From positions 52,437-116,436 of the forward strand of contig VCMS01000206.1 in the NCBI GenBank assembly GCA_022539475.1: 64,000 nucleotides of DNA. The letters are read 5' to 3'. The notes under the pieces are model-generated. The model was not told the DNA's origin and ran no database searches. It saw only the letters and a program-made list of their open reading frames with translations. A program made the translations under genes and the position numbers. This document shows, one piece after another, positions 1-64,000 of the stretch. This DNA comes from Gracilaria domingensis (taxonomy: Eukaryota; Rhodophyta; Florideophyceae; Gracilariales; Gracilariaceae). How positions within the stretch are numbered: the first letter of the stretch is position 1; each line of letters begins with the position of its first letter.

Positions 1-428
1 AGTTCCTTCTGAGATTCCCAATGGTTTGTAGTGCGCTGTTGTGGCTCAATTTGTGTTTGAGACTCAAGCCGTCTCTCTTTTGCCATCGTGCGAAACCAAT
101 TGGCACTTACTCACTCCACTAGGACCCAGCCATTCCCGGAAGTTTCGGCAAAGCCTCCGGCTGTTAGAATTGCGTGTGTTTGCGCAATTGTGACACGTAC
201 TTGTATTACGTCAGATTCTGTATGAGGTTCTTACGTGTGTGAACTCGTGCGTGTCTACACTAAATTGCGCATATGCGGGGTTTACAGCTCTCTGTTGTTT
301 GTGAGCTCACGGATGGTGAGCTGTCTAGATATTATCTGAGCGCGTTCGCACGAGATATAGCGCTTCTGGAAGTGCATAAATACCACTTGTTCAGGGCGCG
401 ACGGACAACAGAAGGAGGTCAAGCACAG
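1..428. other. Upstream part of copia-1 5' LTR plus flank, left edge not defined
   Basis: No gene is supported here. The end of the copia-1 5' LTR is fixed by its match to 5574-5657, but only its last 84 bp (429-512) survive in the 3' copy, so the left LTR boundary cannot be placed. A CATAAATA stretch near 374-381 could be the LTR TATA element, about 130 bp before the primer site. The open frame that crosses this stretch is just the upstream extension of the gag frame. Confidence 0.4.
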
Positions 429-512
429 ACCATCCACTACTCCACCGCCGCCGTGAGAAAAGTATTGTTATTAGTCTATCAGTCGTTCGTTCCCATACAC
501 CCAGCTTTAATT
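429..512 (+). repeat. Copia-1 5' LTR, terminal 84 bp that can be matched
   Basis: This segment repeats at 5574-5657 with two mismatches near position 470 and ends in TTTAATT directly before the primer-binding site. The true 5' LTR must extend further left, but the 3' copy is truncated there. Confidence 0.75.
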
Positions 513-525
513 GTTATGGGCCCAG
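513..525 (+). promoter_or_regulatory. Copia-1 primer-binding site (tRNA-iMet anticodon half), overlaps gag ATG
   Basis: GTTATGGGCCCAG is complementary to the anticodon stem-loop of eukaryotic initiator tRNA-Met (CUGGGCCCAUAAC). The Drosophila copia element is known to use a cleaved tRNA-iMet half in this way. The ATG inside the site (516-518) is also the gag start codon (M-G-P-E-S), as in copia-2. Confidence 0.8.
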
Positions 526-3139
526 AAAGTTCCTCTAACATACTTCCGACGCGCCCGCGGTTTTCTTGGGACATACGAAACGTTCCTTAAACGGATGGAA
601 AGGGAAGCCAAGAGCAGTATGCAAACGCCGTTTCACTGTGGCAGGCTTTTCACCAGACGTTGGCCGACACCAACGATAACACGATCAGACCAGCTGTTCA
701 AGGCATCATGCTTCTGTCTCAACTGTTTGGTAGAGCACGAGATATCTGCAAATCGATCCCTGCGGATACTATTCGCTCCGAGGCCGGAGCCCAAGCGATT
801 GTCGACGCTTTGTACAAGCGTGACCCCCTGGCTGTCGTCTCTGATGTCTATCAGGATTTTTTGGCGCTCCTTAACACTAAGAGGAATGCCAACGAAAGCT
901 TTAAGAACTTCGAATCGCGGTTCCAAGCGCATGTATCCCGTGTGAACGCCCATGGTACCGAGGCAAAATTGTCGGAAGCACTAGTGGCCTTCACTTTGTT
1001 GGCCAATTCGGATGTGGACAGCAACCAGCGTGTGTCAGTTCTCGCGAACTGTTCAGCTAAGGACCACACATTTACCTCCACGTCTAGTACCGATGACTTT
1101 CTCAAAGCCGTTTCATACGAATCTATTGCCTCCGTTCTTCGACAGTGTGACAAAGTTCGAAGCCAGTCATCGCCCTCTGCCGCGACAACCCTGTCCACCA
1201 ACGCCTCTTTTGCTTCATCATCTCGCTCTGGAGGTCGCAAGGCCGCACAACGTCAGCGTATGACACCGGAGGAGATCATTGACCTCAAACAGAAGACAAA
1301 GTGTAATAGATGCGGGAAGTACGGACATTGGGCTAACGATCACCGTCGAGATGGATCGGTGAAGCCTGGATTCAAGTCAACGGACAATCCCGCTACCGGT
1401 GCCAAAGAGAACAAAAATGTGCTGACATTCAACATGGCAACGCTACGCGAGGTAGCTAATCCCTCATCATCTCTCTTGGGAGCCGACGGTCCACTTTTGG
1501 ACAACGCAGCACCATACAGTGGCATTGGTTTGGAAGAGCTGCACATGATCAAAGACCTGGTCCTACCGAACTGGACTGGAAACCTTGACCCGCTACCTGC
1601 GCCTGTGGCAGACAAGACGCACTGGCAATATGGATCAGGGAATCACAGAAGCGACCCGAGGCCTCTATTAGGGTCCATCATGCTCACTGGCCGCACAGAC
1701 CAAGGCGAAGAAGTCAAGATCCGTCACCTCGTTATGGAGGGGTCATCGCAGTGGGTTGTCGGACGCAACGTCACGACCCGCTGTGACATTTTGCATATGA
1801 ATGAGAATCTCCTAAAGTTGCCCAACACCGAAGAAGGTGGAGAAACAACCACAATCTCTCTTGTCGACGTGGATATGCACACTTACATCCCACACTCCGT
1901 GTTTACCTGTGATCCTTTACAACTCACCACCCACGACAAGTCTACACTCTTCTGTGCTACAGCTCATTTTGACGAAGGTCTCGCCGACAGGCCTTGGAAA
2001 GAGTTGAAGAAAATTATCGACAAAGTTCACAGACACATCTGTGGACATTCAACCTACACAGACATCAAGTTACTTCTGCAAAGGAATGGTCTTTGGAACG
2101 AACAAGTCCGAGACTACCTTGAGAAAACTCTCGAAGAATGTACTGTTTGCCTCACAACTGCCAGGCCAAAGAAAGCCCGTAAGGTTTCTCTCAGCAGCAT
2201 GAGTAGAAGTTTCAACGAGGTGGTGTGTGTTGACCATATGTACTTGGATCAGTACTGTGTAATGCACATTATGGACTCCACCACAAGGTACTCTGCTGGA
2301 TGCGTCGTTAAAAACGCATCAATGGAGAGTGCGATTTACGTTTTTGATGCACACTGGATTACGCCATTCTGGTTCCCCCATACCGTGGCATTTGATCCAG
2401 CATTCAGTAACTCATTGTTAAGCAGTTTTTAATGCTCCATCACATAGAAGCCCGGCCTCTACCGCCACGGAGGCATAACAAGAACGTACTGGAATCTAAG
2501 CATCGGGTCATAAGAGATATTTTCCTTCGTCTTAAGGAAAATTCTCCCATTGGCTTTCAACAGCATCCGCGCCTGGTTATTAGTCAGGCAATTCGCATCT
2601 CCAACGATTTGTACGGCAATGATGTAATGTCTGCACACGAGCTAGCCAAGGGGTACGCACGCCCGATCGAGGCCGGTAAAGGCCCCACATTACTGCCTCA
2701 GGAACTGGAAGATGCACATGAGAACCTCCTGGCCAAACGAAAGTTAACTCTCATTCTACGCTCTAAAGCCTTGAAAGAATTTCCAATGTCTATTGGTGAC
2801 CTCGTACAAGTTTACATCAAACTCCAACACGAGAAGAGAGGACGTTGGTCAGAACCAAAGCCAATACTTTCATTTGACCTCGAAGGTAGAACTATCACAG
2901 TGCCAGGTAAGGGAGGCCGAACAGTGTCAGCAGCAATCGAAGATGTCAGACCGGCACTTCGCACAAGGGAACTAGCAACTGCTGTGCAACAGGTAATTGA
3001 TGATATGGACCGAACGCTAGAAGAATCTCTTTCAGACTACCTAGATTCTTCTGAAGAAGACACAAGAGAGCAAGCTGACAGTTCTTCGGAAAGAACATCT
3101 GAACAACAAGCTGATACAGAAATAGAACCTGCAAGCATC

Positions 3140-3307
3140 GGACCCCAATATAGTGTAGGTGACCAAATCGAAGTATATTGGCCGGATGACAAGCAGTTTT
3201 ACACAGGAACTGTCGCCAGACACAACCCACGCACGCAGAAGTATTCCGTGAACTATCTTGATGGGGATAAGGAAGTTTTAAATCTTCAGGAAGAGAACTG
3301 GAGGTAT
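3140..3307 (+). other. Tudor/agenet-like domain in copia-1 polyprotein
   Basis: The stretch reads VGDQIEVYWPDDKQFYTGTV, then YSVNYLDGDKEVLNL. This is the pattern of Tudor/agenet-type chromatin-reader folds: a hydrophobic start, W-P-x-D, F-Y-x-G-x-V and Y-x-D-G-D-x-E. It lies between the integrase C-terminus and the reverse transcriptase, separated by an acidic Ser-rich linker, and recurs at the same place in copia-2. The fold assignment is from motif recognition only. Confidence 0.6.
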
Positions 3308-3588
3308 GCGTCAGATAATGGCAATGGTACGGATCCAGGAACAACCGCAGCAACAGAATCTCAGAACCAAGCCCAAGAGACTTTACAGTCTGCCGAGGTT
3401 CAACTCTCCCCTGGCCAGGAGTTGGAAAGCAAAGAGCGCGAGATAATTGCTACCTACTTTAAAGCCTTTGGTAGTCAGGAATTTATGCTTCACCGAGCTC
3501 AAGGACTGCCGCTTTATGCAACCCAGAATGCGTTCGAAAGAGAACAGAAGTCATTCATGCGTACAGTTCGCGTCGTTCCTGTATCCAA

Positions 3589-3778
3589 TGTCAGTAGTAC
3601 TGCACATTAAGTGGCACCCATTTACATAGATTAGCACCCGTTTAAGCATCTGCTTCTTTCACTATTAAAGCAGTGCTGAGGAGAACCAGACACACAGTCT
3701 TGTTCTCCAACGCCTCACTACTCATTCGCTCTCACAGGTTATGGGCCCAGTACGCCTCACTACTCATTCGCTCTCACA
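3589..3778 (+). mobile_element. Mini-copia relic: 148-bp LTR, primer site, 27-bp LTR remnant
   Basis: A TGTCAG...CTCACA LTR spans 3589-3736. It is followed by the 14-base primer site GGTTATGGGCCCAG (3737-3750), one base, and then a second copy of the last 27 bp of the LTR (3752-3778). A perfect 5-bp target duplication TCCAA flanks it (3584-3588 and 3779-3783). It lies inside copia-1 coding sequence between integrase and reverse transcriptase and introduces the stop at 3608-3610. The insert plus one duplication is 195 bp, so the downstream frame is preserved. It is a different LTR family from copia-1 and copia-2 but uses the same iMet-half primer site. Confidence 0.85.
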
Positions 3779-4865
3779 TCCAAAGTCCCTCGCCACGCCA
3801 ACATTGTCACAAGTCATGTGTTGTACAAAGTGAAGAAGTGTGACGATGAATCCTTTACCCTCAAAGCCCGAATCGCTGTTCATGGTAATAAGGATAGAGA
3901 GAAAGACGTACTCAAGACTGATTCCGCAACTTGTCCTCCTGTTGGAATTCGGATCTTACTGTCTTTGGCTGTCATTCACAAGTGGACATTGGCAAAAATT
4001 GACTTCAAAAGTGCGTTTCTTCAGACAGAAGCCGAACGTGATGTGTATCTTATACCACCAAGAGAGTGCACGACGAGGAACCAACACTACTGGTTGCTCC
4101 TGGCAGCGGCATATGGTCTGGTTAATGCTGGTGCCAAATGGCAACAAGTGAGTGATGATGCTCTTCGCAGCTTTGGATTCATGCAGTTAGTATACGTCCC
4201 ACAACTTTTCTACCTCACACATAAATGCCGGACATGCATTCTAGCAGTGAAGGTAGTGGATGATATACTATTTGCTGGTGAGAGAAGTAAGCTTACTGAG
4301 TTGATTATGGAAATTGGAAAGGAGTATGAACTTGGCACAATCGTCTATGGCCCTGGATAGTTCAATTTTTATGGACTTCGCGTGCACCAGAAGGAAGATT
4401 ACACCGTTACTATTGATGGTGAGGAGAAGCTTCAAACGTTCGAAAGCTACGTGATCAGCCGTAATCGCCGCAAGGAACTTGACAAGTGTCTAAACGCTAT
4501 TGAGTCGTCTGCATTTCGTTCTGTCAATAGCTCAATTGGTTGGTTAGGGATCGCCGCTTCTCCGTTCTGTGCACATGCTGCGAGCTACCTCCAACAGAAA
4601 GGGCCTGAACCGCTTGTCAAAGATCTTATAACTCAGATTAACCTTTTGAAGGAATTGAAAAGACGTGGCTCCCTGCTGAGTTTTCTAAGACCAAGTGGGC
4701 AGAAGGAATGTCGCGTTGTAGTGTTTTGCGACGCCAGTCGCTCTACTGATCATGGACAACTGGGATTTGTGGCCGGACTTTTATTTGGTGACCTTTCTAT
4801 CGACTCCATCTTTCATACAATTTGCTGGAGTTCACACAAGTCTCGAAGACCAGTCAAGTCGATTC

Positions 4866-5391
4866 CCATTGCTTCCAACCTGCTGAATATTGATTCGATA
4901 TCGTCGATGTACTCGGACATACTCACGTCTTCCGAGTACGTCTTCTGGTGGAGCTCTGCTTGCAGTTGTACCCTCGTGGCTGCATTCACTGTAGCGTACC
5001 TTTCCTTCAGCTTCTCATACATTCGGAAAGGATTTCGACGGTCTGAGGAGATGGTACGGAGCGGTTTGTCCCCCAAAGCCTGCACAAGAATCATACGTGC
5101 CTTAGCAACATTCTGCTTAACGGCGTTCTCGAGTTCATCTTCACCTCGCTCTCCAATTGGGTCCGCTGTCACCGAGGAGAGTAATTCCTTTGATTCGAGG
5201 AGAGCCTCAAATCGCATTTGCCAGAGAACGAAGTCTTCCCCGCGACAAGCGTTGAAGCGAGGGATGCGCTTTGAACTATCCTCGTCGTTCATGGTCGGAT
5301 TGCAGGGCCTCAGGAGTCGTTCCCGAGGCGATGCTACCACTGATGGCTGAAGTGGAGAGAAACTGGGCGGATAGTTGGCCCGTTTACTCAT
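4866..5391 (-). pseudogene. Copia-3 Gag (UBN2-type), 5' part, inserted in reverse orientation
   Basis: Reading leftward from ATG at 5391, the frame encodes a copia-type Gag of the UBN2 kind. It contains FVLWQMRFEALLESKEL, YEKLKERYATVNAATRVQLQAEL and MSEYIDDIESIFSRLEAMG, typical of the N-terminal helical part of Ty1/copia capsids in plants and animals. It is a different lineage from copia-1 and copia-2, whose Gags do not resemble it. Homology stops near 4866, where copia-1 RNase H sequence begins; the last residues of the open frame there are antisense of copia-1. The 3' remainder of this element is missing, so it is a truncated fragment. Confidence 0.75.
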
Positions 5392-5573
5392 CTACCCGGC
5401 AATGGTAGTCCTTATATGCAAGTTGTAGTACTGTAAAACCCTGCTAAAAACAGTACAGGTATGAACAAGCTAAGTACAGGGAGCCTCAGAACCATACAAT
5501 TCAAAGTAGTGATATCCTACATAATATCTATTACGTTAGATCTGACAATTCAATAAAGTCTGTAATCTCATCA
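5392..5573 (-). repeat. Probable LTR/leader of copia-3
   Basis: Read on the minus strand the segment begins TGATGAGATTACAG at 5573, directly against copia-1 LTR sequence, and runs to the copia-3 Gag ATG at 5391. A TG start next to foreign LTR sequence fits an LTR terminus inserted into the copia-1 3' LTR. The LTR end and the primer site could not be placed because the partner LTR is lost. Confidence 0.45.
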
Positions 5574-5657
5574 ACCATCCACTACTCCACCGCCGCCGTG
5601 AGAAAAGTATTGTCACTAGTCTATCAGTCGTTCGTTCCCATACACCCAGCTTTAATT
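5574..5657 (+). repeat. Copia-1 3' LTR, terminal 84 bp
   Basis: This matches 429-512 with two mismatches. Its 5' side is replaced by copia-3. It ends with TTTAATT and is followed by unrelated sequence (CCGGCAGCCC). Confidence 0.75.
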
Positions 5658-6454
5658 CCGGCAGCCCTGAGGGCTTAAGTTTGGGATCATTGCTCTAAGG
5701 GCTTGGTACATTCCATTGGTTATCTTCTGTGCCCCATCGGCCGTTGATAGGTTTAAAGGCCGGTCATGGAGACCATAGTACGTGACGTTTTGGATGTTAT
5801 GGTGACCATAGGTCTGGCTCTGTTTAACCCGAAGCGCACCCACTGGTGAGGTATCCAGAGGAGGTACAGGATTTCAAACGAGGGTATGGTGTTTTTCTTT
5901 CATTGGATTATGCATGCAGAACGAACTGAATCTATGGCGACTTTTCGGAGACGGAAAAGTCTAAGGGGGGAGCTATGTGGTATTATGAGCCTTAGGCTTG
6001 ATTCCGCATTATCGGTCATTGCTTGTGTGTGGATGGTGTTCTACAGGTTGTATTCGTGGGGCTTTGTCGGCCCTCAAAAGTCTATTTATTTCTAACGTGT
6101 AGTATTTGTACCATAGAGAGTATAGATGGTACACGTGATGCACTGCGTTACAGTGCACCACTCTGGAGGTTAAGGCTCCTTGCCGGCGATACTTAGGCTG
6201 CTGGAACTGCACTTCTTTTTTGTGGTAAATTAGAAGATTCCTTGGCAACTATCTGACCCCATGGGTTAGCAAGTATCAAAGGTTTTTAGATATTTACGCC
6301 ATCGCTACGTCGCTCGCCGTTTTCGGTCAGCACGATGGATAGCGCCGGCTCATTGCATCTTTTTACCAGTGGTCTCGCCGTTGGCACCTCATCCTTTGGA
6401 CCGTTCCTCCCGTGGTTATTGACTTGTGCCACTGTACTACATGGTTAGGGGCGG
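5658..6454. other. Unassigned spacer between copia relics
   Basis: No gene or recognisable element is supported. Short open frames of 60-80 codons occur on both strands but lack motifs or repeats elsewhere in the window. It probably includes debris of the copia-4 relic that follows. Confidence 0.3.
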
Positions 6455-7075
6455 CCGCATCACCCTTTTGTGCATTTGCTGCTAGTTTTTTCTGCTAGTT
6501 TCTTGCAGCAGAAGGGCCCGCGCCCAAGATTGAAGGACATGGTGACACAGGTCAATATGCTGAAGAATCTCAAGAAGCGTGGATCTACAGTGCATTATGT
6601 GCGCCCTACAGATGGCAAGAGATATGAGGTTTCAGTATTGGTCTTCGCAGATGCAATTAGAACAGATCACTATGGACAGTTAGGCTCAATTGCTGGAATT
6701 CTTTTTGGTGATTTTGAGAAGGATTCTGTTTTCTACCGCTTTCTTGGTCGTCTCGAAAGTCTAAACGCCCTGTGAAGTCTATCGAATCTGCTGAAATATT
6801 GGCAGCAGGAGAGGCCACCGATGAAGGAAAAGTGTTGGCAAAGGCCTTGACTACGGTGCTCGGCATCAAAGCTAGAATTATTGTGGTTGTGAATTCCAAG
6901 GATCTTTTCCTACGTTGTCAACTTGCCGTAACAGTCTTGACATGTTGATACGAGCTGACGTCACCGTCAACAGGTTTGAGTTCGAAACTCATAATGTTGA
7001 CAAGATGATCTGGATATTGGGCAAGATAAACCTTGCTGATCCTCTGACCAAGACGTACAGTTTGTCGCAGTAACC
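6455..7075 (+). pseudogene. Copia-4 RT C-terminus and RNase H relic
   Basis: The sequence encodes FLQQKGPRPRLKDMVTQVN, then EVSVLVFADA and HYGQLGSIAGILFGDF, aligning to the RT-RNase H end of copia-2 (43920-44190). After a frameshift near 6755 the match continues with KRPVKSIESAEILAAGEATDEGK and on to the DPLTKT end motif near 7045-7060. At least two more frame breaks are present. Upstream domains are absent, so only the 3' end of a relative of copia-1/2 remains. Confidence 0.75.
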
Positions 7076-7174
7076 TCTAGAGCTGTTGCTTTTCTCCGGA
7101 AAACTTTTCTTTACGTTCGAATCGTTGGAGTCCCGTAGTTCGTACTGTTCTACCGGATGAGTTATGCGGGGAAC

Positions 7175-7190
7175 AAAGAAGAGGAGGGAG
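7175..7190 (+). promoter_or_regulatory. Polypurine tract of copia-4
   Basis: A 16-base all-purine run (AAAGAAGAGGAGGGAG) follows the RNase H relic by about 100 bp and precedes TGTGTATCG, a plausible start of the 3' LTR. No second LTR copy was found, so the LTR end cannot be defined. Confidence 0.45.
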
Positions 7191-8752
7191 TGTGTATCGT
7201 GCCCGATTGTGACGCAGCACGAGCACAGGCTGCATAGCGCGTAGCAGTTTGGTGTCCAAGCTTCGAGCTGTGTCTTGGCTGGAGGATGCCTGTGCGATGC
7301 GGCGTAGAGTACAAAACCAGCTAGTCTCAGTAGTGCCGCTTGATAGACGGTTTGTCAGACCTGCACCCCGTCGAGTAAACGTCTGATCACCCATCTCATC
7401 CAGTTGTTTTGTTTTGTGATTAATATTATTGCTGTTGGGTTGATGGTTTACGATGAATAGGTGGCGACCATGAGGGTAGTCTGTTTGAAGGCCATAAATA
7501 GTACAGGAATGGGTGCGTTTTGCTCTGCTTGCTGAAACAGAATGGCGCCATTGATAAACCGAGCGTAAAGAACGGGCGTGATATAATAAAAAGTGCTAAA
7601 GATGCAAACATTATGGCGGATTGGATATATGGGATTCTTTGGTGCGATCGACTGAAACAAAGTCACGAAAGTAGCACGCATTTTCAGCAGAAGTACTGTT
7701 GGCACAGACTTTGCGGCGGTATTAAATGGAAGCCGTCAAGCGTGGACTGCAGCATCGTGTGAGCCTGCGGCGCAGTGTTGGCGGCACGGTGGTCGCGAAG
7801 AGCGAGAGAGCCAACGGCTGCCCGGGCTGATTAACGCCCCCCTGCATAGAAGCGGGCTTGAGCAGGCGGCCAGGGGGCTCGTCGGTGGTCTGACGAGTCG
7901 CGCGTGCGAGCTGAAAAGGGATAAAGTGAGCGCGGCGGCCGCGTGTGGGTGGAGAAGATGGGCGCACGGTTGTAGGGAATGCAGTGCACTGCCCAGGCCC
8001 TGTCGTAACAAGCGTGAGTGCACGCTGTTGCGGCGCGCGGCGGCACGTTGCAGCTGCTGTAACTTACGCCTCGAGGGTGCAGGTTAGTCCGAGCTCGCAC
8101 GTGCGCGCGTGGTATAGCGTGGGGCGGTTGCTGACGCGGCGTGGCCACGTGGCCAGCTCAGGTTACACCGCAATTCACTGTAATGTTTTGAACGAGTTTT
8201 GAGCGCCCTTTGTTTCAAATACGTTTAAAACGGGTTAAAACGTTTCGTTTTATTCGAAACCTGTTTTGAGGGTTTGTATACCCACAACGCAGAAAATCTT
8301 AATCAATTCTGATGCGAACCACATCTATTTGGACCAAACTCTCGCGAGAAAGAGCATTGTCCAGAGCTTGGGACTTTTCCTTTTCTGGAGAATACAAGTT
8401 TGAAATGTTGGGGTGGACTGAATGTTTGAGTCACACTTTTGCGAAAAAGAGCAAACAGTTTTGCTTTGAGTTTGGCATCTTGAGTTTTACAATTCGTTTT
8501 CCATACCCCTGGGTAGCAGAAGCTGTCCCCCTGCTGATCTTCACTGTGTAAGTACGCGACGAGAACGTCTGCCTCGAGAAGACAGGCGCACCCCTCAACT
8601 TGCTCGAGGCACACCCAAAGTGTGCTCAGCGCACAGCGCAAGCAGGAAGCGCATCAAAAGCACGCACGCATCGCAAAACGAGCAGAAATGCGTACTTGCG
8701 GCGCAAGCAGCGCCACGTTCCGGGGGTTGTTTTTGTCGCTTTGCAATGTTAG
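7191..8752. other. Probable copia-4 LTR remnant followed by GC-rich spacer
   Basis: From 7191 the sequence may be LTR of copia-4. From about 7740 to 8170 it is GC- and CpG-rich like the decayed WD40 relics elsewhere in the array, but I could not align it convincingly to a WD40 repeat. From 8180 to 8750 there is ordinary spacer that forms the 3' flank of gene A. No gene is supported. Confidence 0.3.
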
Positions 8753-11700
8753 CTACCACTCAATCTCGCACACGGGCCTCAAGTTGGCGTCGCAGAATAC
8801 GTTGGCACCATCGCTGGTGCGAATGAGACGGCACTCGAATGTGCCCAACCACATCGGCCCGCTCTCAGACCAACACCATGCCTCGTCTTCAGCCAAACTG
8901 CTGCCCCAAGTGACGTGCAAGGAGCTGACGGCGTGGTCGTCGGGCGCGAGCAGCGCGCCGACGCGCCGCCCGAGCTGCACGTCGCACAGCGCCATGCGGC
9001 GGCTGCCCAGCTGGCACAGCACGCGCGTGCCGTCGGCGTTGACGCCCACGCGGCGGACGCCTTCGCCCAGCTGGAGCGGCGCGCACACGCGCGCGCCGCT
9101 GCGCGCGTCGCACACGTGCAGCGCGCCATCAGCCGTGCCGAACGCCACGCGCGAGCCGTCGGCGCTCATCGCCACGCTGCCCACGTGCGCGGCGCGCTCC
9201 GCCATGCGCCGCGCCTCCGCCGGCGCGCGCTGCAGCCGCCACACCCACAGCGCGTACTCGAGAAGCGGCCTGCCCGCGTGGTGGTACGACGCGTACGCCA
9301 CGCGCGCGCCGTCGCCGCTGAACGCCACCCCGCCCGGCCAGCCGTCGCGCAGCCGGTGCTGCGCCACCTCCGCTCTGCTGTCCGCCTCCCACACGCGCAG
9401 CGTCCCGTCGAGCGATCCGGACGCCACTCGCCTCCCGTCGAAGCTCAGCGCAACGCACTCCACTCGGGCGCGTCCCGCCAGCGGCTGCCCCACCGCCTGC
9501 CCGCTCGCAGCGTCCCACACTTGCAGCGTTGCCCCCCCCGACGCGCAAACCACTCGCCTGCCATCGTCGCTGATCGCAACGCATTCCACCCCGACAATGT
9601 CACCGCCGCGAGGCTCAAACGGCCGACCTTCCCTTCCCACCTCCCATATCCGCAACGTCGAATCAGCTGTCCCACAAATCACCTCCGTTCCGTCGCTGTC
9701 AAACGCCACGCATGTGCAGGGATTCCTGGCCGTCAGATGGTGCTCCTCCATTTGCTCCCCGCTCTCCGCCTTCCATATTCGCACCGTTCCGTCCTCCTCC
9801 CCGGACGCCACCTGCTTTCCGTTCTCACTAAACCCCACGCACCGCACACAGCCAACGTCACCCATTTGAAGCTGTCCCACCGTCATTCCGCTCCCAACTT
9901 CCCGTATCCGCACCGTTCCTGTTCTTACACTTCCGGACACTTCCCCCGTCCCGCACACTACTCGCGTCCCGTCCTCGCTGAAAGCAACGCAGTACACACC
10001 ACCATCTTCGCAAGGCTGTGTTACTGCAATCAGCGGCTGTCCTACCGCCTCACCGCTTCCAACCTCCCATATCCGAACAGTTCCGTCCCCTGATCCAGAC
10101 ACCACTCGACTCCCGTCCCTACTCAACGCAACGCACCAAACTGCAGCGGTGTGGCCCTCCAGGGCTTGTCCCACCATCTCTCCGTTCTCAACATTCCATA
10201 TTCGAATAGTTCTGTCGGCTGACCCAGTTGCCACCCGAGTACCGTCATCGTTGAGCGTAACATCATAGATCGTGTTGTCGTGGGCCTTGAACGTTGTGCA
10301 TAGTAAGCACGTTTCTGCATCCCACACAAAAACTCTCCCACCCACATCCCCAACCGCAACGATTCTTAGGTTGGTAGATACTGCTGCCTTGAAAGCGCCC
10401 GCAACTTTTTCCACTTCCGTTTGAAACTTTCTTGTTTTCTGCAACCCGATCTTACGGTCATAAGACATCCAATATAAATCGAAGTCCAACCTGTTTTGCA
10501 GTACAGCGTAAACGTGATGACCCCGGACAAATGAACAAAGAACTCGAAACTCGTCTTCCAAATCTATCACCTCTTTCGAACCTTCATTTGCCTGTTGTAA
10601 CAATCCCGCCGACGCCTTGGCCCATGGCCTGGGAGCACATTCTTCAATCTTTGCAACAAAACTTTTCGTTCTTTCGCAAATCTGCGCGTGTCGTAGCAAT
10701 CTTCCATGCACTTGGAACCACGCTTCGCGTGTGTTGTGCACAACAAACGTATGACTCATCTGAGCCGCTTGGCGAACTGCCTCCAAATGAGTCATGTGGC
10801 TCCTTGTGTCAGAGTCTGTGCTGCACAAAGCTGATTTGCCCCACTCAATGTCCTCATTCACATAGAACATGCCGCTCTCTTGGAGGCGCATCACAACCCA
10901 GTTTGGTTGCGAAAGCAACCACAGTAGCTCTTCCAGGGAGCCGGATTCGTATAGCAGTCGACACAGATTGTCCAAGATGTAACTGTCATCTTCAAACCTC
11001 CACCACGCCCAACGAACTTCTCTTCTCGATTCCTTAGCATCATCAACATCATTGCCTTCAATCTCACGGTCTTCACTACCTCCACAACATATCATTGCAT
11101 GCTTCAATAGTCGTGTCAGTCTTGTCTCTCTTCGTCCGGAAATCGCCAGATCGGTTGACATTCGTCTATCGACCACAACTTCTAATTCCATTTCTCGAGC
11201 TCTTTCCTTGTAGTTTCCAATCAACGTCTTGAAACATTCCGTTCTCAATTGTTCCGACGTCCTATCAACGGCCAGGTCTAAAACAAGATCGTGAATCTCA
11301 ATGTACGTACGGCCTTCATCTTCCCTTCGAATTCGCACAACCGACACATCGTACAGCTTCTTGGCCCACTTCATCGTTTCTCTCAAGTCCTTTGCGCCCC
11401 ACAAACATTGCAACATCAACAAAGGAATGTCTTGCTTCTTCCGAACAATGCATAACTTCTCAAACTTTTCCTTAAACCCTCCCTCATTTCCCAACGCCTT
11501 CAACGAACTGTCCACGATCAGTCCCAGTTTCCCATGCCGGTCTTCATCAACTTCATTGATGGTATTGAATCCCTGCACGTAGTCGCTCCATGCGTTTTGA
11601 AAGTTTTCCAAACGCTGCTCCGAGTATTCGCGCACCGCACCTCCCGCAATACCAAGTGCTAGTGGAAGACCTCCACATTGCTCCAACACAACACTTAAGG

Positions 11701-12772
11701 CTGTCTCATTGTCTTGGCTAAGTTGTTGATCCCAAGCAAAACCAGCGTGAGTCATTAGCATACGTCGCGCCAATGCACCTTGGGGTTCCTTCTCTCTAAA
11801 CTCAATCACGCTCTCGGTATGTTGACACAAACACCGACTCCTTGTTGTGTAAACCATACGACTGCCGCCACTCAAAATAGTTTCTAGAGTAGCTAGTTCT
11901 TCCGAAGTGATATTATTGACCGGCCATACGTCGTCTACCAGCAACAGGCATTCGCGTTGGTTGAACCATGGCGCTACTGCACAGCACACTTCCTGCAGTG
12001 ATTTCATAGTTCGCAAGCTTCCGGCCAAAGTCTTGCCTCCTGTCAAGAGAACCACTTTTCTTATTTCTTGGATGATCGTGAACAACTTGGCCTCATTTCC
12101 AAGCTGCATGAACAGAATACCTCCCGGGAACTTCGTCTTCACTTCTTCTTCCCTGCACACTTGGCGAAGTGCACAGGTCTTGCCCGCCCCTCCGAGCCCA
12201 GATGCGATCACAGCAACGCTTCTGTTGCCCTGCTCCGATAGCACTGCCGCTTTTAGTCTACCTTCAGGCGAAGATTCTGATGCAAAGTCGAACGTTAAGC
12301 GGTCTGGATTCCTTGGAACATTATTCATCCCTTCTACATACACGTCGGGATCCACATGCGCTGGTGCATCCGGGATTTGTGCAGAAGGGCTGGGATTGAA
12401 ATCAAGTATCTCCTTGACGTTGCTCTCACATTCATCTAGTATCTGTTTCATTCTTTTCACACGATCGGAGGCCTTCGCATCTTCGATACTCTTGTGCCAA
12501 TGCTGCAGTTTGTTCTCAATCTCGCTGAGTTCTTCCGTGAATCCCTGAATTCTGACGTTCGAAATGAAATCAAGTTCTTCATTCTCTTGCAGATGCGTTA
12601 TGATCTGCACTGCCTGTTGATACTTTCGTTGCAACCGAACGAGGTGATCCTTGTTGTCAGCCACCAGATCCCGGCGCTCGTAGAGGGTGTTGATGACCTT
12701 CTCCACCTTCTCCAGCCCTTTGAGAAGGTCTCCAAACCTCGGAACAAGCCCTGGCAAAAGTGCTGCTGCCAT
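8753..12772 (-). CDS. Gene A: 4HB-like/NB-ARC/WD40 STAND ATPase (NLR/Apaf-1-like), 1,339 aa
   Basis: This is a predicted cytosolic STAND ATPase receptor. Numbering from the chosen start: residues 12-126 form an amphipathic helical region patterned like MLKL/HeLo-type four-helix bundles. NB-ARC has a P-loop GLGGAGKT (192-199), Walker B LLLVDDVW (276-283), the sensor-like GSRMVYTTRSR, CGGLPLAL (366-373) and IHDL (493-496) in place of MHD. An Apaf-1-like helical stretch follows (SYILDNLCRLLYESG...LSQPNW, about 597-627). From about 801 to the end there are 12 or more WD40 repeats ending in motifs such as TVRIWEVGSG, enough for two propellers. An upstream in-frame ATG at 12904 would add 44 residues. 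I chose 12772 because its product, MAAALLPG, aligns with the starts of C and D. By family analogy, ligand sensing by the WD40 end would drive oligomerisation. The frame has no introns and no defects. Confidence 0.85.
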   Translation of the reverse strand: MAAALLPGLVPRFGDLLKGLEKVEKVINTLYERRDLVADNKDHLVRLQRKYQQAVQIITHLQENEELDFISNVRIQGFTEELSEIENKLQHWHKSIEDAKASDRVKRMKQILDECESNVKEILDFNPSPSAQIPDAPAHVDPDVYVEGMNNVPRNPDRLTFDFASESSPEGRLKAAVLSEQGNRSVAVIASGLGGAGKTCALRQVCREEEVKTKFPGGILFMQLGNEAKLFTIIQEIRKVVLLTGGKTLAGSLRTMKSLQEVCCAVAPWFNQRECLLLVDDVWPVNNITSEELATLETILSGGSRMVYTTRSRCLCQHTESVIEFREKEPQGALARRMLMTHAGFAWDQQLSQDNETALSVVLEQCGGLPLALGIAGGAVREYSEQRLENFQNAWSDYVQGFNTINEVDEDRHGKLGLIVDSSLKALGNEGGFKEKFEKLCIVRKKQDIPLLMLQCLWGAKDLRETMKWAKKLYDVSVVRIRREDEGRTYIEIHDLVLDLAVDRTSEQLRTECFKTLIGNYKERAREMELEVVVDRRMSTDLAISGRRETRLTRLLKHAMICCGGSEDREIEGNDVDDAKESRREVRWAWWRFEDDSYILDNLCRLLYESGSLEELLWLLSQPNWVVMRLQESGMFYVNEDIEWGKSALCSTDSDTRSHMTHLEAVRQAAQMSHTFVVHNTREAWFQVHGRLLRHAQICERTKSFVAKIEECAPRPWAKASAGLLQQANEGSKEVIDLEDEFRVLCSFVRGHHVYAVLQNRLDFDLYWMSYDRKIGLQKTRKFQTEVEKVAGAFKAAVSTNLRIVAVGDVGGRVFVWDAETCLLCTTFKAHDNTIYDVTLNDDGTRVATGSADRTIRIWNVENGEMVGQALEGHTAAVWCVALSRDGSRVVSGSGDGTVRIWEVGSGEAVGQPLIAVTQPCEDGGVYCVAFSEDGTRVVCGTGEVSGSVRTGTVRIREVGSGMTVGQLQMGDVGCVRCVGFSENGKQVASGEEDGTVRIWKAESGEQMEEHHLTARNPCTCVAFDSDGTEVICGTADSTLRIWEVGREGRPFEPRGGDIVGVECVAISDDGRRVVCASGGATLQVWDAASGQAVGQPLAGRARVECVALSFDGRRVASGSLDGTLRVWEADSRAEVAQHRLRDGWPGGVAFSGDGARVAYASYHHAGRPLLEYALWVWRLQRAPAEARRMAERAAHVGSVAMSADGSRVAFGTADGALHVCDARSGARVCAPLQLGEGVRRVGVNADGTRVLCQLGSRRMALCDVQLGRRVGALLAPDDHAVSSLHVTWGSSLAEDEAWCWSESGPMWLGTFECRLIRTSDGANVFCDANLRPVCEIEW

Positions 12773-12957
12773 GTCTGTTGGGATACAGGATTGGGAGTAA
12801 GAAAGTGCCAAAAGTAGATGCAAATGATCGCGAGAAGCAAGAGCCGATGGACGTTTGCCAGGGATTGGCGACGGTATGTTGTGATGGGGAAGTTGTTGAA
12901 ACATTGACCAGCTTTGGTGCAGCGTGTGCGTGTACCAGTCGAGGAGTTGTCAACCAC

Positions 12958-13000
12958 TGCCAACTGTAGCGTCTGACACCAGGTGTCTCAAATTTGGTGT
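12958..13000 (-). promoter_or_regulatory. Conserved upstream block of gene A
   Basis: The block TGCCAACTGTA, CTGAC and TTGGTGTCGCGTG lies about 186 bp before the start codon. It recurs before B (19993-20035), C (26992-27026), D (32397-32434) and an orphan 5' flank (33550-33590), while surrounding sequence has diverged between C and A. This suggests a shared core promoter or 5' UTR element. The function is inferred. Confidence 0.4.
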
Positions 13001-13254
13001 CGCGTGTGTCGATGACTGCCATCAATGCGTTTCTGGGTGAAAAGTGAACACAAGACAGCGTGAGAGGCCATGTTTGTGTTGCAACACGCAACGCAAGCAC
13101 GCAAATCTTGCGTTCGAAATAGGGGGCTGAAAAAAGGTCGGAATCTATTGGAGCAAACTGTAGGAGTAAGGTGTTACTCAAGACAGTCAGGCGACCTTCT
13201 GATAGGAGTGTTTCAGGTGTCGGACGTGCAGAATAGACCTACCTCACGGACACA

Positions 13255-13735
13255 GTGAGCGGAGAGGGATCTGGTTTCTCTTTCGTAGCATCCCGTGGGA
13301 ATGCAGAACTGGTTGCCTCCGGGTCGGAAGAGGAACGCTCAGAGTGCCGAACACAAGGCGCCGGGACCCCAAAGCGCCGTGCTTCCCATGTGCGACGTGG
13401 TCACTCGCGTGGCTACGTGGCGCACGTGCGAATGAGGGCCACCACACTCGAGTGGCGCGTGCGGCACGCGCGCAGCGGCGCCGGCGCCGCGCGGCGCTGC
13501 GTCGCGCCGTGTGCACGGGCGGCGGCCCGCGCGCCGTGTCGGGCGCAGACGCCGGCGAGGCGCGCGCGTGCCGCTCGCGCTGCCACGAATCATGCCACGT
13601 GGAGGATCGAGCGATCGAGGCGGGGCGTCGCGCGCGGCCGTGGCGGCGCTGGCCTTCTTCGCGCGGCGCGCGTGTGCTGTGCACGGTGCACACGCGTGCC
13701 ACCAACGTGCGTGGCGCTGCGTGCGCTGACGGCGA
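13255..13735 (+). pseudogene. Decayed WD40 gene fragment, plus strand, upstream of gene A
   Basis: The plus-strand frames give NAELVASGSEEE, RHARSGAG and RAVSGADAGEARAC, recognisable as pieces of WD40 repeats (compare ELIATGSEDG, VWDARSG, VVSGSADGTVRIW). They are spread over two frames with no intact repeat. It is very GC- and CpG-rich and points away from gene A. Related relics lie before genes C and D. Long minus-strand open frames here are by-products of base composition. Confidence 0.5.
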
Positions 13736-13859
13736 GTGCGTGGGGGCGAGAAAATGGTACAGCGTGTTGCTCGCGCTCAGTCCGCGCAGCTGCGCAGGCT
13801 GCGTTTGGCTTCCTTTTAGGCAACTGATAGCAAACACCATCCACCCTTTCTCTTGAGCA

Positions 13860-14930
13860 GTTACTGCTAAGCGTCAAATATGTATCCATGAGTTTAAAGT
13901 GTTCTTCTCATCGCCTTTGCTGCATTACACAAACAGTTTTATTCATTCCATACCACCAAACGGTTCCAAAGCACACGTTTCCTCGTTGTCTCTAAGAGAC
14001 GTTGCATGCGCTCCAGCTGCTCTGATCTGTCGCATTCAGACTTATATCTGCCCTACAATCTAATCATTTACTTCGAAGAAAGTAGTCTTTATAATCTGAA
14101 CATTTCCACTAAATTTAGATACTGTTTTTCCACATTTAGAGATGATTTGTGTTTATCGGCATTTAATTTGTTTGCATTTACGCTAAACTGAAAAAGTACA
14201 TCACAGTTTCACATAAAAAACAATACATTTCTCAATTTAAGTGGCATTGTACACTGTTGCGTCGAGTTGAGATCTGGACCATGTTCAAGACGTTTCAGTG
14301 AATCATAGCTAGGTAAACAGAAAACATCCCATATCTATGCGAAACAAATTTTGAATCTTCTTGTAATTGTTTTAGCTTAAACGCTATTTTGGTTCTGTTC
14401 TAGCGATTATCCAATTAAAATTTTATCTTAATGTTTCAAAAGGATAACATTTTTTTTTTGACTTACTTAGAGTTATCGATGGCTTGAACGAGCTTTTTAC
14501 ACTAAATATCCAACCTTCTGCTTCCTTTTTTTGGAGAATCTTAAAATACGAACGGCATCACCGGGTCGTATTCGTGACTACATTTTGGAGCTGTTCCTGA
14601 ACTCACGGTCATCAAGAAAAACTGTAAACTAAGCATTCATATACATCGTTTCATTCGTTCTTAGTGGTTTTAGTCTTCAAATGAAAAACATCACAGAAAA
14701 GAATTTTGAGAGATCACTACAAGTACAAGGTGCGACGGATGTCTGGCCGGAATCTTTTGTACAGTGGCTAATGCACAAGAATCATAGTCACACCTATTCG
14801 TTCAAAATTAAGACCCGTTCACATCAAATTGATCAAAGTTCATATTCAGATCTAGCACATTCTTCGAATCTCTTTTACTGGCTTTCTGATTACCCGAGAG
14901 CGAATTGGCCTCACCTACCAAGTTGCTGTT
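13860..14930. other. AT-rich spacer between genes A and B
   Basis: About 1.07 kb of AT-rich sequence sharply different from the GC-rich blocks on both sides. No gene, RNA or repeat is supported. The 85-codon open frame at 14681-14938 has no recognisable features. The stretch recurs at 20895-21966 as part of the tandem duplication. Confidence 0.4.
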
Positions 14931-15009
14931 GTAAGTGAGTGCGACGATCATTCTTCAAAACTCTGATGAGATTTGCTTCTGAATGTTTTTTGCACGGCGG
15001 AGGTAGTCT

Positions 15010-15185
15010 AAGCAGGTTACGTCCCCAGTTTTCCCGCCAGTACTTTGGCAAGCAGCGCGTGACCGCCCATCGTCGCTGCCTGAAAAGCCGTTCTGCCGAG
15101 GTTGCTGGAGCTGTTCACGTCAAGAGCCGCCCGACGGCAGCGCTTCTACCACCGCCAGGTGTCCCTGACCTGACATCGTGCATCC
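15010..15185 (-). pseudogene. Ankyrin-repeat relic
   Basis: Read on the minus strand the segment gives GHLAVVEAL, then after a one-base shift DVNSSSNLGRTAFQAATMGG and HALLAKVLAG. This is the consensus shape of two ankyrin repeats (G-H-x2-V-V-x2-L-L, A-D-V-N, G-x-T-A-L-x-x-A). Only about 55 residues survive and they are frameshifted. An identical copy lies at 22046-22221. Confidence 0.55.
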
Positions 15186-15400
15186 GCTGCAGCTTCTGCC
15201 ACACGCCATGGGTATCTATGTACCGGAATGGAGATGCAGCGGCGGACGTCCTCAAGTGCGGCATGTGCTGTCGACGAGGCTTTCCGCGCGCGTTGGCGCA
15301 AGCGCCATGGCGCGCATGACGGCATGGAGACACGACAACCTGCAATCGGCTGCAGATTTGGCTACGTTGCGACCTGCCCATTGCGACAAGTGGATGCCCC
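15185..15400 (+). pseudogene. Relic of the 5' end of the E1/E2 membrane-protein family
   Basis: The DNA aligns with the start of gene E1 (45700-45850). Shared landmarks are CCACACGCCATGG, TCCTCAAGT followed by CATGTGCTG, and GCGCCATGGC...GCATGGAGACACG. The reading frame is destroyed. A copy lies at 22221-22436 and a second related relic at 27635-27830. Confidence 0.6.
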
Positions 15401-15770
15401 CGCTGCGCACCGCGAGCGGTGCGACGTGCGCGTGTCATGCGCCGACGCCGCTACCGCGGAGGCGCGGCGCCCTTTTTGTTTGGGCTGGGCGCGCAGCGTG
15501 TCGCCAGCGGCGGCCACTCGCCGCGTGTCCCGCACGCGCACGGCGCCGCCGCGCGAGCGCGCATGCCGTGCGCGCGCGCTGTCGCGCACGTCAGCAACGT
15601 GTCGCGCGCGCCATCTCTGTCAAGCGCCAGTTGCGTGCAACGCGCGGACGCCGTCGCGCTCTCCCGTGTTGCTCGCCGACTTGTTATGGTGCGCCTGCGA
15701 CGCCAACTGCGGTGGTGCACGGCGTTCGGCGTGAGCAAGAAGCGCGCCGACAGCTGCATTATTCGGTTGC
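15400..15770 (-). pseudogene. Decayed WD40 fragment just downstream of gene B
   Basis: Minus-strand frames show LALDRDGARDTLLTCATARAHG and GGAVRVRDTRRVAAAGD, typical WD40 strand fragments in shifted frames. Strong GC and CpG enrichment. It directly follows the gene B stop codon, and a related segment follows gene D (27845-28170). This suggests a tail of a lost paralogue or an extra set of repeats. Confidence 0.45.
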
Positions 15771-15784
15771 TTTGTAAATGTTAG

Positions 15785-18700
15785 CTACCACTCTATCTCG
15801 CACACGGGCCGGAAGTTGGCGTCGCGGAATACGCTGGCACTATCGCTCGTGCGAATGAGACCGCACTCGAATATGCCCAACCACATCGGCCCGCACTCAG
15901 ACCAGCACCATGCTTCCCATTCAGGCAAACGGCTGCCCCAAGTGACGTGCATGGAGCTGACGGCGTGGTCGTCGGGAGCGAGCAGCGCGCCGACGCGCCG
16001 CCCGAGCTGCACGTCGCACAGCGCCATGCGGCGGCTGCCCAACTGGCACAGCACGCGCGTGCCGTCGCCGTTGGCGCCCACGCGGTGCAATGCTTCGCCC
16101 AACTGGAGCGGCGCGCACACGCGCGCGCCGCTGCGCGCGTCGCACACGTGCAGCGCGCCGCCTCGCGTGCCGAACGCCACGCGTGAGCCGTCGGCGCTCA
16201 TCGCCACGCACCACACGTTGAAGGCGCGCTCCGCCATGCGCTGCGCCTCCGCCGCCGCGCTCTGCAGCCGCCACACGCATAGCGAGTACTCCAAACGCGG
16301 CCTGCCCGCGTGGCCATACGACGCGTACGCCACGCGCGTGCCGTCGCCGCTGAACGCCACCCTGCCCGGCGCACCATCGCGCAGTCGGTGCTGCGCCACC
16401 TCCGCTCCGCTCTCCGCGTCCCACACGCGCAGCGTCCCGTCGATCGACCCGGACGCCACTCGCCTCCCGTCGCAGCTCAGCGCAACGCTCAGCACCAGAC
16501 CAGTGTGCCCCACCAGCGGCCGTCCCACCGCCTGGCCGCTCGCAGCGTCCCACACTTGCAGCGTTGCGTCCCCCGACCCGCACACCACTCGCTTCCCATC
16601 ACCGCTGATCGCAACGCAATGCACCCCGACAATGTCATCGCCGCGCGGCTCAAACGGCCGCCCTCTCCTTCCCACCTCCCATATCCGCAACGCCGAATCA
16701 GCTGTCCCGCAAATCACCTCCGTCCCGTCGCTGCTGAACGCCACGCATCTGCATGCACTCTTTGCCGTCAGATGGTGCTCCTCCACCCGCTCCCCGCTTT
16801 CCGCGTTCCATATCCGTACCGTCCCGTCCTGCTCCCCGGACGCCACCTGCTTTCCGTCCTCACTTAACGCGACAAACTCCACACAACCAATGTCACCTAT
16901 TCGAGGCTGTCCCACCATCATTCCGCTCTCGACTTCCCATATCTGCACCCTTCCTGTTCTTACACTTCCCGACACTTCCTCCGTCCCGCAAACTACTCGC
17001 TGCCCGTCGCCGCTGAATGCAACGCAGTACACGCGACCACTTGCCTCGCACGGCTTTCGTACCATCAGCGGCTGTCCTATCGCCTCACCGCTCCCAACCT
17101 CCCATATCCGCACAGTTCCGTCCGCTGATCCGGAAACCACTCGACTCCCGTCCCCGCTCAACGCAACGCACAAAACTTCAGCGGTGTGGCCCTCCAGAGC
17201 TGTTCCTACCATCTCTCCGTTCCCAACATTCCATATACGAATAGTGCTGTCCGCCGACCCAGTCGCCACTCGACTGCCGTTATTGTTAACCGCAACACCC
17301 CAGATCGTAGCCTCGTGTGCCTTGAACGTCCTGCACAGAGAGCAAGTTTCTACGTACCATACAAACACTTTTCCGCTCACATCACCAACCGCAACGTTTT
17401 TCAGGTCGGCAGATATGGCTGCCTGGTAAACGTCAGCAACGTTTTCCCCTTCCGTTTGAAACTTTCTTCTCTTCTCGAACCCGATCTTACGGTCATACCA
17501 CATCCAATACACATGTAAATCTACACGCGATTGCAGAACAGCGTAAACGTGATGACCCCGGACGAATGAACAAAGAATTCGAAACGAGGCTTCCAAATCA
17601 ATCACCTCGTTCAACCCTTCATTTGCCTGTTGTAACAATCCCGTCGACGCCTTGGCCCAGGGCCTGGGAGCACATTCTTCAATCTTTGCAACAAAACTTC
17701 TCGTTCTTTCACAAATCTGCGCGTGTCGTAGCAATCGTCCATGCACTTGGAACCACGCTTCACGTGTGTTTCGCACAACGAACGTATGACTCATCTGAGC
17801 CGCTTGGCGAATCGTCTCCAAATGTGTCATGTGGCTCCTTGTGTCAGAGTCTGTGCTGCACAAAGCTGATTTGCCCCACTCAATGTCCTCATTCACATAG
17901 AACATGCCGCTCTCTTGGAGGCGCATCACAACCCAGTTTGGTTGCGAAAGCAACCACAGTAGCTCTTCCAGGGAGCCGGATTCGTATAGCAGTCGACACA
18001 GATTGTCCAAGATGTAACTGTCATCTTCAAACCTCCACCACGCCCAACGAACTTCTCTTCTCGATTCCTTAGCATCATCAACATCATTGCCTTCAATCTC
18101 ACGGTCTTCACTACCTCCACAACATATCATTGCATGCTTCAATAGTCGTGTCAGTCTTGTCTCTCTTCGTCCGGAAATCGCCAGATCGGTTGACATTCGT
18201 CTATCGACCACAACTTCTAATTCCATTTCTCGAGCTCTTTCCTTGTAGTTTCCAATCAACGTCTTGAAACATTCCGTTCTCAATTGTTCCGACGTCCTAT
18301 CAACGGCCAGGTCTAAAACAAGATCGTGAATCTCAATGTACGTACGGCCTTCATCTTCCCTTCGAATTCGCACAACCGACACATCGTACAGCTTCTTGGC
18401 CCACTTCATCGTTTCTCTCAAGTCCTTTGCGCCCCACAAACATTGCAACATCAACAAAGGAATGTCTTGCTTCTTCCGAACAATGCATAACTTCTCAAAC
18501 TTTTCCTTAAACCCTCCCTCATTTCCCAACGCCTTCAACGAACTGTCCACGATCAGTCCCAGTTTCCCATGCCGGTCTTCATCAACTTCATTGATGGTAT
18601 TGAATCCCTGCACGTAGTCGCTCCATGCGTTTTGAAAGTTTTCCAAACGCTGCTCCGAGTATTCGCGCACCGCACCTCCCGCAATACCAAGTGCTAGTGG

Positions 18701-19807
18701 AAGACCTCCACATTGCTCCAACACAACACTTAAGGCTGTCTCATTGTCTTGGCTAAGTTGTTGATCCCAAGCAAAACCAGCGTGAGTCATTAGCATACGT
18801 CGCGCCAATGCACCTTGGGGTTCCTTCTCTCTAAACTCAATCACGCTCTCGGTATGTTGACACAAACACCGACTCCTTGTTGTGTAAACCATACGACTGC
18901 CGCCACTCAAAATAGTTTCTAGAGTAGCTAGTTCTTCCGAAGTGATATTATTGACCGGCCATACGTCGTCTACCAGCAACAGGCATTCGCGTTGGTTGAA
19001 CCATGGCGCTACTGCACAGCACACTTCCTGCAGTGATTTCATAGTTCGCAAGCTTCCGGCCAAAGTCTTGCCTCCTGTCAAGAGAACCACTTTTCTTATT
19101 TCTTGGATGATCGTGAACAACTTGGCCTCATTTCCAAGCTGCATGAACAGAATACCTCCCGGGAACTTCGTCTTCACTTCTTCTTCCCTGCACACTTGGC
19201 GAAGTGCACAGGTCTTGCCCGCCCCTCCGAGCCCAGATGCGATCACAGCAACGCTTCTGTTGCCCTGCTCCGATAGCACTGCCGCTTTTAGTCTACCTTC
19301 AGGCGAAGATTCTGATGCAAAGTCGAACGTTAAGCGGTCTGGATTCCTTGGAACATTATTCATCCCTTCTACATACACGTCGGGATCCACATGCGCTGGT
19401 GCATCCGGGATTTGTGCAGAAGGGCTGGGATTGAAATCAAGTATCTCCTTGACGTTGCTCTCACATTCATCTAGTATCTGTTTCATTCTTTTCACACGAT
19501 CGGAGGCCTTCGCATCTTCGATACTCTTGTGCCAATGCTGCAGTTTGTTCTCAATCTCGCTGAGTTCTTCCGTGAATCCCTGAATTCTGACGTTCGAAAT
19601 GAAATCAAGTTCTTCATTCTCTTGCAGATGCGTTATGATCTGCACTGCCTGTTGATACTTTCGTTGCAACCGAACGAGGTGATCCTTGTTGTCAGCCACC
19701 AGATCCCGGCGCTCGTAGAGGGTGTTGATGACCTTCTCCACCTTCTCCAGCCCTTTGAGAAGGTCTCCAAACCTCGGAACAAGCCCTGGCAAAAGTGCTG
19801 CTGCCAT
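15785..19807 (-). CDS. Gene B: chimeric 4HB-like/NB-ARC/WD40 STAND ATPase, 1,340 aa
   Basis: The architecture is that of gene A, with four-helix-like N-terminus, NB-ARC (GLGGAGKT, LLLVDDVW, GGLPLAL, IHDL), helical linker and WD40 array. Its N-terminal 660 or so residues are identical to gene A, while the rest matches gene C, including 15785-17825 against 22821-24861 with one synonymous difference. The switch occurs within codons for S-H-M-T-H-L-E, in the helical linker about 130 residues before the first WD40 repeat. So B pairs A's ATPase with C's sensor. The frame is open throughout. The junction lies C-terminal to C's premature stop, which B therefore lacks. The start at 19807 is chosen as for gene A; an in-frame ATG at 19939 is also present. 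Confidence 0.85.
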   Translation of the reverse strand: MAAALLPGLVPRFGDLLKGLEKVEKVINTLYERRDLVADNKDHLVRLQRKYQQAVQIITHLQENEELDFISNVRIQGFTEELSEIENKLQHWHKSIEDAKASDRVKRMKQILDECESNVKEILDFNPSPSAQIPDAPAHVDPDVYVEGMNNVPRNPDRLTFDFASESSPEGRLKAAVLSEQGNRSVAVIASGLGGAGKTCALRQVCREEEVKTKFPGGILFMQLGNEAKLFTIIQEIRKVVLLTGGKTLAGSLRTMKSLQEVCCAVAPWFNQRECLLLVDDVWPVNNITSEELATLETILSGGSRMVYTTRSRCLCQHTESVIEFREKEPQGALARRMLMTHAGFAWDQQLSQDNETALSVVLEQCGGLPLALGIAGGAVREYSEQRLENFQNAWSDYVQGFNTINEVDEDRHGKLGLIVDSSLKALGNEGGFKEKFEKLCIVRKKQDIPLLMLQCLWGAKDLRETMKWAKKLYDVSVVRIRREDEGRTYIEIHDLVLDLAVDRTSEQLRTECFKTLIGNYKERAREMELEVVVDRRMSTDLAISGRRETRLTRLLKHAMICCGGSEDREIEGNDVDDAKESRREVRWAWWRFEDDSYILDNLCRLLYESGSLEELLWLLSQPNWVVMRLQESGMFYVNEDIEWGKSALCSTDSDTRSHMTHLETIRQAAQMSHTFVVRNTREAWFQVHGRLLRHAQICERTRSFVAKIEECAPRPWAKASTGLLQQANEGLNEVIDLEASFRILCSFVRGHHVYAVLQSRVDLHVYWMWYDRKIGFEKRRKFQTEGENVADVYQAAISADLKNVAVGDVSGKVFVWYVETCSLCRTFKAHEATIWGVAVNNNGSRVATGSADSTIRIWNVGNGEMVGTALEGHTAEVLCVALSGDGSRVVSGSADGTVRIWEVGSGEAIGQPLMVRKPCEASGRVYCVAFSGDGQRVVCGTEEVSGSVRTGRVQIWEVESGMMVGQPRIGDIGCVEFVALSEDGKQVASGEQDGTVRIWNAESGERVEEHHLTAKSACRCVAFSSDGTEVICGTADSALRIWEVGRRGRPFEPRGDDIVGVHCVAISGDGKRVVCGSGDATLQVWDAASGQAVGRPLVGHTGLVLSVALSCDGRRVASGSIDGTLRVWDAESGAEVAQHRLRDGAPGRVAFSGDGTRVAYASYGHAGRPRLEYSLCVWRLQSAAAEAQRMAERAFNVWCVAMSADGSRVAFGTRGGALHVCDARSGARVCAPLQLGEALHRVGANGDGTRVLCQLGSRRMALCDVQLGRRVGALLAPDDHAVSSMHVTWGSRLPEWEAWCWSECGPMWLGIFECGLIRTSDSASVFRDANFRPVCEIEW

Positions 19808-19992
19808 GTCTGTTGGGATACAGGATTGGGAGTAAGAAAGTGCCAAAAGTAGATGCAAATGATCGCGAGAAGCAAGAGCCGATGGACGTTTGCCAGGGAT
19901 TGGCGACGGTATGTTGTGATGGGGAAGTTGTTGAAACATTGACCAGCTTTGGTGCAGCGTGTGCGTGTACCAGTCGAGGAGTTGTCAACCAC

Positions 19993-20035
19993 TGCCAACT
20001 GTAGCGTCTGACACCAGGTGTCTCAAATTTGGTGT
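19993..20035 (-). promoter_or_regulatory. Conserved upstream block of gene B
   Basis: Duplicate of the block at 12958-13000, about 186 bp before the gene B start. It is inherited with the tandem duplication, so gene B should share gene A's promoter. Confidence 0.4.
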
Positions 20036-20289
20036 CGCGTGTGTCGATGACTGCCATCAATGCGTTTCTGGGTGAAAAGTGAACACAAGACAGCGTGAGA
20101 GGCCATGTTTGTGTTGCAACACGCAACGCAAGCACGCAAATCTTGCGTTCGAAATAGGGGGCTGAAAAAAGGTCGGAATCTATTGGAGCAAACTGTAGGA
20201 GTAAGGTGTTACTCAAGACAGTCAGGCGACCTTCTGATAGGAGTGTTTCAGGTGTCGGACGTGCAGAATAGACCTACCTCACGGACACA

Positions 20290-20770
20290 GTGAGCGGAGA
20301 GGGATCTGGTTTCTCTTTCGTAGCATCCCGTGGGAATGCAGAACTGGTTGCCTCCGGGTCGGAAGAGGAACGCTCAGAGTGCCGAACACAAGGCGCCGGG
20401 ACCCCAAAGCGCCGTGCTTCCCATGTGCGACGTGGTCACTCGCGTGGCTACGTGGCGCACGTGCGAATGAGGGCCACCACACTCGAGTGGCGCGTGCGGC
20501 ACGCGCGCAGCGGCGCCGGCGCCGCGCGGCGCTGCGTCGCGCCGTGTGCACGGGCGGCGGCCCGCGCGCCGTGTCGGGCGCAGACGCCGGCGAGGCGCGC
20601 GCGTGCCGCTCGCGCTGCCACGAATCATGCCACGTGGAGGATCGAGCGATCGAGGCGGGGCGTCGCGCGCGGCCGTGGCGGCGCTGGCCTTCTTCGCGCG
20701 GCGCGCGTGTGCTGTGCACGGTGCACACGCGTGCCACCAACGTGCGTGGCGCTGCGTGCGCTGACGGCGA
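20290..20770 (+). pseudogene. Decayed WD40 fragment upstream of gene B
   Basis: Exact duplicate of the relic at 13255-13735, carried by the tandem duplication. Confidence 0.5.
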
Positions 20771-20894
20771 GTGCGTGGGGGCGAGAAAATGGTACAGCGT
20801 GTTGCTCGCGCTCAGTCCGCGCAGCTGCGCAGGCTGCGTTTGGCTTCCTTTTAGGCAACTGATAGCAAACACCATCCACCCTTTCTCTTGAGCA

Positions 20895-21966
20895 GTTACT
20901 GCTAAGCGTCAAATATGTATCCATGAGTTTAAAGTGTTCTTCTCATCGCCTTTGCTGCATTACACAAACAGTTTTATTCATTCCATACCACCAAACGGTT
21001 CCAAAGCACACGTTTCCTCGTTGTCTCTAAGAGACGTTGCATGCGCTCCAGCTGCTCTGATCTGTCGCATTCAGACTTATATCTGCCCTACAATCTAATC
21101 ATTTACTTCGAAGAAAGTAGTCTTTATAATCTGAACATTTCCACTAAATTTAGATACTGTTTTTCCACATTTAGAGATGATTTGTGTTTATCGGCATTTA
21201 ATTTGTTTGCATTTACGCTAAACTGAAAAAGTACATCACAGTTTCACATAAAAAACAATACATTTCTCAATTTAAGTGGCATTGTACACTGTTGCGTCGA
21301 GTTGAGATCTGGACCATGTTCAAGACGTTTCAGTGAATCATAGCTAGGTAAACAGAAAACATCCCATATCTATGCGAAACAAATTTTGAATCTTCTTGTA
21401 ATTGTTTTAGCTTAAACGCTATTTTTGGTTCTGTTCTAGCGATTATCCAATTAAAATTTTATCTTAATGTTTCAAAAGGATAACATTTTTTTTTTGACTT
21501 ACTTAGAGTTATCGATGGCTTGAACGAGCTTTTTACACTAAATATCCAACCTTCTGCTTCCTTTTTTTGGAGAATCTTAAAATACGAACGGCATCACCGG
21601 GTCGTATTCGTGACTACATTTTGGAGCTGTTCCTGAACTCACGGTCATCAAGAAAAACTGTAAACTAAGCATTCATATACATCGTTTCATTCGTTCTTAG
21701 TGGTTTTAGTCTTCAAATGAAAAACATCACAGAAAAGAATTTTGAGAGATCACTACAAGTACAAGGTGCGACGGATGTCTGGCCGGAATCTTTTGTACAG
21801 TGGCTAATGCACAAGAATCATAGTCACACCTATTCGTTCAAAATTAAGACCCGTTCACATCAAATTGATCAAAGTTCATATTCAGATCTAGCACATTCTT
21901 CGAATCTCTTTTACTGGCTTTCTGATTACCCGAGAGCGAATTGGCCTCACCTACCAAGTTGCTGTT
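20895..21966. other. AT-rich spacer between genes B and C
   Basis: Duplicate of 13860-14930 with one extra T in a homopolymer near 21426. No gene is supported. Confidence 0.4.
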
Positions 21967-22045
21967 GTAAGTGAGTGCGACGATCATTCTTCAAAACTCT
22001 GATGAGATTTGCTTCTGAATGTTTTTTGCACGGCGGAGGTAGTCT

Positions 22046-22221
22046 AAGCAGGTTACGTCCCCAGTTTTCCCGCCAGTACTTTGGCAAGCAGCGCGTGACC
22101 GCCCATCGTCGCTGCCTGAAAAGCCGTTCTGCCGAGGTTGCTGGAGCTGTTCACGTCAAGAGCCGCCCGACGGCAGCGCTTCTACCACCGCCAGGTGTCC
22201 CTGACCTGACATCGTGCATCC
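22046..22221 (-). pseudogene. Ankyrin-repeat relic, second copy
   Basis: Duplicate of 15010-15185, with the same frameshifted ankyrin pattern. Confidence 0.55.
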
Positions 22222-22436
22222 GCTGCAGCTTCTGCCACACGCCATGGGTATCTATGTACCGGAATGGAGATGCAGCGGCGGACGTCCTCAAGTGCGGCAT
22301 GTGCTGTCGACGAGGCTTTCCGCGCGCGTTGGCGCAAGCGCCATGGCGCGCATGACGGCATGGAGACACGACAACCTGCAATCGGCTGCAGATTTGGCTA
22401 CGTTGCGACCTGCCCATTGCGACAAGTGGATGCCCC
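22221..22436 (+). pseudogene. Relic of E1/E2 family 5' end, second copy
   Basis: Duplicate of 15185-15400, carried by the tandem duplication. Confidence 0.55.
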
Positions 22437-22806
22437 CGCTGCGCACCGCGAGCGGTGCGACGTGCGCGTGTCATGCGCCGACGCCGCTACCGCGGAGGCG
22501 CGGCGCCCTTTTTGTTTGGGCTGGGCGCGCAGCGTGTCGCCAGCGGCGGCCACTCGCCGCGTGTCCCGCACGCGCACGGCGCCGCCGCGCGAGCGCGCAT
22601 GCCGTGCGCGCGCGCTGTCGCGCACGTCAGCAACGTGTCGCGCGCGCCATCTCTGTCAAGCGCCAGTTGCGTGCAACGCGCGGACGCCGTCGCGCTCTCC
22701 CGTGTTGCTCGCCGACTTGTTATGGTGCGCCTGCGACGCCAACTGCGGTGGTGCACGGCGTTCGGCGTGAGCAAGAAGCGCGCCGACAGCTGCATTATTC
22801 GGTTGC
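22436..22806 (-). pseudogene. Decayed WD40 fragment downstream of gene C
   Basis: Duplicate of 15400-15770. It follows the gene C stop codon directly. Confidence 0.45.
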
Positions 22807-22820
22807 TTTGTAAATGTTAG

Positions 22821-25800
22821 CTACCACTCTATCTCGCACACGGGCCGGAAGTTGGCGTCGCGGAATACGCTGGCACTATCGCTCGTGCGAATGAGACCGC
22901 ACTCGAATATGCCCAACCACATCGGCCCGCACTCAGACCAGCACCATGCTTCCCATTCAGGCAAACGGCTGCCCCAAGTGACGTGCATGGAGCTGACGGC
23001 GTGGTCGTCGGGAGCGAGCAGCGCGCCGACGCGCCGCCCGAGCTGCACGTCGCACAGCGCCATGCGGCGGCTGCCCAACTGGCACAGCACGCGCGTGCCG
23101 TCGCCGTTGGCGCCCACGCGGTGCAATGCTTCGCCCAACTGGAGCGGCGCGCACACGCGCGCGCCGCTGCGCGCGTCGCACACGTGCAGCGCGCCGCCTC
23201 GCGTGCCGAACGCCACGCGTGAGCCGTCGGCGCTCATCGCCACGCACCACACGTTGAAGGCGCGCTCCGCCATGCGCTGCGCCTCCGCCGCCGCGCTCTG
23301 CAGCCGCCACACGCACAGCGAGTACTCCAAACGCGGCCTGCCCGCGTGGCCATACGACGCGTACGCCACGCGCGTGCCGTCGCCGCTGAACGCCACCCTG
23401 CCCGGCGCACCATCGCGCAGTCGGTGCTGCGCCACCTCCGCTCCGCTCTCCGCGTCCCACACGCGCAGCGTCCCGTCGATCGACCCGGACGCCACTCGCC
23501 TCCCGTCGCAGCTCAGCGCAACGCTCAGCACCAGACCAGTGTGCCCCACCAGCGGCCGTCCCACCGCCTGGCCGCTCGCAGCGTCCCACACTTGCAGCGT
23601 TGCGTCCCCCGACCCGCACACCACTCGCTTCCCATCACCGCTGATCGCAACGCAATGCACCCCGACAATGTCATCGCCGCGCGGCTCAAACGGCCGCCCT
23701 CTCCTTCCCACCTCCCATATCCGCAACGCCGAATCAGCTGTCCCGCAAATCACCTCCGTCCCGTCGCTGCTGAACGCCACGCATCTGCATGCACTCTTTG
23801 CCGTCAGATGGTGCTCCTCCACCCGCTCCCCGCTTTCCGCGTTCCATATCCGTACCGTCCCGTCCTGCTCCCCGGACGCCACCTGCTTTCCGTCCTCACT
23901 TAACGCGACAAACTCCACACAACCAATGTCACCTATTCGAGGCTGTCCCACCATCATTCCGCTCTCGACTTCCCATATCTGCACCCTTCCTGTTCTTACA
24001 CTTCCCGACACTTCCTCCGTCCCGCAAACTACTCGCTGCCCGTCGCCGCTGAATGCAACGCAGTACACGCGACCACTTGCCTCGCACGGCTTTCGTACCA
24101 TCAGCGGCTGTCCTATCGCCTCACCGCTCCCAACCTCCCATATCCGCACAGTTCCGTCCGCTGATCCGGAAACCACTCGACTCCCGTCCCCGCTCAACGC
24201 AACGCACAAAACTTCAGCGGTGTGGCCCTCCAGAGCTGTTCCTACCATCTCTCCGTTCCCAACATTCCATATACGAATAGTGCTGTCCGCCGACCCAGTC
24301 GCCACTCGACTGCCGTTATTGTTAACCGCAACACCCCAGATCGTAGCCTCGTGTGCCTTGAACGTCCTGCACAGAGAGCAAGTTTCTACGTACCATACAA
24401 ACACTTTTCCGCTCACATCACCAACCGCAACGTTTTTCAGGTCGGCAGATATGGCTGCCTGGTAAACGTCAGCAACGTTTTCCCCTTCCGTTTGAAACTT
24501 TCTTCTCTTCTCGAACCCGATCTTACGGTCATACCACATCCAATACACATGTAAATCTACACGCGATTGCAGAACAGCGTAAACGTGATGACCCCGGACG
24601 AATGAACAAAGAATTCGAAACGAGGCTTCCAAATCAATCACCTCGTTCAACCCTTCATTTGCCTGTTGTAACAATCCCGTCGACGCCTTGGCCCAGGGCC
24701 TGGGAGCACATTCTTCAATCTTTGCAACAAAACTTCTCGTTCTTTCACAAATCTGCGCGTGTCGTAGCAATCGTCCATGCACTTGGAACCACGCTTCACG
24801 TGTGTTTCGCACAACGAACGTATGACTCATCTGAGCCGCTTGGCGAATCGTCTCCAAATGTGTCATGTGGCTACTTGTGTCCGAGTGTGTCTCGCGCAAA
24901 GCTGATTTGCCCCACTCAATGTCCTCATTCACATAGAACATGCCGCTCTCTTGGAGGCGCATCACAATTCAGTTTGGTTGCGAAAGCAACCACAGTAACT
25001 CTTCCAGGCAACCGGATTCATACAGCAGTCGACACAGATTGTCCAAGATGTAACTGTCATCTTCAAACCTCCACCACGCCCAACGAACTTCTCTTCTCGA
25101 TGCCTTCGCAGCATCGACATCAACTTTGTCTTCAATTTCACAGTCTTCACTACCTGCACCACAACATATCATTGCATGTCTCAATAGTCGTGTCAGTCTT
25201 GTCTCTCTTCGTTCGAAAATCTCCAGATCAGTTGACATTCGTCTATCGACCACAACTTCCAATTCCATTTCTCGAGCTCTTTCCTTGTAGTTCTCAATCA
25301 ATGTCTTGAAACATTCCGTTTTGAATTCTTCCGACGTCCGATCGACGGCGAGGTCCAAAACAAGATCGTGAATCTCAATATAGGTACGGCCTTCATCTTC
25401 CCTTCGAATTCGCACAACTGATACATCGTACAGCTTCTTGGCCCACTTCATCGTTTCTCTCAAGTCCATTGCGCCCCATAAACATTGCAACATCAACAAA
25501 GGAATGTCTTGCTTCTTTCGAACAATGCATAACTTCTCAAACTTTTCCTTAAACCCTCCCTCATTTCCCAACGTCTTCAACGAACTGTCCACGATCAGTC
25601 CCAATTTCCCATGCCGGTCTGCATCAACTTCATTGATGGTGTCAAATCCCTGCACGTAGTCGCTCCATGCGTTTTGAATGTTCTCCAAACGCTGCTCCGA
25701 GTATTCGCGCACCGCAGCTCCCGCAATACCGAGTGCTAGGGGAAGACCTCCACATTGCTCCAACACAACACCTAAGGCTGTCTCATTGTCTTGGCTAAGT

Positions 25801-26837
25801 TGTTGATCCCAAGCAAAACCAGCGTGAGTCATTAGCATACGTCGCGCCAATGCACCTTGGGGTTCCTTCTCTCTAAACTCAATCACGCTCTCGGTATGTT
25901 GACACAAACTCCGACTCCTTGTCGTGAAGATCAGACGACTGCTGCCACTCAAAATTGTTTCTAGAGTAGCTATTTCTTCGGATGTGATATTATTGACCGG
26001 CCAAATGTCGTCTACCAGCAACAGGCATTCGCGTTGGTTGAACCACGGCGCTACTGCACAGCATACTTCCTGCACAGATTTCATAGTTCGCAAGCTTCCC
26101 GCCAAAGTCTTGCCGCCTGTCAAGAGAACCAGTTTGATTATTTCCTGGATGATCGTGAACAACGTGGCCTCATTTCCAAGCTGCATGAACAGAATACCTC
26201 CCGGGAACTTCGTCTTCACTTCTTCTTCTCTGCACACTTGGCAAAGTGCACAGGTCTTGCCCGCCCCTCCCAGCCCGGATGCGATCACAGCTACGCTTTT
26301 GCTGCTCTGCTCCGATAGCACTGCCGCCTTTAGTTTACCCTCAGGCGAGGATTGTGATGCAAAGTCGAACGTTAGGCGGTCTGGATTCCTTGGAACATTA
26401 TTCATCCCCTCCACATACGCATCGAGACCCAAATCCGCTGGAGCATTCGGGACTTGTGAAGAAGTGCTGGGATTGAAATTGAGTATCTCGTTCACGTTGC
26501 TCTCACATTCATCCAGTATCTTCTTCATTCTTCTCACTCGCTGCGGAGCCCACGCATCTTGGATACTCTTATGCCAGTCTTGCAATTGTTTCTCGACCTC
26601 GCTGAGTTCCGCTGTGAATCCCTCAAGTTTGACCCTCGAAATGAAATCCAGTTCTTCCCGCTCTTTTAGATGCGTTATGATCTGCACCGCCTGGCGATAC
26701 TTACGTTGCACGCGTCGGAGGTGGTGTTTGTTGTCCGCCACCAGATCCCTACGTTCGTAGATGCTGTTAATGACCTTCTCTACCATGCCCAGCGCTGCAA
26801 GAAGGTCTCCCGATGATGGTAAAAGAGCTGACGCCAT
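22821..26837 (-). pseudogene. Gene C: 4HB-like/NB-ARC/WD40 gene with one internal stop
   Basis: A full-length paralogue of gene A (1,338 codons plus one stop in frame) starting MASALLPSSGD. All NB-ARC motifs are present: GLGGAGKT, LLLVDDIW, GGLPLAL and IHDL. At 24969-24971 the Trp codon of LSQPNW (intact in A and B) is TGA, so the product would end after 622 residues, just past the Apaf-1-like helical stretch and before the WD40 array. Everything downstream stays in frame to 22821, so the break is a single point change. Either C is a young pseudogene or it makes a truncated helical/NB-ARC protein with no sensor. Its WD40 part is the donor for gene B. Confidence 0.85.
24969..24971 (-). other. 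Premature TGA in gene C (TGG in A and B)
   Basis: The codon sits between Asn of QPN and Ile/Val of the next helix. Genes A and B read TGG here. The following codons resume the conserved MRLQESGMFYVNED without a frame change. Confidence 0.85.
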
Positions 26838-26991
26838 AGTTTGTGCGACGCAAATTGCGGGCGGAAAAACTGAAAGAGAGACGCAGATTGAGAACGAAGC
26901 GAGAGTGAGAGAGGCGTGATGATGAGGTTGCCGAAATACTTGACTACATTTGGCGAGGCGTTTGCGTGAGCTTGCGAACGGCGGTGGAGCG

Positions 26992-27026
26992 CTGCCAACT
27001 GTACAAGCTGACGCCTCAGATTGGTC
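26992..27026 (-). promoter_or_regulatory. Conserved upstream block of gene C
   Basis: GCTGCCAACTGTA, GCTGAC and CTCAGATTGGT lie about 155 bp before the gene C start. It matches the blocks before A, B and D although the sequence between block and start codon is largely different. Confidence 0.4.
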
Positions 27027-27165
27027 CTACAGCGCTTTTTCGTTTGTTTTGTTTGGAAGACTGCAAAAAGGCGAACAACGCAAGGGATATGTACCGTAGA
27101 CGGACAGCAGAGACCGCGACTGGCTGCAGTGTTGGAGAGCGCTGGTTGATACACAATTCGGAAAT

Positions 27166-27545
27166 TTGCGGCAGGTCCGTCGGTCCGAGAGCGACAGCCG
27201 CAGCGAGGACGCGCATGCGAGGCACAACACTCGCGCGCGCGTGTGGCACGCGCGCAGCGGCGGCGCCGCGGCGCCGTGCGACGCGCCGTGTGCAGGCGCG
27301 ACATTCCGCGCCGCGGCGGCGGCGCCGCTCGCCTCGCGCGCCGTGTCGGGCGCTGGTGGCGGCGTGGCGCGCGTGTGCAGCACGCGCTGCCACCAATCAT
27401 GGCACGTCGGAGATAGAAAGATCGATGCGTTCCGTCGCGCTCGTCCGTCGTGCTCGTGCGTCGCGGCACTGGCCTCTCTCGCGTGGGGCGGGTGCGCTGT
27501 GCTCGGTGGACACGCGTGCCGCCGACGAGCGTGGCGCTGCGTGCG
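27166..27545 (+). pseudogene. Decayed WD40 fragment upstream of gene C
   Basis: Plus-strand frames show RVWHARSGGAA and SRAVSGAGGGVARVC, pieces of WD40 repeats, with later sequence related to 13255-13735 and 33740-33960. Very GC-rich and not intact. The 291-codon minus-strand open frame across it is a composition artefact. Confidence 0.45.
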
Positions 27546-27634
27546 CTGGCGGCAAGTGGTAGCATTAACACTTGTCCATGCACCCGCCTGCGGCGAGGTC
27601 CTTGCGCGCATCCGCCGCTCCTTCCAGGGCGTGC

Positions 27635-27830
27635 ATCACCTGCAGCTTCTGCCACCTGCCATGGGCATATACCAAAGTGGAGATGTCCTCAAGGGCTGTC
27701 AAGGGCGGTATGTGCTGCCGACGCTGTTACTCGCGGCGGGTTGGCGACAGCACCACGGCGCGCCTCACGGCATAGAGACACGCAAACCGCAATTGGCCGC
27801 AGCTTTGGCTACGTTGTGACCTGCCCTGCC
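27635..27830 (+). pseudogene. Relic of E1/E2 family 5' end near gene D
   Basis: DNA landmarks shared with gene E1 are TGCCATGG, GATGTCCTCAAG, TATGTGCTGC and CTCACGGCATAGAGACACGC, in the same order and spacing as the first 40 codons of E1. The frame is lost. It is a more diverged relic than the one at 15185-15400. Confidence 0.5.
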
Positions 27831-27844
27831 CATTGGGACAAGTG

Positions 27845-28170
27845 GACGCCCCACTACGCAACGCCAGCGGTGCGGCGCTCTTGTTCGGGCTGGGCCCGCA
27901 GCGTGTCGTCCTGGTGTCGCCAGCGGCGGCCACCCGCCGCGTGTCCCCGCACGCGCACGGCGCCGCCGCGCGAGCGCGCATGGCGTGCGCGCGCGCCGTG
28001 GCGCACGTCAGCAACGTGTCGCGCGCGCCATGTTTGTCAAGCGCCAGTTGCGTGCAACGCGCGGACGCCGTCGCTCTCTCCCGTGTTGCTCGCCGACTTG
28101 TTATGGTGCGCCTGCGACGCCAACTGCGGTGGTGCACGGCGTTCGGCGTGAGCAAGAAGCGCGTCGATAG
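27845..28170 (-). pseudogene. Decayed WD40 fragment downstream of gene D
   Basis: It is closely related to 15400-15770 (about 15550-15760 are nearly identical) and carries the same minus-strand WD40 scraps. It follows the gene D stop codon. Confidence 0.4.
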
Positions 28171-28199
28171 CAGCTTTATTCTGTTGCTTGTAATGTTAG

Positions 28200-31100
28200 C
28201 TACCACTCAATCTCGCACACGGGCCTCAAGTTGGCGTCGCGGAATACGCTGGCACCATCGCTCGTGCGAATGAGAGCGCACTCGAATGTGCCCAAACACA
28301 TCGGTCCACTCTCAGACCAGCACCATGCCTCCCATTCAGGCAAACGGCTGCCCCAAGTGACGTGCATGGAGCTGACGGCGTGGTCGTCGGGCGCGAGCAG
28401 CGCGCCGACGCGCCGCGCGAGCTGCACGTCGCAGAGCGCCATGGCGCGGCTGCGCAACTGGCACAGCACGCGCGTGCCGTCGCCGTTGGCGCCCACGCGG
28501 CGCAATGCTTCGCCCAACTGGAACGGCGCGCACACGCGCGCGCCGCTGCGCGCTTCGCACACGTGCAGCGCGCCGCGCGCCGTGCCAAACGCCACGCGCG
28601 AGCCGTCGGCGCTCATCGCCACGCACCACACGTCGACGGCGCGCTCCGCCATGCGCTGCGCCTCCGCCGCCGCGCTCTGCAGCCGCCACACCCACAGCGC
28701 CCCTTCGTAAATCGGCCTGCCCGCGTGGCGATACGACTCGTACGCCACGCGTGTGCCGTCGCCGCTCAACGCCACCTTGCCCGGCCAACCATCGCGCAGC
28801 CAGTGCTGCGCCACCTCCGCTCCGCTCTCCGCGTCCCACACGCGCAGCGTCCCGTCGACCGACCCGGACGCCACTCGCCTCCCGTCGCAGCTCAGCGCAA
28901 CGCAGATCACTCCAGCAGCGTGTCCCACCAGCGGCTGTCCCACCGCCTGCCCGCTCGCAGCGTCCCACACTTGCAGCGTTGCGTCCCCCGACCCGCACAC
29001 CACTCGCTTCCCATCACCGCTGATCGCAACGCAATGCACCCCGACAATGTCATCGCCGCGCGGCTCAAACGGCCGCCCTCTCCTTCCCACCTCCCATATC
29101 CGCAACACCGAATCTTCTGTCACGCAAATCACCTCCGTCCCCTCGCTGCTGAACGCCACGCATGTGCATGCACTCTTTGCCGTCAGATGGTGCTCCTCCA
29201 CCCGCGCTCCGCTTTCCGCGTTCTATATCCGCACCGTCCCGTCCTGCTCCCCGGATGTCACCTGCTTTCCGTCCTCACTAAACGCGACAAACTCTACACA
29301 ACCAATGTCACCTATTCGAGGCTGTCCCACCATCATTCCGCTCTCGACTTCCCATATCTGCACCCTTCCTGTTCTTACACTTCCGGACACTTCCTCCGTC
29401 CCGCAAACTACTCGCTGCCCGTCGCCGCTGAATGCAACGCAGTACACGCGACCACCTGCCTCGCACGGCTGTCCTACCATCAGCGGCTGTCCTACCGCCT
29501 CACCGCTCCCAACCTCCCATATCCGCACAGTTCCGTCCGCTGATCCGGACACCACTCGGCTCCCGTCCCCGCTCAACGAAACGCACAAAACCTCATCGGT
29601 GTGGCCCTCCAGAGCTTTTCCCACCATTTCTCCGTTCTCAACATTCCATATTCGAATAGTGCTGTCCGCTGACCCAGTTGCCACTCGAGTACCGTCATCG
29701 CTTAGCGCGACACCATAGATTTCAGCGTCGTGTGCCTTGAACGTCCTGCACAGAGAGCAAGTTTCTACGTACCATACAAACACTTTTCCGCTCACATCTC
29801 CAACCGCAACGTTTTTCAGGTCGGCAGATATGGCTGCCTGGTAAACGTCAGCAACGTTTTCCCCTTCCGTTTGAAACTTTCTTCTCTTCTCGAACCCGAT
29901 CTTACGGTCATACCACATCCAATACACATGTAAATCTACACGCGATTGCAGTACAGCGTAAACGTGATGACCCCGGACGAATGAACAAAGAACTCGAAAC
30001 TCGTCTTCCAAATCAATCACCTCGTTCAACCCTTCGTTTGCTTGTTGTAACAATCCCGTCGACGCCTTGGCCCAGGGCCTGGGAGCACATTCTTCAATCT
30101 TTGCAACAAAACTTCTCGTTCTTTCACAAATCCGCGCGTGTCGTAGCAATCGTCCATGCACTTGGAACCACGCTTCACGTGTGTTTCGCACAACGAACGT
30201 ATGACTCATCTGAGCCGCTTGGCGAATCGTCTCCAAATGTGTCATGTGGCTACTTGTGTCCGAGTGTGTCTCGCGCAAAGCTGATTTGCCCCACTCAATG
30301 TCCTCATTCACATAGAACATGCCGCTCTCTTGGAGGCGCATCACAATCCAGTTTGGTTGCGAAAGCAACCACAGTAGCTCTTCCAGGGAGCCGGATTCAT
30401 ACAGCAGTCGACACAGATTGTCCAAGATGTAACTGTCATCTTCAAATCTCCACCACGCGAAACGATCTTCTCTTCTCGATTCCTTAGCAGCATCAACATC
30501 AATCTCACGGTCTTCACCACCTCCACAACATATCTTTGCATGTCTCAATAGTCGTGTCAGTCTTGTCTCTCTTCGTGCGAAAATCTCCAGATCAGTTGAC
30601 ATTCGTCTATCGTCCACAACTTTCAATTCCATTTCTCGAGCTCTTTCCTTGTAGTTCTCAATCAATGTCTTGAAACATTCCGTTTTGAATTCTTCCGACG
30701 TCCGATCAACGGCAAGGTCCAAAACAAGATCGTGAATCTCAATGTACGTACGGCCTTCATCTTCCCTTCGAATTCGCACAACTGACACATCGTACAGTTT
30801 CTTGGCCCACGTCATCGTTTCTCTCAAGTCCCTTGCGCCCCACAAACATTGCAACATCAACAAAGGAATGTATTGCTTCTTTCGAAGGATGCATAACTTC
30901 TCAAACTTTTCCTTAAACCCTCCCTCATTGCCCAACGCCTTCAACGAACTGTCCACGATGAGTCCTAATTTCCCATGCCGTTCTCCATCAACTTCATTGA
31001 TGGTGTCGCATCCCTGCACGTAGTCGCTCCATGCGTTTTGATAGTTTTCCAAACGCTGCTCCGAGTATTCGCGCACCGCAGCTCCCGCAATACCGAGTGC

Positions 31101-32201
31101 TAGTGGAAGACCTCCACATTGCTCCAGCACAACACTTAAGGCTGTCTCATTCTGCTGGCTAAGCTGCTGATCCCAAGGAAAACCAGCATGAGTCATTAGC
31201 ATACGTCGTGCTAATGGACCTTGGGGTTCCTTCTCTCTAAACTCAATCACGCTCTCGGTATGTTGACACAAACGCCGACTCCTTGTGGTGTAAACCATAC
31301 GACTGCCGCCACTCAAAATAGTTTCTAGAGTAGCTATTTCTTCCGAAGTGATATTATTGACCGGCCATATGTCGTCTACCAGCAACAAGCATTCGCGTTG
31401 GTTGAACCACGGAGCTACTGCACAGCATACTTCCTGCACAGATTTCATCGTTCGCAAACGTCCCGCTAAATTGTTGCCTCCTGTCAAGAGAACCAGTTTG
31501 ATTATTTCCTGGATGATCGTGAACAACGTGGCCTCATTTCCAAGCTGCATGAATAGAATACCTCCAGGGAACTTCCTCTTCACTTCTTCTTCTCTGCATA
31601 CTTGGCGAAGTGCGCAGGTCTTGCCCGCCCCTCCGAGCCCACGTGCGATCACAGCCACGCTTTTGCAGCTCTGATCGGATAATACTGCTGCCTTCAGCTC
31701 ACTCTCTGGCGAGGATTCTGATGCAAAGTCGAACGTTAAGCGGTCTGGATTCCTTGGAACATTATTCATCCCCTCTACATACGCATCGGGACCCACATTC
31801 TCTAATGCATTCGGCTCTTGTGAAGAAGTGCTGGGTTTGAAATCAAGTATCTCCTTTACATTACTCTCACACTAATCTAGTATCTGCTTCATTCTTTTCA
31901 CGCGGTCGGAGGCCTTCGCATCTTCGATACTCTTGTGCCAATGCTGCAGCTTTTTCTCAATCTCGCTGAGTTCTTCTGTGAATCCCTCAAGTTTGACGTT
32001 CGAAATGAAATCAAGTTCTTCATGCTCTTCCAGATGCGTTATGATCTGCACTGCCTGCTGATACTTTCGTTGCAACCGAACGAGGTGATCCTTGTTGTCA
32101 GTCACCAGATCCTTGCGCTCGAAGATACTGTTGATGACCTTCTGCAACATCTCCAGCCCTTTGAGAAGGTCCCCAAACTTCGGAATAATTGCTGATGCCA
32201 T
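28200..32201 (-). pseudogene. Gene D: 4HB-like/NB-ARC/WD40 gene with two internal stops
   Basis: A full-length paralogue (1,334 codons in one frame) starting MASAIIPKFGD. A TAG at 31872-31874 replaces the Glu of ILDECES after about 109 residues, still in the helical N-terminal region. A second TAG at 29223-29225 replaces a WD40 Trp (VRIW). Between them the NB-ARC is complete (P-loop GLGGAGKT, LLLVDDIW, GGLPLAL, IHDL). The N-terminus resembles gene A while the linker (ALRETHSDTSSHMTHLE) and much of the WD40 array resemble C, so D looks like an older mosaic. It is a likely pseudogene unless the stops are bypassed. Confidence 0.85.
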
Positions 32202-32396
32202 GTCTGATGCGATGCAGATTTGGGAATAAGAAAGTGCGAAAAGCAGATGCAAATGATCGGGAGGAGCAAGAGCCAAGAGCGCACTGGAAGTTTGCGAAGG
32301 ATTCACGGCGGGGTATGTTGTGAGGGGGAAGTTGTTGAGACGTTGACCAGCTTTGGTGCAGCGTGTGCGTGTAACAGTCGAGAAGTTGTCAACCAC

Positions 32397-32434
32397 TGCC
32401 AACTGTAGCGTCTGACACCTCAAGATTGGTGTCG
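32397..32434 (-). promoter_or_regulatory. Conserved upstream block of gene D
   Basis: TGCCAACTGTAGCGTCTGAC followed by CTCAAGATTGGTGTCGCGTG, about 196 bp before the gene D start; near-identical to the block before A. Confidence 0.4.
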
Positions 32435-32875
32435 CGTGTGTCGATGAGTCATTGACGATGACTGCCATCAATGCGACTCTTGAGTGATACGTGAACGCAA
32501 CACAGCGACGGGCTGTAAGGAAGCGTTGATTGTACCTGACAGCGCCTCGAACTGTTCTCTCGTGTGACGACTGCTTTAAGCAAGACAAAGGCGCCTAAGT
32601 GAGAGGCCATGTTTGTGTTGCAACACGCCACGCAAACACGCACATCTCGTGTTCGGAACAGGGGGGCTGGAAAAAGGTCGGAATCTACTGGAGCACACCG
32701 TGAGAGTAAGCCAGTCAGGCAAGGGGTTACCCATTGGTAGAGCCTCTTGTTGGACCCGACGTTCCGAAATGAGTGTTTTTGGGGTCGGACGTGCAGAATA
32801 GTGCCGTGCGCGGCACACTTGTGATCGGAATAGAGCGGGTTGAGAATGCATGCGTGGCTGCGAGTTGGACGGGAT

Positions 32876-33290
32876 ATTGGACATAGAGTCGGACACAGTG
32901 AACGGAGATGGATCTGGTTTCTTTTTTGCGGCATTCCGTCGGAATGCAGAATTGATTGCAACTGGGTCGGAAAAGGAAGGCGCCAGCGGCGCGCGGCGGC
33001 CGCATTGGCGGCGCGCGCACTGGCGCGCCGTCTGCGCGCCGTCGCGCGGCGCGGACGCGCGGCGAGTCGCGCGTGTGCGACGCGCGCGCAACGGCGCGCA
33101 AGTTACGCGACGCGCGGTGTGGGCCACTTGGATGGCCGCGTGTGCGGGCGGCACACGCGGCGCGCCGCCGCCGTCAGCGACGTGCCGCCGGGGCGCGTTC
33201 GCGGCGCGTGCGTGCGCGAAAACGGCGTGGCGGCTTGGCACGCGTGTGGCACGTGGTGGGGCACGAATTTCGTTTTGCTGCAAGCTGGCT
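32876..33290 (+). pseudogene. Decayed WD40 fragment upstream of gene D
   Basis: The plus strand encodes GFFFAAFRRNAELIATGSEK, a clear WD40 strand pattern. GHLDGRVCGRHTRR follows, matching GHVDTGVCVWHTRRG in the relic at 34371-34440. The 5' part aligns with the relic before gene A (13255). Frames are broken and the region is strongly GC-rich. Confidence 0.5.
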
Positions 33291-33399
33291 TCGGGACCCC
33301 AAAGCGCTCGTGCTTCTCATCGGCGACGTGGTCACTCGCGTGGCCACGTCGCACACGTCTCCGTGCATAAATCGCAATGCGATGTATGGCTTCCATCGC

Positions 33400-33720
33400 T
33401 TTTGCGAGCCAGATTGGCGGTGGAAAGAGTGGGAAGCGGACGCAGATTGAGAGGAGCGAGAGCCGAGAGCACTGTCGAAGCTCGGGAAGGACTCGCAGGC
33501 CTGAGAGTGGTTTGTTGGCGAGGTTGTTGAAGTAAGGAGTTGTGGACTACTGCCAACTGTACCAGCTGACAACTCAGATTGGTGTCGCGTGAGCTGAAGA
33601 CTTGTATCACTTGGTATAAAAAAACTGAACAGCGCAAGGAAAATATACCGTAGACAACAGCTGAGACAGCGACTGGCTGTAGTGTGGGGAACCGCTGATT
33701 GATACAATTTAGAAACTCGC
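33400..33720 (-). pseudogene. Orphan 5' flank of a lost fifth paralogue
   Basis: This 320-bp segment aligns with the 5' flank of gene C (26860-27180), sharing GCGGACGCAGATTGAGA, TGCCAACTGTACCAGCTGAC, CTCAGATTGGT, TACCGTAGAC and GCGACTGGCTG. No NB-ARC coding sequence follows on its downstream side; instead other WD40 debris is found. It suggests a deleted fifth gene copy. Confidence 0.45.
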
Positions 33721-33739
33721 GACAAGACGGTTCGAGTGT

Positions 33740-33960
33740 GGGATGAGGGGCGGGCACGGTCAGCGGACAGCGACAGCCGCGGCGAGGACGCGCATGAGAG
33801 GCACAAAGCTCGAGTTGCGCGTGTGGCACGCGCGCAGCGGCGTCGCCGCACGGCGGTTCGTCGAGCCGTGTGCACGCGTCTGACGCGCCGTGTCGGGCGC
33901 AGATGACGGCGCGGTGCGCATGTGGAACACACGCCGACACGAAGAGTGCCGCCTGTGAGA
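33740..33960 (+). pseudogene. WD40 relic, best preserved of the plus-strand fragments
   Basis: The frame from 33794 gives LELRVWHARSGVA, then after one stop RAVSGADDGAVRMWNTRRH. These are two recognisable WD40 repeat ends. It aligns with the relics at 13435-13620 and 27200-27430. Confidence 0.55.
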
Positions 33961-34199
33961 TAGAGCGATTGATGCGTTCCGTCGCGCTCGTCCGTCGCGG
34001 AAACTTGAGTTTGAAGAAGGAAAATTTTTCAATTTGCACAATCACGGGGTTCTAGACAAAAAAAAAAAAATCGGCTGTAGACGTGGACTATACAGTTTAG
34101 CATTTTCGCTAAATCTAAATACTGCCTTTTCACCTTCAATGATAGGGCTTGTTAAATGACATGACATTTTTTGCATTTCGCTATTGCAACGATTAGTGG

Positions 34200-34690
34200 A
34201 GCAAGTCTAGTAGTGGTGGCGGAGCGCGACGGCTCGGCCGTGCGACGGCGGCAGCCGCGCGCTGCGGCCGCATTGGCGGCGCGCGCACCGGCGCGCGCAC
34301 CGGCGCGCGGTCGGCGCGCTTTGGTTTGGCGCGGACGCGCGGTGCATCGCACACGCGCGACAACGGCGCGCCCATTTGGCGACGACTGGTGCTGGCCACG
34401 TGGACACCGGCGTGTGCGTGTGGCACACGCGGCGCGGCCGGCGCGCAAGCGCGCTGAAACTGACGGCGCATAAATGTAAGCGCGAAGATGCCGTGGCGGC
34501 GTGTGGCGCGTGTGCGACGTGGTGGCGCGCGCGTTGCGGTGCGCTGCGCGCGGCTGGCGGCATCGTCGGGTAGGCACCAGCGGTCGCCGTGGTGCGCTCA
34601 GTCGCCGACGTTGGCGCTCACCGGCTCGCGCAACCGCGGGCTGCGGCTGGGCACGCTGCGCCGCCACTGCCGCCGCTGTCAGTTCGGCCT
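34200..34690 (+). pseudogene. Decayed WD40 fragment left of copia-2
   Basis: The plus frame gives GHVDTGVCVWHTRRGRR and LKLTAHK, WD40-like, within very GC-rich sequence. The 5' part (GCGGCCGCATTGGCGGCGCG) is shared with 32998-33020. No intact gene. Confidence 0.45.
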
Positions 34691-34763
34691 CTTTCTAAAG
34701 TGGCACCGATAGCAAACATTTTTGGTTCTGTCTTGTGCCGAAATAGGCGTTTTCGCGTACCAG

Positions 34764-35081
34764 TATAGAATGTGAGAAGACAGTACAGCTGTATTCACAT
34801 TTGCGTTATTGCCTCGCATTCGGAATACAAGGCCGCATATGCATGGTGACAAAGCAACATCAACCAGATGACTATGACATGCGTTTGAGTGCGTTGTTGT
34901 ACGTACACGTACTGATATCTACAGTGAGTACAGACATATGCGTAGAACGTCTTAGAGTATTAATAGACGTTAGATAGCGTGGCCCACTCGACCAAGCGAA
35001 GGAGCAAGCACCAGACCTGCCCCTAGCTAGACAACCTGTTAAGAGTACCATTATATCTGCACCCAAAACTGTCTTTACCTA
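34764..35081 (+). repeat. Copia-2 5' LTR (318 bp)
   Basis: Matches 44628-44945 with one substitution (G versus A within the GCGTTTGAGTGCG/GCGTTTAAGTGCG stretch). Starts TATAGAATG and ends TTTACCTA. Confidence 0.92.
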
Positions 35082-35094
35082 GTTATGGGCCCAG
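35082..35094 (+). promoter_or_regulatory. Copia-2 primer-binding site overlapping the gag start codon
   Basis: GTTATGGGCCCAG abuts the LTR and is complementary to the tRNA-iMet anticodon stem-loop. The embedded ATG (35085) opens the gag-pol frame, so the primer's CAU anticodon would pair with the element's own start codon. Confidence 0.85.
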
Positions 35095-37474
35095 AAAGCT
35101 CAACTCAACTACCGTCCAGACCCCGCTTTTCTTGGGATATTCGCAACGTCCCTTGGACTGATGGACGCGGGAACCAGCAGCAGTACGTCGACGCCGTGTC
35201 GCTTTGGCAAGCGTTTCAGGACACATTGTCGGACTCGAACAGTAACAAGGTTCCGAAGGAGGCGCAAGGAATTATGCTGCAAGCACAGCTCTATGGAAGA
35301 GCTAGAGATCTGTGCAAGGCTATCCCGGAGGCTACAATCCGATCCAAGAATGGCCCGCAAGCCATTGTCGAAGCTTTGCACAAAAGAGACCCACTTGCAG
35401 TAGTATCAGAGGTGTTTCAAGATTTTCTTTCGCTTTTGAACACAAAGCGAAAGGCGAACGAGACGTTCAAGAATTTCGAGTTTCGTTTTCAGGCGCAAGT
35501 GTCACGGTTGAATTCGCATGGCAGTGAAGCGAAGCTCTCGGAATCACTGGTCGCTTTTGCACTGCTTGCAAACGCAGATGTTGATGCCAATCAGAGAGTA
35601 TCCGTCCTCGCAAACGGAGCCCCACGGGACGTGAAACTAACTGCGACAGCTTCTACAAATGACTTTCTGTCAGCTGTATCGTATGAATCAATCGCATCTG
35701 TGCTGCGACAATGCGACAGAATGAGAGGCTCTGGAGGAGAATCAGCTTCAAGCTCACTCTCGAGTCATTCCGCAAGCTACTCTGCGCCACCGCCTGGTAC
35801 TCGTAGGCAAGGTAGGCGATACCGTCGAACTCCAGAACAGCTTTCGGAGCTGAAAGGCCGTACCAGGTGTAGAACGTGCAAGAAGTTTGGTCATTGGATG
35901 AAGGACCATAACGAAGATGGTTCGTTGAAGCCTGGATTTAAGGCAACTGATGCACCAGTAGGAAATTACTCTGCCCCCAGCAAGGTTCTTACGTTCAACA
36001 TGGCAAGTTTAAGTACTGTAGGCGACTCGGAAGGTGCCGATGAAGAGTTTATCGGACCACTTCTCGACAACGCGGCGCCCTACAGTGGCATTGGTCAGGT
36101 CGAATTGAATTTAATCCGCCCATATATATGTCCACGATGGGACGGCGACCTTGAACCTATACCTGATTCAGTTGCTGACCGACCGTTTTGGCAGTACGGC
36201 AAGGGCAAGCACCGAAGTCCAGCAAAGAAGATACTTGGATCTGTGGTACTCACCGCTCGGACAGATGAAGGCTCGTTAGTCAACATAAGACATCTTGTGA
36301 TCGACGGCTCTTCTCAATGGGTGGTCGGGAGAAATGTTACGAATTACTGCGACATTCTCCGTGTGAACCAGAACCTTCTCAAACTTCCCTCAGGCGCTGA
36401 TGGAAATTCAGGAGGCAGTTTCGCCTTGGTCGATCATGATATGCACACCTTCATGCCGCACCAAGCGTTTACCTACTGCATGAACCAACCGACTACAAGC
36501 AGCCAAACCACTCTATACTGCGCTGCAGCTCATTTCGGTAGTACCCATGAGCAGAGACCTTGGTCTGATTTACAGAAAATTGTTGACCGAGTCCATAAGC
36601 ATGTATGTGGTCACTCCACGTATTCAGACATTCGTATCCTTCTGGAAAGGAATGGTCTTTGGACCCCGGCGGTTGACAAGTATTTGCAGACAACCCTAGA
36701 AAGGTGCCCGGCTTGCCGAGCCACGGCTAGACCTAGTGCGTCGCGCAAGGTGTCACTCAGCTCCATGACAAAGTCTTTCAACGACGTTGTGTGTGTTGAT
36801 CACCTGTTTCTCGAACAGAACTGTGTTATGCATGTGATGGACACCGCGTCGCGCTATTCTGTAGGGTGTACCGTGAAAGATACATCCATGGAAAAGGCAA
36901 TGGTTGTTTTCGATTCTCAATGGCTCACACCCTTTTGGGCACCAGACATAGTCGCATTTGACCCCGGCTTCAGAAGTAATGCTTTCAATCGGTACCTTCA
37001 GTAACACAACATCGACGCACGTCCATTGCCGCCAAGAGGACACAATAAGAATGTCCTCGAATCCAAGCATCGGATTATTCGGGACGTGTTCATCCGTTTG
37101 AAGCAGACAGCCTCAGTAGATATCGAAGATTGGCAGATACCGCTCATCATCCAACAAGCGATACGAGTTTTTAACGACCTCTACGGTAGCGACGTTCTAT
37201 CCGCCCAAGAATTGGCCAAAGGATATCCCCGACCATTAGAGAATGGGGCTCATCCCAAGTTATTGCCACAGGAACTCGTTGACGCCCACCAAACGTTATT
37301 AACCAAGCGTAAGCTTACTCGTATTCTGCGTTCTAAGACCTTCGAAGAACAACCGGTGGCCGTCGGGGACCTTGTTCAAGTATTCGTAAAGCGACAGAAT
37401 GAAAAACGTGGAAAGTGGTCCAGCGATAAACCCGTGCTCGCGTTCGATATTCGCACTCGTACCGTTACAGTTCC
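35085..37474 (+). pseudogene. Copia-2 gag, protease and integrase
   Basis: Gag has a C-R-T-C...G-H...H zinc knuckle (residues 262-275; CCHH, not the usual CCHC). A protease-like block LLDNAAPYSGIG follows (325-337, Asp328), where D-N-A-A replaces the D-S/T-G-A expected for retropepsins; copia-1 has the same residues. Integrase shows HHCC (H506, H510, C541, C544) and the first two acidic residues D572 and D626. A TAA at 37002-37004 stops translation after residue 639. In the same frame the third acidic residue follows in LESKHRIIRD, and the integrase C-terminus runs on to the gypsy insertion point. Apart from that stop this half is intact. Confidence 0.88.
37470..37474 (+). repeat. Target-site duplication of the gypsy (left)
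   Basis: GTTCC here and at 42461-42465 flank the gypsy LTRs. Removing one copy restores the copia-2 reading frame TVTVPG. Confidence 0.9.
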
Positions 37475-37691
37475 TGTAAGAGAATTATAGTCAAACCCAC
37501 TCATTTCAAATCACATCCGTTTAATTCAAATTCATGAGAGTTCATGTTTGAATTCAAACATGAACTCGTCATTCTTTAGAGTACTTAAGGTGTTACTCTC
37601 TTATCCAAGTACTGAGAGGAGAGCTAACACTCATACATTGTAAACTGAGTTTCATCCAAACGAGAGGCTCCTGCTTGTCCACTCTCTTACA
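37475..37691 (+). repeat. Gypsy 5' LTR (217 bp)
   Basis: Identical to 42244-42460 except C versus T in TTCATCCAAACG/TTCATCTAAACG. Contains a perfect 30-bp palindrome at 37538-37567. Confidence 0.92.
37538..37567. repeat. Perfect 30-bp palindrome in the gypsy LTR
   Basis: GAGTTCATGTTTGAA is followed at once by its exact reverse complement. It is conserved in the 3' LTR (42307-42336). It could bind a dimeric factor or form a hairpin in the transcript. Confidence 0.85.
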
Positions 37692-37693
37692 AT

Positions 37694-37705
37694 TGGTAGC
37701 ATCAG
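37694..37705 (+). promoter_or_regulatory. Gypsy primer-binding site
   Basis: TGGTAGCATCAG begins two bases after the LTR and would pair with a tRNA 3' end ...GATGCTACCA. A tRNA with that end has A1:U72, a hallmark of eukaryotic initiator tRNA-Met. So this element probably also uses iMet, but its 3' end rather than the anticodon half. Confidence 0.7.
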
Positions 37706-37735
37706 CTTTTGATTTCGGAACTACAATCTTACACG

Positions 37736-38748
37736 ATGCGTCGTTCAACTCGAAATCACGATCCACAGGACAACGATTCTGTTCCCGCTTCAGAATCGTT
37801 GGCCCAACTCCAGCAACAAATTCAACTACTTCAAGATACAGTCCAACAACAGGCCAATGTAATCCAGTCCCTGCAGAACACAGCTTCAAATTCGACTGTA
37901 TCCAATGTAGCACAAATCAACACCACCGGCTCGAACACGTTCAAGTCCCCACCGGTCTCTATGTTTTCCGGTAAACCAACTGATCGTACCAGAAAGTCCA
38001 GAGCTTCTTTTATTCCATACAGAAGTACGGTGTATTGTGTAACTACACTCCAGAAAAGATGTTGGCTTTAGCCGAATGTCATTTTCAAGACCGCGCCGCT
38101 ACTTGGATTATGCGTCTAGAGCGTGATGGAAAGAAACCCTCTTCCATAGAAGAGCTTCGTGATGCAATGATCAAAGAATTCGTTCCAGCCAACGAAATTG
38201 CACAGGCACGAATCAAACTCATGGAGATTCGTAGTGATGACTACAAGAAGTTAGAGGAATTCATCGCAAAATTCGAGGACCTCATTCTTCTATGCAGTAC
38301 TCCCCCCAACGAGGCTTACATTTATTTCTTTAACAGCCTCCCGAAATCCTACAAAGGAAAGTTCGCAGAGAAGTTTCCTAACTCTCAGCCACTTGACAGG
38401 TATGGTATCTCTGACATGCAATCCGCATTTGAATATGCTCGGACATTAGAACTGTCTATGAGAATGTCCGCTAGTGGTTCGGCTACCACTCAGAAAGAGA
38501 AGAAGTCTAACAGCTTTCGCAACAAAACTTCGAAGAATAGAGGATACAGTGCTGACGACAGACAATCCAATAAGTCTGAGAAAAGTGCAGATGCCCTCAC
38601 ATGGAGTCCTGCTCAGAAAGGCGAGGGGAAACTGTACCGCACTAACGATCGGTGCTGCATTTGCGGACGCAAACCATTCAGCGATCCCGATCATCCTTGT
38701 CGAAAAGATATCGAGAGACGCAGGCAAGAAAAGGAGTCAAAAAACTAG
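37736..38748 (+). pseudogene. Gypsy gag (one-base deletion near 37989)
   Basis: The frame starts MRRSTRNHDPQD, with a glutamine-rich coiled-coil-like stretch (QLQQQIQLLQDTVQQQANVI). It reads VSMFSGKPTDRT before losing one base near 37989. In the shifted frame the capsid region continues QKVQSFFYSIQKYG, then the typical Ty3 Gag pattern (AATWIMRLE, FKEFVPANE-like, EEFIAKFEDL). A Cys/His cluster C-C-I-C...D-H-P-C near the end may be a divergent zinc knuckle. The frame ends KESKN* at 38748 exactly at the frameshift site. Confidence 0.8.
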
Positions 38749-38769
38749 CTCAGCCGCACTACAGTGCGG
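38739..38769 (+). promoter_or_regulatory. -1 ribosomal frameshift signal (slippery heptamer plus stem-loop)
   Basis: The heptamer A-AAA-AAC (38739-38745) is in the gag frame with the gag stop TAG directly after it (38746-38748). Eight bases after the heptamer a perfect stem-loop forms: CCGCAC (38754-38759), loop TACA, GTGCGG (38764-38769). Slipping back one base gives ...K-K-L-A-Q-P-H-Y-S-A-D, which is the pol frame, open from here to the stop at 40956-40958. Heptamer type, spacing and frame all fit the standard -1 mechanism of retroelements. Confidence 0.85.
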
Positions 38770-40958
38770 ATATTAAGCGTGACTCACAAACGTCATGCTT
38801 GCACCTCTCTGCACTTCGTTTTGGAGAGGAAAGACGGTGGATGTACAACATCTCTCTTGACGGACATCCGCTTGACGCTGTAATCGATTCCTTTGCTTCA
38901 CACAATTTTATGGCTTATCATGATGCTAAAGCGTTGGGAATACACATCATTCCAGTTACTTCTCTTGAAGTGGAACTTGGTGACAGTTCGAAAACAGACG
39001 TGGTTGGCGAAGTATCAGCAGTACTGAATGTCAATGGACATCTTTCAAGAGAAAAAGTTTTTGTCATTCACATGAATGAAGATAATCAGAGTCCACTTCT
39101 TATTCTTGGACGAACCTGGTTAGAGATTCAGAACCCAGAGATAGATTGGAAGACAAATCAGTTCACCATCAAGAGACCCGACGGCACCAAAGTGATCGTG
39201 TCGTCAAAGCGAAATGATGGAAACAACAGTAACACTCCCTGTTTCAAAATTATGTCTTTCAAGAAACTCAAGAAAGTAATGAAGAGTGGTAACTGTGAGC
39301 TGTTTACAGCTCAGATTACGCAAGAGATGGCGAATAACATGAAGGATGTAGACTGTTCCGATTTCTTCAAACCTCTACTAAACGAGTTTGAAGATATTTT
39401 TCGTGAAGAACTTCCTCAAGAACTTCCTCCTACACGAGGAATGGAGTTGAAGATAAACACCATGCCAGGGGCAAAACCACCCGTTAGGCCTGTGATTCGA
39501 TTATCCACATCAGAACTCAAAGAGCTAAAGAAACAATTAACCAAGCTCTTAGAGAAAGGTCGAATTCGTCCTTCTACTTCACCCTACGGAGCGCCAGTCT
39601 TCTTCATCAAGAAAAAGAACGGAGACCTCAGAATGGTTTGCGATTATCGCGCATTGAACAAAATCACAGTGCCGGACGCTAATCCGATTCCCCTCATCAA
39701 TGAAACGCTCGACCAAATCTCAGGAGCAAAGATATTCTCCCAAATAGATTTAATCTGGGGATATCATCAGATGAGGATAAAAGACGAACATTGCCATAAG
39801 ACTGCAATTCGAACAAGGTTTGGGTCCTTTGAATGGAAAGTCATGTGTTTCGGACTTCGAAATGCACCTGCTGCGTTTACGAGAATGCTGTCAAACTTGC
39901 TACATGAACTGTATGGTGAATGTATGGTTCTTTACTTGGACGATATTTTAATCTACAGCAAAACTGAGCATGAACACACAGAACACCTCCGAAAGCTCTT
40001 CAAGATTTTACGAAAGAACAAAATCTACATCAGACCAAGCAAATGTCGCTTTGGTGCTACTGAGGTAGAATATTTAGGATACACTGTGAATGATGAAGGA
40101 ATCACTACTCAAGGGCGATTGATCAAAGCAATTACGGATTGGCCTACTCCGAAATCAGTGAAGGAAGTCCAGCGTTTCCTCGGTCTTACGAACTTTTACA
40201 GGAGATTCATTCGAAACTACGCTTCAATTATACGTCCTGTATCAGACATCATTCGACATAAATCATTCAAGTGGACACAAGAGCATGAGCATTTATTCGA
40301 TAAGCTCAAGCAGGCTATGACGTCGGCACCAGTACTTCGGCACCCCTCATCAGAAACAGATTTTGTACTCACGACAGATGCTTCCAAATACACCGTTGGG
40401 GCCACACTGGAACAGAATGGACATCCAGTTGCTTACTTATCGCATCGGCTGTCCGATACAGAAATGCGATGGGACACTGGAGACCAAGAACTTCTTGCAG
40501 TTATGATCGCTCTCAGAGAATGGGTGGTTTATCTACGTGACAGGCCTTTCATTCTGCGTACTGATCACGAACCCATACGCTATTTGCAGTCGAAACCAAA
40601 ACTATCTGGACGCCAAATGAGATGGCTCGATGAATTACAGAGCTTTGATTTTGAAGTTCAACACATCTCAGGTTCAAAGAACGGTGCAGCTGACGCACTC
40701 AGTCGCTGCGTCTTGCGAGCTCAACTCAAGGCCTTACGCATGAGAGAAAGTGGCCTACTTGAAGACATCAAGGAAGCGTACAAGGTTGACCCTTGGGCCA
40801 CGGAGCTCTTCAGAGTAATACGAGATCTCGATAAACCGACTACACGAAAGGTAGAACGTCTCTTTAGGAACTATATCATTGAGAAAGATGTTCTGTACTG
40901 GATTGGTTCAGGGCTCAGACGAGTCTATGTACCAAACGCTTCTGGACTACGATGCTAA
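38745..40958 (+). pseudogene. Gypsy pol part 1: protease, reverse transcriptase, RNase H
   Basis: Entered by the -1 frameshift. The protease has LDAVIDSFASHNFM, where the active-site D-S-G-A is D-S-F-A (Phe codon 38892-38894); that Gly is nearly invariant, so this copy's protease is doubtful. RT is otherwise well preserved: GRIRPSTSPYGAPVFFIKKKNG, SQIDL, FGLRNAPAAFTRML and the catalytic YLDD (39933-39944). RNase H has LTTDAS and DQELLAVMIALREW. The frame stops at TAA 40956-40958, at the entry to integrase, where related elements read on. Confidence 0.88.
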
Positions 40959-42242
40959 ATAATCCGAATGATGCATGAACCCTCACACTTTGCCACAGAG
41001 AAGACGTACTACAGCTGTACTAGGCATTTCTACTGGAACAATATGTACAAAGATATCCAGATGTTCATTGCCGCATGCTTCGAATGTCAGACTAACAGGA
41101 ACACAAACACAACACGGCAAGGTCTGCTGCAGCCCCATCTCATTCCGGAACAGTGTTGGGACGTCGTCACCACAGATTTTGTTACAGGGTTCCCAACCAC
41201 TGAAGCTGGTCATGACTGTGTACTTGTTGTTGTTGAGAAACTTTCCAAACGTGCTATCTTCATCCCAACAAAAAAGACCATTTCGACACCTGACGTCTTT
41301 CGTCTCTTCATGGATCACGTTTTTTCCAAACACGGTGTTCCGAAGAAGATAATACTTGACAGAAATGCTTTATTCAAGTCAAACTATTTTCGTGGAATGG
41401 CAGAACTCCTTAATGTTTCTGTTAATATGGTAACAAAGGACCATCCACAGACAGACGGTCAATCGGAGAACATGATCAAAACGCTTGTCCAAATGCTGCG
41501 ACACTGCATCCAACAACATCCGACAAAGTGGGACCATATGCTAAGCGAACTCGAGTACGAATACAATGCATCCAAGAATAAGAGCACAGGACTGAGTCCG
41601 TTTGAGGTCGACGTAGGAAGAATTTCGCACTCCGACTTAACACGACATCTTCAGAGTTGTACTACACAATGTCAGTCTGCATTTGATGACCTGGAAACGC
41701 GAAGAGCTTTTAGACAGCTGGCCAAGGACAAATTGCAAACTGCGTTTGCCAATCAGAGGTTTTATGCAAACAAGAATCGTGTCGATACCAAACTAGAAGT
41801 AGGAGATCTTATTTTACTGCGTGTCGAAGGCACAGGAGTTTCTTCAAGAAGTGAATTACCAGAAAAGTGCCAACCCAAGTTCATGGGTCCGCTCAGAGTT
41901 CAAAAGGTTTTGGGTCCTGTGACATATCAAATCGAGCTACCGCCGTCAATGAAGAAGGCACACAATGTATTTCATATCTCAAAATTGAAGAAATACGTAC
42001 GCTCGAAGGACGACAAGAAGTCATTGGAAATCGTTATTGACTCAAAAGGAACTGTAGAACAAGAAGTAGCGAGTATTCTAGACAAACGACGCAAGCGCCG
42101 CAAAGTGGAATACCTTGTACAGTTTGAAGGAGACACTGTACAGGAAGCAATTTGGATGCCGAAGTCGCATCTACGCCACTGCAAGGAGCTGATTCAAAAG
42201 TTTGAGTCGTTGCCGAGGTCGTCAACTTCAAAAAGGGGGTGA
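40959..42242 (+). pseudogene. Gypsy pol part 2: integrase and chromodomain
   Basis: Same frame as part 1 after the TAA. The HHCC zinc region spans HEPSHFATEKTYY to CFECQ. The DDE core has TTDFVTGFP, ILDRNALFKS and HPQTDGQSENMIKTL. The GPY/F-type region (KFMGPLRVQKVLGPVTYQIELP) precedes a chromodomain (VASILDKRRKRRKVEYLVQF...IWMPKSHLRHCKELIQKFE), which in chromoviruses guides insertion toward marked chromatin. The stop TGA (42240-42242) overlaps the polypurine tract and lies one base before the LTR. Confidence 0.88.
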
Positions 42243-42243
42243 A
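42230..42243 (+). promoter_or_regulatory. Gypsy polypurine tract
   Basis: AAAAAGGGGG followed by TGAA lies directly before the 3' LTR and inside the last pol codons (S-K-R-G-stop). Confidence 0.8.
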
Positions 42244-42460
42244 TGTAAGAGAATTATAGTCAAACCCACTCATTTCAAATCACATCCGTTTAATTCAAAT
42301 TCATGAGAGTTCATGTTTGAATTCAAACATGAACTCGTCATTCTTTAGAGTACTTAAGGTGTTACTCTCTTATCCAAGTACTGAGAGGAGAGCTAACACT
42401 CATACATTGTAAACTGAGTTTCATCTAAACGAGAGGCTCCTGCTTGTCCACTCTCTTACA
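42244..42460 (+). repeat. Gypsy 3' LTR (217 bp)
   Basis: Same as 37475-37691 with one substitution. Followed by the target duplication GTTCC and then copia-2 coding sequence. Confidence 0.92.
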
Positions 42461-44605
42461 GTTCCCGGCTCAAAAGGTAGAACAATTGAAGCTGCTATCG
42501 AAGACGTAAGACCATCCGTACATGACAATGAGCTTGCTACCGCTGTTCAGAATGCCATTGATCACCTGGACAGGAATTTGGACGACCTAGTGGAGCAGAT
42601 CGAAGAATCTGGGATCCGGTACAGCACGGCGAACGCGGAGGAAGAAGAAGATATGGGTCCGTCTCAGGAACAAGGTAATGCCGTTGTGGAAGAACAAGAC
42701 CCTATTGGACCTAATTTGCCTAGCGTCGGGGATAAGATCGAAGTCTTTTGGCCTATTGATCAAGCTTTCTATCCCGGAACTGTCGAGGAATATGATTCTG
42801 CGACCAATAAGTTTTCCGTTCACTATCTTGATGGAGACAAAGAACAACTGAAGCGCCAGGATGAACTCTGGAATTACTTGCCGGCAGAAACGTCTACCTC
42901 CGATAAACAAGTCAGTAGCGATGAAGGCCCTGCTGTTGGTGCTGCCGAAGTGGAGCTGACTCCTGGTCAAGAGCTTGAAAGCGAAGAGCAGCAGATGGTC
43001 AAGACCTATCACGATGCGTTTGGTACAGTAGAATTTATGTTACACCAAGCCCAAGGACTTCCCTCGTCCGCGATCCAAAACGCGTATGAAAAGGAAGAGA
43101 AATCTTTCAAGCGAATTGTTCGAGATGTTGCAATTTCCGATGTACCGAAGAAAGCTAATGTCGTCACGAGCCACGTGTTTTATAAGGTGAAGAGATGCGA
43201 CGATGACTCGTATACCTTGAAGGCCAGAATTGCGGTTCACGGTAATAAGGACAGAGATAAGCATCTCCTTAAGACTGACTCTGCTACCTGCCCTCCAGTC
43301 GGTATTAGGATTCTGCTTTCACTTGTCACCATATTTGCTTGGACCCTGGCTAAGATTGATTTTAAGAGCGCTTTCTTACAGACAACGGCCAATCGTGATG
43401 TATATGTGGTTCCTCCTAGAGAGTGTAAGACTAGACACCAGCACTACTGGCTGCTGCTTTCTGCTGCATACGGATTGGCAAATGCAGGTGCAAAGTGGCA
43501 ACAACTTAGCGACAATGTCTTGAGAAAATTTGGATTTCTGCAGTTAATCTATGTGCCGCAATTGTTCTACCGACTCGACTCTGGGAAGCTCGCCGTTGTA
43601 GCCGTTAAGGTTGTGGACGGCATTCTGTTTGGAGGGGTGAGACGTAAGGTTGCTGCAGTCATCGACAGGATAAAGGCCCAACACACTCTTGGAACGATTG
43701 TGTATGGACCTGGAAAGATTCAGTTTTACGGACTTCAGGTGACACAGTTTGAAGACATGACCGTTTCGGTTGATGGAGACGAGAAGTTACAAGGGTATCA
43801 ACCAGGCATCATCAGCCGCTTGAGGCGCAAGCAACAGGACAATTCTCTCAACAGCATTGAACTGGCTTCGTTCCGATCACTCAACAGCTGCATTGGCTGG
43901 CTTGGAGTCGCTGCTTCGCCCTTCTGTGCCTTCGTCTCCAGTTACCTTCAGCAGAAAGGCCCCATTCCGACTGTCAAGGATTTGGTTACGCAAACCAATC
44001 TGCTGCGATCGCTGCAGAGGAAAGGAACGACAGTGAGGTTTGTCCGACCCCCTGCTTCTACCTCATGCGAGGTTTCTGTTGTTGTGTTTTCTGATGCAAG
44101 CCGATCGAATGATTACGGACAGTTAGGATTCGTTGCTGGTCTACTATTCGGAAACTTGGAACAGAACGCTGTAGTACACGTGATATCGTGAAGTTCGCAC
44201 AAGTCTAGAAGACCAGTTAAGTCCGTAGGTTCTGCCGAGACTCTGGCAGCCGGTGAGGCAATTGACGAAGGCAAAATGTTACGCAACGCGTTTACGGCAC
44301 TGCTTAACGTCGACGTGGGACTCTGGATCATAGTGGATTCGAAGGATCTCTACGGAACTTTGTCAACTTGTCGCAATGCCTCTGACCGATCTATTCGTGG
44401 AGATATGAGCGTAATTCGTTACGAGTTCGAAACTCAAAATGTCAGTCGAATGATATGGGTACCTGGAAATATTAACTACTCTGATCCGTTGACGAAAACA
44501 GACAGCCCCATGAGCCTTTCGTTAGAATTGCTGTTGTACAATGGGCTCATTGATATCGATTTCGCATCGGCGCTGTCTTCCAGCTCCAGCAAATCTACTG
44601 GTTGA
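42461..44605 (+). pseudogene. Copia-2 Tudor-like module, reverse transcriptase, RNase H
   Basis: Resumes the copia-2 frame after the gypsy. A Tudor-like module occupies 42707-42877 (VGDKIEVFWP, FYPGTV, YLDGDKEQL). RT shows LKTDSATCPPVGIRILLSL, LAKIDFKSAFLQT and YGLANAGAKWQQ. Its catalytic box reads VVDG (Asp 43616-43618, Gly 43619-43621) where copia-1 has VVDD, so the second metal-binding Asp is lost. A TGA at 44189-44191 replaces the Trp of the WSSHKSRRPVKS block. RNase H continues in frame (SAETLAAGEAIDEGK, VDSKDLY, NYSDPLTKT) to 44605. The defects predict no active RT from this copy. Confidence 0.88.
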
Positions 44606-44612
44606 CGAAGAC

Positions 44613-44627
44613 TTGAAAGGGAAGGAG
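44613..44627 (+). promoter_or_regulatory. Copia-2 polypurine tract
   Basis: The purine-rich run TTGAAAGGGAAGGAG ends exactly at the 3' LTR start (44628). Confidence 0.75.
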
Positions 44628-44945
44628 TATAGAATGTGAGAAGACAGTACAGCTGTATTCACATTTGCGTTATTGCCTCGCATTCGGAATACAAGGCCGC
44701 ATATGCATGGTGACAAAGCAACATCAACCAGATGACTATGACATGCGTTTAAGTGCGTTGTTGTACGTACACGTACTGATATCTACAGTGAGTACAGACA
44801 TATGCGTAGAACGTCTTAGAGTATTAATAGACGTTAGATAGCGTGGCCCACTCGACCAAGCGAAGGAGCAAGCACCAGACCTGCCCCTAGCTAGACAACC
44901 TGTTAAGAGTACCATTATATCTGCACCCAAAACTGTCTTTACCTA
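44628..44945 (+). repeat. Copia-2 3' LTR (318 bp)
   Basis: One mismatch to 34764-35081. Followed by the target duplication ACCAG (44946-44950). Confidence 0.92.
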
Positions 44946-44950
44946 ACCAG

Positions 44951-45720
44951 AGCCAAGTGGTAGTTGTACAGTAGTACACCGAGTGACACGATGTTTGAAA
45001 AACGAACGCAGGACTGCAGCGTGTCCAATGTGAAGCTATGAGTTTGAGGCCTTTTTGCACTTGGCTTTGCGGAGAGTCAACAAACGCTTCCTCCACAAAG
45101 CTACTGCTTCGTTTCATCATAGCAGCAGGTTTTGCTCAGTTGGGCTCATCAGCCAATCATTTCCAATACAATGAACACAGGCGTGCTTCTGGGTTCGAAG
45201 CCAGGGTGACACGCACAAGCCTTTCCCAGTAGGGTCCGGCTCGCCTGCTCCGGAGCGTACGGAACGCAACGCCTCGATGCCGTTAGCTCCACAACAAACG
45301 TTTCGTTCACATGGTCCATGTTGTGAGCAGTTGACAATTCGTGACGTGAACAATGCGATCAATGAGCATTTGCTCAAAATTCGCGCATGTAACGAACAAT
45401 TTTCATTTCATGCAAATTAATTGTATGACGTGTAGCGCCACGGACAATTTGTCATCTCTTTCTCCCCTTTCTCCCCGTGCCCCGATTGCCCCCAACGAGC
45501 ACTCTCGGCGCCACGCCTGGTCAGCTCTGGTCAGCTCGCATCCTGCTCTGTATTCCGCGTTACGTAAAGCGTGAACAACGTAAAGCGTTACGATAACAGC
45601 AGCTCGACAAAGAAAAGGTTATCAACACCTCCCAACTTCATTTCGACCAAAGAGACTGTGCATGTCCACAACCGTTTCTCCTTCCACTGCGTGCACTATC
45701 TACATCTTTTTCCACACGCC
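44951..45720. other. Spacer between copia-2 and gene E1
   Basis: No gene is supported. The promoter and 5' UTR of E1 should lie here. The last 60 bp before the ATG (ending TTTTTCCACACGCC) are shared with the E1-family relics in the NLR array. Confidence 0.35.
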
Positions 45721-47466
45721 ATGGACACCGGAATCGACATCCAGCTGTGGAACATCCTCAAGTATGTGCTGCTCACGATCGTACTCGCGCCCATTGCCGA
45801 GAACGCCATGGCCCAAATCACAGCATGGAGACACGCCTATCTCGTCAACCGCGGTGAGCCCATACGACTCAAATCCTCCGCTCTGGGCAACCTCGCTCTG
45901 CACCAGGAAGTCGAGACCTTACATGTTTCCAGCAGATTGTGGCTGCTGCTTTCCATCTTGCTGGCGTTGGGAATCGCTTTGCCGTTCGAGTACAGCAGTG
46001 GCGCTCAGTCACAGGTCGTTTGGTCTGAGCAGCCGTCATTTTCGATGTCGGGGGTGGCGAATGCCGCTGATGAACGTGTTCTTCTAGCTTTGGAGAACCC
46101 GGCTGATCAAAATGAGTGCGTGAATCCAACTCGAATCGCTCGTGTCGGTGAGTTCATCGTTCTGCAGCCGAGAGAAGATAAGCCACCATTTTTGAATGGC
46201 AATGTAACAGCGGAAACGCTCAACGCCCTTATCTTTGACCCAGCATACAATTGGAAACAAACAAGTCTCTTCTCTAGATTTGGGGAGAGCGAAATCCAAC
46301 TTTACGCTGGCGGTCGAGAGGGACAACAAGCTATTCTTGGTAACCCTAACAAGAGGGGAATGATAGTGGCCGACTTTGAGAGCGGATCATTATGCAAAGG
46401 CTTCATAGATGAAAGCTTCTCATGCTACGACATGGCAGGGCAACTCACGGTATCACAGTTGGCCCACTCTGTGGCCTCTGTGCTGGGGTCTTCCATCTTT
46501 CTCAGAACACAGTTTGATAACGCCGCCAGGCTTTTTCGGTTCAGAACGGGCTTGGTATCCAACGCTATGGGCAATCCGTCTCTAGAAGAGAATCTGCTTG
46601 ATCAAGGTGTAAACGAGTCTGGGTATCAGTGGCTATCACGCGTTGAAGGCGAAGATGGCACGGGTACTGTTACGATATCGACGCAAAGATTAGATTCTCA
46701 GTTGCGGTCAACCAGCTGTCAATCAGTGGGATCGGTGCGAATTCGTCCCCTTCAACTTCAGGTCGGTGAATCACTGACTGATGGAGAACCATTTATGGTA
46801 AAAATGTCTGCTAAGGGCGATCTTAAGTTTGTCAAGATAGGAGATGGTGTGAAGGCTGTGCTATTGACGCGATCTAGCCGGGGTTGGGACTGTGCCTTGG
46901 ACGATGGAAGCGCACTGTGTGTGAGCGCATCGGAGAGGAGACTCTACTACCTGAGCAAGCATGTGGATTTCGAGTACGACGTAGTATTTGTTATGCAAGT
47001 TACGCGCAATGTTGAAAGCCATGCAGATCTAGCAGTCCTTCATTCGCAATCCGTGCGCGATATCATGGAAAATGGATTTATTGCTCCTTGGGACCTCCGG
47101 AATCTACTGCCATTATCGAGTTCACCATTGGAAGGCGCTCGAAGTATCACTGCAAGATTAGACTTGGTTGTTGCTGTCTCCTCCGGAGTTCGTTTGACAG
47201 GAACCATTGAGACTTGGGCAACTGCGCTTTACTTTTCTATTTTGCTGCTTTTCTTGTCAATAGTGGTCTTTTTCCAAATCAAATCCTGGCCGAGTATAAA
47301 CATCGAAAGAATGTACCGGAGGGTAGTGTGGGAGAAAGAAACTGCTTCAGGAAGTTCGCCAACTCCGAACACGGCCCCGACGATAGATATGGCAGCCACT
47401 GTGGATGGAGGAGGCATGATGACGGCAAGCTATCAAAATATGATCCGGAAAACGGGATCTGTCTGA
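45721..47466 (+). CDS. Gene E1: triple-pass membrane protein, unknown family, 581 aa
   Basis: Not a family I recognise. The start at 45721 (MDTGIDIQLWN) is chosen because E2 begins identically; the open frame extends 50 codons upstream without similarity. Hydrophobic segments lie at about 11-29 (NILKYVLLTIVLAPIAENA), 72-88 (LWLLLSILLALGIALPF) and 498-520 (TWATALYFSILLLFLSIVVFF). Between the second and third is a roughly 410-residue domain with paired Cys (SLCKGF...SCYDMA; WDCALDDGSALC), as expected outside the cell or in a lumen. A Ser/Thr/Pro-rich tail follows. It is tandem with E2 and near the NLR-like array, whose spacers contain decayed copies of its 5' end. The function is unknown; a surface receptor or recognition protein is possible but not shown. 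Confidence 0.75.
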   Translation: MDTGIDIQLWNILKYVLLTIVLAPIAENAMAQITAWRHAYLVNRGEPIRLKSSALGNLALHQEVETLHVSSRLWLLLSILLALGIALPFEYSSGAQSQVVWSEQPSFSMSGVANAADERVLLALENPADQNECVNPTRIARVGEFIVLQPREDKPPFLNGNVTAETLNALIFDPAYNWKQTSLFSRFGESEIQLYAGGREGQQAILGNPNKRGMIVADFESGSLCKGFIDESFSCYDMAGQLTVSQLAHSVASVLGSSIFLRTQFDNAARLFRFRTGLVSNAMGNPSLEENLLDQGVNESGYQWLSRVEGEDGTGTVTISTQRLDSQLRSTSCQSVGSVRIRPLQLQVGESLTDGEPFMVKMSAKGDLKFVKIGDGVKAVLLTRSSRGWDCALDDGSALCVSASERRLYYLSKHVDFEYDVVFVMQVTRNVESHADLAVLHSQSVRDIMENGFIAPWDLRNLLPLSSSPLEGARSITARLDLVVAVSSGVRLTGTIETWATALYFSILLLFLSIVVFFQIKSWPSINIERMYRRVVWEKETASGSSPTPNTAPTIDMAATVDGGGMMTASYQNMIRKTGSV

Positions 47467-47867
47467 ATTTGCGTGACATATTTGAGTCATAGCACGCTTG
47501 GAGCCAAGACCTTGTAAATCAATTTCTTTTTATGTAAATTGTTGTTGAGCAGAAATGCTTTCGCTCTTTTGCAGCTCTCCCCCAATCAGATCATGCTCAG
47601 TGTTAAATCGAGATAGAAAGGACTCAGACGGTATACCAACTGTATGAGCTGCGTCTCCTGCATCTGAATGCCACGCATCTGAATTAGATGTCAGCCAACT
47701 GGTTTTGAGCTACTGTAACGAATTGCCTTGTTGCATACAACAGCAACCTCTTTTTCAAAATCTCCCGCATCCTCACTTCTTGCTAAAACGGAAGTGGCAA
47801 CCCATTTCAGTCTTCCTTATACATCTCCCTCCCCTCAAACGCCATCTGCCAATTTCGAGTGCACGCT
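47467..47867. other. Intergenic spacer E1-E2
   Basis: About 400 bp with no gene; it should contain the E1 3' end and the E2 promoter. Confidence 0.35.
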
Positions 47868-49556
47868 ATGGATACCGGAATCGACATCCAGCTGTGGAAC
47901 ATTCTCAAGTATGTGCTGCTCACGCTCTTACTCGCGCCCATTGCCGAGAACGCCATGGCCCAAATCACAGCGTGGAGACATGCCTATCTCGTCAACCGCG
48001 GTGACCCGATACGTCTCAAATCCTCCGCTCTGGGCAACCTCGCTCTGCACCAGGAAGTCGAGACCTTACATGTTTCCAGCAGATTGTGGCTGCTGCTTTC
48101 CATCTTGCTGGCGTTGGGTATCTCGCTGCCGTTCGAGTACAGCAGTGGCGCTCAGTCACAGATCGTTTGGTCTGACCAGCCGTCATTTTCGATGTCGGGG
48201 GTGTCGAACGGCTCTGACGAGCATATTCTTCTAGCTCTGGACAACCCTGCTGCACAACCTGAGTGTGTCAATCCCACCCGATTGATCGATGTAGGTGAGT
48301 TTATCTTTTTTAAACTGCAAGAAGATAAACCGTCGTCTCTGAATGGCATTGTCACCTTAGATGACATCAACGCTATTCTTACTGACCCAGCACAGAATTG
48401 GACAAACATGGTTCTTCACTCGAGAAATGGTGAACCCGACATTCGCCTTTTTGCCGGCGGTCCTGGAGGACAGCACGTTGTCCTTTTGGACCCTGAAAGA
48501 GAGGGCTTGTTAGTCGCCGACTTTGAGAGCGGATCCTTATGCAAAGGCTTCCTAGATGACATCTTCACATGCTATGACATGGCAGCACAACTCACAGTAT
48601 CGCAGTTGGCGTACTCTCTCGCCTCTGTACAGGGGGGCTCCCTCTTTCTCCAGACGCAATTTGATAACGCGGCAAAGCTGTTTCGCTTCAAAGCAGGCCT
48701 AGTAACCAATAGTATTGGCGATCCCTCTCTCGAAGAGAACTTGTTCGAGCAGAAGGTGAATGAGTCTGGATATCAATGGTTGTCGCGTCTTCAAAGAGAG
48801 AATGACCTTCGTCGAAGCCTCTCGATTTCAACACTAAAGTTGGATTCCCAGTTGCAGTCAACTAGTTGTGATATAGCAGGATCGGTACCAATTCGCCCGC
48901 TTCAACTTGGAATCCGTGAATCTCTGAGAAACGGACCATTTATGGTGAACGTGTCTGCTACGGGCGAACTAAAGTTGGTGAAAGCCGGAAAGAACTTGCA
49001 CACTATAATGCTAACGCGAGTTGGTGAGGACTGGAATTGTGCCGTGGAGTATTGGATGGGAATGTGTTTGAGCTCGAGAAATAGAACTCTCTATGTTTTG
49101 GGCGGCGCAACAGGTACTTACGAATACACTGTGGGATTCGCACTGCGAACGGCGCAGAGTATTGAAAGCGTTGCAGATCTAGCAGTTTTACTGGCACATA
49201 GGATGATTGATGGCAAGCGAAACGGACGTGTGGCTTATTGGGATATACAGAATCTGCTTCCATCTTCGAGTGGACCGTTGGAAGGAGCCAGAAGCATATC
49301 CCGGAGACTGAACACAAGTGTTGCTGTTTCTTCCGGAGTTCGCGCGACAGGAACTATAGGGACTTGGGCAGCGGTGATTTATGGGTCTCTTCTGCTACTT
49401 TTTGTCTTGGTAGCGCTGTTTTTCCGACTCAAGCCGTTGTCGAGTATTCAAATCGAAGAAATGTATCGGAGGGAAGTCTGGCAGAAAGACACTGAATTGG
49501 ACATTTGGAAACCCCAAATAGAGTCCCAACAATTAGAATTGAACCTGGGACGCTAA
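47868..49556 (+). CDS. Gene E2: tandem paralogue of E1, 562 aa
   Basis: Same layout as E1: two N-terminal hydrophobic helices, a long Cys-containing domain and a C-terminal helix (TWAAVIYGSLLLLFVLVALFF). The first 120 or so residues are almost identical to E1 at protein and DNA level, including synonymous sites. The large domain is clearly more divergent, though SLCKGF, CYDMAAQLTVSQLAYS and NESGYQWLSR are shared. The C-terminal tail differs completely from E1 (ends LELNLGR). The ATG at 47868 is used to match E1; another ATG lies 9 bp upstream. Confidence 0.75.
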   Translation: MDTGIDIQLWNILKYVLLTLLLAPIAENAMAQITAWRHAYLVNRGDPIRLKSSALGNLALHQEVETLHVSSRLWLLLSILLALGISLPFEYSSGAQSQIVWSDQPSFSMSGVSNGSDEHILLALDNPAAQPECVNPTRLIDVGEFIFFKLQEDKPSSLNGIVTLDDINAILTDPAQNWTNMVLHSRNGEPDIRLFAGGPGGQHVVLLDPEREGLLVADFESGSLCKGFLDDIFTCYDMAAQLTVSQLAYSLASVQGGSLFLQTQFDNAAKLFRFKAGLVTNSIGDPSLEENLFEQKVNESGYQWLSRLQRENDLRRSLSISTLKLDSQLQSTSCDIAGSVPIRPLQLGIRESLRNGPFMVNVSATGELKLVKAGKNLHTIMLTRVGEDWNCAVEYWMGMCLSSRNRTLYVLGGATGTYEYTVGFALRTAQSIESVADLAVLLAHRMIDGKRNGRVAYWDIQNLLPSSSGPLEGARSISRRLNTSVAVSSGVRATGTIGTWAAVIYGSLLLLFVLVALFFRLKPLSSIQIEEMYRREVWQKDTELDIWKPQIESQQLELNLGR

Positions 49557-49817
49557 ATGGAGCGGGGGCTTTGACGGCAAGCTATCGCTGCGAGAAGAAC
49601 ATCAGTTTGCAACTGGATGAGTCACAAGACGGGGAAGAGACACGAGGTTGAACTAGAAATGGATTCTTTTGAATATTTTAGAATGCTATTTCGTGGCAAA
49701 CGTGGCTGGATTCCTCTCCATGCCCAAGGCCGAGTAGATCTCGCAAATGTTTTATGATCCGCTTACGTACATAATCTCTGATTTTTTTTGCTCCAGAACC
49801 ATAAATGCTGCTTTGAG

Positions 49818-49823
49818 AATAAA
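49818..49823 (+). terminator. Possible polyadenylation signal of E2
   Basis: AATAAA lies 262 bases after the E2 stop, in the 330-bp convergent gap between E2 and F. Position is reasonable; no other support. Confidence 0.35.
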
Positions 49824-49884
49824 AGACCCAAATTGAACTGAAAATGCTTTATCAATTCACAAAATAAACTTTGTCGGCATTGAT

Positions 49885-51372
49885 TCATGGCACGGTCTCA
49901 CTATCATCGCTACGTTTTCGCACACGCCTCAGAATCGCGGTGATCCGATCGCTCTTCGACCCGTCTTCAACCGACAAGAATGCCTCTCCCTCTCTGTCTA
50001 CCTCCCTCGCATTGTTCTCCTCCGCCCATCTGCGAAGAATTTGTTGTTCACCAAGCACATTGTTCGGCATTTTCTTCCGAGCCGCCACCAAGGAGACCAG
50101 CAATTGTGCCACCGTCACAACCACCACCCAGCATGCCACCAGCGCCATCCCCCATTCTTCCACAGTCGCTGTCACCCGTACCTTGGAGCTTGCGAATTCG
50201 TATTCTTCCTCCCAAGATGTCCCATTCGGTACCGGCAGAGTAATCTGATCGCAGTATCGATACACGATGGCGTATTTGTTCAGATTGATTGCATCCTGCG
50301 GAAAGGTCCGCGCGAGAAACGAAGCATATGCACTGGCATTAGCATTGGAATCAAGTCGTTCTTCTCTTATCCCCTTGAAGTAACGCGGTATGCGTGTTCG
50401 GACCTCAAACGCCACTGCCGTGGTCCATTCAGACGGGCCGCCATCATCCATGTTTCCTGCATCCCGAACAAAGCTCGTACCATAAGTGAGAACCAGCGAG
50501 CTGTTTTCATGCTCACCATTCACGCATCCAACTACTTGAACGACAATCGTGTCTTGGTTTTGAAGACCGGATGTGAACCCGATGCAGTGCACAGAGCTTT
50601 TTGGGATCTTCGTACTAAAGAACGAAATGTAAAACTGGGACGAGTTCGTAGAAAACGTCTTTCTTTCAAACACGTCATTGGAACTTACTCTCAACACAAT
50701 TAACGTGTGCGAAATGTCGCCAACGCGTTCTTCTGAGTTCCTGTTCAGCGTTTGGATGAGATCGAGGACGTCCGAAGACTCCTTGCTCGTGATCGAAGGC
50801 GGATAGATACCATCTCCTTCATACAATCTGTTTTCCTCGACGGCTTCACAAAGTACCCGCAGTCCATCCTCTGAAATAACAGCGTCGTCGTCCGTGCCAC
50901 TGCCGGCAACCCAGATGGGGCGGTAAAGCCGGTAGGTGTTCCTCTCAAATATGACACATTGTTCGGCGATGAATGCAAGCTCGAGAGCGTTATCACTTGT
51001 GAAGATGTCATCCAGCGAGCATACCCCTGTTCTGTATTCCACTCGCGTGACGTTTCCTCGATTGGCGTAGCGAATGGCTCTCGAGTCCACCGCGTACTCG
51101 AGGGCAATCTCCACAGTGTAGGCCACGGCGGTGACGAAAAAGAGCACCGAAGCGGATAGAAGATGAGCGGATGTGGGAATTCTAAATAGATTATATCGGT
51201 CTATACGATACCCCGATACGGACACTGGGCGTCCGCGATGGAGGCTTAGACGCCGACGAAAGTGCTCAAGAGTATCAAGACTCTTTCGCACGATTATGTC
51301 GATCACAACATTGAGGATGAGGTATCGGAGAATGTTGAAAGCGCTGACGTCTATGTTGGTGCGGATTGCCAT
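49885..51372 (-). CDS. Gene F: divergent member of the E1/E2 membrane family, 495 aa
   Basis: Opposite strand and convergent with E2. The layout copies E1/E2: NILRYLILNVVIDIIV near the N-terminus, a basic loop (LEHFRRRLSLHRGRPVSVSGYRID, compare AWRHAYLVNRGEPIRLKS), a second helix (LLSASVLFFVTAVAYTVEIAL), a long domain with several Cys and N-glycosylation sequons, then VTATVEEWGMALVACWVVVVTVAQLLVSLV matching the E1 end GTIETWATALYFSILL. A charged tail follows with Arg-rich stretches. I prefer Met at 51372 (MAIRTNIDVSAFN) over 51426 because it aligns with MDTGIDIQLWN. Overall identity is low, so kinship rests on layout and end motifs. Confidence 0.7.
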   Translation of the reverse strand: MAIRTNIDVSAFNILRYLILNVVIDIIVRKSLDTLEHFRRRLSLHRGRPVSVSGYRIDRYNLFRIPTSAHLLSASVLFFVTAVAYTVEIALEYAVDSRAIRYANRGNVTRVEYRTGVCSLDDIFTSDNALELAFIAEQCVIFERNTYRLYRPIWVAGSGTDDDAVISEDGLRVLCEAVEENRLYEGDGIYPPSITSKESSDVLDLIQTLNRNSEERVGDISHTLIVLRVSSNDVFERKTFSTNSSQFYISFFSTKIPKSSVHCIGFTSGLQNQDTIVVQVVGCVNGEHENSSLVLTYGTSFVRDAGNMDDGGPSEWTTAVAFEVRTRIPRYFKGIREERLDSNANASAYASFLARTFPQDAINLNKYAIVYRYCDQITLPVPNGTSWEEEYEFASSKVRVTATVEEWGMALVACWVVVVTVAQLLVSLVAARKKMPNNVLGEQQILRRWAEENNAREVDREGEAFLSVEDGSKSDRITAILRRVRKRSDDSETVP

Positions 51373-51426
51373 CGTCTGTCTCTTGCAGATGCTAGTTTTT
51401 GGCGAGGGTCGTCCAGAAATTGGCAA

Positions 51427-51870
51427 GGGTCGTCCAGTAAATTTTTTGAAAAAATATCGAGATCAATTATTTCAAAATTTGCAGATAATTGCTTGGGTCG
51501 TCCAGAATCTCTGTGCAGTAAATACTGGGGGGTTTTCCACTCGTGCTAGTTATTTAGTCGAGGGCTACCTGAACCGTATTTCGCGAAGTCTAGGTTCAGT
51601 TTCCATTAAGGTGCACATTACACGATACCTTCTGCGGAATGATACCCTGCAACGCATGGAATACTAGTGCTAGTACAGATGATGTCCATTATGAAATCAT
51701 ACCGTTTTATTCGTATCTATTCTTCTATCGACCGTTTTTGCTAACCACTACTTCGCTATATTACATATACCATTTCCCCATGATGAAGCGGGTGTAGGCG
51801 CAATCTGCGGAAGATGCCGCAGACTGCACCTCCACCATAGTGCTGGATCGGTAGAACACATACGCACTCC
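51427..51870. other. Spacer upstream of gene F
   Basis: Contains the presumed F promoter. A short repeat of GGCAAGGGTCGTCCAG-like phrases occurs at 51405-51435. No gene is supported. Confidence 0.3.
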
Positions 51871-51955
51871 GAGAGGATGAGGCGCGAAGCGCCTCATCCT
51901 CTCCGTTCCTCATGTAGGGAACCATGCCCAGATGCATGGTTCCCTACTTGAGGAA
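51871..51955. repeat. Two adjacent perfect hairpins
   Basis: The first hairpin has 15-bp arms (51871-51885 and 51889-51903) with a GAA loop. The second has 13-bp arms (51915-51927 and 51934-51946), extended by outer 7-bp arms (51906-51912 and 51949-51955). Perfect pairing in both suggests recent origin or selection. Neither has a T-run after it, and this is eukaryotic sequence, so terminator function is unlikely. Confidence 0.75.
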
Positions 51956-52000
51956 CCTGCACCTGCAACTCGTGAGCTACCTCCGCATCAAAAGTCATTT

Positions 52001-52353
52001 ACCTGTATACGCAAGCAGAAAGTATCCATAAGTTAGTCAATGATCCGTTGGATACATTTGAAATGCGATGGAACGTACCATTGAAACAGAAACGTTGCGC
52101 TAGAAAAGTCGAGGGACCTGGTAACTCGCAAACGGAAGAAGAAGCAGGAAAGGGATCGGTTAGATTACCAGCCCACCATATCATCGTAAACCGCGAAAGG
52201 TGTCGAAGCGAGAACTCACAAGCAAGGACACCGAGAATGCCCATGCAGCAAACATACCGCAAGACGCGATAAACGAGAATCTAGCCTATATCCCAAACAA
52301 GTACCAGAATCGCCTATCCCGAACAGTCAGGCAGTAAAACGACCAATTTCATT
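52001..52353. repeat. Direct repeat, copy 1
   Basis: Starts ACCTGTATACGCAAGCAGAA and matches 52408-52730 with scattered substitutions and small indels. A short peptide (TQAESIHKLVN, RWNVPL) is readable in both copies but the frames diverge afterwards. Confidence 0.75.
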
Positions 52354-52406
52354 TTGTCTCTCAAGATCGATGATGGATCTGGAGAGATGAAATGAAATTG
52401 GTCGTT
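52338..52406. repeat. Long inverted repeat at the junction of the direct repeats
   Basis: Arms of 16 bp, AACGACCAATTTCATT (52338-52353) and its exact complement (52391-52406), with further inner pairing (TCTCTC...GAGAGA and AGATC...GATCT) around a short loop. It looks like two element ends joined head to head. Confidence 0.7.
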
Positions 52407-52407
52407 T

Positions 52408-52730
52408 ACCTGTATACGCAAGCAGAAAGTATCCATAAGTTAGTCAATGCTCCGTTGGAAACATTTGAATTGCGATGGAACGTACCATTGATAAAGCAAA
52501 ACAGAAACGTTGCGCTAGAAAAGTCGAGGGACCTAGTAACTCGCAAAAGGAAGAAGAAGAAGGAAAGGGATCGGTTAGATTACCAGCCCACCATCATCGT
52601 AAAGCGCGAAAGGTCTCGAAGCAAAAACTCACAAGCAACGACACCGAGAATGCCCATGCAGCAAACATACCGCAAGATGCGATAAACGAGACAGACTCAA
52701 CCAAGTACCAGAATCGCCTATCGCGAACAG
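52408..52730. repeat. Direct repeat, copy 2
   Basis: Second copy of 52001-52353; its right end again carries AACGAAATGAACTATTGGTCG, a diverged version of the inverted arm. Confidence 0.7.
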
Positions 52731-53025
52731 GCAGAGCTAGAGCCTATGGCGCAACGAAATGAACTATTGGTCGCGTACTTACAGTCGTCGGTTTGGGTTA
52801 CCGGGTTCCCGTTTTCACCCTTCAACTCGTTCTATATCTTGAACAAATAGAAGAAGTTGAGGGTGATTAGCTTATTTCCTGCCGTTTCCATGTCGCAGAG
52901 CGCGAAGAAACGCGGTGAGGATTGGTTAGTTTAGAGCAAAGATACGTGGAAGGATATGGGAGAACGTACGAAAAGACTGCACGGAATACATCCCTGAGAT
53001 ACGGATGACTCCGTCCTACTTTCTT

Positions 53026-53066
53026 CCGCCCTCTACTTTATGGAGCCTCCATAAAGTGGAGGGCGG
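53026..53066. repeat. 20-bp-stem palindrome
   Basis: Positions 53026-53045 pair with 53047-53066 around one central base, with a single T-G pair. Weaker complementarity (ACTCCGTC against GACGGAGCGGAGT) extends outward to about 53008-53089. Likely a foldback element. Confidence 0.65.
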
Positions 53067-53452
53067 GAAAGCGTACGACGGAGCGGAGTATAACGCGATG
53101 ATATCAATGGCATGGCTCACGACGGTAACGGAAGTTCGGACGTCGGAGGCGCGGCGGCGGCGGCGAAGGGATTAGATTTATTTTTCTGTGCGAGATTGGA
53201 CAAGTGTACAGCGTACAACGTTGGGAAACCACAGGTTTATAACCAGTGGTAGATAATACGAGAAGTACACCCTTGTGTTGAGGTCGACGTGTACCTACGT
53301 TCCTTTTTGAACGAAAGCACGTGATTTAAACTCAAAATATATTCTCCGTTCTGAGCAACACGTCGATATTGACTGTCGCTCGACCTCCTTCTCCCTTCGG
53401 ACTCCCTTCCCTTGCAGTCTTTGTCGTCGTTTCTCGTTCATTTCTTCTTCCC

Positions 53453-55105
53453 ATGGTCTACTACTGTACACATAAGAAGCGTGGGTGCCCCTTCGTTACT
53501 CGCCGAGGAGTCTTATCTCTTCAACAGCATGTCAACCATTGCCCGTTTCGTCTGAAAGCAGCGCTGGAAGACGACAATAGCCGGCCCATTCGGAGAAGCA
53601 AGCGTCTCAAGCTTTCCGCGCCCGCGCCCGCATCTTCCGAAACGGTCACTGCCCTTTGTCGCCTTCCCGAGCCTCCAGTGTCCGAGGACATCGTCGACCC
53701 CACTCCGTGCGCCCCTCCCATTCCGGACACTTCGCATTGTGTTTCTCCTTCCCCGGGTCCCGTGGCATTAGAGCGAGAACACGGAAGCAGTTCCCGCCCA
53801 GTGCCTTCTGAGGAGGCCCTTGGTGATTTGCATATGGATTATCTCACGGTTTGTCTGGCTTCAGTAGCTTCCAACCTTGGTCATCGTGAGGCGGACGAGC
53901 TAATTGGGCTACTTCGGGACCCGCGATTCTCGCAAAAGCGATTCAACGAGACCATAACCAGTTCCAAGCGCTGTACAGAACTGAAGAACGCCATTTTCGA
54001 ACGATACGCCTCAAAGGACGGTTTCAATCGCAGAACTGTCTCGCCAGAAGGATGTAAGTTCAGCGCCACCCTCTACACGAGAGACCCCGTTCAGACACTT
54101 GTGAAACAGCTCCAGTTGGCTAACAACGAAAACACATTCTTCCACCCTATACCTCAGACCCACTCCACGAAAATATCTCACCCCATGTCCGGCTCTCTCG
54201 CAAGAGACGACACCTCAAAACTTAAGGAAATGGTCATGGGCTCTTTGGATAGTAGAATAGTGTGGTACTCCCAAGAAATAAGTTACAGTGAATCTTTCGT
54301 AGGTCTTCTGCAGGTATACACCGATAAGTCTTCAACAACTCTAAAGCAAACATCGGTTACCGCCTATCCTCTTCACCTCATATTTCCCAACTTCTCCGAC
54401 GAGCTTCGCCGTAAGTGTACCCGTGATGACCTCACAGTAGTGGCATACTTCCCTACCACACTGATCGAGGTTTCCGCATCTGAAGCAGGCGCAATGCCAT
54501 TTGTTTCTAGCAAGTCTCTAGGCGAGTCCAGGATGCAAATCCTTCAAGAATCTCTCCGCCAAGTCCTGGAGCCCATTCTAAATCTCACGCAGAAAGGTTT
54601 TCAGTTCATCGTGGAAGACAAACTAAGTCGAGTGTGCCATCCTCTGCTTGCAAGTTATTGTGCGGATATTCCTGAGGCTAAGGACATTCTGTCTATTCTT
54701 CATGGGACCAAAACGGAAAGCCCGTGTCATAGATGCAAAGCCCCTCGCTCATCTTTATGCAGTCCTATTCCCACCTCATTCAACGGACGTTCTCAAAAGC
54801 AAACGAAAAGTATCCGAAAGGCACACACAGCTATCCTACAACATGCACAAAAAGACGAGGCGGAAAGACGTCCCCGTCGTGCGAAAGGATATCTCAGGCG
54901 GATACTCTCAAGCGTTCTGATTACATATCTCATATTCTGTCGTTCATCGAAACCCTCTCTCGAAACCCTCTTGACCGTAGGATTGATCCAGAGGTTGTTT
55001 TTATGCAGTCTGTTGGAAACAATGAGACCTCTATTCGAAAAGTTACGCAACTTGCATCTCGGCATATTGAAGCTGATTAATACTCCAGTAATCGAGAACC
55101 TGTAG
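53453..55105 (+). pseudogene. Plavaka-like transposase, N-terminal part
   Basis: From ATG 53453 the product begins with a Cys/His zinc-finger pattern (YYCTHKKRGCPF...LQQHVNHC), then a Pro/Ser-rich linker. The block YPLHLIFPNFSDELRRKCTR, VAYFPTT, LEPI and CHPLLASYCADIPEAK...CHRCKAP matches the typical order of the Plavaka/KDZ-type transposase core: host import of target metabolites is not implied, only the order of conserved blocks. After about 450 residues the frame loses similarity and becomes basic and low-quality, while another frame stays open (54733-55080), suggesting a frameshift near 54760-54850. The C-terminal catalytic part is missing. Likely a broken DNA transposon; its terminal repeats were not found. 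Confidence 0.6.
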
Positions 55106-56692
55106 TCAGAGCCTCTAATCCCTGCAATAGAATCATCCGCGTCACGTTCATCTCAAACGATACGTACTCAAATCCGCAACTTTACAAACGCTAATCTGTC
55201 CCCCATGCATTGCAACTTTTCTCCCAGAGGTTTACATATAGAATTTTCCACGCCGAAGAAAGGCAGGTCACTGAATGAAACCATCACCGAGGCAGATCGC
55301 CTTTGAATGATGGAGGCCAAAGCATACAAAGACCTTGACATGGTTTTCCTTTCATGAAGGAATTCTTTGAAATCTGACGGGGAGCGCACGACAGGGCCCC
55401 AATCAGAACAATTTTCTCTCAGTACTCGGACGTCGCTTTGACTAATTATAGGTGCAATCGTGGCGCATGATGTAATAAAAGTTCTATTTCGTCTCTTCGG
55501 TGGCAGATTGGAGCCTTTAAACGCTCCTCGACAAAGTCGTGGGCAGCAATTCATAGCTCTGGAAGTGGGACTCTGAAGTTTTATCACGGCTCTTAACGGA
55601 AGAAAAACGAACACCATTGGCAGCATTTTACGGTATCTCCACAACACGTCGATTAATATCTTCTTGTGTATTGTTGGTGACAGGCCTTGTTAACGGGAGG
55701 TAGAGCGATACGATTTCAACATTGGAACTATTGTCATGTGGTACCAGCTCAAGCACGCCGGGCTGAAGGATTTTCATGCCTACCATCTGTTTTGCTTTCC
55801 GCTACGACTCTCGTCGCCCCCTTGTTTCATACACTTTTGTAATGAATGAATGTAGCACATACGAGCTGCTACAGCCCCCGTTCTCTAATCCTGTGAGACT
55901 CATGTAGTAGTTAGCCTATCAGAACTCCATATAGTTATTTATAGTATTCCGTAGAGAGCTCTCTTACCCCTATAAATACGGTATTCTATGGTCGTTGCCG
56001 GCCTCCATCGTTGTTTGCCAGACCGTCACAACGAACGAATTAAATTCAGATATATACATTGAACGCCAGAGCGAGAGCGCTCATGCTATTAGGTAATACC
56101 TTACCTTCATCATCAAAACCGATGATCGATAGAATTTGTATCTTCACCGGAAAAAATGGTGGCCAGTATTTACGTAGCTACATACTGCCGTCACTCTGTG
56201 TCTCTGTATTTCAACCCGGCGCATTACCGCTTTCGTGCGTGCGGGTGTTGACGGGCTTCCATGGTACGTCTCTTCGCCGCTTTCAGCAGTTTAAACAGTG
56301 TATTCTGTCAATAACTACACAAATTGTACCAAGGTCGCGTATTGTGTTAATAGTTGAGGATCAATTGGATGCAAAAATTAGTTGATTCTTCTCTGATAGA
56401 TTTATACTGAGCTCGCAACAAATTATTTGCGAGAAATGCAGCCGATTGTGTTTCGGGAGGTGTGGGAACGCTACAACATGCCTCAAAATGTTTCTGTTGG
56501 AGAGGGGTTTTAGTGAACGTAGACTTATGCGAGCAATCGTAGCGCTCTCCAGTCGTGCGTTTTGAAGCGCTCCTAATACTCAAGATACACCCTGATGAAC
56601 GTACAGCTTTCTGCCCTCCCGCCAATCCACGTGGACAGCGGCGCAACGTGTTGGCGGGCGGGGGCATCGTACTGAGTGCGGGAAGTGTCGAA
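55106..56692. other. Unassigned region right of the transposase
   Basis: The first 600 bp may be degenerate transposase sequence with several stops on the plus strand. The rest shows no supported gene, RNA or repeat. A 159-codon minus-strand frame (55168-55647) lacks motifs. Confidence 0.3.
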
Positions 56693-57175
56693 GAAGGTGT
56701 TCTGGGAGGTCTCGGCATGGTGCCAAAATGTGACCACAACGTGCCCACGGGCGCGGGGGGGGGGTCGGTTGTGTTAGGGTGGCTACCCTAACACAACCGG
56801 ACCCCCCTGTCCGCGGCCACGTTTTGGCCGGTTTTTTAAAAAATGTGCTTTTTTATGCCCGCGGACGGGGGGGTCAGGTTGTGTTAGGGTAGCTACCCTA
56901 ACACGACCGGACCCCCCCACCCGCGGGCACATTTCGGCCGATTTTTTGAAAAATGTGCGATTTTATGCCCGCGGGCGGGGGGGTCCGGTCGTGTTAGGGT
57001 AGCTACCCTAACACAACCGGACCCCCCGCCCGCGGGCACGTTTTTGCCTCGTTCTGGTAGCGTCAACAGACCTCCCAAAACACGCAACGCAGGCAACGCC
57101 AGCCAAAACGTAACGTGCCCGCGGGCAGGGTAGTCAAGTTGTGTTAAGGTAGCGACCGTAACACAACTTGTCCTC
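56693..57175. repeat. Foldback/MITE array with 110-bp period
   Basis: The palindrome GTGTTAGGGTAGCTACCCTAACAC (with a G variant in the first copy) occurs at 56771, 56881 and 56991, exactly 110 bp apart, and in degraded form at 57141. Each interval is itself an inverted repeat: CCCTAACACAACCGGACCCCC on the left, its complement on the right, and an AT-rich centre (TTTTTTAAAAAA or TTTTTTGAAAAA). The joints read TAGCTA, consistent with TIR-bounded elements inserted head to tail at TA. Outer flanks are also inverted (GGGAGGTC and GACCTCCC). Confidence 0.75.
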
Positions 57176-58906
57176 GCCCGCTGCCAGTACGACAGAATGA
57201 CATTATGACATGTCTGACGATGTCCTTCTGCAACAACCTGTCCGGCCATCTTCGATGCAAGTGGATCTGCAACACGTGCTCTGGATGGGTGAAGCAGTAC
57301 GGCCGTCTTCTTTTCCAAAAACGGAAAGAACCGTTGCAAATCCAGATTAGGCGTGTAAGTCTTCAACATCTTTTGACCATTCAGGTGAACTATTCACCCG
57401 TATCGGCAACACTCAGGATTTCCTTGACTGTAGATCTTTGAAAGAAGATAGACTGCAGGCGAATGTCTGCCGTGACTAAATGCGGCGTTGTTGCGAACTG
57501 CAGAGCTTTATGCCAGTCTCTTGGTCTTCAACTCGCGGTCGACGGCATGGCTGACGCAAACTATGCGGGGTAAGGGTTCACCCATGTATGAAGTACCCTT
57601 CATACACCCCCCCGCTCTGCGGAGCAAGGAGCACATTGATATTAATGACTTCGCCAATATAATGAGACGTCTCGAACTTTTCGAGCTGGAAGACCGCTCA
57701 TCGTCAGCAACAGAGTGAATCCATCGCGCCAGTCAGCTCCCCTGCCTACTCTCACTCTATCTCGCTGTATCAATACCTGTTATGCATCTTCCATTCACAA
57801 GTTCTATCATAAACATCCAAGTTTACTATCCACGAAAATATTCACACAAGTCTTTGAAACCTCGGCTCCGAAACGCCACAAACGCAAATCGCTGGTGTGC
57901 AATCCCCCTGCACACATCTATCCTTACAATATACAATAGTCAGCTATACAAATCCTATCCTTACACCGTCCCATATACGCGTTCACAGTTCTTTGCTTCC
58001 CTAAGTCTGTTGTCTGTCCGAACACGTTCAGGATTGCGAACAAATGCCCCCTACCCCAAGCGCACTTGTCGTACTCCCAGTCTTCAAGCCTTCGGGTGTA
58101 TGCTCATCATCTGACCCCCACAACGGACCGCCATAAAAGCCTGTGCATCAGAGCGATTTCATTATTGACCTCCACGAACCTGACACAGATTATCGACCGC
58201 TGCACCTGACCGCAGCTATTCTCTTATGCTTGAAAAGCTTCAACTATTACTGGTTCGGAAGGGATTTCGCAAAGGGTTTCAGCAATGGAGGTTTCACCAC
58301 TTCGCAGTTATGCCTTATATGTCAAGATTCATATGCAGCGCCAGTAAGTGAAGCCTCGATGTAGTACTCCTGTTCTCACATGCAAACTTCTGACGGATCA
58401 TAGAAGCGTAGAATGCCACCCAGTCGCACCGCGCCAAATCAGAGCTATCCGGTGGTCATCATATGATCGCAATGCTCCTTCCAGAGAAGCGCAATCCATT
58501 CAGAACCCGGCACGCTCAGACCCCAGAACGAGTTTAGACAGAAAGAACATCTCGTGACACAATTAGAACTTTCGGTCGCGACAATACTCTTCATCCCCTC
58601 AAGTCGTGGCCCTGAATACCTTCCAATCTCGAATACTACATCTCTCACATCATAGGAAACATAGCGGTCAAGTCGGTGAATTGATTCCAGGTTGGAATCA
58701 AGCTCTCCGTTGTTCCCAGATTCTGCAATACCACCCGGTAGCACAAACTGTTGTTGCAATCTTGATGCAGGTACCTGCGACATCAGCGATAGGTCAACGT
58801 TGTCCCACTCATTCGTGAGCTATAAACGGCAACTCACAAGCAGTCGTAGGCCGCCACAGTGTGCAATTCCCAGATCGACTGTGTACTTCCATTGTACCAA
58901 AAGAAC
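57176..58906. other. Unassigned region
   Basis: Short open frames occur on the plus strand (57488-57718, 57782-58114) without recognisable motifs. No repeat elsewhere in the window matches. Nothing is supported. Confidence 0.3.
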
Positions 58907-61609
58907 TCATACTGGCGGCTGCGAAGCTCCAGTGCAGTTGGATACAATCGACTTCCATGCTACCGGTAATCCTTTGCCAAGATTCGAAAGAACACATATG
59001 GGATCGAGTTCAACGCCATCAGCAGGCACTTCATTTTCCCCGGACATGTGCTTCTTTTCCCCCTTCTTCTCCTTCTCCTTCCTGTCTTCGATTGTAAGCA
59101 CTTCTTCGAGGACCGCTGTCAAACGACGTCGGGTTAGAAGATTTGCCAAACTTGCAACTGCCTCAACGCGATGTCGCCCTCCTCCTCCTGTGGTCGAGTT
59201 ATCTTCATAACTCTCCTGATGAATTTCTGCCTTCCTATTCCGCATTACTCCTTTATCGCATCCAATCGGAACACTATGGCCATTTCTCATGGAAGCTTGT
59301 AACTTGCATTCAGTAGCGCCTTGACTCTCGATGACCATTTTCTTTTGTCTCTGTGTGGATGATTTGATTCTCATCACCTTAAAGCTATTCGCTGAATGTA
59401 CAAGAGGGATCATCTCTCTTGAGCTGTCACTGCTGGACGTGTTCACTGGATCGTTTTGCCCTTCAAATGATGCCCGATTGGGCATGTCCAACGTGGGATC
59501 CTCCTCGTTGCCACTGTGTGCTCTCGAAACAGCACTGGAGGGTTTTAATATCGGTGAACCTCTTCTCACCCCGTCCCTGCCATTCACAATAGTTCCAGTT
59601 TCGAGCATTCCCCGAGTAGCCTTTCCTTGATGCGCTTCGCTTCCGTTCTCGTCGTTCTCCTCTTCGAAATCGCCCTTTCGCGTAATCTCGCTTTCATTTG
59701 AGTGCATACCGCCTGCAGACATTTCGTTAATCTCTCCTACAATACTTCGCACACGACTATTTGAGTCAAGCTGTTGAACATCAGAATCTTTCTCATATAG
59801 ACCAGTAAGCACCCGGCGTTCCGGGTGTCCACTGTCATCGTCACGACCGCCATAAACCGCACCATGCCCTGTGCTATTTTCAGGACTCTGATGCTCAGTG
59901 AAGTTTTCTACTGACCTTTTCAAATTGGTGGTATGTTGATTCTCTTCCTTCGTGCGTTGCATACCACTAGGTGCCCCACGGTCTCTACTCGCACCCAGTA
60001 AATGTCCCCGCTCTCGCTTTCTATAATATCGCCAAGCTGACCGCTCTTAATCTTTTCATCGCGCGTAGAAAAGGTACCGAAATGCTGTCCTTGATGCTGA
60101 TGTTCCTGATCCGTTGAGGGTGATCGGAGGCGCTCCGGCGCGTAACAATCCTGTGATTCTTCCTCCAGTCGAACTTGCAACTCAATTCCCTGCTGAGGCT
60201 CTGAAAGTGCCAACGTATGACTATCGTCACGTGCTTCGCCATCGTCCGAATGACCAACATCGGGATTGACCAGGCCGAAAGGATGATGTGAAGCCAACTG
60301 ATCATCGTCAACATCATTTCCATGATACAAATTTGACGGGTTGGGGTCAGTGTGGGGATGACTGATATGTTCGTCATCCGCGTCATCTCCATCATTGTCC
60401 AACACCTCACGAGGCACTTCTACTTGGTGCATTGAGTCTTCATTATGGATGCACTCCCCTGTGTGAACAGGGGCCGATTGTTGATCTCCCATGCCAATGT
60501 GACTGTGTTCCACACTGTTGCGATTCATATCCTCTACTTCTGCATCTTCTTCTTCTTCCTGGCTAAAACGGCTATGCGGAGGAGAACTGGTGCGCTGATG
60601 CACATCACTATCGCCCTGTCTTGAACTAAATTGCCCATCATGTCCAGGTGCGCGCAAATAATGATCCTGGTCATCCTCAGTCTGGTGATGGGTAAACGGT
60701 TTTCTGAGTTTGACGACCGCAGATTCATTTCGTCATCAAGAGATTGACCCATACCATTTCGCGGGTTCCCGCGAGAGCCTAATTCATTCTCTCGCAAATT
60801 GCGTTGTTCGGACTGCTGTGGATGATTGGCGTTACCTCTGTGGTTTCGAACCACCTCTTCCAGTGAATGACGATTAGGCCTCGGGACATGAACTTCTCGC
60901 TGGCTCTCTGAACCGCTTTCCTTGAGACAAAGCGAGAGTAGCGAGAATTCATATCCTGTGCAGCGCTTTCCTCATTTGGAACAGGATACACCTCATTTGT
61001 AGGTTCACTGACACTGCGCTCCTTCAAGCCATGGAGAGAACGAAAATGGTTGGAATCGGTGACAACATGTTGTGCCACAGGCTGATGACGGTACGCATGT
61101 GTCGGATGAATCGGCGCTCCAAGAATCCTTACTGGCGGTGGTCTTTCTTCACGATGCATAGCGTAGGAGCGATGACCTCCTGCCGTTGTAACAGGCTTGT
61201 TCCGCGAGATATTGCAGTGCGGAAGGATGGGAGCTATGCTTAGAACGGTCGATCGAAATGCTGCCGGGCTTGAACATTGTACGGATGTACCCGCGCTTCC
61301 AGTGACTGCATGACTTCTGAAGCCCAGATGATTCCCTCGAGGGCCTAGGGGGTGGTGGACATAGGTAAAGCTTTCTCGAGACGTCTGGCAACGCGTGTCT
61401 TGTGGTGCAGGCACCGATTGCCACAAGCAACGAAGCATTGCTAGGAGTGACCAAAGATCTCTCTGTTCCAACCGAAGTGGCATATAGCATACGGTCTGAT
61501 TCGAAGGGGTGTGCTTGGTCATTGGGGACGAACGGGTGCAATAAAGCGGGACAGGTTTGAACCCGGATCGCTTTCGTGCTCGGCTCCTTGAACAGGCCTG
61601 ATGAAGCAT
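58907..61609 (-). other. Candidate gene for a hydrophilic low-complexity protein, frame split in four
   Basis: Overlapping minus-strand frames at 61609-60779, 60854-60534, 60657-59920 and 59962-58907 encode strongly hydrophilic sequence rich in Asp, Glu, Ser, His and Gln (for example RFSQEEEEDAEVEDMNRN and DNDGDDADDEHISHPHTDP), with a basic stretch near the end (IEDRKEKEKKGEKK). Consistent composition across frames argues for one coding region with short introns, indels or sequencing errors. I do not recognise a domain. The piece SGDIYWVRVETVGHLVV resembles a small beta-fold but no family can be named. It may be a disordered protein or a decayed element Gag. Confidence 0.3.
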
Positions 61610-64000
61610 CTGGTGATAGCCAACACTGGGAGATTGTGGAGGGATGAGTTTGGTGGAAGGCTATGGTCCTCCTTACGTCACCCATAATGGGGACACAAGC
61701 TCAGGGGTAACTCAGCTTCGGATTCAACAGAGACTGTGCACTGAGGGCGGTGAACATGAAGGGCCGGCAACTGGGAAAAGCGAGTCTTCTCAGAAAACCA
61801 CGAGGGGTATTACGCAAGGCGATTGATGAGGTGGTGTGTGAACGGACGCGCGGAGGTGAGGCTAAAGGAGTGGAAGGCGGTCGAGTGATTGCAATGCAGG
61901 CGAAGCGGCAACATCGGTTGTCCGGTTGTCTGAAGTCATTGTGTGATTTGGACAGATGTGCGCCATTTATCCTTGAGGGTGCTACGCTGATTCGTACCGG
62001 GTTGAAAGGTTGGCATTCTCTCGCAGTTGACGGCCCAGCGGCCCTCACAAGATTTCTTGCACGCCACAGCGAAGCGCCTGACTTCTTGGGGGGTCACTTG
62101 ATGCGCTCTGACGCTTGGCTTTGTTCTGACTGACATTGCCGACGCGCGAGCAGAGCGGCGCGGCGTCGGGCAGATCATGAAGGACTGCGGAGATCAGCAC
62201 TGAGTCGGCAGCGGCGATCACCGCCAATAGTCAGCCAGGAGGAAGGCCGTGGCGAGACGCTCCGCGGTTATCGGGGTCCAAATGCCAGCTATTTGCTACG
62301 GGTTGGAAGAATGGTTGACTCAAACTGCAATTCGAATGTTTGCCATTGTAGTAATCTTAACAGTATATTCAAATGCGTTTAAAAAATAAAAATGCTTCGC
62401 CGGTCGAAAGCAGTGATGCATTCCAAGTGGAAATGGTGCCTGTCACCATTCATACTTGCGAAACCATTTGAGATAAACATATTTTGGATTATCAGTCAAA
62501 CATTCAAGCATTCAATAAGAACCATTTTTTTGGCAGCGGCTTGTGGCTCGCGGTTGATAGCTGCCATCGACGGGCAGCCACAAAGCCGGCAGTGGTGCGC
62601 GCCGGACGCGGGTGCGCCGTTTGAGCGGCCCGTATGGATGTTAGGCGAAGGCGAGACGGCTGCCTTCGGGTGGCCCTATGTAGTGCACGGCACTTGAATT
62701 GTATAAGCAAGTATGCGCGCTCGTGCGCTCGTTACAATCCTCCAGGAGCACGCACGCAGATTACAGGTGACGCGCCCCATCGGCCGTCCGTGTGCGCACG
62801 CGCCCCCGAATTGTGGTTAATTCTGAATGAGCGCGACGGCGTATTATTTAGTATGGCATACTCGAGGCATTGAATGATTTGCATATAGGATATATCAATT
62901 CAGTATGAAGAAGCCCCTCAAATAGTTTGGCGGGCCACACTATATCAACTGTAAGGATCCAGTCGATTGTATTGTAGCGCTCATCCCTTGTTCAGGTATG
63001 AGGACACATTCACATGGTTTCTGTTAAAGAGTCGTTATTCAAATGGGAGAAGACATTGTAAAATGATGTGCTGTTTAGTATTTACGTGTTTGAATAATAG
63101 TCATGGCAATCATTCTTCAGTGCTAGAATGCTGTGATGGGGCCGCCACTGAGCTGTACCTATGCTGGCAAATACATGACGTCGCACGTCCACTTGCGCGG
63201 CGTAATCCGTTCGTTGAGTCTTCATAATGCATGTAATCATACCGAGTGCGCTTACTCTTGACTGCGCAGATCTTTTCGCCGAGGTTAGGCGGCAACGCGA
63301 ATTGCGGGCAAGATGGCGCGAGCAGGCGGGCGCGCGCACTCTCAAAGCGCGCTTGTGCAAGCGTTTTCCCGCAAAGGCTTTCTCAGTAAAGTATGTGTTG
63401 TCTTGACCGATCGCTGCTGAGTTCCACGAAAAAAGGCATAGCTCTCTACGGAGAATTGCTCGCACCTACACTTTCCTGTAGCAGAAGCAGCGCCGTTGAT
63501 CGAATGGCATTCTTTCTGGCTCTCACGCGCAGAGCCGGTGAGTCGAGGAGCCTTGAGCACAGTGACATTAGATGTGATGCTGACTGTTAACCAAGCATAG
63601 TACGCTACTAAGGATCATACTTTTTTAAATACATACAAGAAGAAGTAGTAATGTCAGAGTACTACCAGGTCGAGCAACGTAGTTTTAAAACACTAATCTA
63701 ATGATATCGAAGGGAGGATAATAGTGAGAGCAAACTCGTAAAAGATGGGAAGTTTCACGCGAAGAGCGTCCATGGGAACTAGAATAAGAGAAGAGGATGA
63801 CGGCGTAGTGAACAAAAGCGCGTGCGAAAGATTAGAAGTTTCGAAACAGCATCAGCACTCTTTGCTTGCAGTGTTCGTAGTCGACCTTCTTCGATCTAGT
63901 GAGAGCACAATATATTCATTACGCCCGAAACCAGATCGGGAATATATAGTGCAAGTGCCGGAAGATTTGTGGAGCAGTGATCAGAGGCCAATGTTTGACA
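61610..64000. other. Unassigned right end of the window
   Basis: I see no supported gene. An open frame at 62392-62697 has a Trp/Gly-rich end (GEGETAAFGWPYVV) but no repeat structure that can be named. GC-rich and AT-rich stretches alternate. A gene may continue past the right edge. Confidence 0.3.

Follow-up and report, generated by a model that had tools for sequence, protein, structure and literature searches.

Gene organization of the locus

The window, by which we mean the whole 64,000-nucleotide stretch of red algal DNA that was analysed, carries four paralogous genes, A to D, of a family that couples an NB-ARC domain to WD40 repeats (Table 1). Two tandem units run from within A, through B, into C, and their joint falls within B. 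We found no known RNA genes or tRNAs within the window, and an additional gene in the spacer was dropped as a candidate since none of the four spacer ORFs compared with Pfam had a match above the cut-off.

Table 1. Genes, units and breakpoints of the NB-ARC-WD40 cluster, in positions of the window
Feature	Positions	Strand	Description
Gene A	8753..12904	-	N-terminal region, NB-ARC, winged helix, linker, WD40; open frame of 1383 codons
Unit 1	10791..17825	none	7035 bp; N-terminal/NB-ARC half of A, spacer, WD40 half of B
Spacer copy 1	12905..15784	none	Upstream of A, downstream of B
Gene B, chimera	15785..19939	-	Residues 1-708 as in A, 705-1384 as in C; open frame of 1384 codons
Joint in B	17826..17836	none	11 bp common to A and C, at B codons 702-705; sequence to its left follows C, to its right A
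Unit 2	17826..24861	none	7036 bp; N-terminal/NB-ARC half of B, spacer copy, WD40 half of C
Spacer copy 2	19940..22820	none	Supplies B with the upstream region of A
Gene C	22821..26837	-	Parent of the WD40 half of B; single internal in-frame stop
Internal TGA of C	24969..24971	-	On the side of NB-ARC; distance to the joint about 100 bp
Gene D, fourth paralog	28200..32201	-	N-terminus and upstream region A-like, WD40 C-like; internal in-frame stops at 29223-29225 and 31872-31874

Against Pfam, gene A scores 58.3 bits for NB-ARC (cut-off 23.5) and 179.6 bits for WD40 (cut-off 27), which bears out the domain make-up proposed in an earlier note on this DNA. In B, residues 236, 320, 411 and 535 mark what we take to be the P-loop, Walker B, GLPLA and MHD-like motifs, respectively. 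An NB-ARC match above the curated cut-off accompanied by Walker motifs, a combination expected of NLR-like STAND receptors, is what we observe in these genes. Eight solved sequences match the NB-ARC half of A with E values of up to 0.01, Sr35/CNL9 at the top and Roq1 included; a domain scan of this half (10790-12334, to E 5) recovered only NB-ARC, nSTAND_NTPase5 and Dark_WHD, and no NACHT domain. The N-terminal regions of A and C have no Pfam match above the cut-off and show weak matches to many helical families, all of them below it (the best being, for A, Exonuc_VII_L at 0.0043 and SesA at 0.0059 and, for C, PUB2_N at 0.007 and MLKL_N at 0.015); against solved structures the best E is 0.13. 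Models of anti-phage defence yielded a single match (PDLC02919, residues 838-951 in the WD40 repeats), which we treat as uninformative. The genome as a whole contains 88 NB-ARC matches. Its phycocyanin beta closely resembles chains 5y6p and 2bv8, from Griffithsia and Gracilaria, respectively.

Gene B is a chimera of its two neighbors

Comparison of B with its neighbors revealed that all 443 sites informative between A and C are consistent with one switch of parent, from A in the NB-ARC half to C in the WD40 half: every site is A-like up to cds position 2103 and C-like from 2115, which places the switch inside the 11-bp stretch. None of 500 permutations did as well in a maximum chi-square test covering cds 169-4150, from which gapped columns and sites where B equals neither parent had been removed. 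The earlier note had claimed precisely this division of B, and the alignment bears it out: B does not match one parent on both sides of the joint but changes parent once. The six bases by which that note had bracketed the joint (10790, 17825, 24861, 10802, 17837 and 24873) are all as it gave them, and its placement of the joint at one 11-bp stretch in A, B and C likewise holds, the breakpoints sharing one aligned position. On the WD40 side the B protein is identical to that of C, with one synonymous base separating the two genes in this part. The frame of B is continuous, and the 1,340 codons that had been reported for it are those counted from an in-frame Met aligned with the start of C. Around the joint A and C are 90-95% identical in 150-bp windows, and the 11-bp identity lies near stretches of 71 and 78 bp in which the two do not differ.

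Near-identity of the tandem units

The units, described earlier as near-identical 7-kb copies, indeed differ at only two places: one substitution (16280 versus 23316), which is synonymous and whose base is private to B among eight aligned genes, and one 1-bp homopolymer indel in the T-run near 14387-14390/21423-21426. Set against an A-C dS of 0.13-0.57, depending on the segment, these two differences in 7 kb support the view that the event is, in sequence terms, very recent. A search of the genome with the spacer recovered two full-length matches, each at 100% after rounding. With a 1-kb stretch around the joint it recovered one match at 100%, the next best being at 96%; further relatives of this stretch on contigs C177 (86%) and C171 (fragments) were left out of the comparisons.

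Such near-identity could also arise if noisy long reads had caused A and C to be merged, so that the loop from the NB-ARC half of A through the spacer to the WD40 half of C was written twice and B does not exist. The identity of A and C around the joint is within the overlap error of raw long reads, one of the two unit differences is a homopolymer indel, and the assembly consists of 680 contigs. Moreover, near-identical NB-ARC copies elsewhere in it differ mainly by gaps (for instance, L026 and L027 by one mismatch and five gap openings over 2438 bp), and two of these copies lie on a 21-kb contig. However, B has a private base, and the switch occurs at the 11-bp identity, with a clean A or C consensus on each side and outside the 71-bp and 78-bp runs; therefore a k-mer graph would not connect the genes there once k exceeds 11. 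We regard an assembly artefact as unlikely, and the duplicated molecule is probably real in the organism.

The break in gene C and the order of events

As had been noted, the only break in C is its internal TGA, which lies on the side where B follows A; the same place is open in all seven other members compared. From this it had been argued that the crossover joined the sensor of a broken gene to an intact ATPase. Of that reading, the chimera, its single breakpoint, its recency, its open frame and its NB-ARC and WD40 domains are all supported, but such a rescue requires C to have been broken already before the exchange, and this part we infer. The private changes in the NB half of C amount to four nonsynonymous and nine synonymous ones in addition to the stop, against an unconstrained expectation of about 3.6:1, so this half still appears constrained and C seems to have broken late in its history. 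This would suit a genuine duplication after which C, made redundant by B, acquired its stop, in which case nothing was rescued. Yet a single substitution separates the units over 7 kb, whereas the dS between C and A is about 0.17 in the NB-ARC part; hence, assuming that stops arise evenly in time, the period since the duplication is a very small share of the history of C. We consider a later stop improbable on this account, and the stop in C more plausibly came before the exchange.

Variability of the WD40 top face

The repeat codons 7, 9, 25 and 27 of Podospora (PMC1805685) map here to positions -7, -5, +11 and +13. Top-face positions of the WD40 repeats, mostly those selected in the Podospora HET/NWD receptors, are hypervariable in three subfamilies, with dN exceeding the whole-WD40 dS, and as a set the Podospora-type positions show diversifying selection. 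Over seven genes of the window's subfamily their dN is 1.95 times the whole-WD40 dS (bootstrap 1.51-2.53), and 1.64 times (1.22-2.21) in A, C and G74 alone, an excess that drops to 1.1 for this subfamily when local dS is used (0.365/0.328), and to 1.0 for positions -8, -7, -5 and +11 (0.431/0.437). The corresponding ratios to whole-WD40 dS are 4.64 (3.20-6.81) in L034/L040/L049 and 2.23 (1.45-3.17) in L020/L021/L022/L038, the interval spanning 1 for L020/L021/L022 alone (0.79-3.44). The set carries 66 extra residue types as against a mean of 25.5 for random position sets, of which 2 in 1000 are as high; position +13 by itself is not hypervariable in the window's subfamily. The pair L037/L043, outside the codon-level counts, shows a weaker excess (0.71 versus 0.38 per site, with 78 of 23751 position sets reaching this level), and L045/L048 show almost no differences because the longest frame of L048 (711 aa) lacks the WD40 half. 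The repeat model, derived from repeats in A, B and L052, was applied at a very loose threshold, so that those it gave for the other subfamilies are incomplete and some may have matched by chance. B, being a duplicate of A and C, was excluded from the family selection counts, as was gene I191 (L023), whose alignment fails after cds 1302, from the codon counts. Between B and A, 23 of 39 sites differ at the four most variable positions as opposed to 37 of 249 elsewhere. This pattern fits a candidate role of the WD40 half as a sensor, and lends new support to its earlier description as such.

Older mosaics and broken members

Gene D is an older mosaic with the same polarity as B, A-like on the N-terminal side and C-like in WD40; E52a is likewise an older mosaic. 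Breaks are present in six of the nine close members compared. Taken together, these observations suggest that such exchange recurs and that B is one case of this process. RIP-like mutation was not adopted as the source of the stops, the CpA preference being inconsistent across genes. Private C-to-T/G-to-A changes versus the reverse number 23 and 7 in D and 27 and 12 in E52a, and are balanced in C (14 and 13); they fall in a CpA context in 9/23, 6/27 and 7/14 cases, respectively, against a background of 591/2193. For the stop in C, a RIP-like cause would still be compatible with these counts.

Origin and significance of gene B

We propose that B probably arose when tandem paralogs of the NB-ARC-WD40 type underwent unequal exchange guided by their homology, yielding a likely working receptor with the sensor of C in an open frame. 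A and C would have been adjacent genes that misaligned, between sister chromatids or homologues, and crossed over at one aligned position, duplicating the segment from the NB-ARC half of A through the spacer to the WD40 half of C and thereby placing B between them. A replication-based or end-joining duplication via microhomology, with no crossover, would account for the mere 11 bp of exact identity at the joint, but is very unlikely as random end joining would rarely put both breakpoints at one aligned base of paralogs of about 4 kb.

Under unequal exchange, B would have received its upstream region, N-terminal region, ATPase switch and winged helix from A, and its WD40 sensor and 3' end from C. 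It most likely encodes a functional STAND receptor, presumably expressed, in which ligand binding at the WD40 face would open the NB-ARC switch, leading to oligomerisation and signaling by the N-terminal region. Given the diversifying selection on the WD40 recognition positions, an exchange of this half would alter what the A-type switch responds to. More tentatively, and with some doubt, the 88 NB-ARC matches might reflect a diversifying repertoire of intracellular receptors, in which copies broken in their N-terminal or ATPase halves constitute a reserve of recognition faces, whose WD40 halves are joined to open switches by homeologous exchange within and between clusters, with B as its latest outcome and D as an earlier one; this would be a convergent counterpart of the fungal NWD allorecognition genes and plant NLR clusters.

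If real, B is a receptor so recent that both parents stand beside it almost unchanged, permitting a direct test of whether the switch and sensor of different paralogs cooperate or misfire as in Rp1-D21. It would illustrate, in a concrete case, how new candidate immune receptors could come about in a seaweed. The WD40 signature points to candidate recognition receptors in red algae and names their surface positions, and bears on whether plants, fungi and red algae arrived at variable NLR-like sensing independently.

Comparison with known systems

Proteins with NB-ARC and winged-helix domains are known from algae, including red algae, through the Ulva APAF1_C/WD40 gene and its rhodophyte relatives, in an account concerned with domain content and phylogeny rather than recombination (PMC8891106). 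In Pyropia yezoensis, red rot disease is accompanied by an increase of more than 1.5-fold in the transcripts of three NB-ARC+WD40 genes, in passages that describe neither chimeras nor selection (PMC6928737). The likeness is one of architecture, and by this analogy the present genes are candidates for an immune role. In the literature searched we found no comparable diversifying receptor system in red algae.

The closest fungal parallel is the NWD/HNWD family of Podospora anserina, with het-d and het-e, which combines a STAND ATPase with WD40 repeats (PMC1805685, PMC4986451). As described there, members undergo exchange, the WD40 repeats of broken members are largely free of stops, and propeller-top positions diversify (pairs 7,9 and 25,27 in Podospora; -7, -5 and +11 here). 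However, the Podospora genes have NACHT instead of NB-ARC, exchange nearly identical repeat units rather than whole halves, and are subject to RIP.

In maize, the chimeric NLR Rp1-D21 derives from Rp1-dp2 and Rp1-D (PMC4342346). Two parental paralogs in the cluster, a single breakpoint and parts identical to the parents, the hallmarks of a chimera of this type, are all found here. As reported for Rp1, paralogs over 90% identical form a tandem cluster, and intragenic recombination joined the N-terminal part of one to the C-terminal part of the other; those proteins bear LRRs and Rp1-D21 is autoactive, whereas B belongs to a red alga, has a WD40 sensor and is known from its sequence. Also unlike Rp1-D21, B has one parent, gene C, whose frame is broken in the half that B did not inherit.

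The tandem duplication and the chimeric gene B

The window corresponds to positions 52437-116436 of contig C206 in an assembly of 77.9 Mb and 680 contigs. Ten of the 12 phycobilisome-domain matches in this assembly lie on contig C680 (179.8 kb), and a phycocyanin beta frame has its best matches among red algal chains; on these two grounds the organism is a red alga. Genes A to D lie in tandem in the window.

Genes and other elements in the window
Feature	Position	Strand	Description
Gene A	8753-12904	minus	NB-ARC + WD40 protein
Gene B	15785-19939	minus	NB-ARC + WD40 protein; 1384 open codons
Gene C	22821-26837	minus	NB-ARC + WD40 protein; one internal in-frame stop
Gene D	28200-32201	minus	NB-ARC + WD40 protein; two internal in-frame stops
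Nested retrotransposons (probable)	34762-44925		
Adjoining frames	45571-49556		631 and 565 aa
Transposase-like frame	53369-55105		Plavaka transposase match in frame

An earlier note had proposed that unequal crossover between A and C built B, and we confirmed the near-identical tandem units that it described: 10791-17825 and 17826-24861 differ solely by one substitution and a 1-bp indel in a T-run. The chimeric make-up of B, with A's NB-ARC half and C's WD40 half, is likewise borne out: residues 1-708 are those of A and residues 705-1384 those of C, and a single switch at cds 2103-2115 fits all 443 informative A/C sites (cds 169-4150; gapped columns and sites with B unlike both parents dropped), a fit equalled in none of 500 permutations. 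B does not resemble one parent on both sides of the joint; the parent changes there. The continuous frame of 1,340 codons holds when counted from the Met aligned with C's start.

In 150-bp windows at the joint, A and C are 90-95% identical. Because both breakpoints coincide at one aligned base, a homology-directed exchange is favoured as the event that would have produced B. The spacer between the genes has two full-length matches genome-wide and the joint region one 100% match, with no third copy among the scored genome matches. The chief doubt, although an unlikely one, is that an overlap assembler working on noisy reads confused A and C and wrote the loop twice. Other near-identical NB-ARC copies in this assembly differ mainly by gaps. 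Among such copies are the loci L026 (contig C74) and L027 and L031 (contig C522, 21 kb), with L026/L027 and L027/L031 being 99.7% alike over 2438 bp; they may be young duplicates, haplotigs or errors left in the assembly.

Stops in family members and the order of events

Three of the nine close family members in the comparison have open frames, namely A, B and G74 (locus L052), B adding one to their number. E52a (L035) has three internal stops and F52b (L024) one, giving with C and D seven in-frame stops and zero frameshifts past cds 169, while H39 (L029) has a 104-bp deletion with the frame shifted late in the WD40 part and I191 (L023) is disrupted past cds 1302. The private changes in the NB half (nonsynonymous:synonymous) are 4:9 in C, 2:12 in D, 6:9 in E52a and 5:11 in F52b, and these stop-bearing halves still look constrained. 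Their stops might be recent or tolerated, or conversion might be refreshing the genes.

As the earlier note held, the TGA at 24969-24971 is C's only break and sits in the part of C that was not passed on to B. C's private changes in the NB half, set against about 3.6:1 expected without constraint, indicate that it stayed functional until late. One substitution separates the units, as against an A-C dS of about 0.17 across the NB-ARC part; assuming that stops are evenly spread in time, C's stop is therefore more likely to be older than the duplication. Of the idea that a broken gene's sensor was joined to an intact ATPase, the chimera lacking C's stop stands, while the stop-first order is an argument from available time and not proof.

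Recurrent exchange in the family

D is A-like in its N-terminus (dS 0.18 to A, 0.64 to C) and upstream region, and C-like in its WD40 half (codons 831-1170, dS 0.28 to A, 0.09 to C). Despite lying on different contigs, D and E52a have 5' ends that are 97-99% alike, their kinship changing around cds 500-600. In seven single-breakpoint tests, which compared D, E52a, F52b, H39 and C with other members, the observed switch exceeded all 500 permutations each time; these permutations ignore rate variation along the gene. This makes B the newest instance of repeated exchange. Outside the window, contig C28 (272687-298307) has four NB-ARC matches, each in an 808-aa frame and the first three spaced by about 6236 bp, probably constituting another tandem array.

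Variability of the probable WD40 recognition face

Across 11 pairs, dN/dS is 0.19-0.29 in the NB-ARC/winged-helix part and 0.37-1.13 in two WD40 segments. Numbering each repeat from the S of the SxDG motif, the standout positions are -8, -7, -5 and +11. A set comprising -7, -5, +11 and +13 had been fixed before the count, with the A-B protein alignment already seen, from codons 7, 9, 25 and 27, given as selected in Podospora NWD genes in the excerpted text of PMC1805685; the mapping is our own, and the loops assigned to these codons in that text, checked afterwards, agree with it. This set shows 66 extra residue types against a random-set mean of 25.5 (2 in 1000 as high), +13 alone having ordinary variability in the window's subfamily; in two other subfamilies, just 32 and 74 out of 23751 sets of four positions match that variability. 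For the window's subfamily, L034/L040/L049 and L020/L021/L022/L038, in that order, dN at these positions is 1.95, 4.64 and 2.23 times the whole-WD40 dS and 1.1, 2.3 and 1.8 times the local dS, with the ratio's interval including 1 for L020/L021/L022 without L038. The corresponding values for -8, -7, -5 and +11, a set picked after the residue-variability result was known, are 2.30, 5.19 and 2.87, and 1.0, 3.0 and 2.6. This variability has the appearance of a recognition-surface signature, strongest in the two subfamilies other than the window's. Between A and B, 23 of 39 sites differ at -8, -7, -5 and +11 as against 37 of 249 other repeat sites, and the exchange appears to have swapped the WD40 recognition surface.

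Other elements in the window

In the probable nested retrotransposons, the outer direct repeats (34762 and 44626) are 100% identical over 300 bp or more and go with an RVT_2 frame at 42578-44191. The inner repeats (37475 and 42244), 220 bp long and 99% identical, flank RVT_1, integrase and chromodomain frames. The two adjoining frames, 95% alike in one 300-bp stretch (2147-bp spacing) and 73% in another, gave no match in a Pfam scan. The transposase match scores 68.7 bits (cut-off 26.3).

Proposed mechanism and comparison with known systems

B most likely encodes a STAND receptor, in which the WD40 face would bind, the NB-ARC switch would exchange nucleotide and oligomerise, and the N-terminal region, helical in our reading of the sequence, would signal. 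This N-terminal region matches no Pfam family above cut-off. By sequence, the switch part is similar to plant resistance proteins, Sr35 and Roq1 among them (E 2.6e-6 to 5.8e-4, eight sequences). A search of open-licence papers, mostly titles and abstract openings, found no chimeras or diversifying selection in red algal NB-ARC-WD40 genes. From the excerpted text of the respective sources, Pyropia NB-ARC+WD40 genes increase during red rot disease (PMC6928737), and maize Rp1-D21 indicates that a chimera of such a kind can arise and can be autoactive (PMC4342346). In Podospora NWD genes, the WD40 top-face positions are described as diversifying and broken members as keeping their WD40 repeats (excerpts of PMC1805685); by our mapping, the present family is like them in having diversifying WD40 repeat positions.
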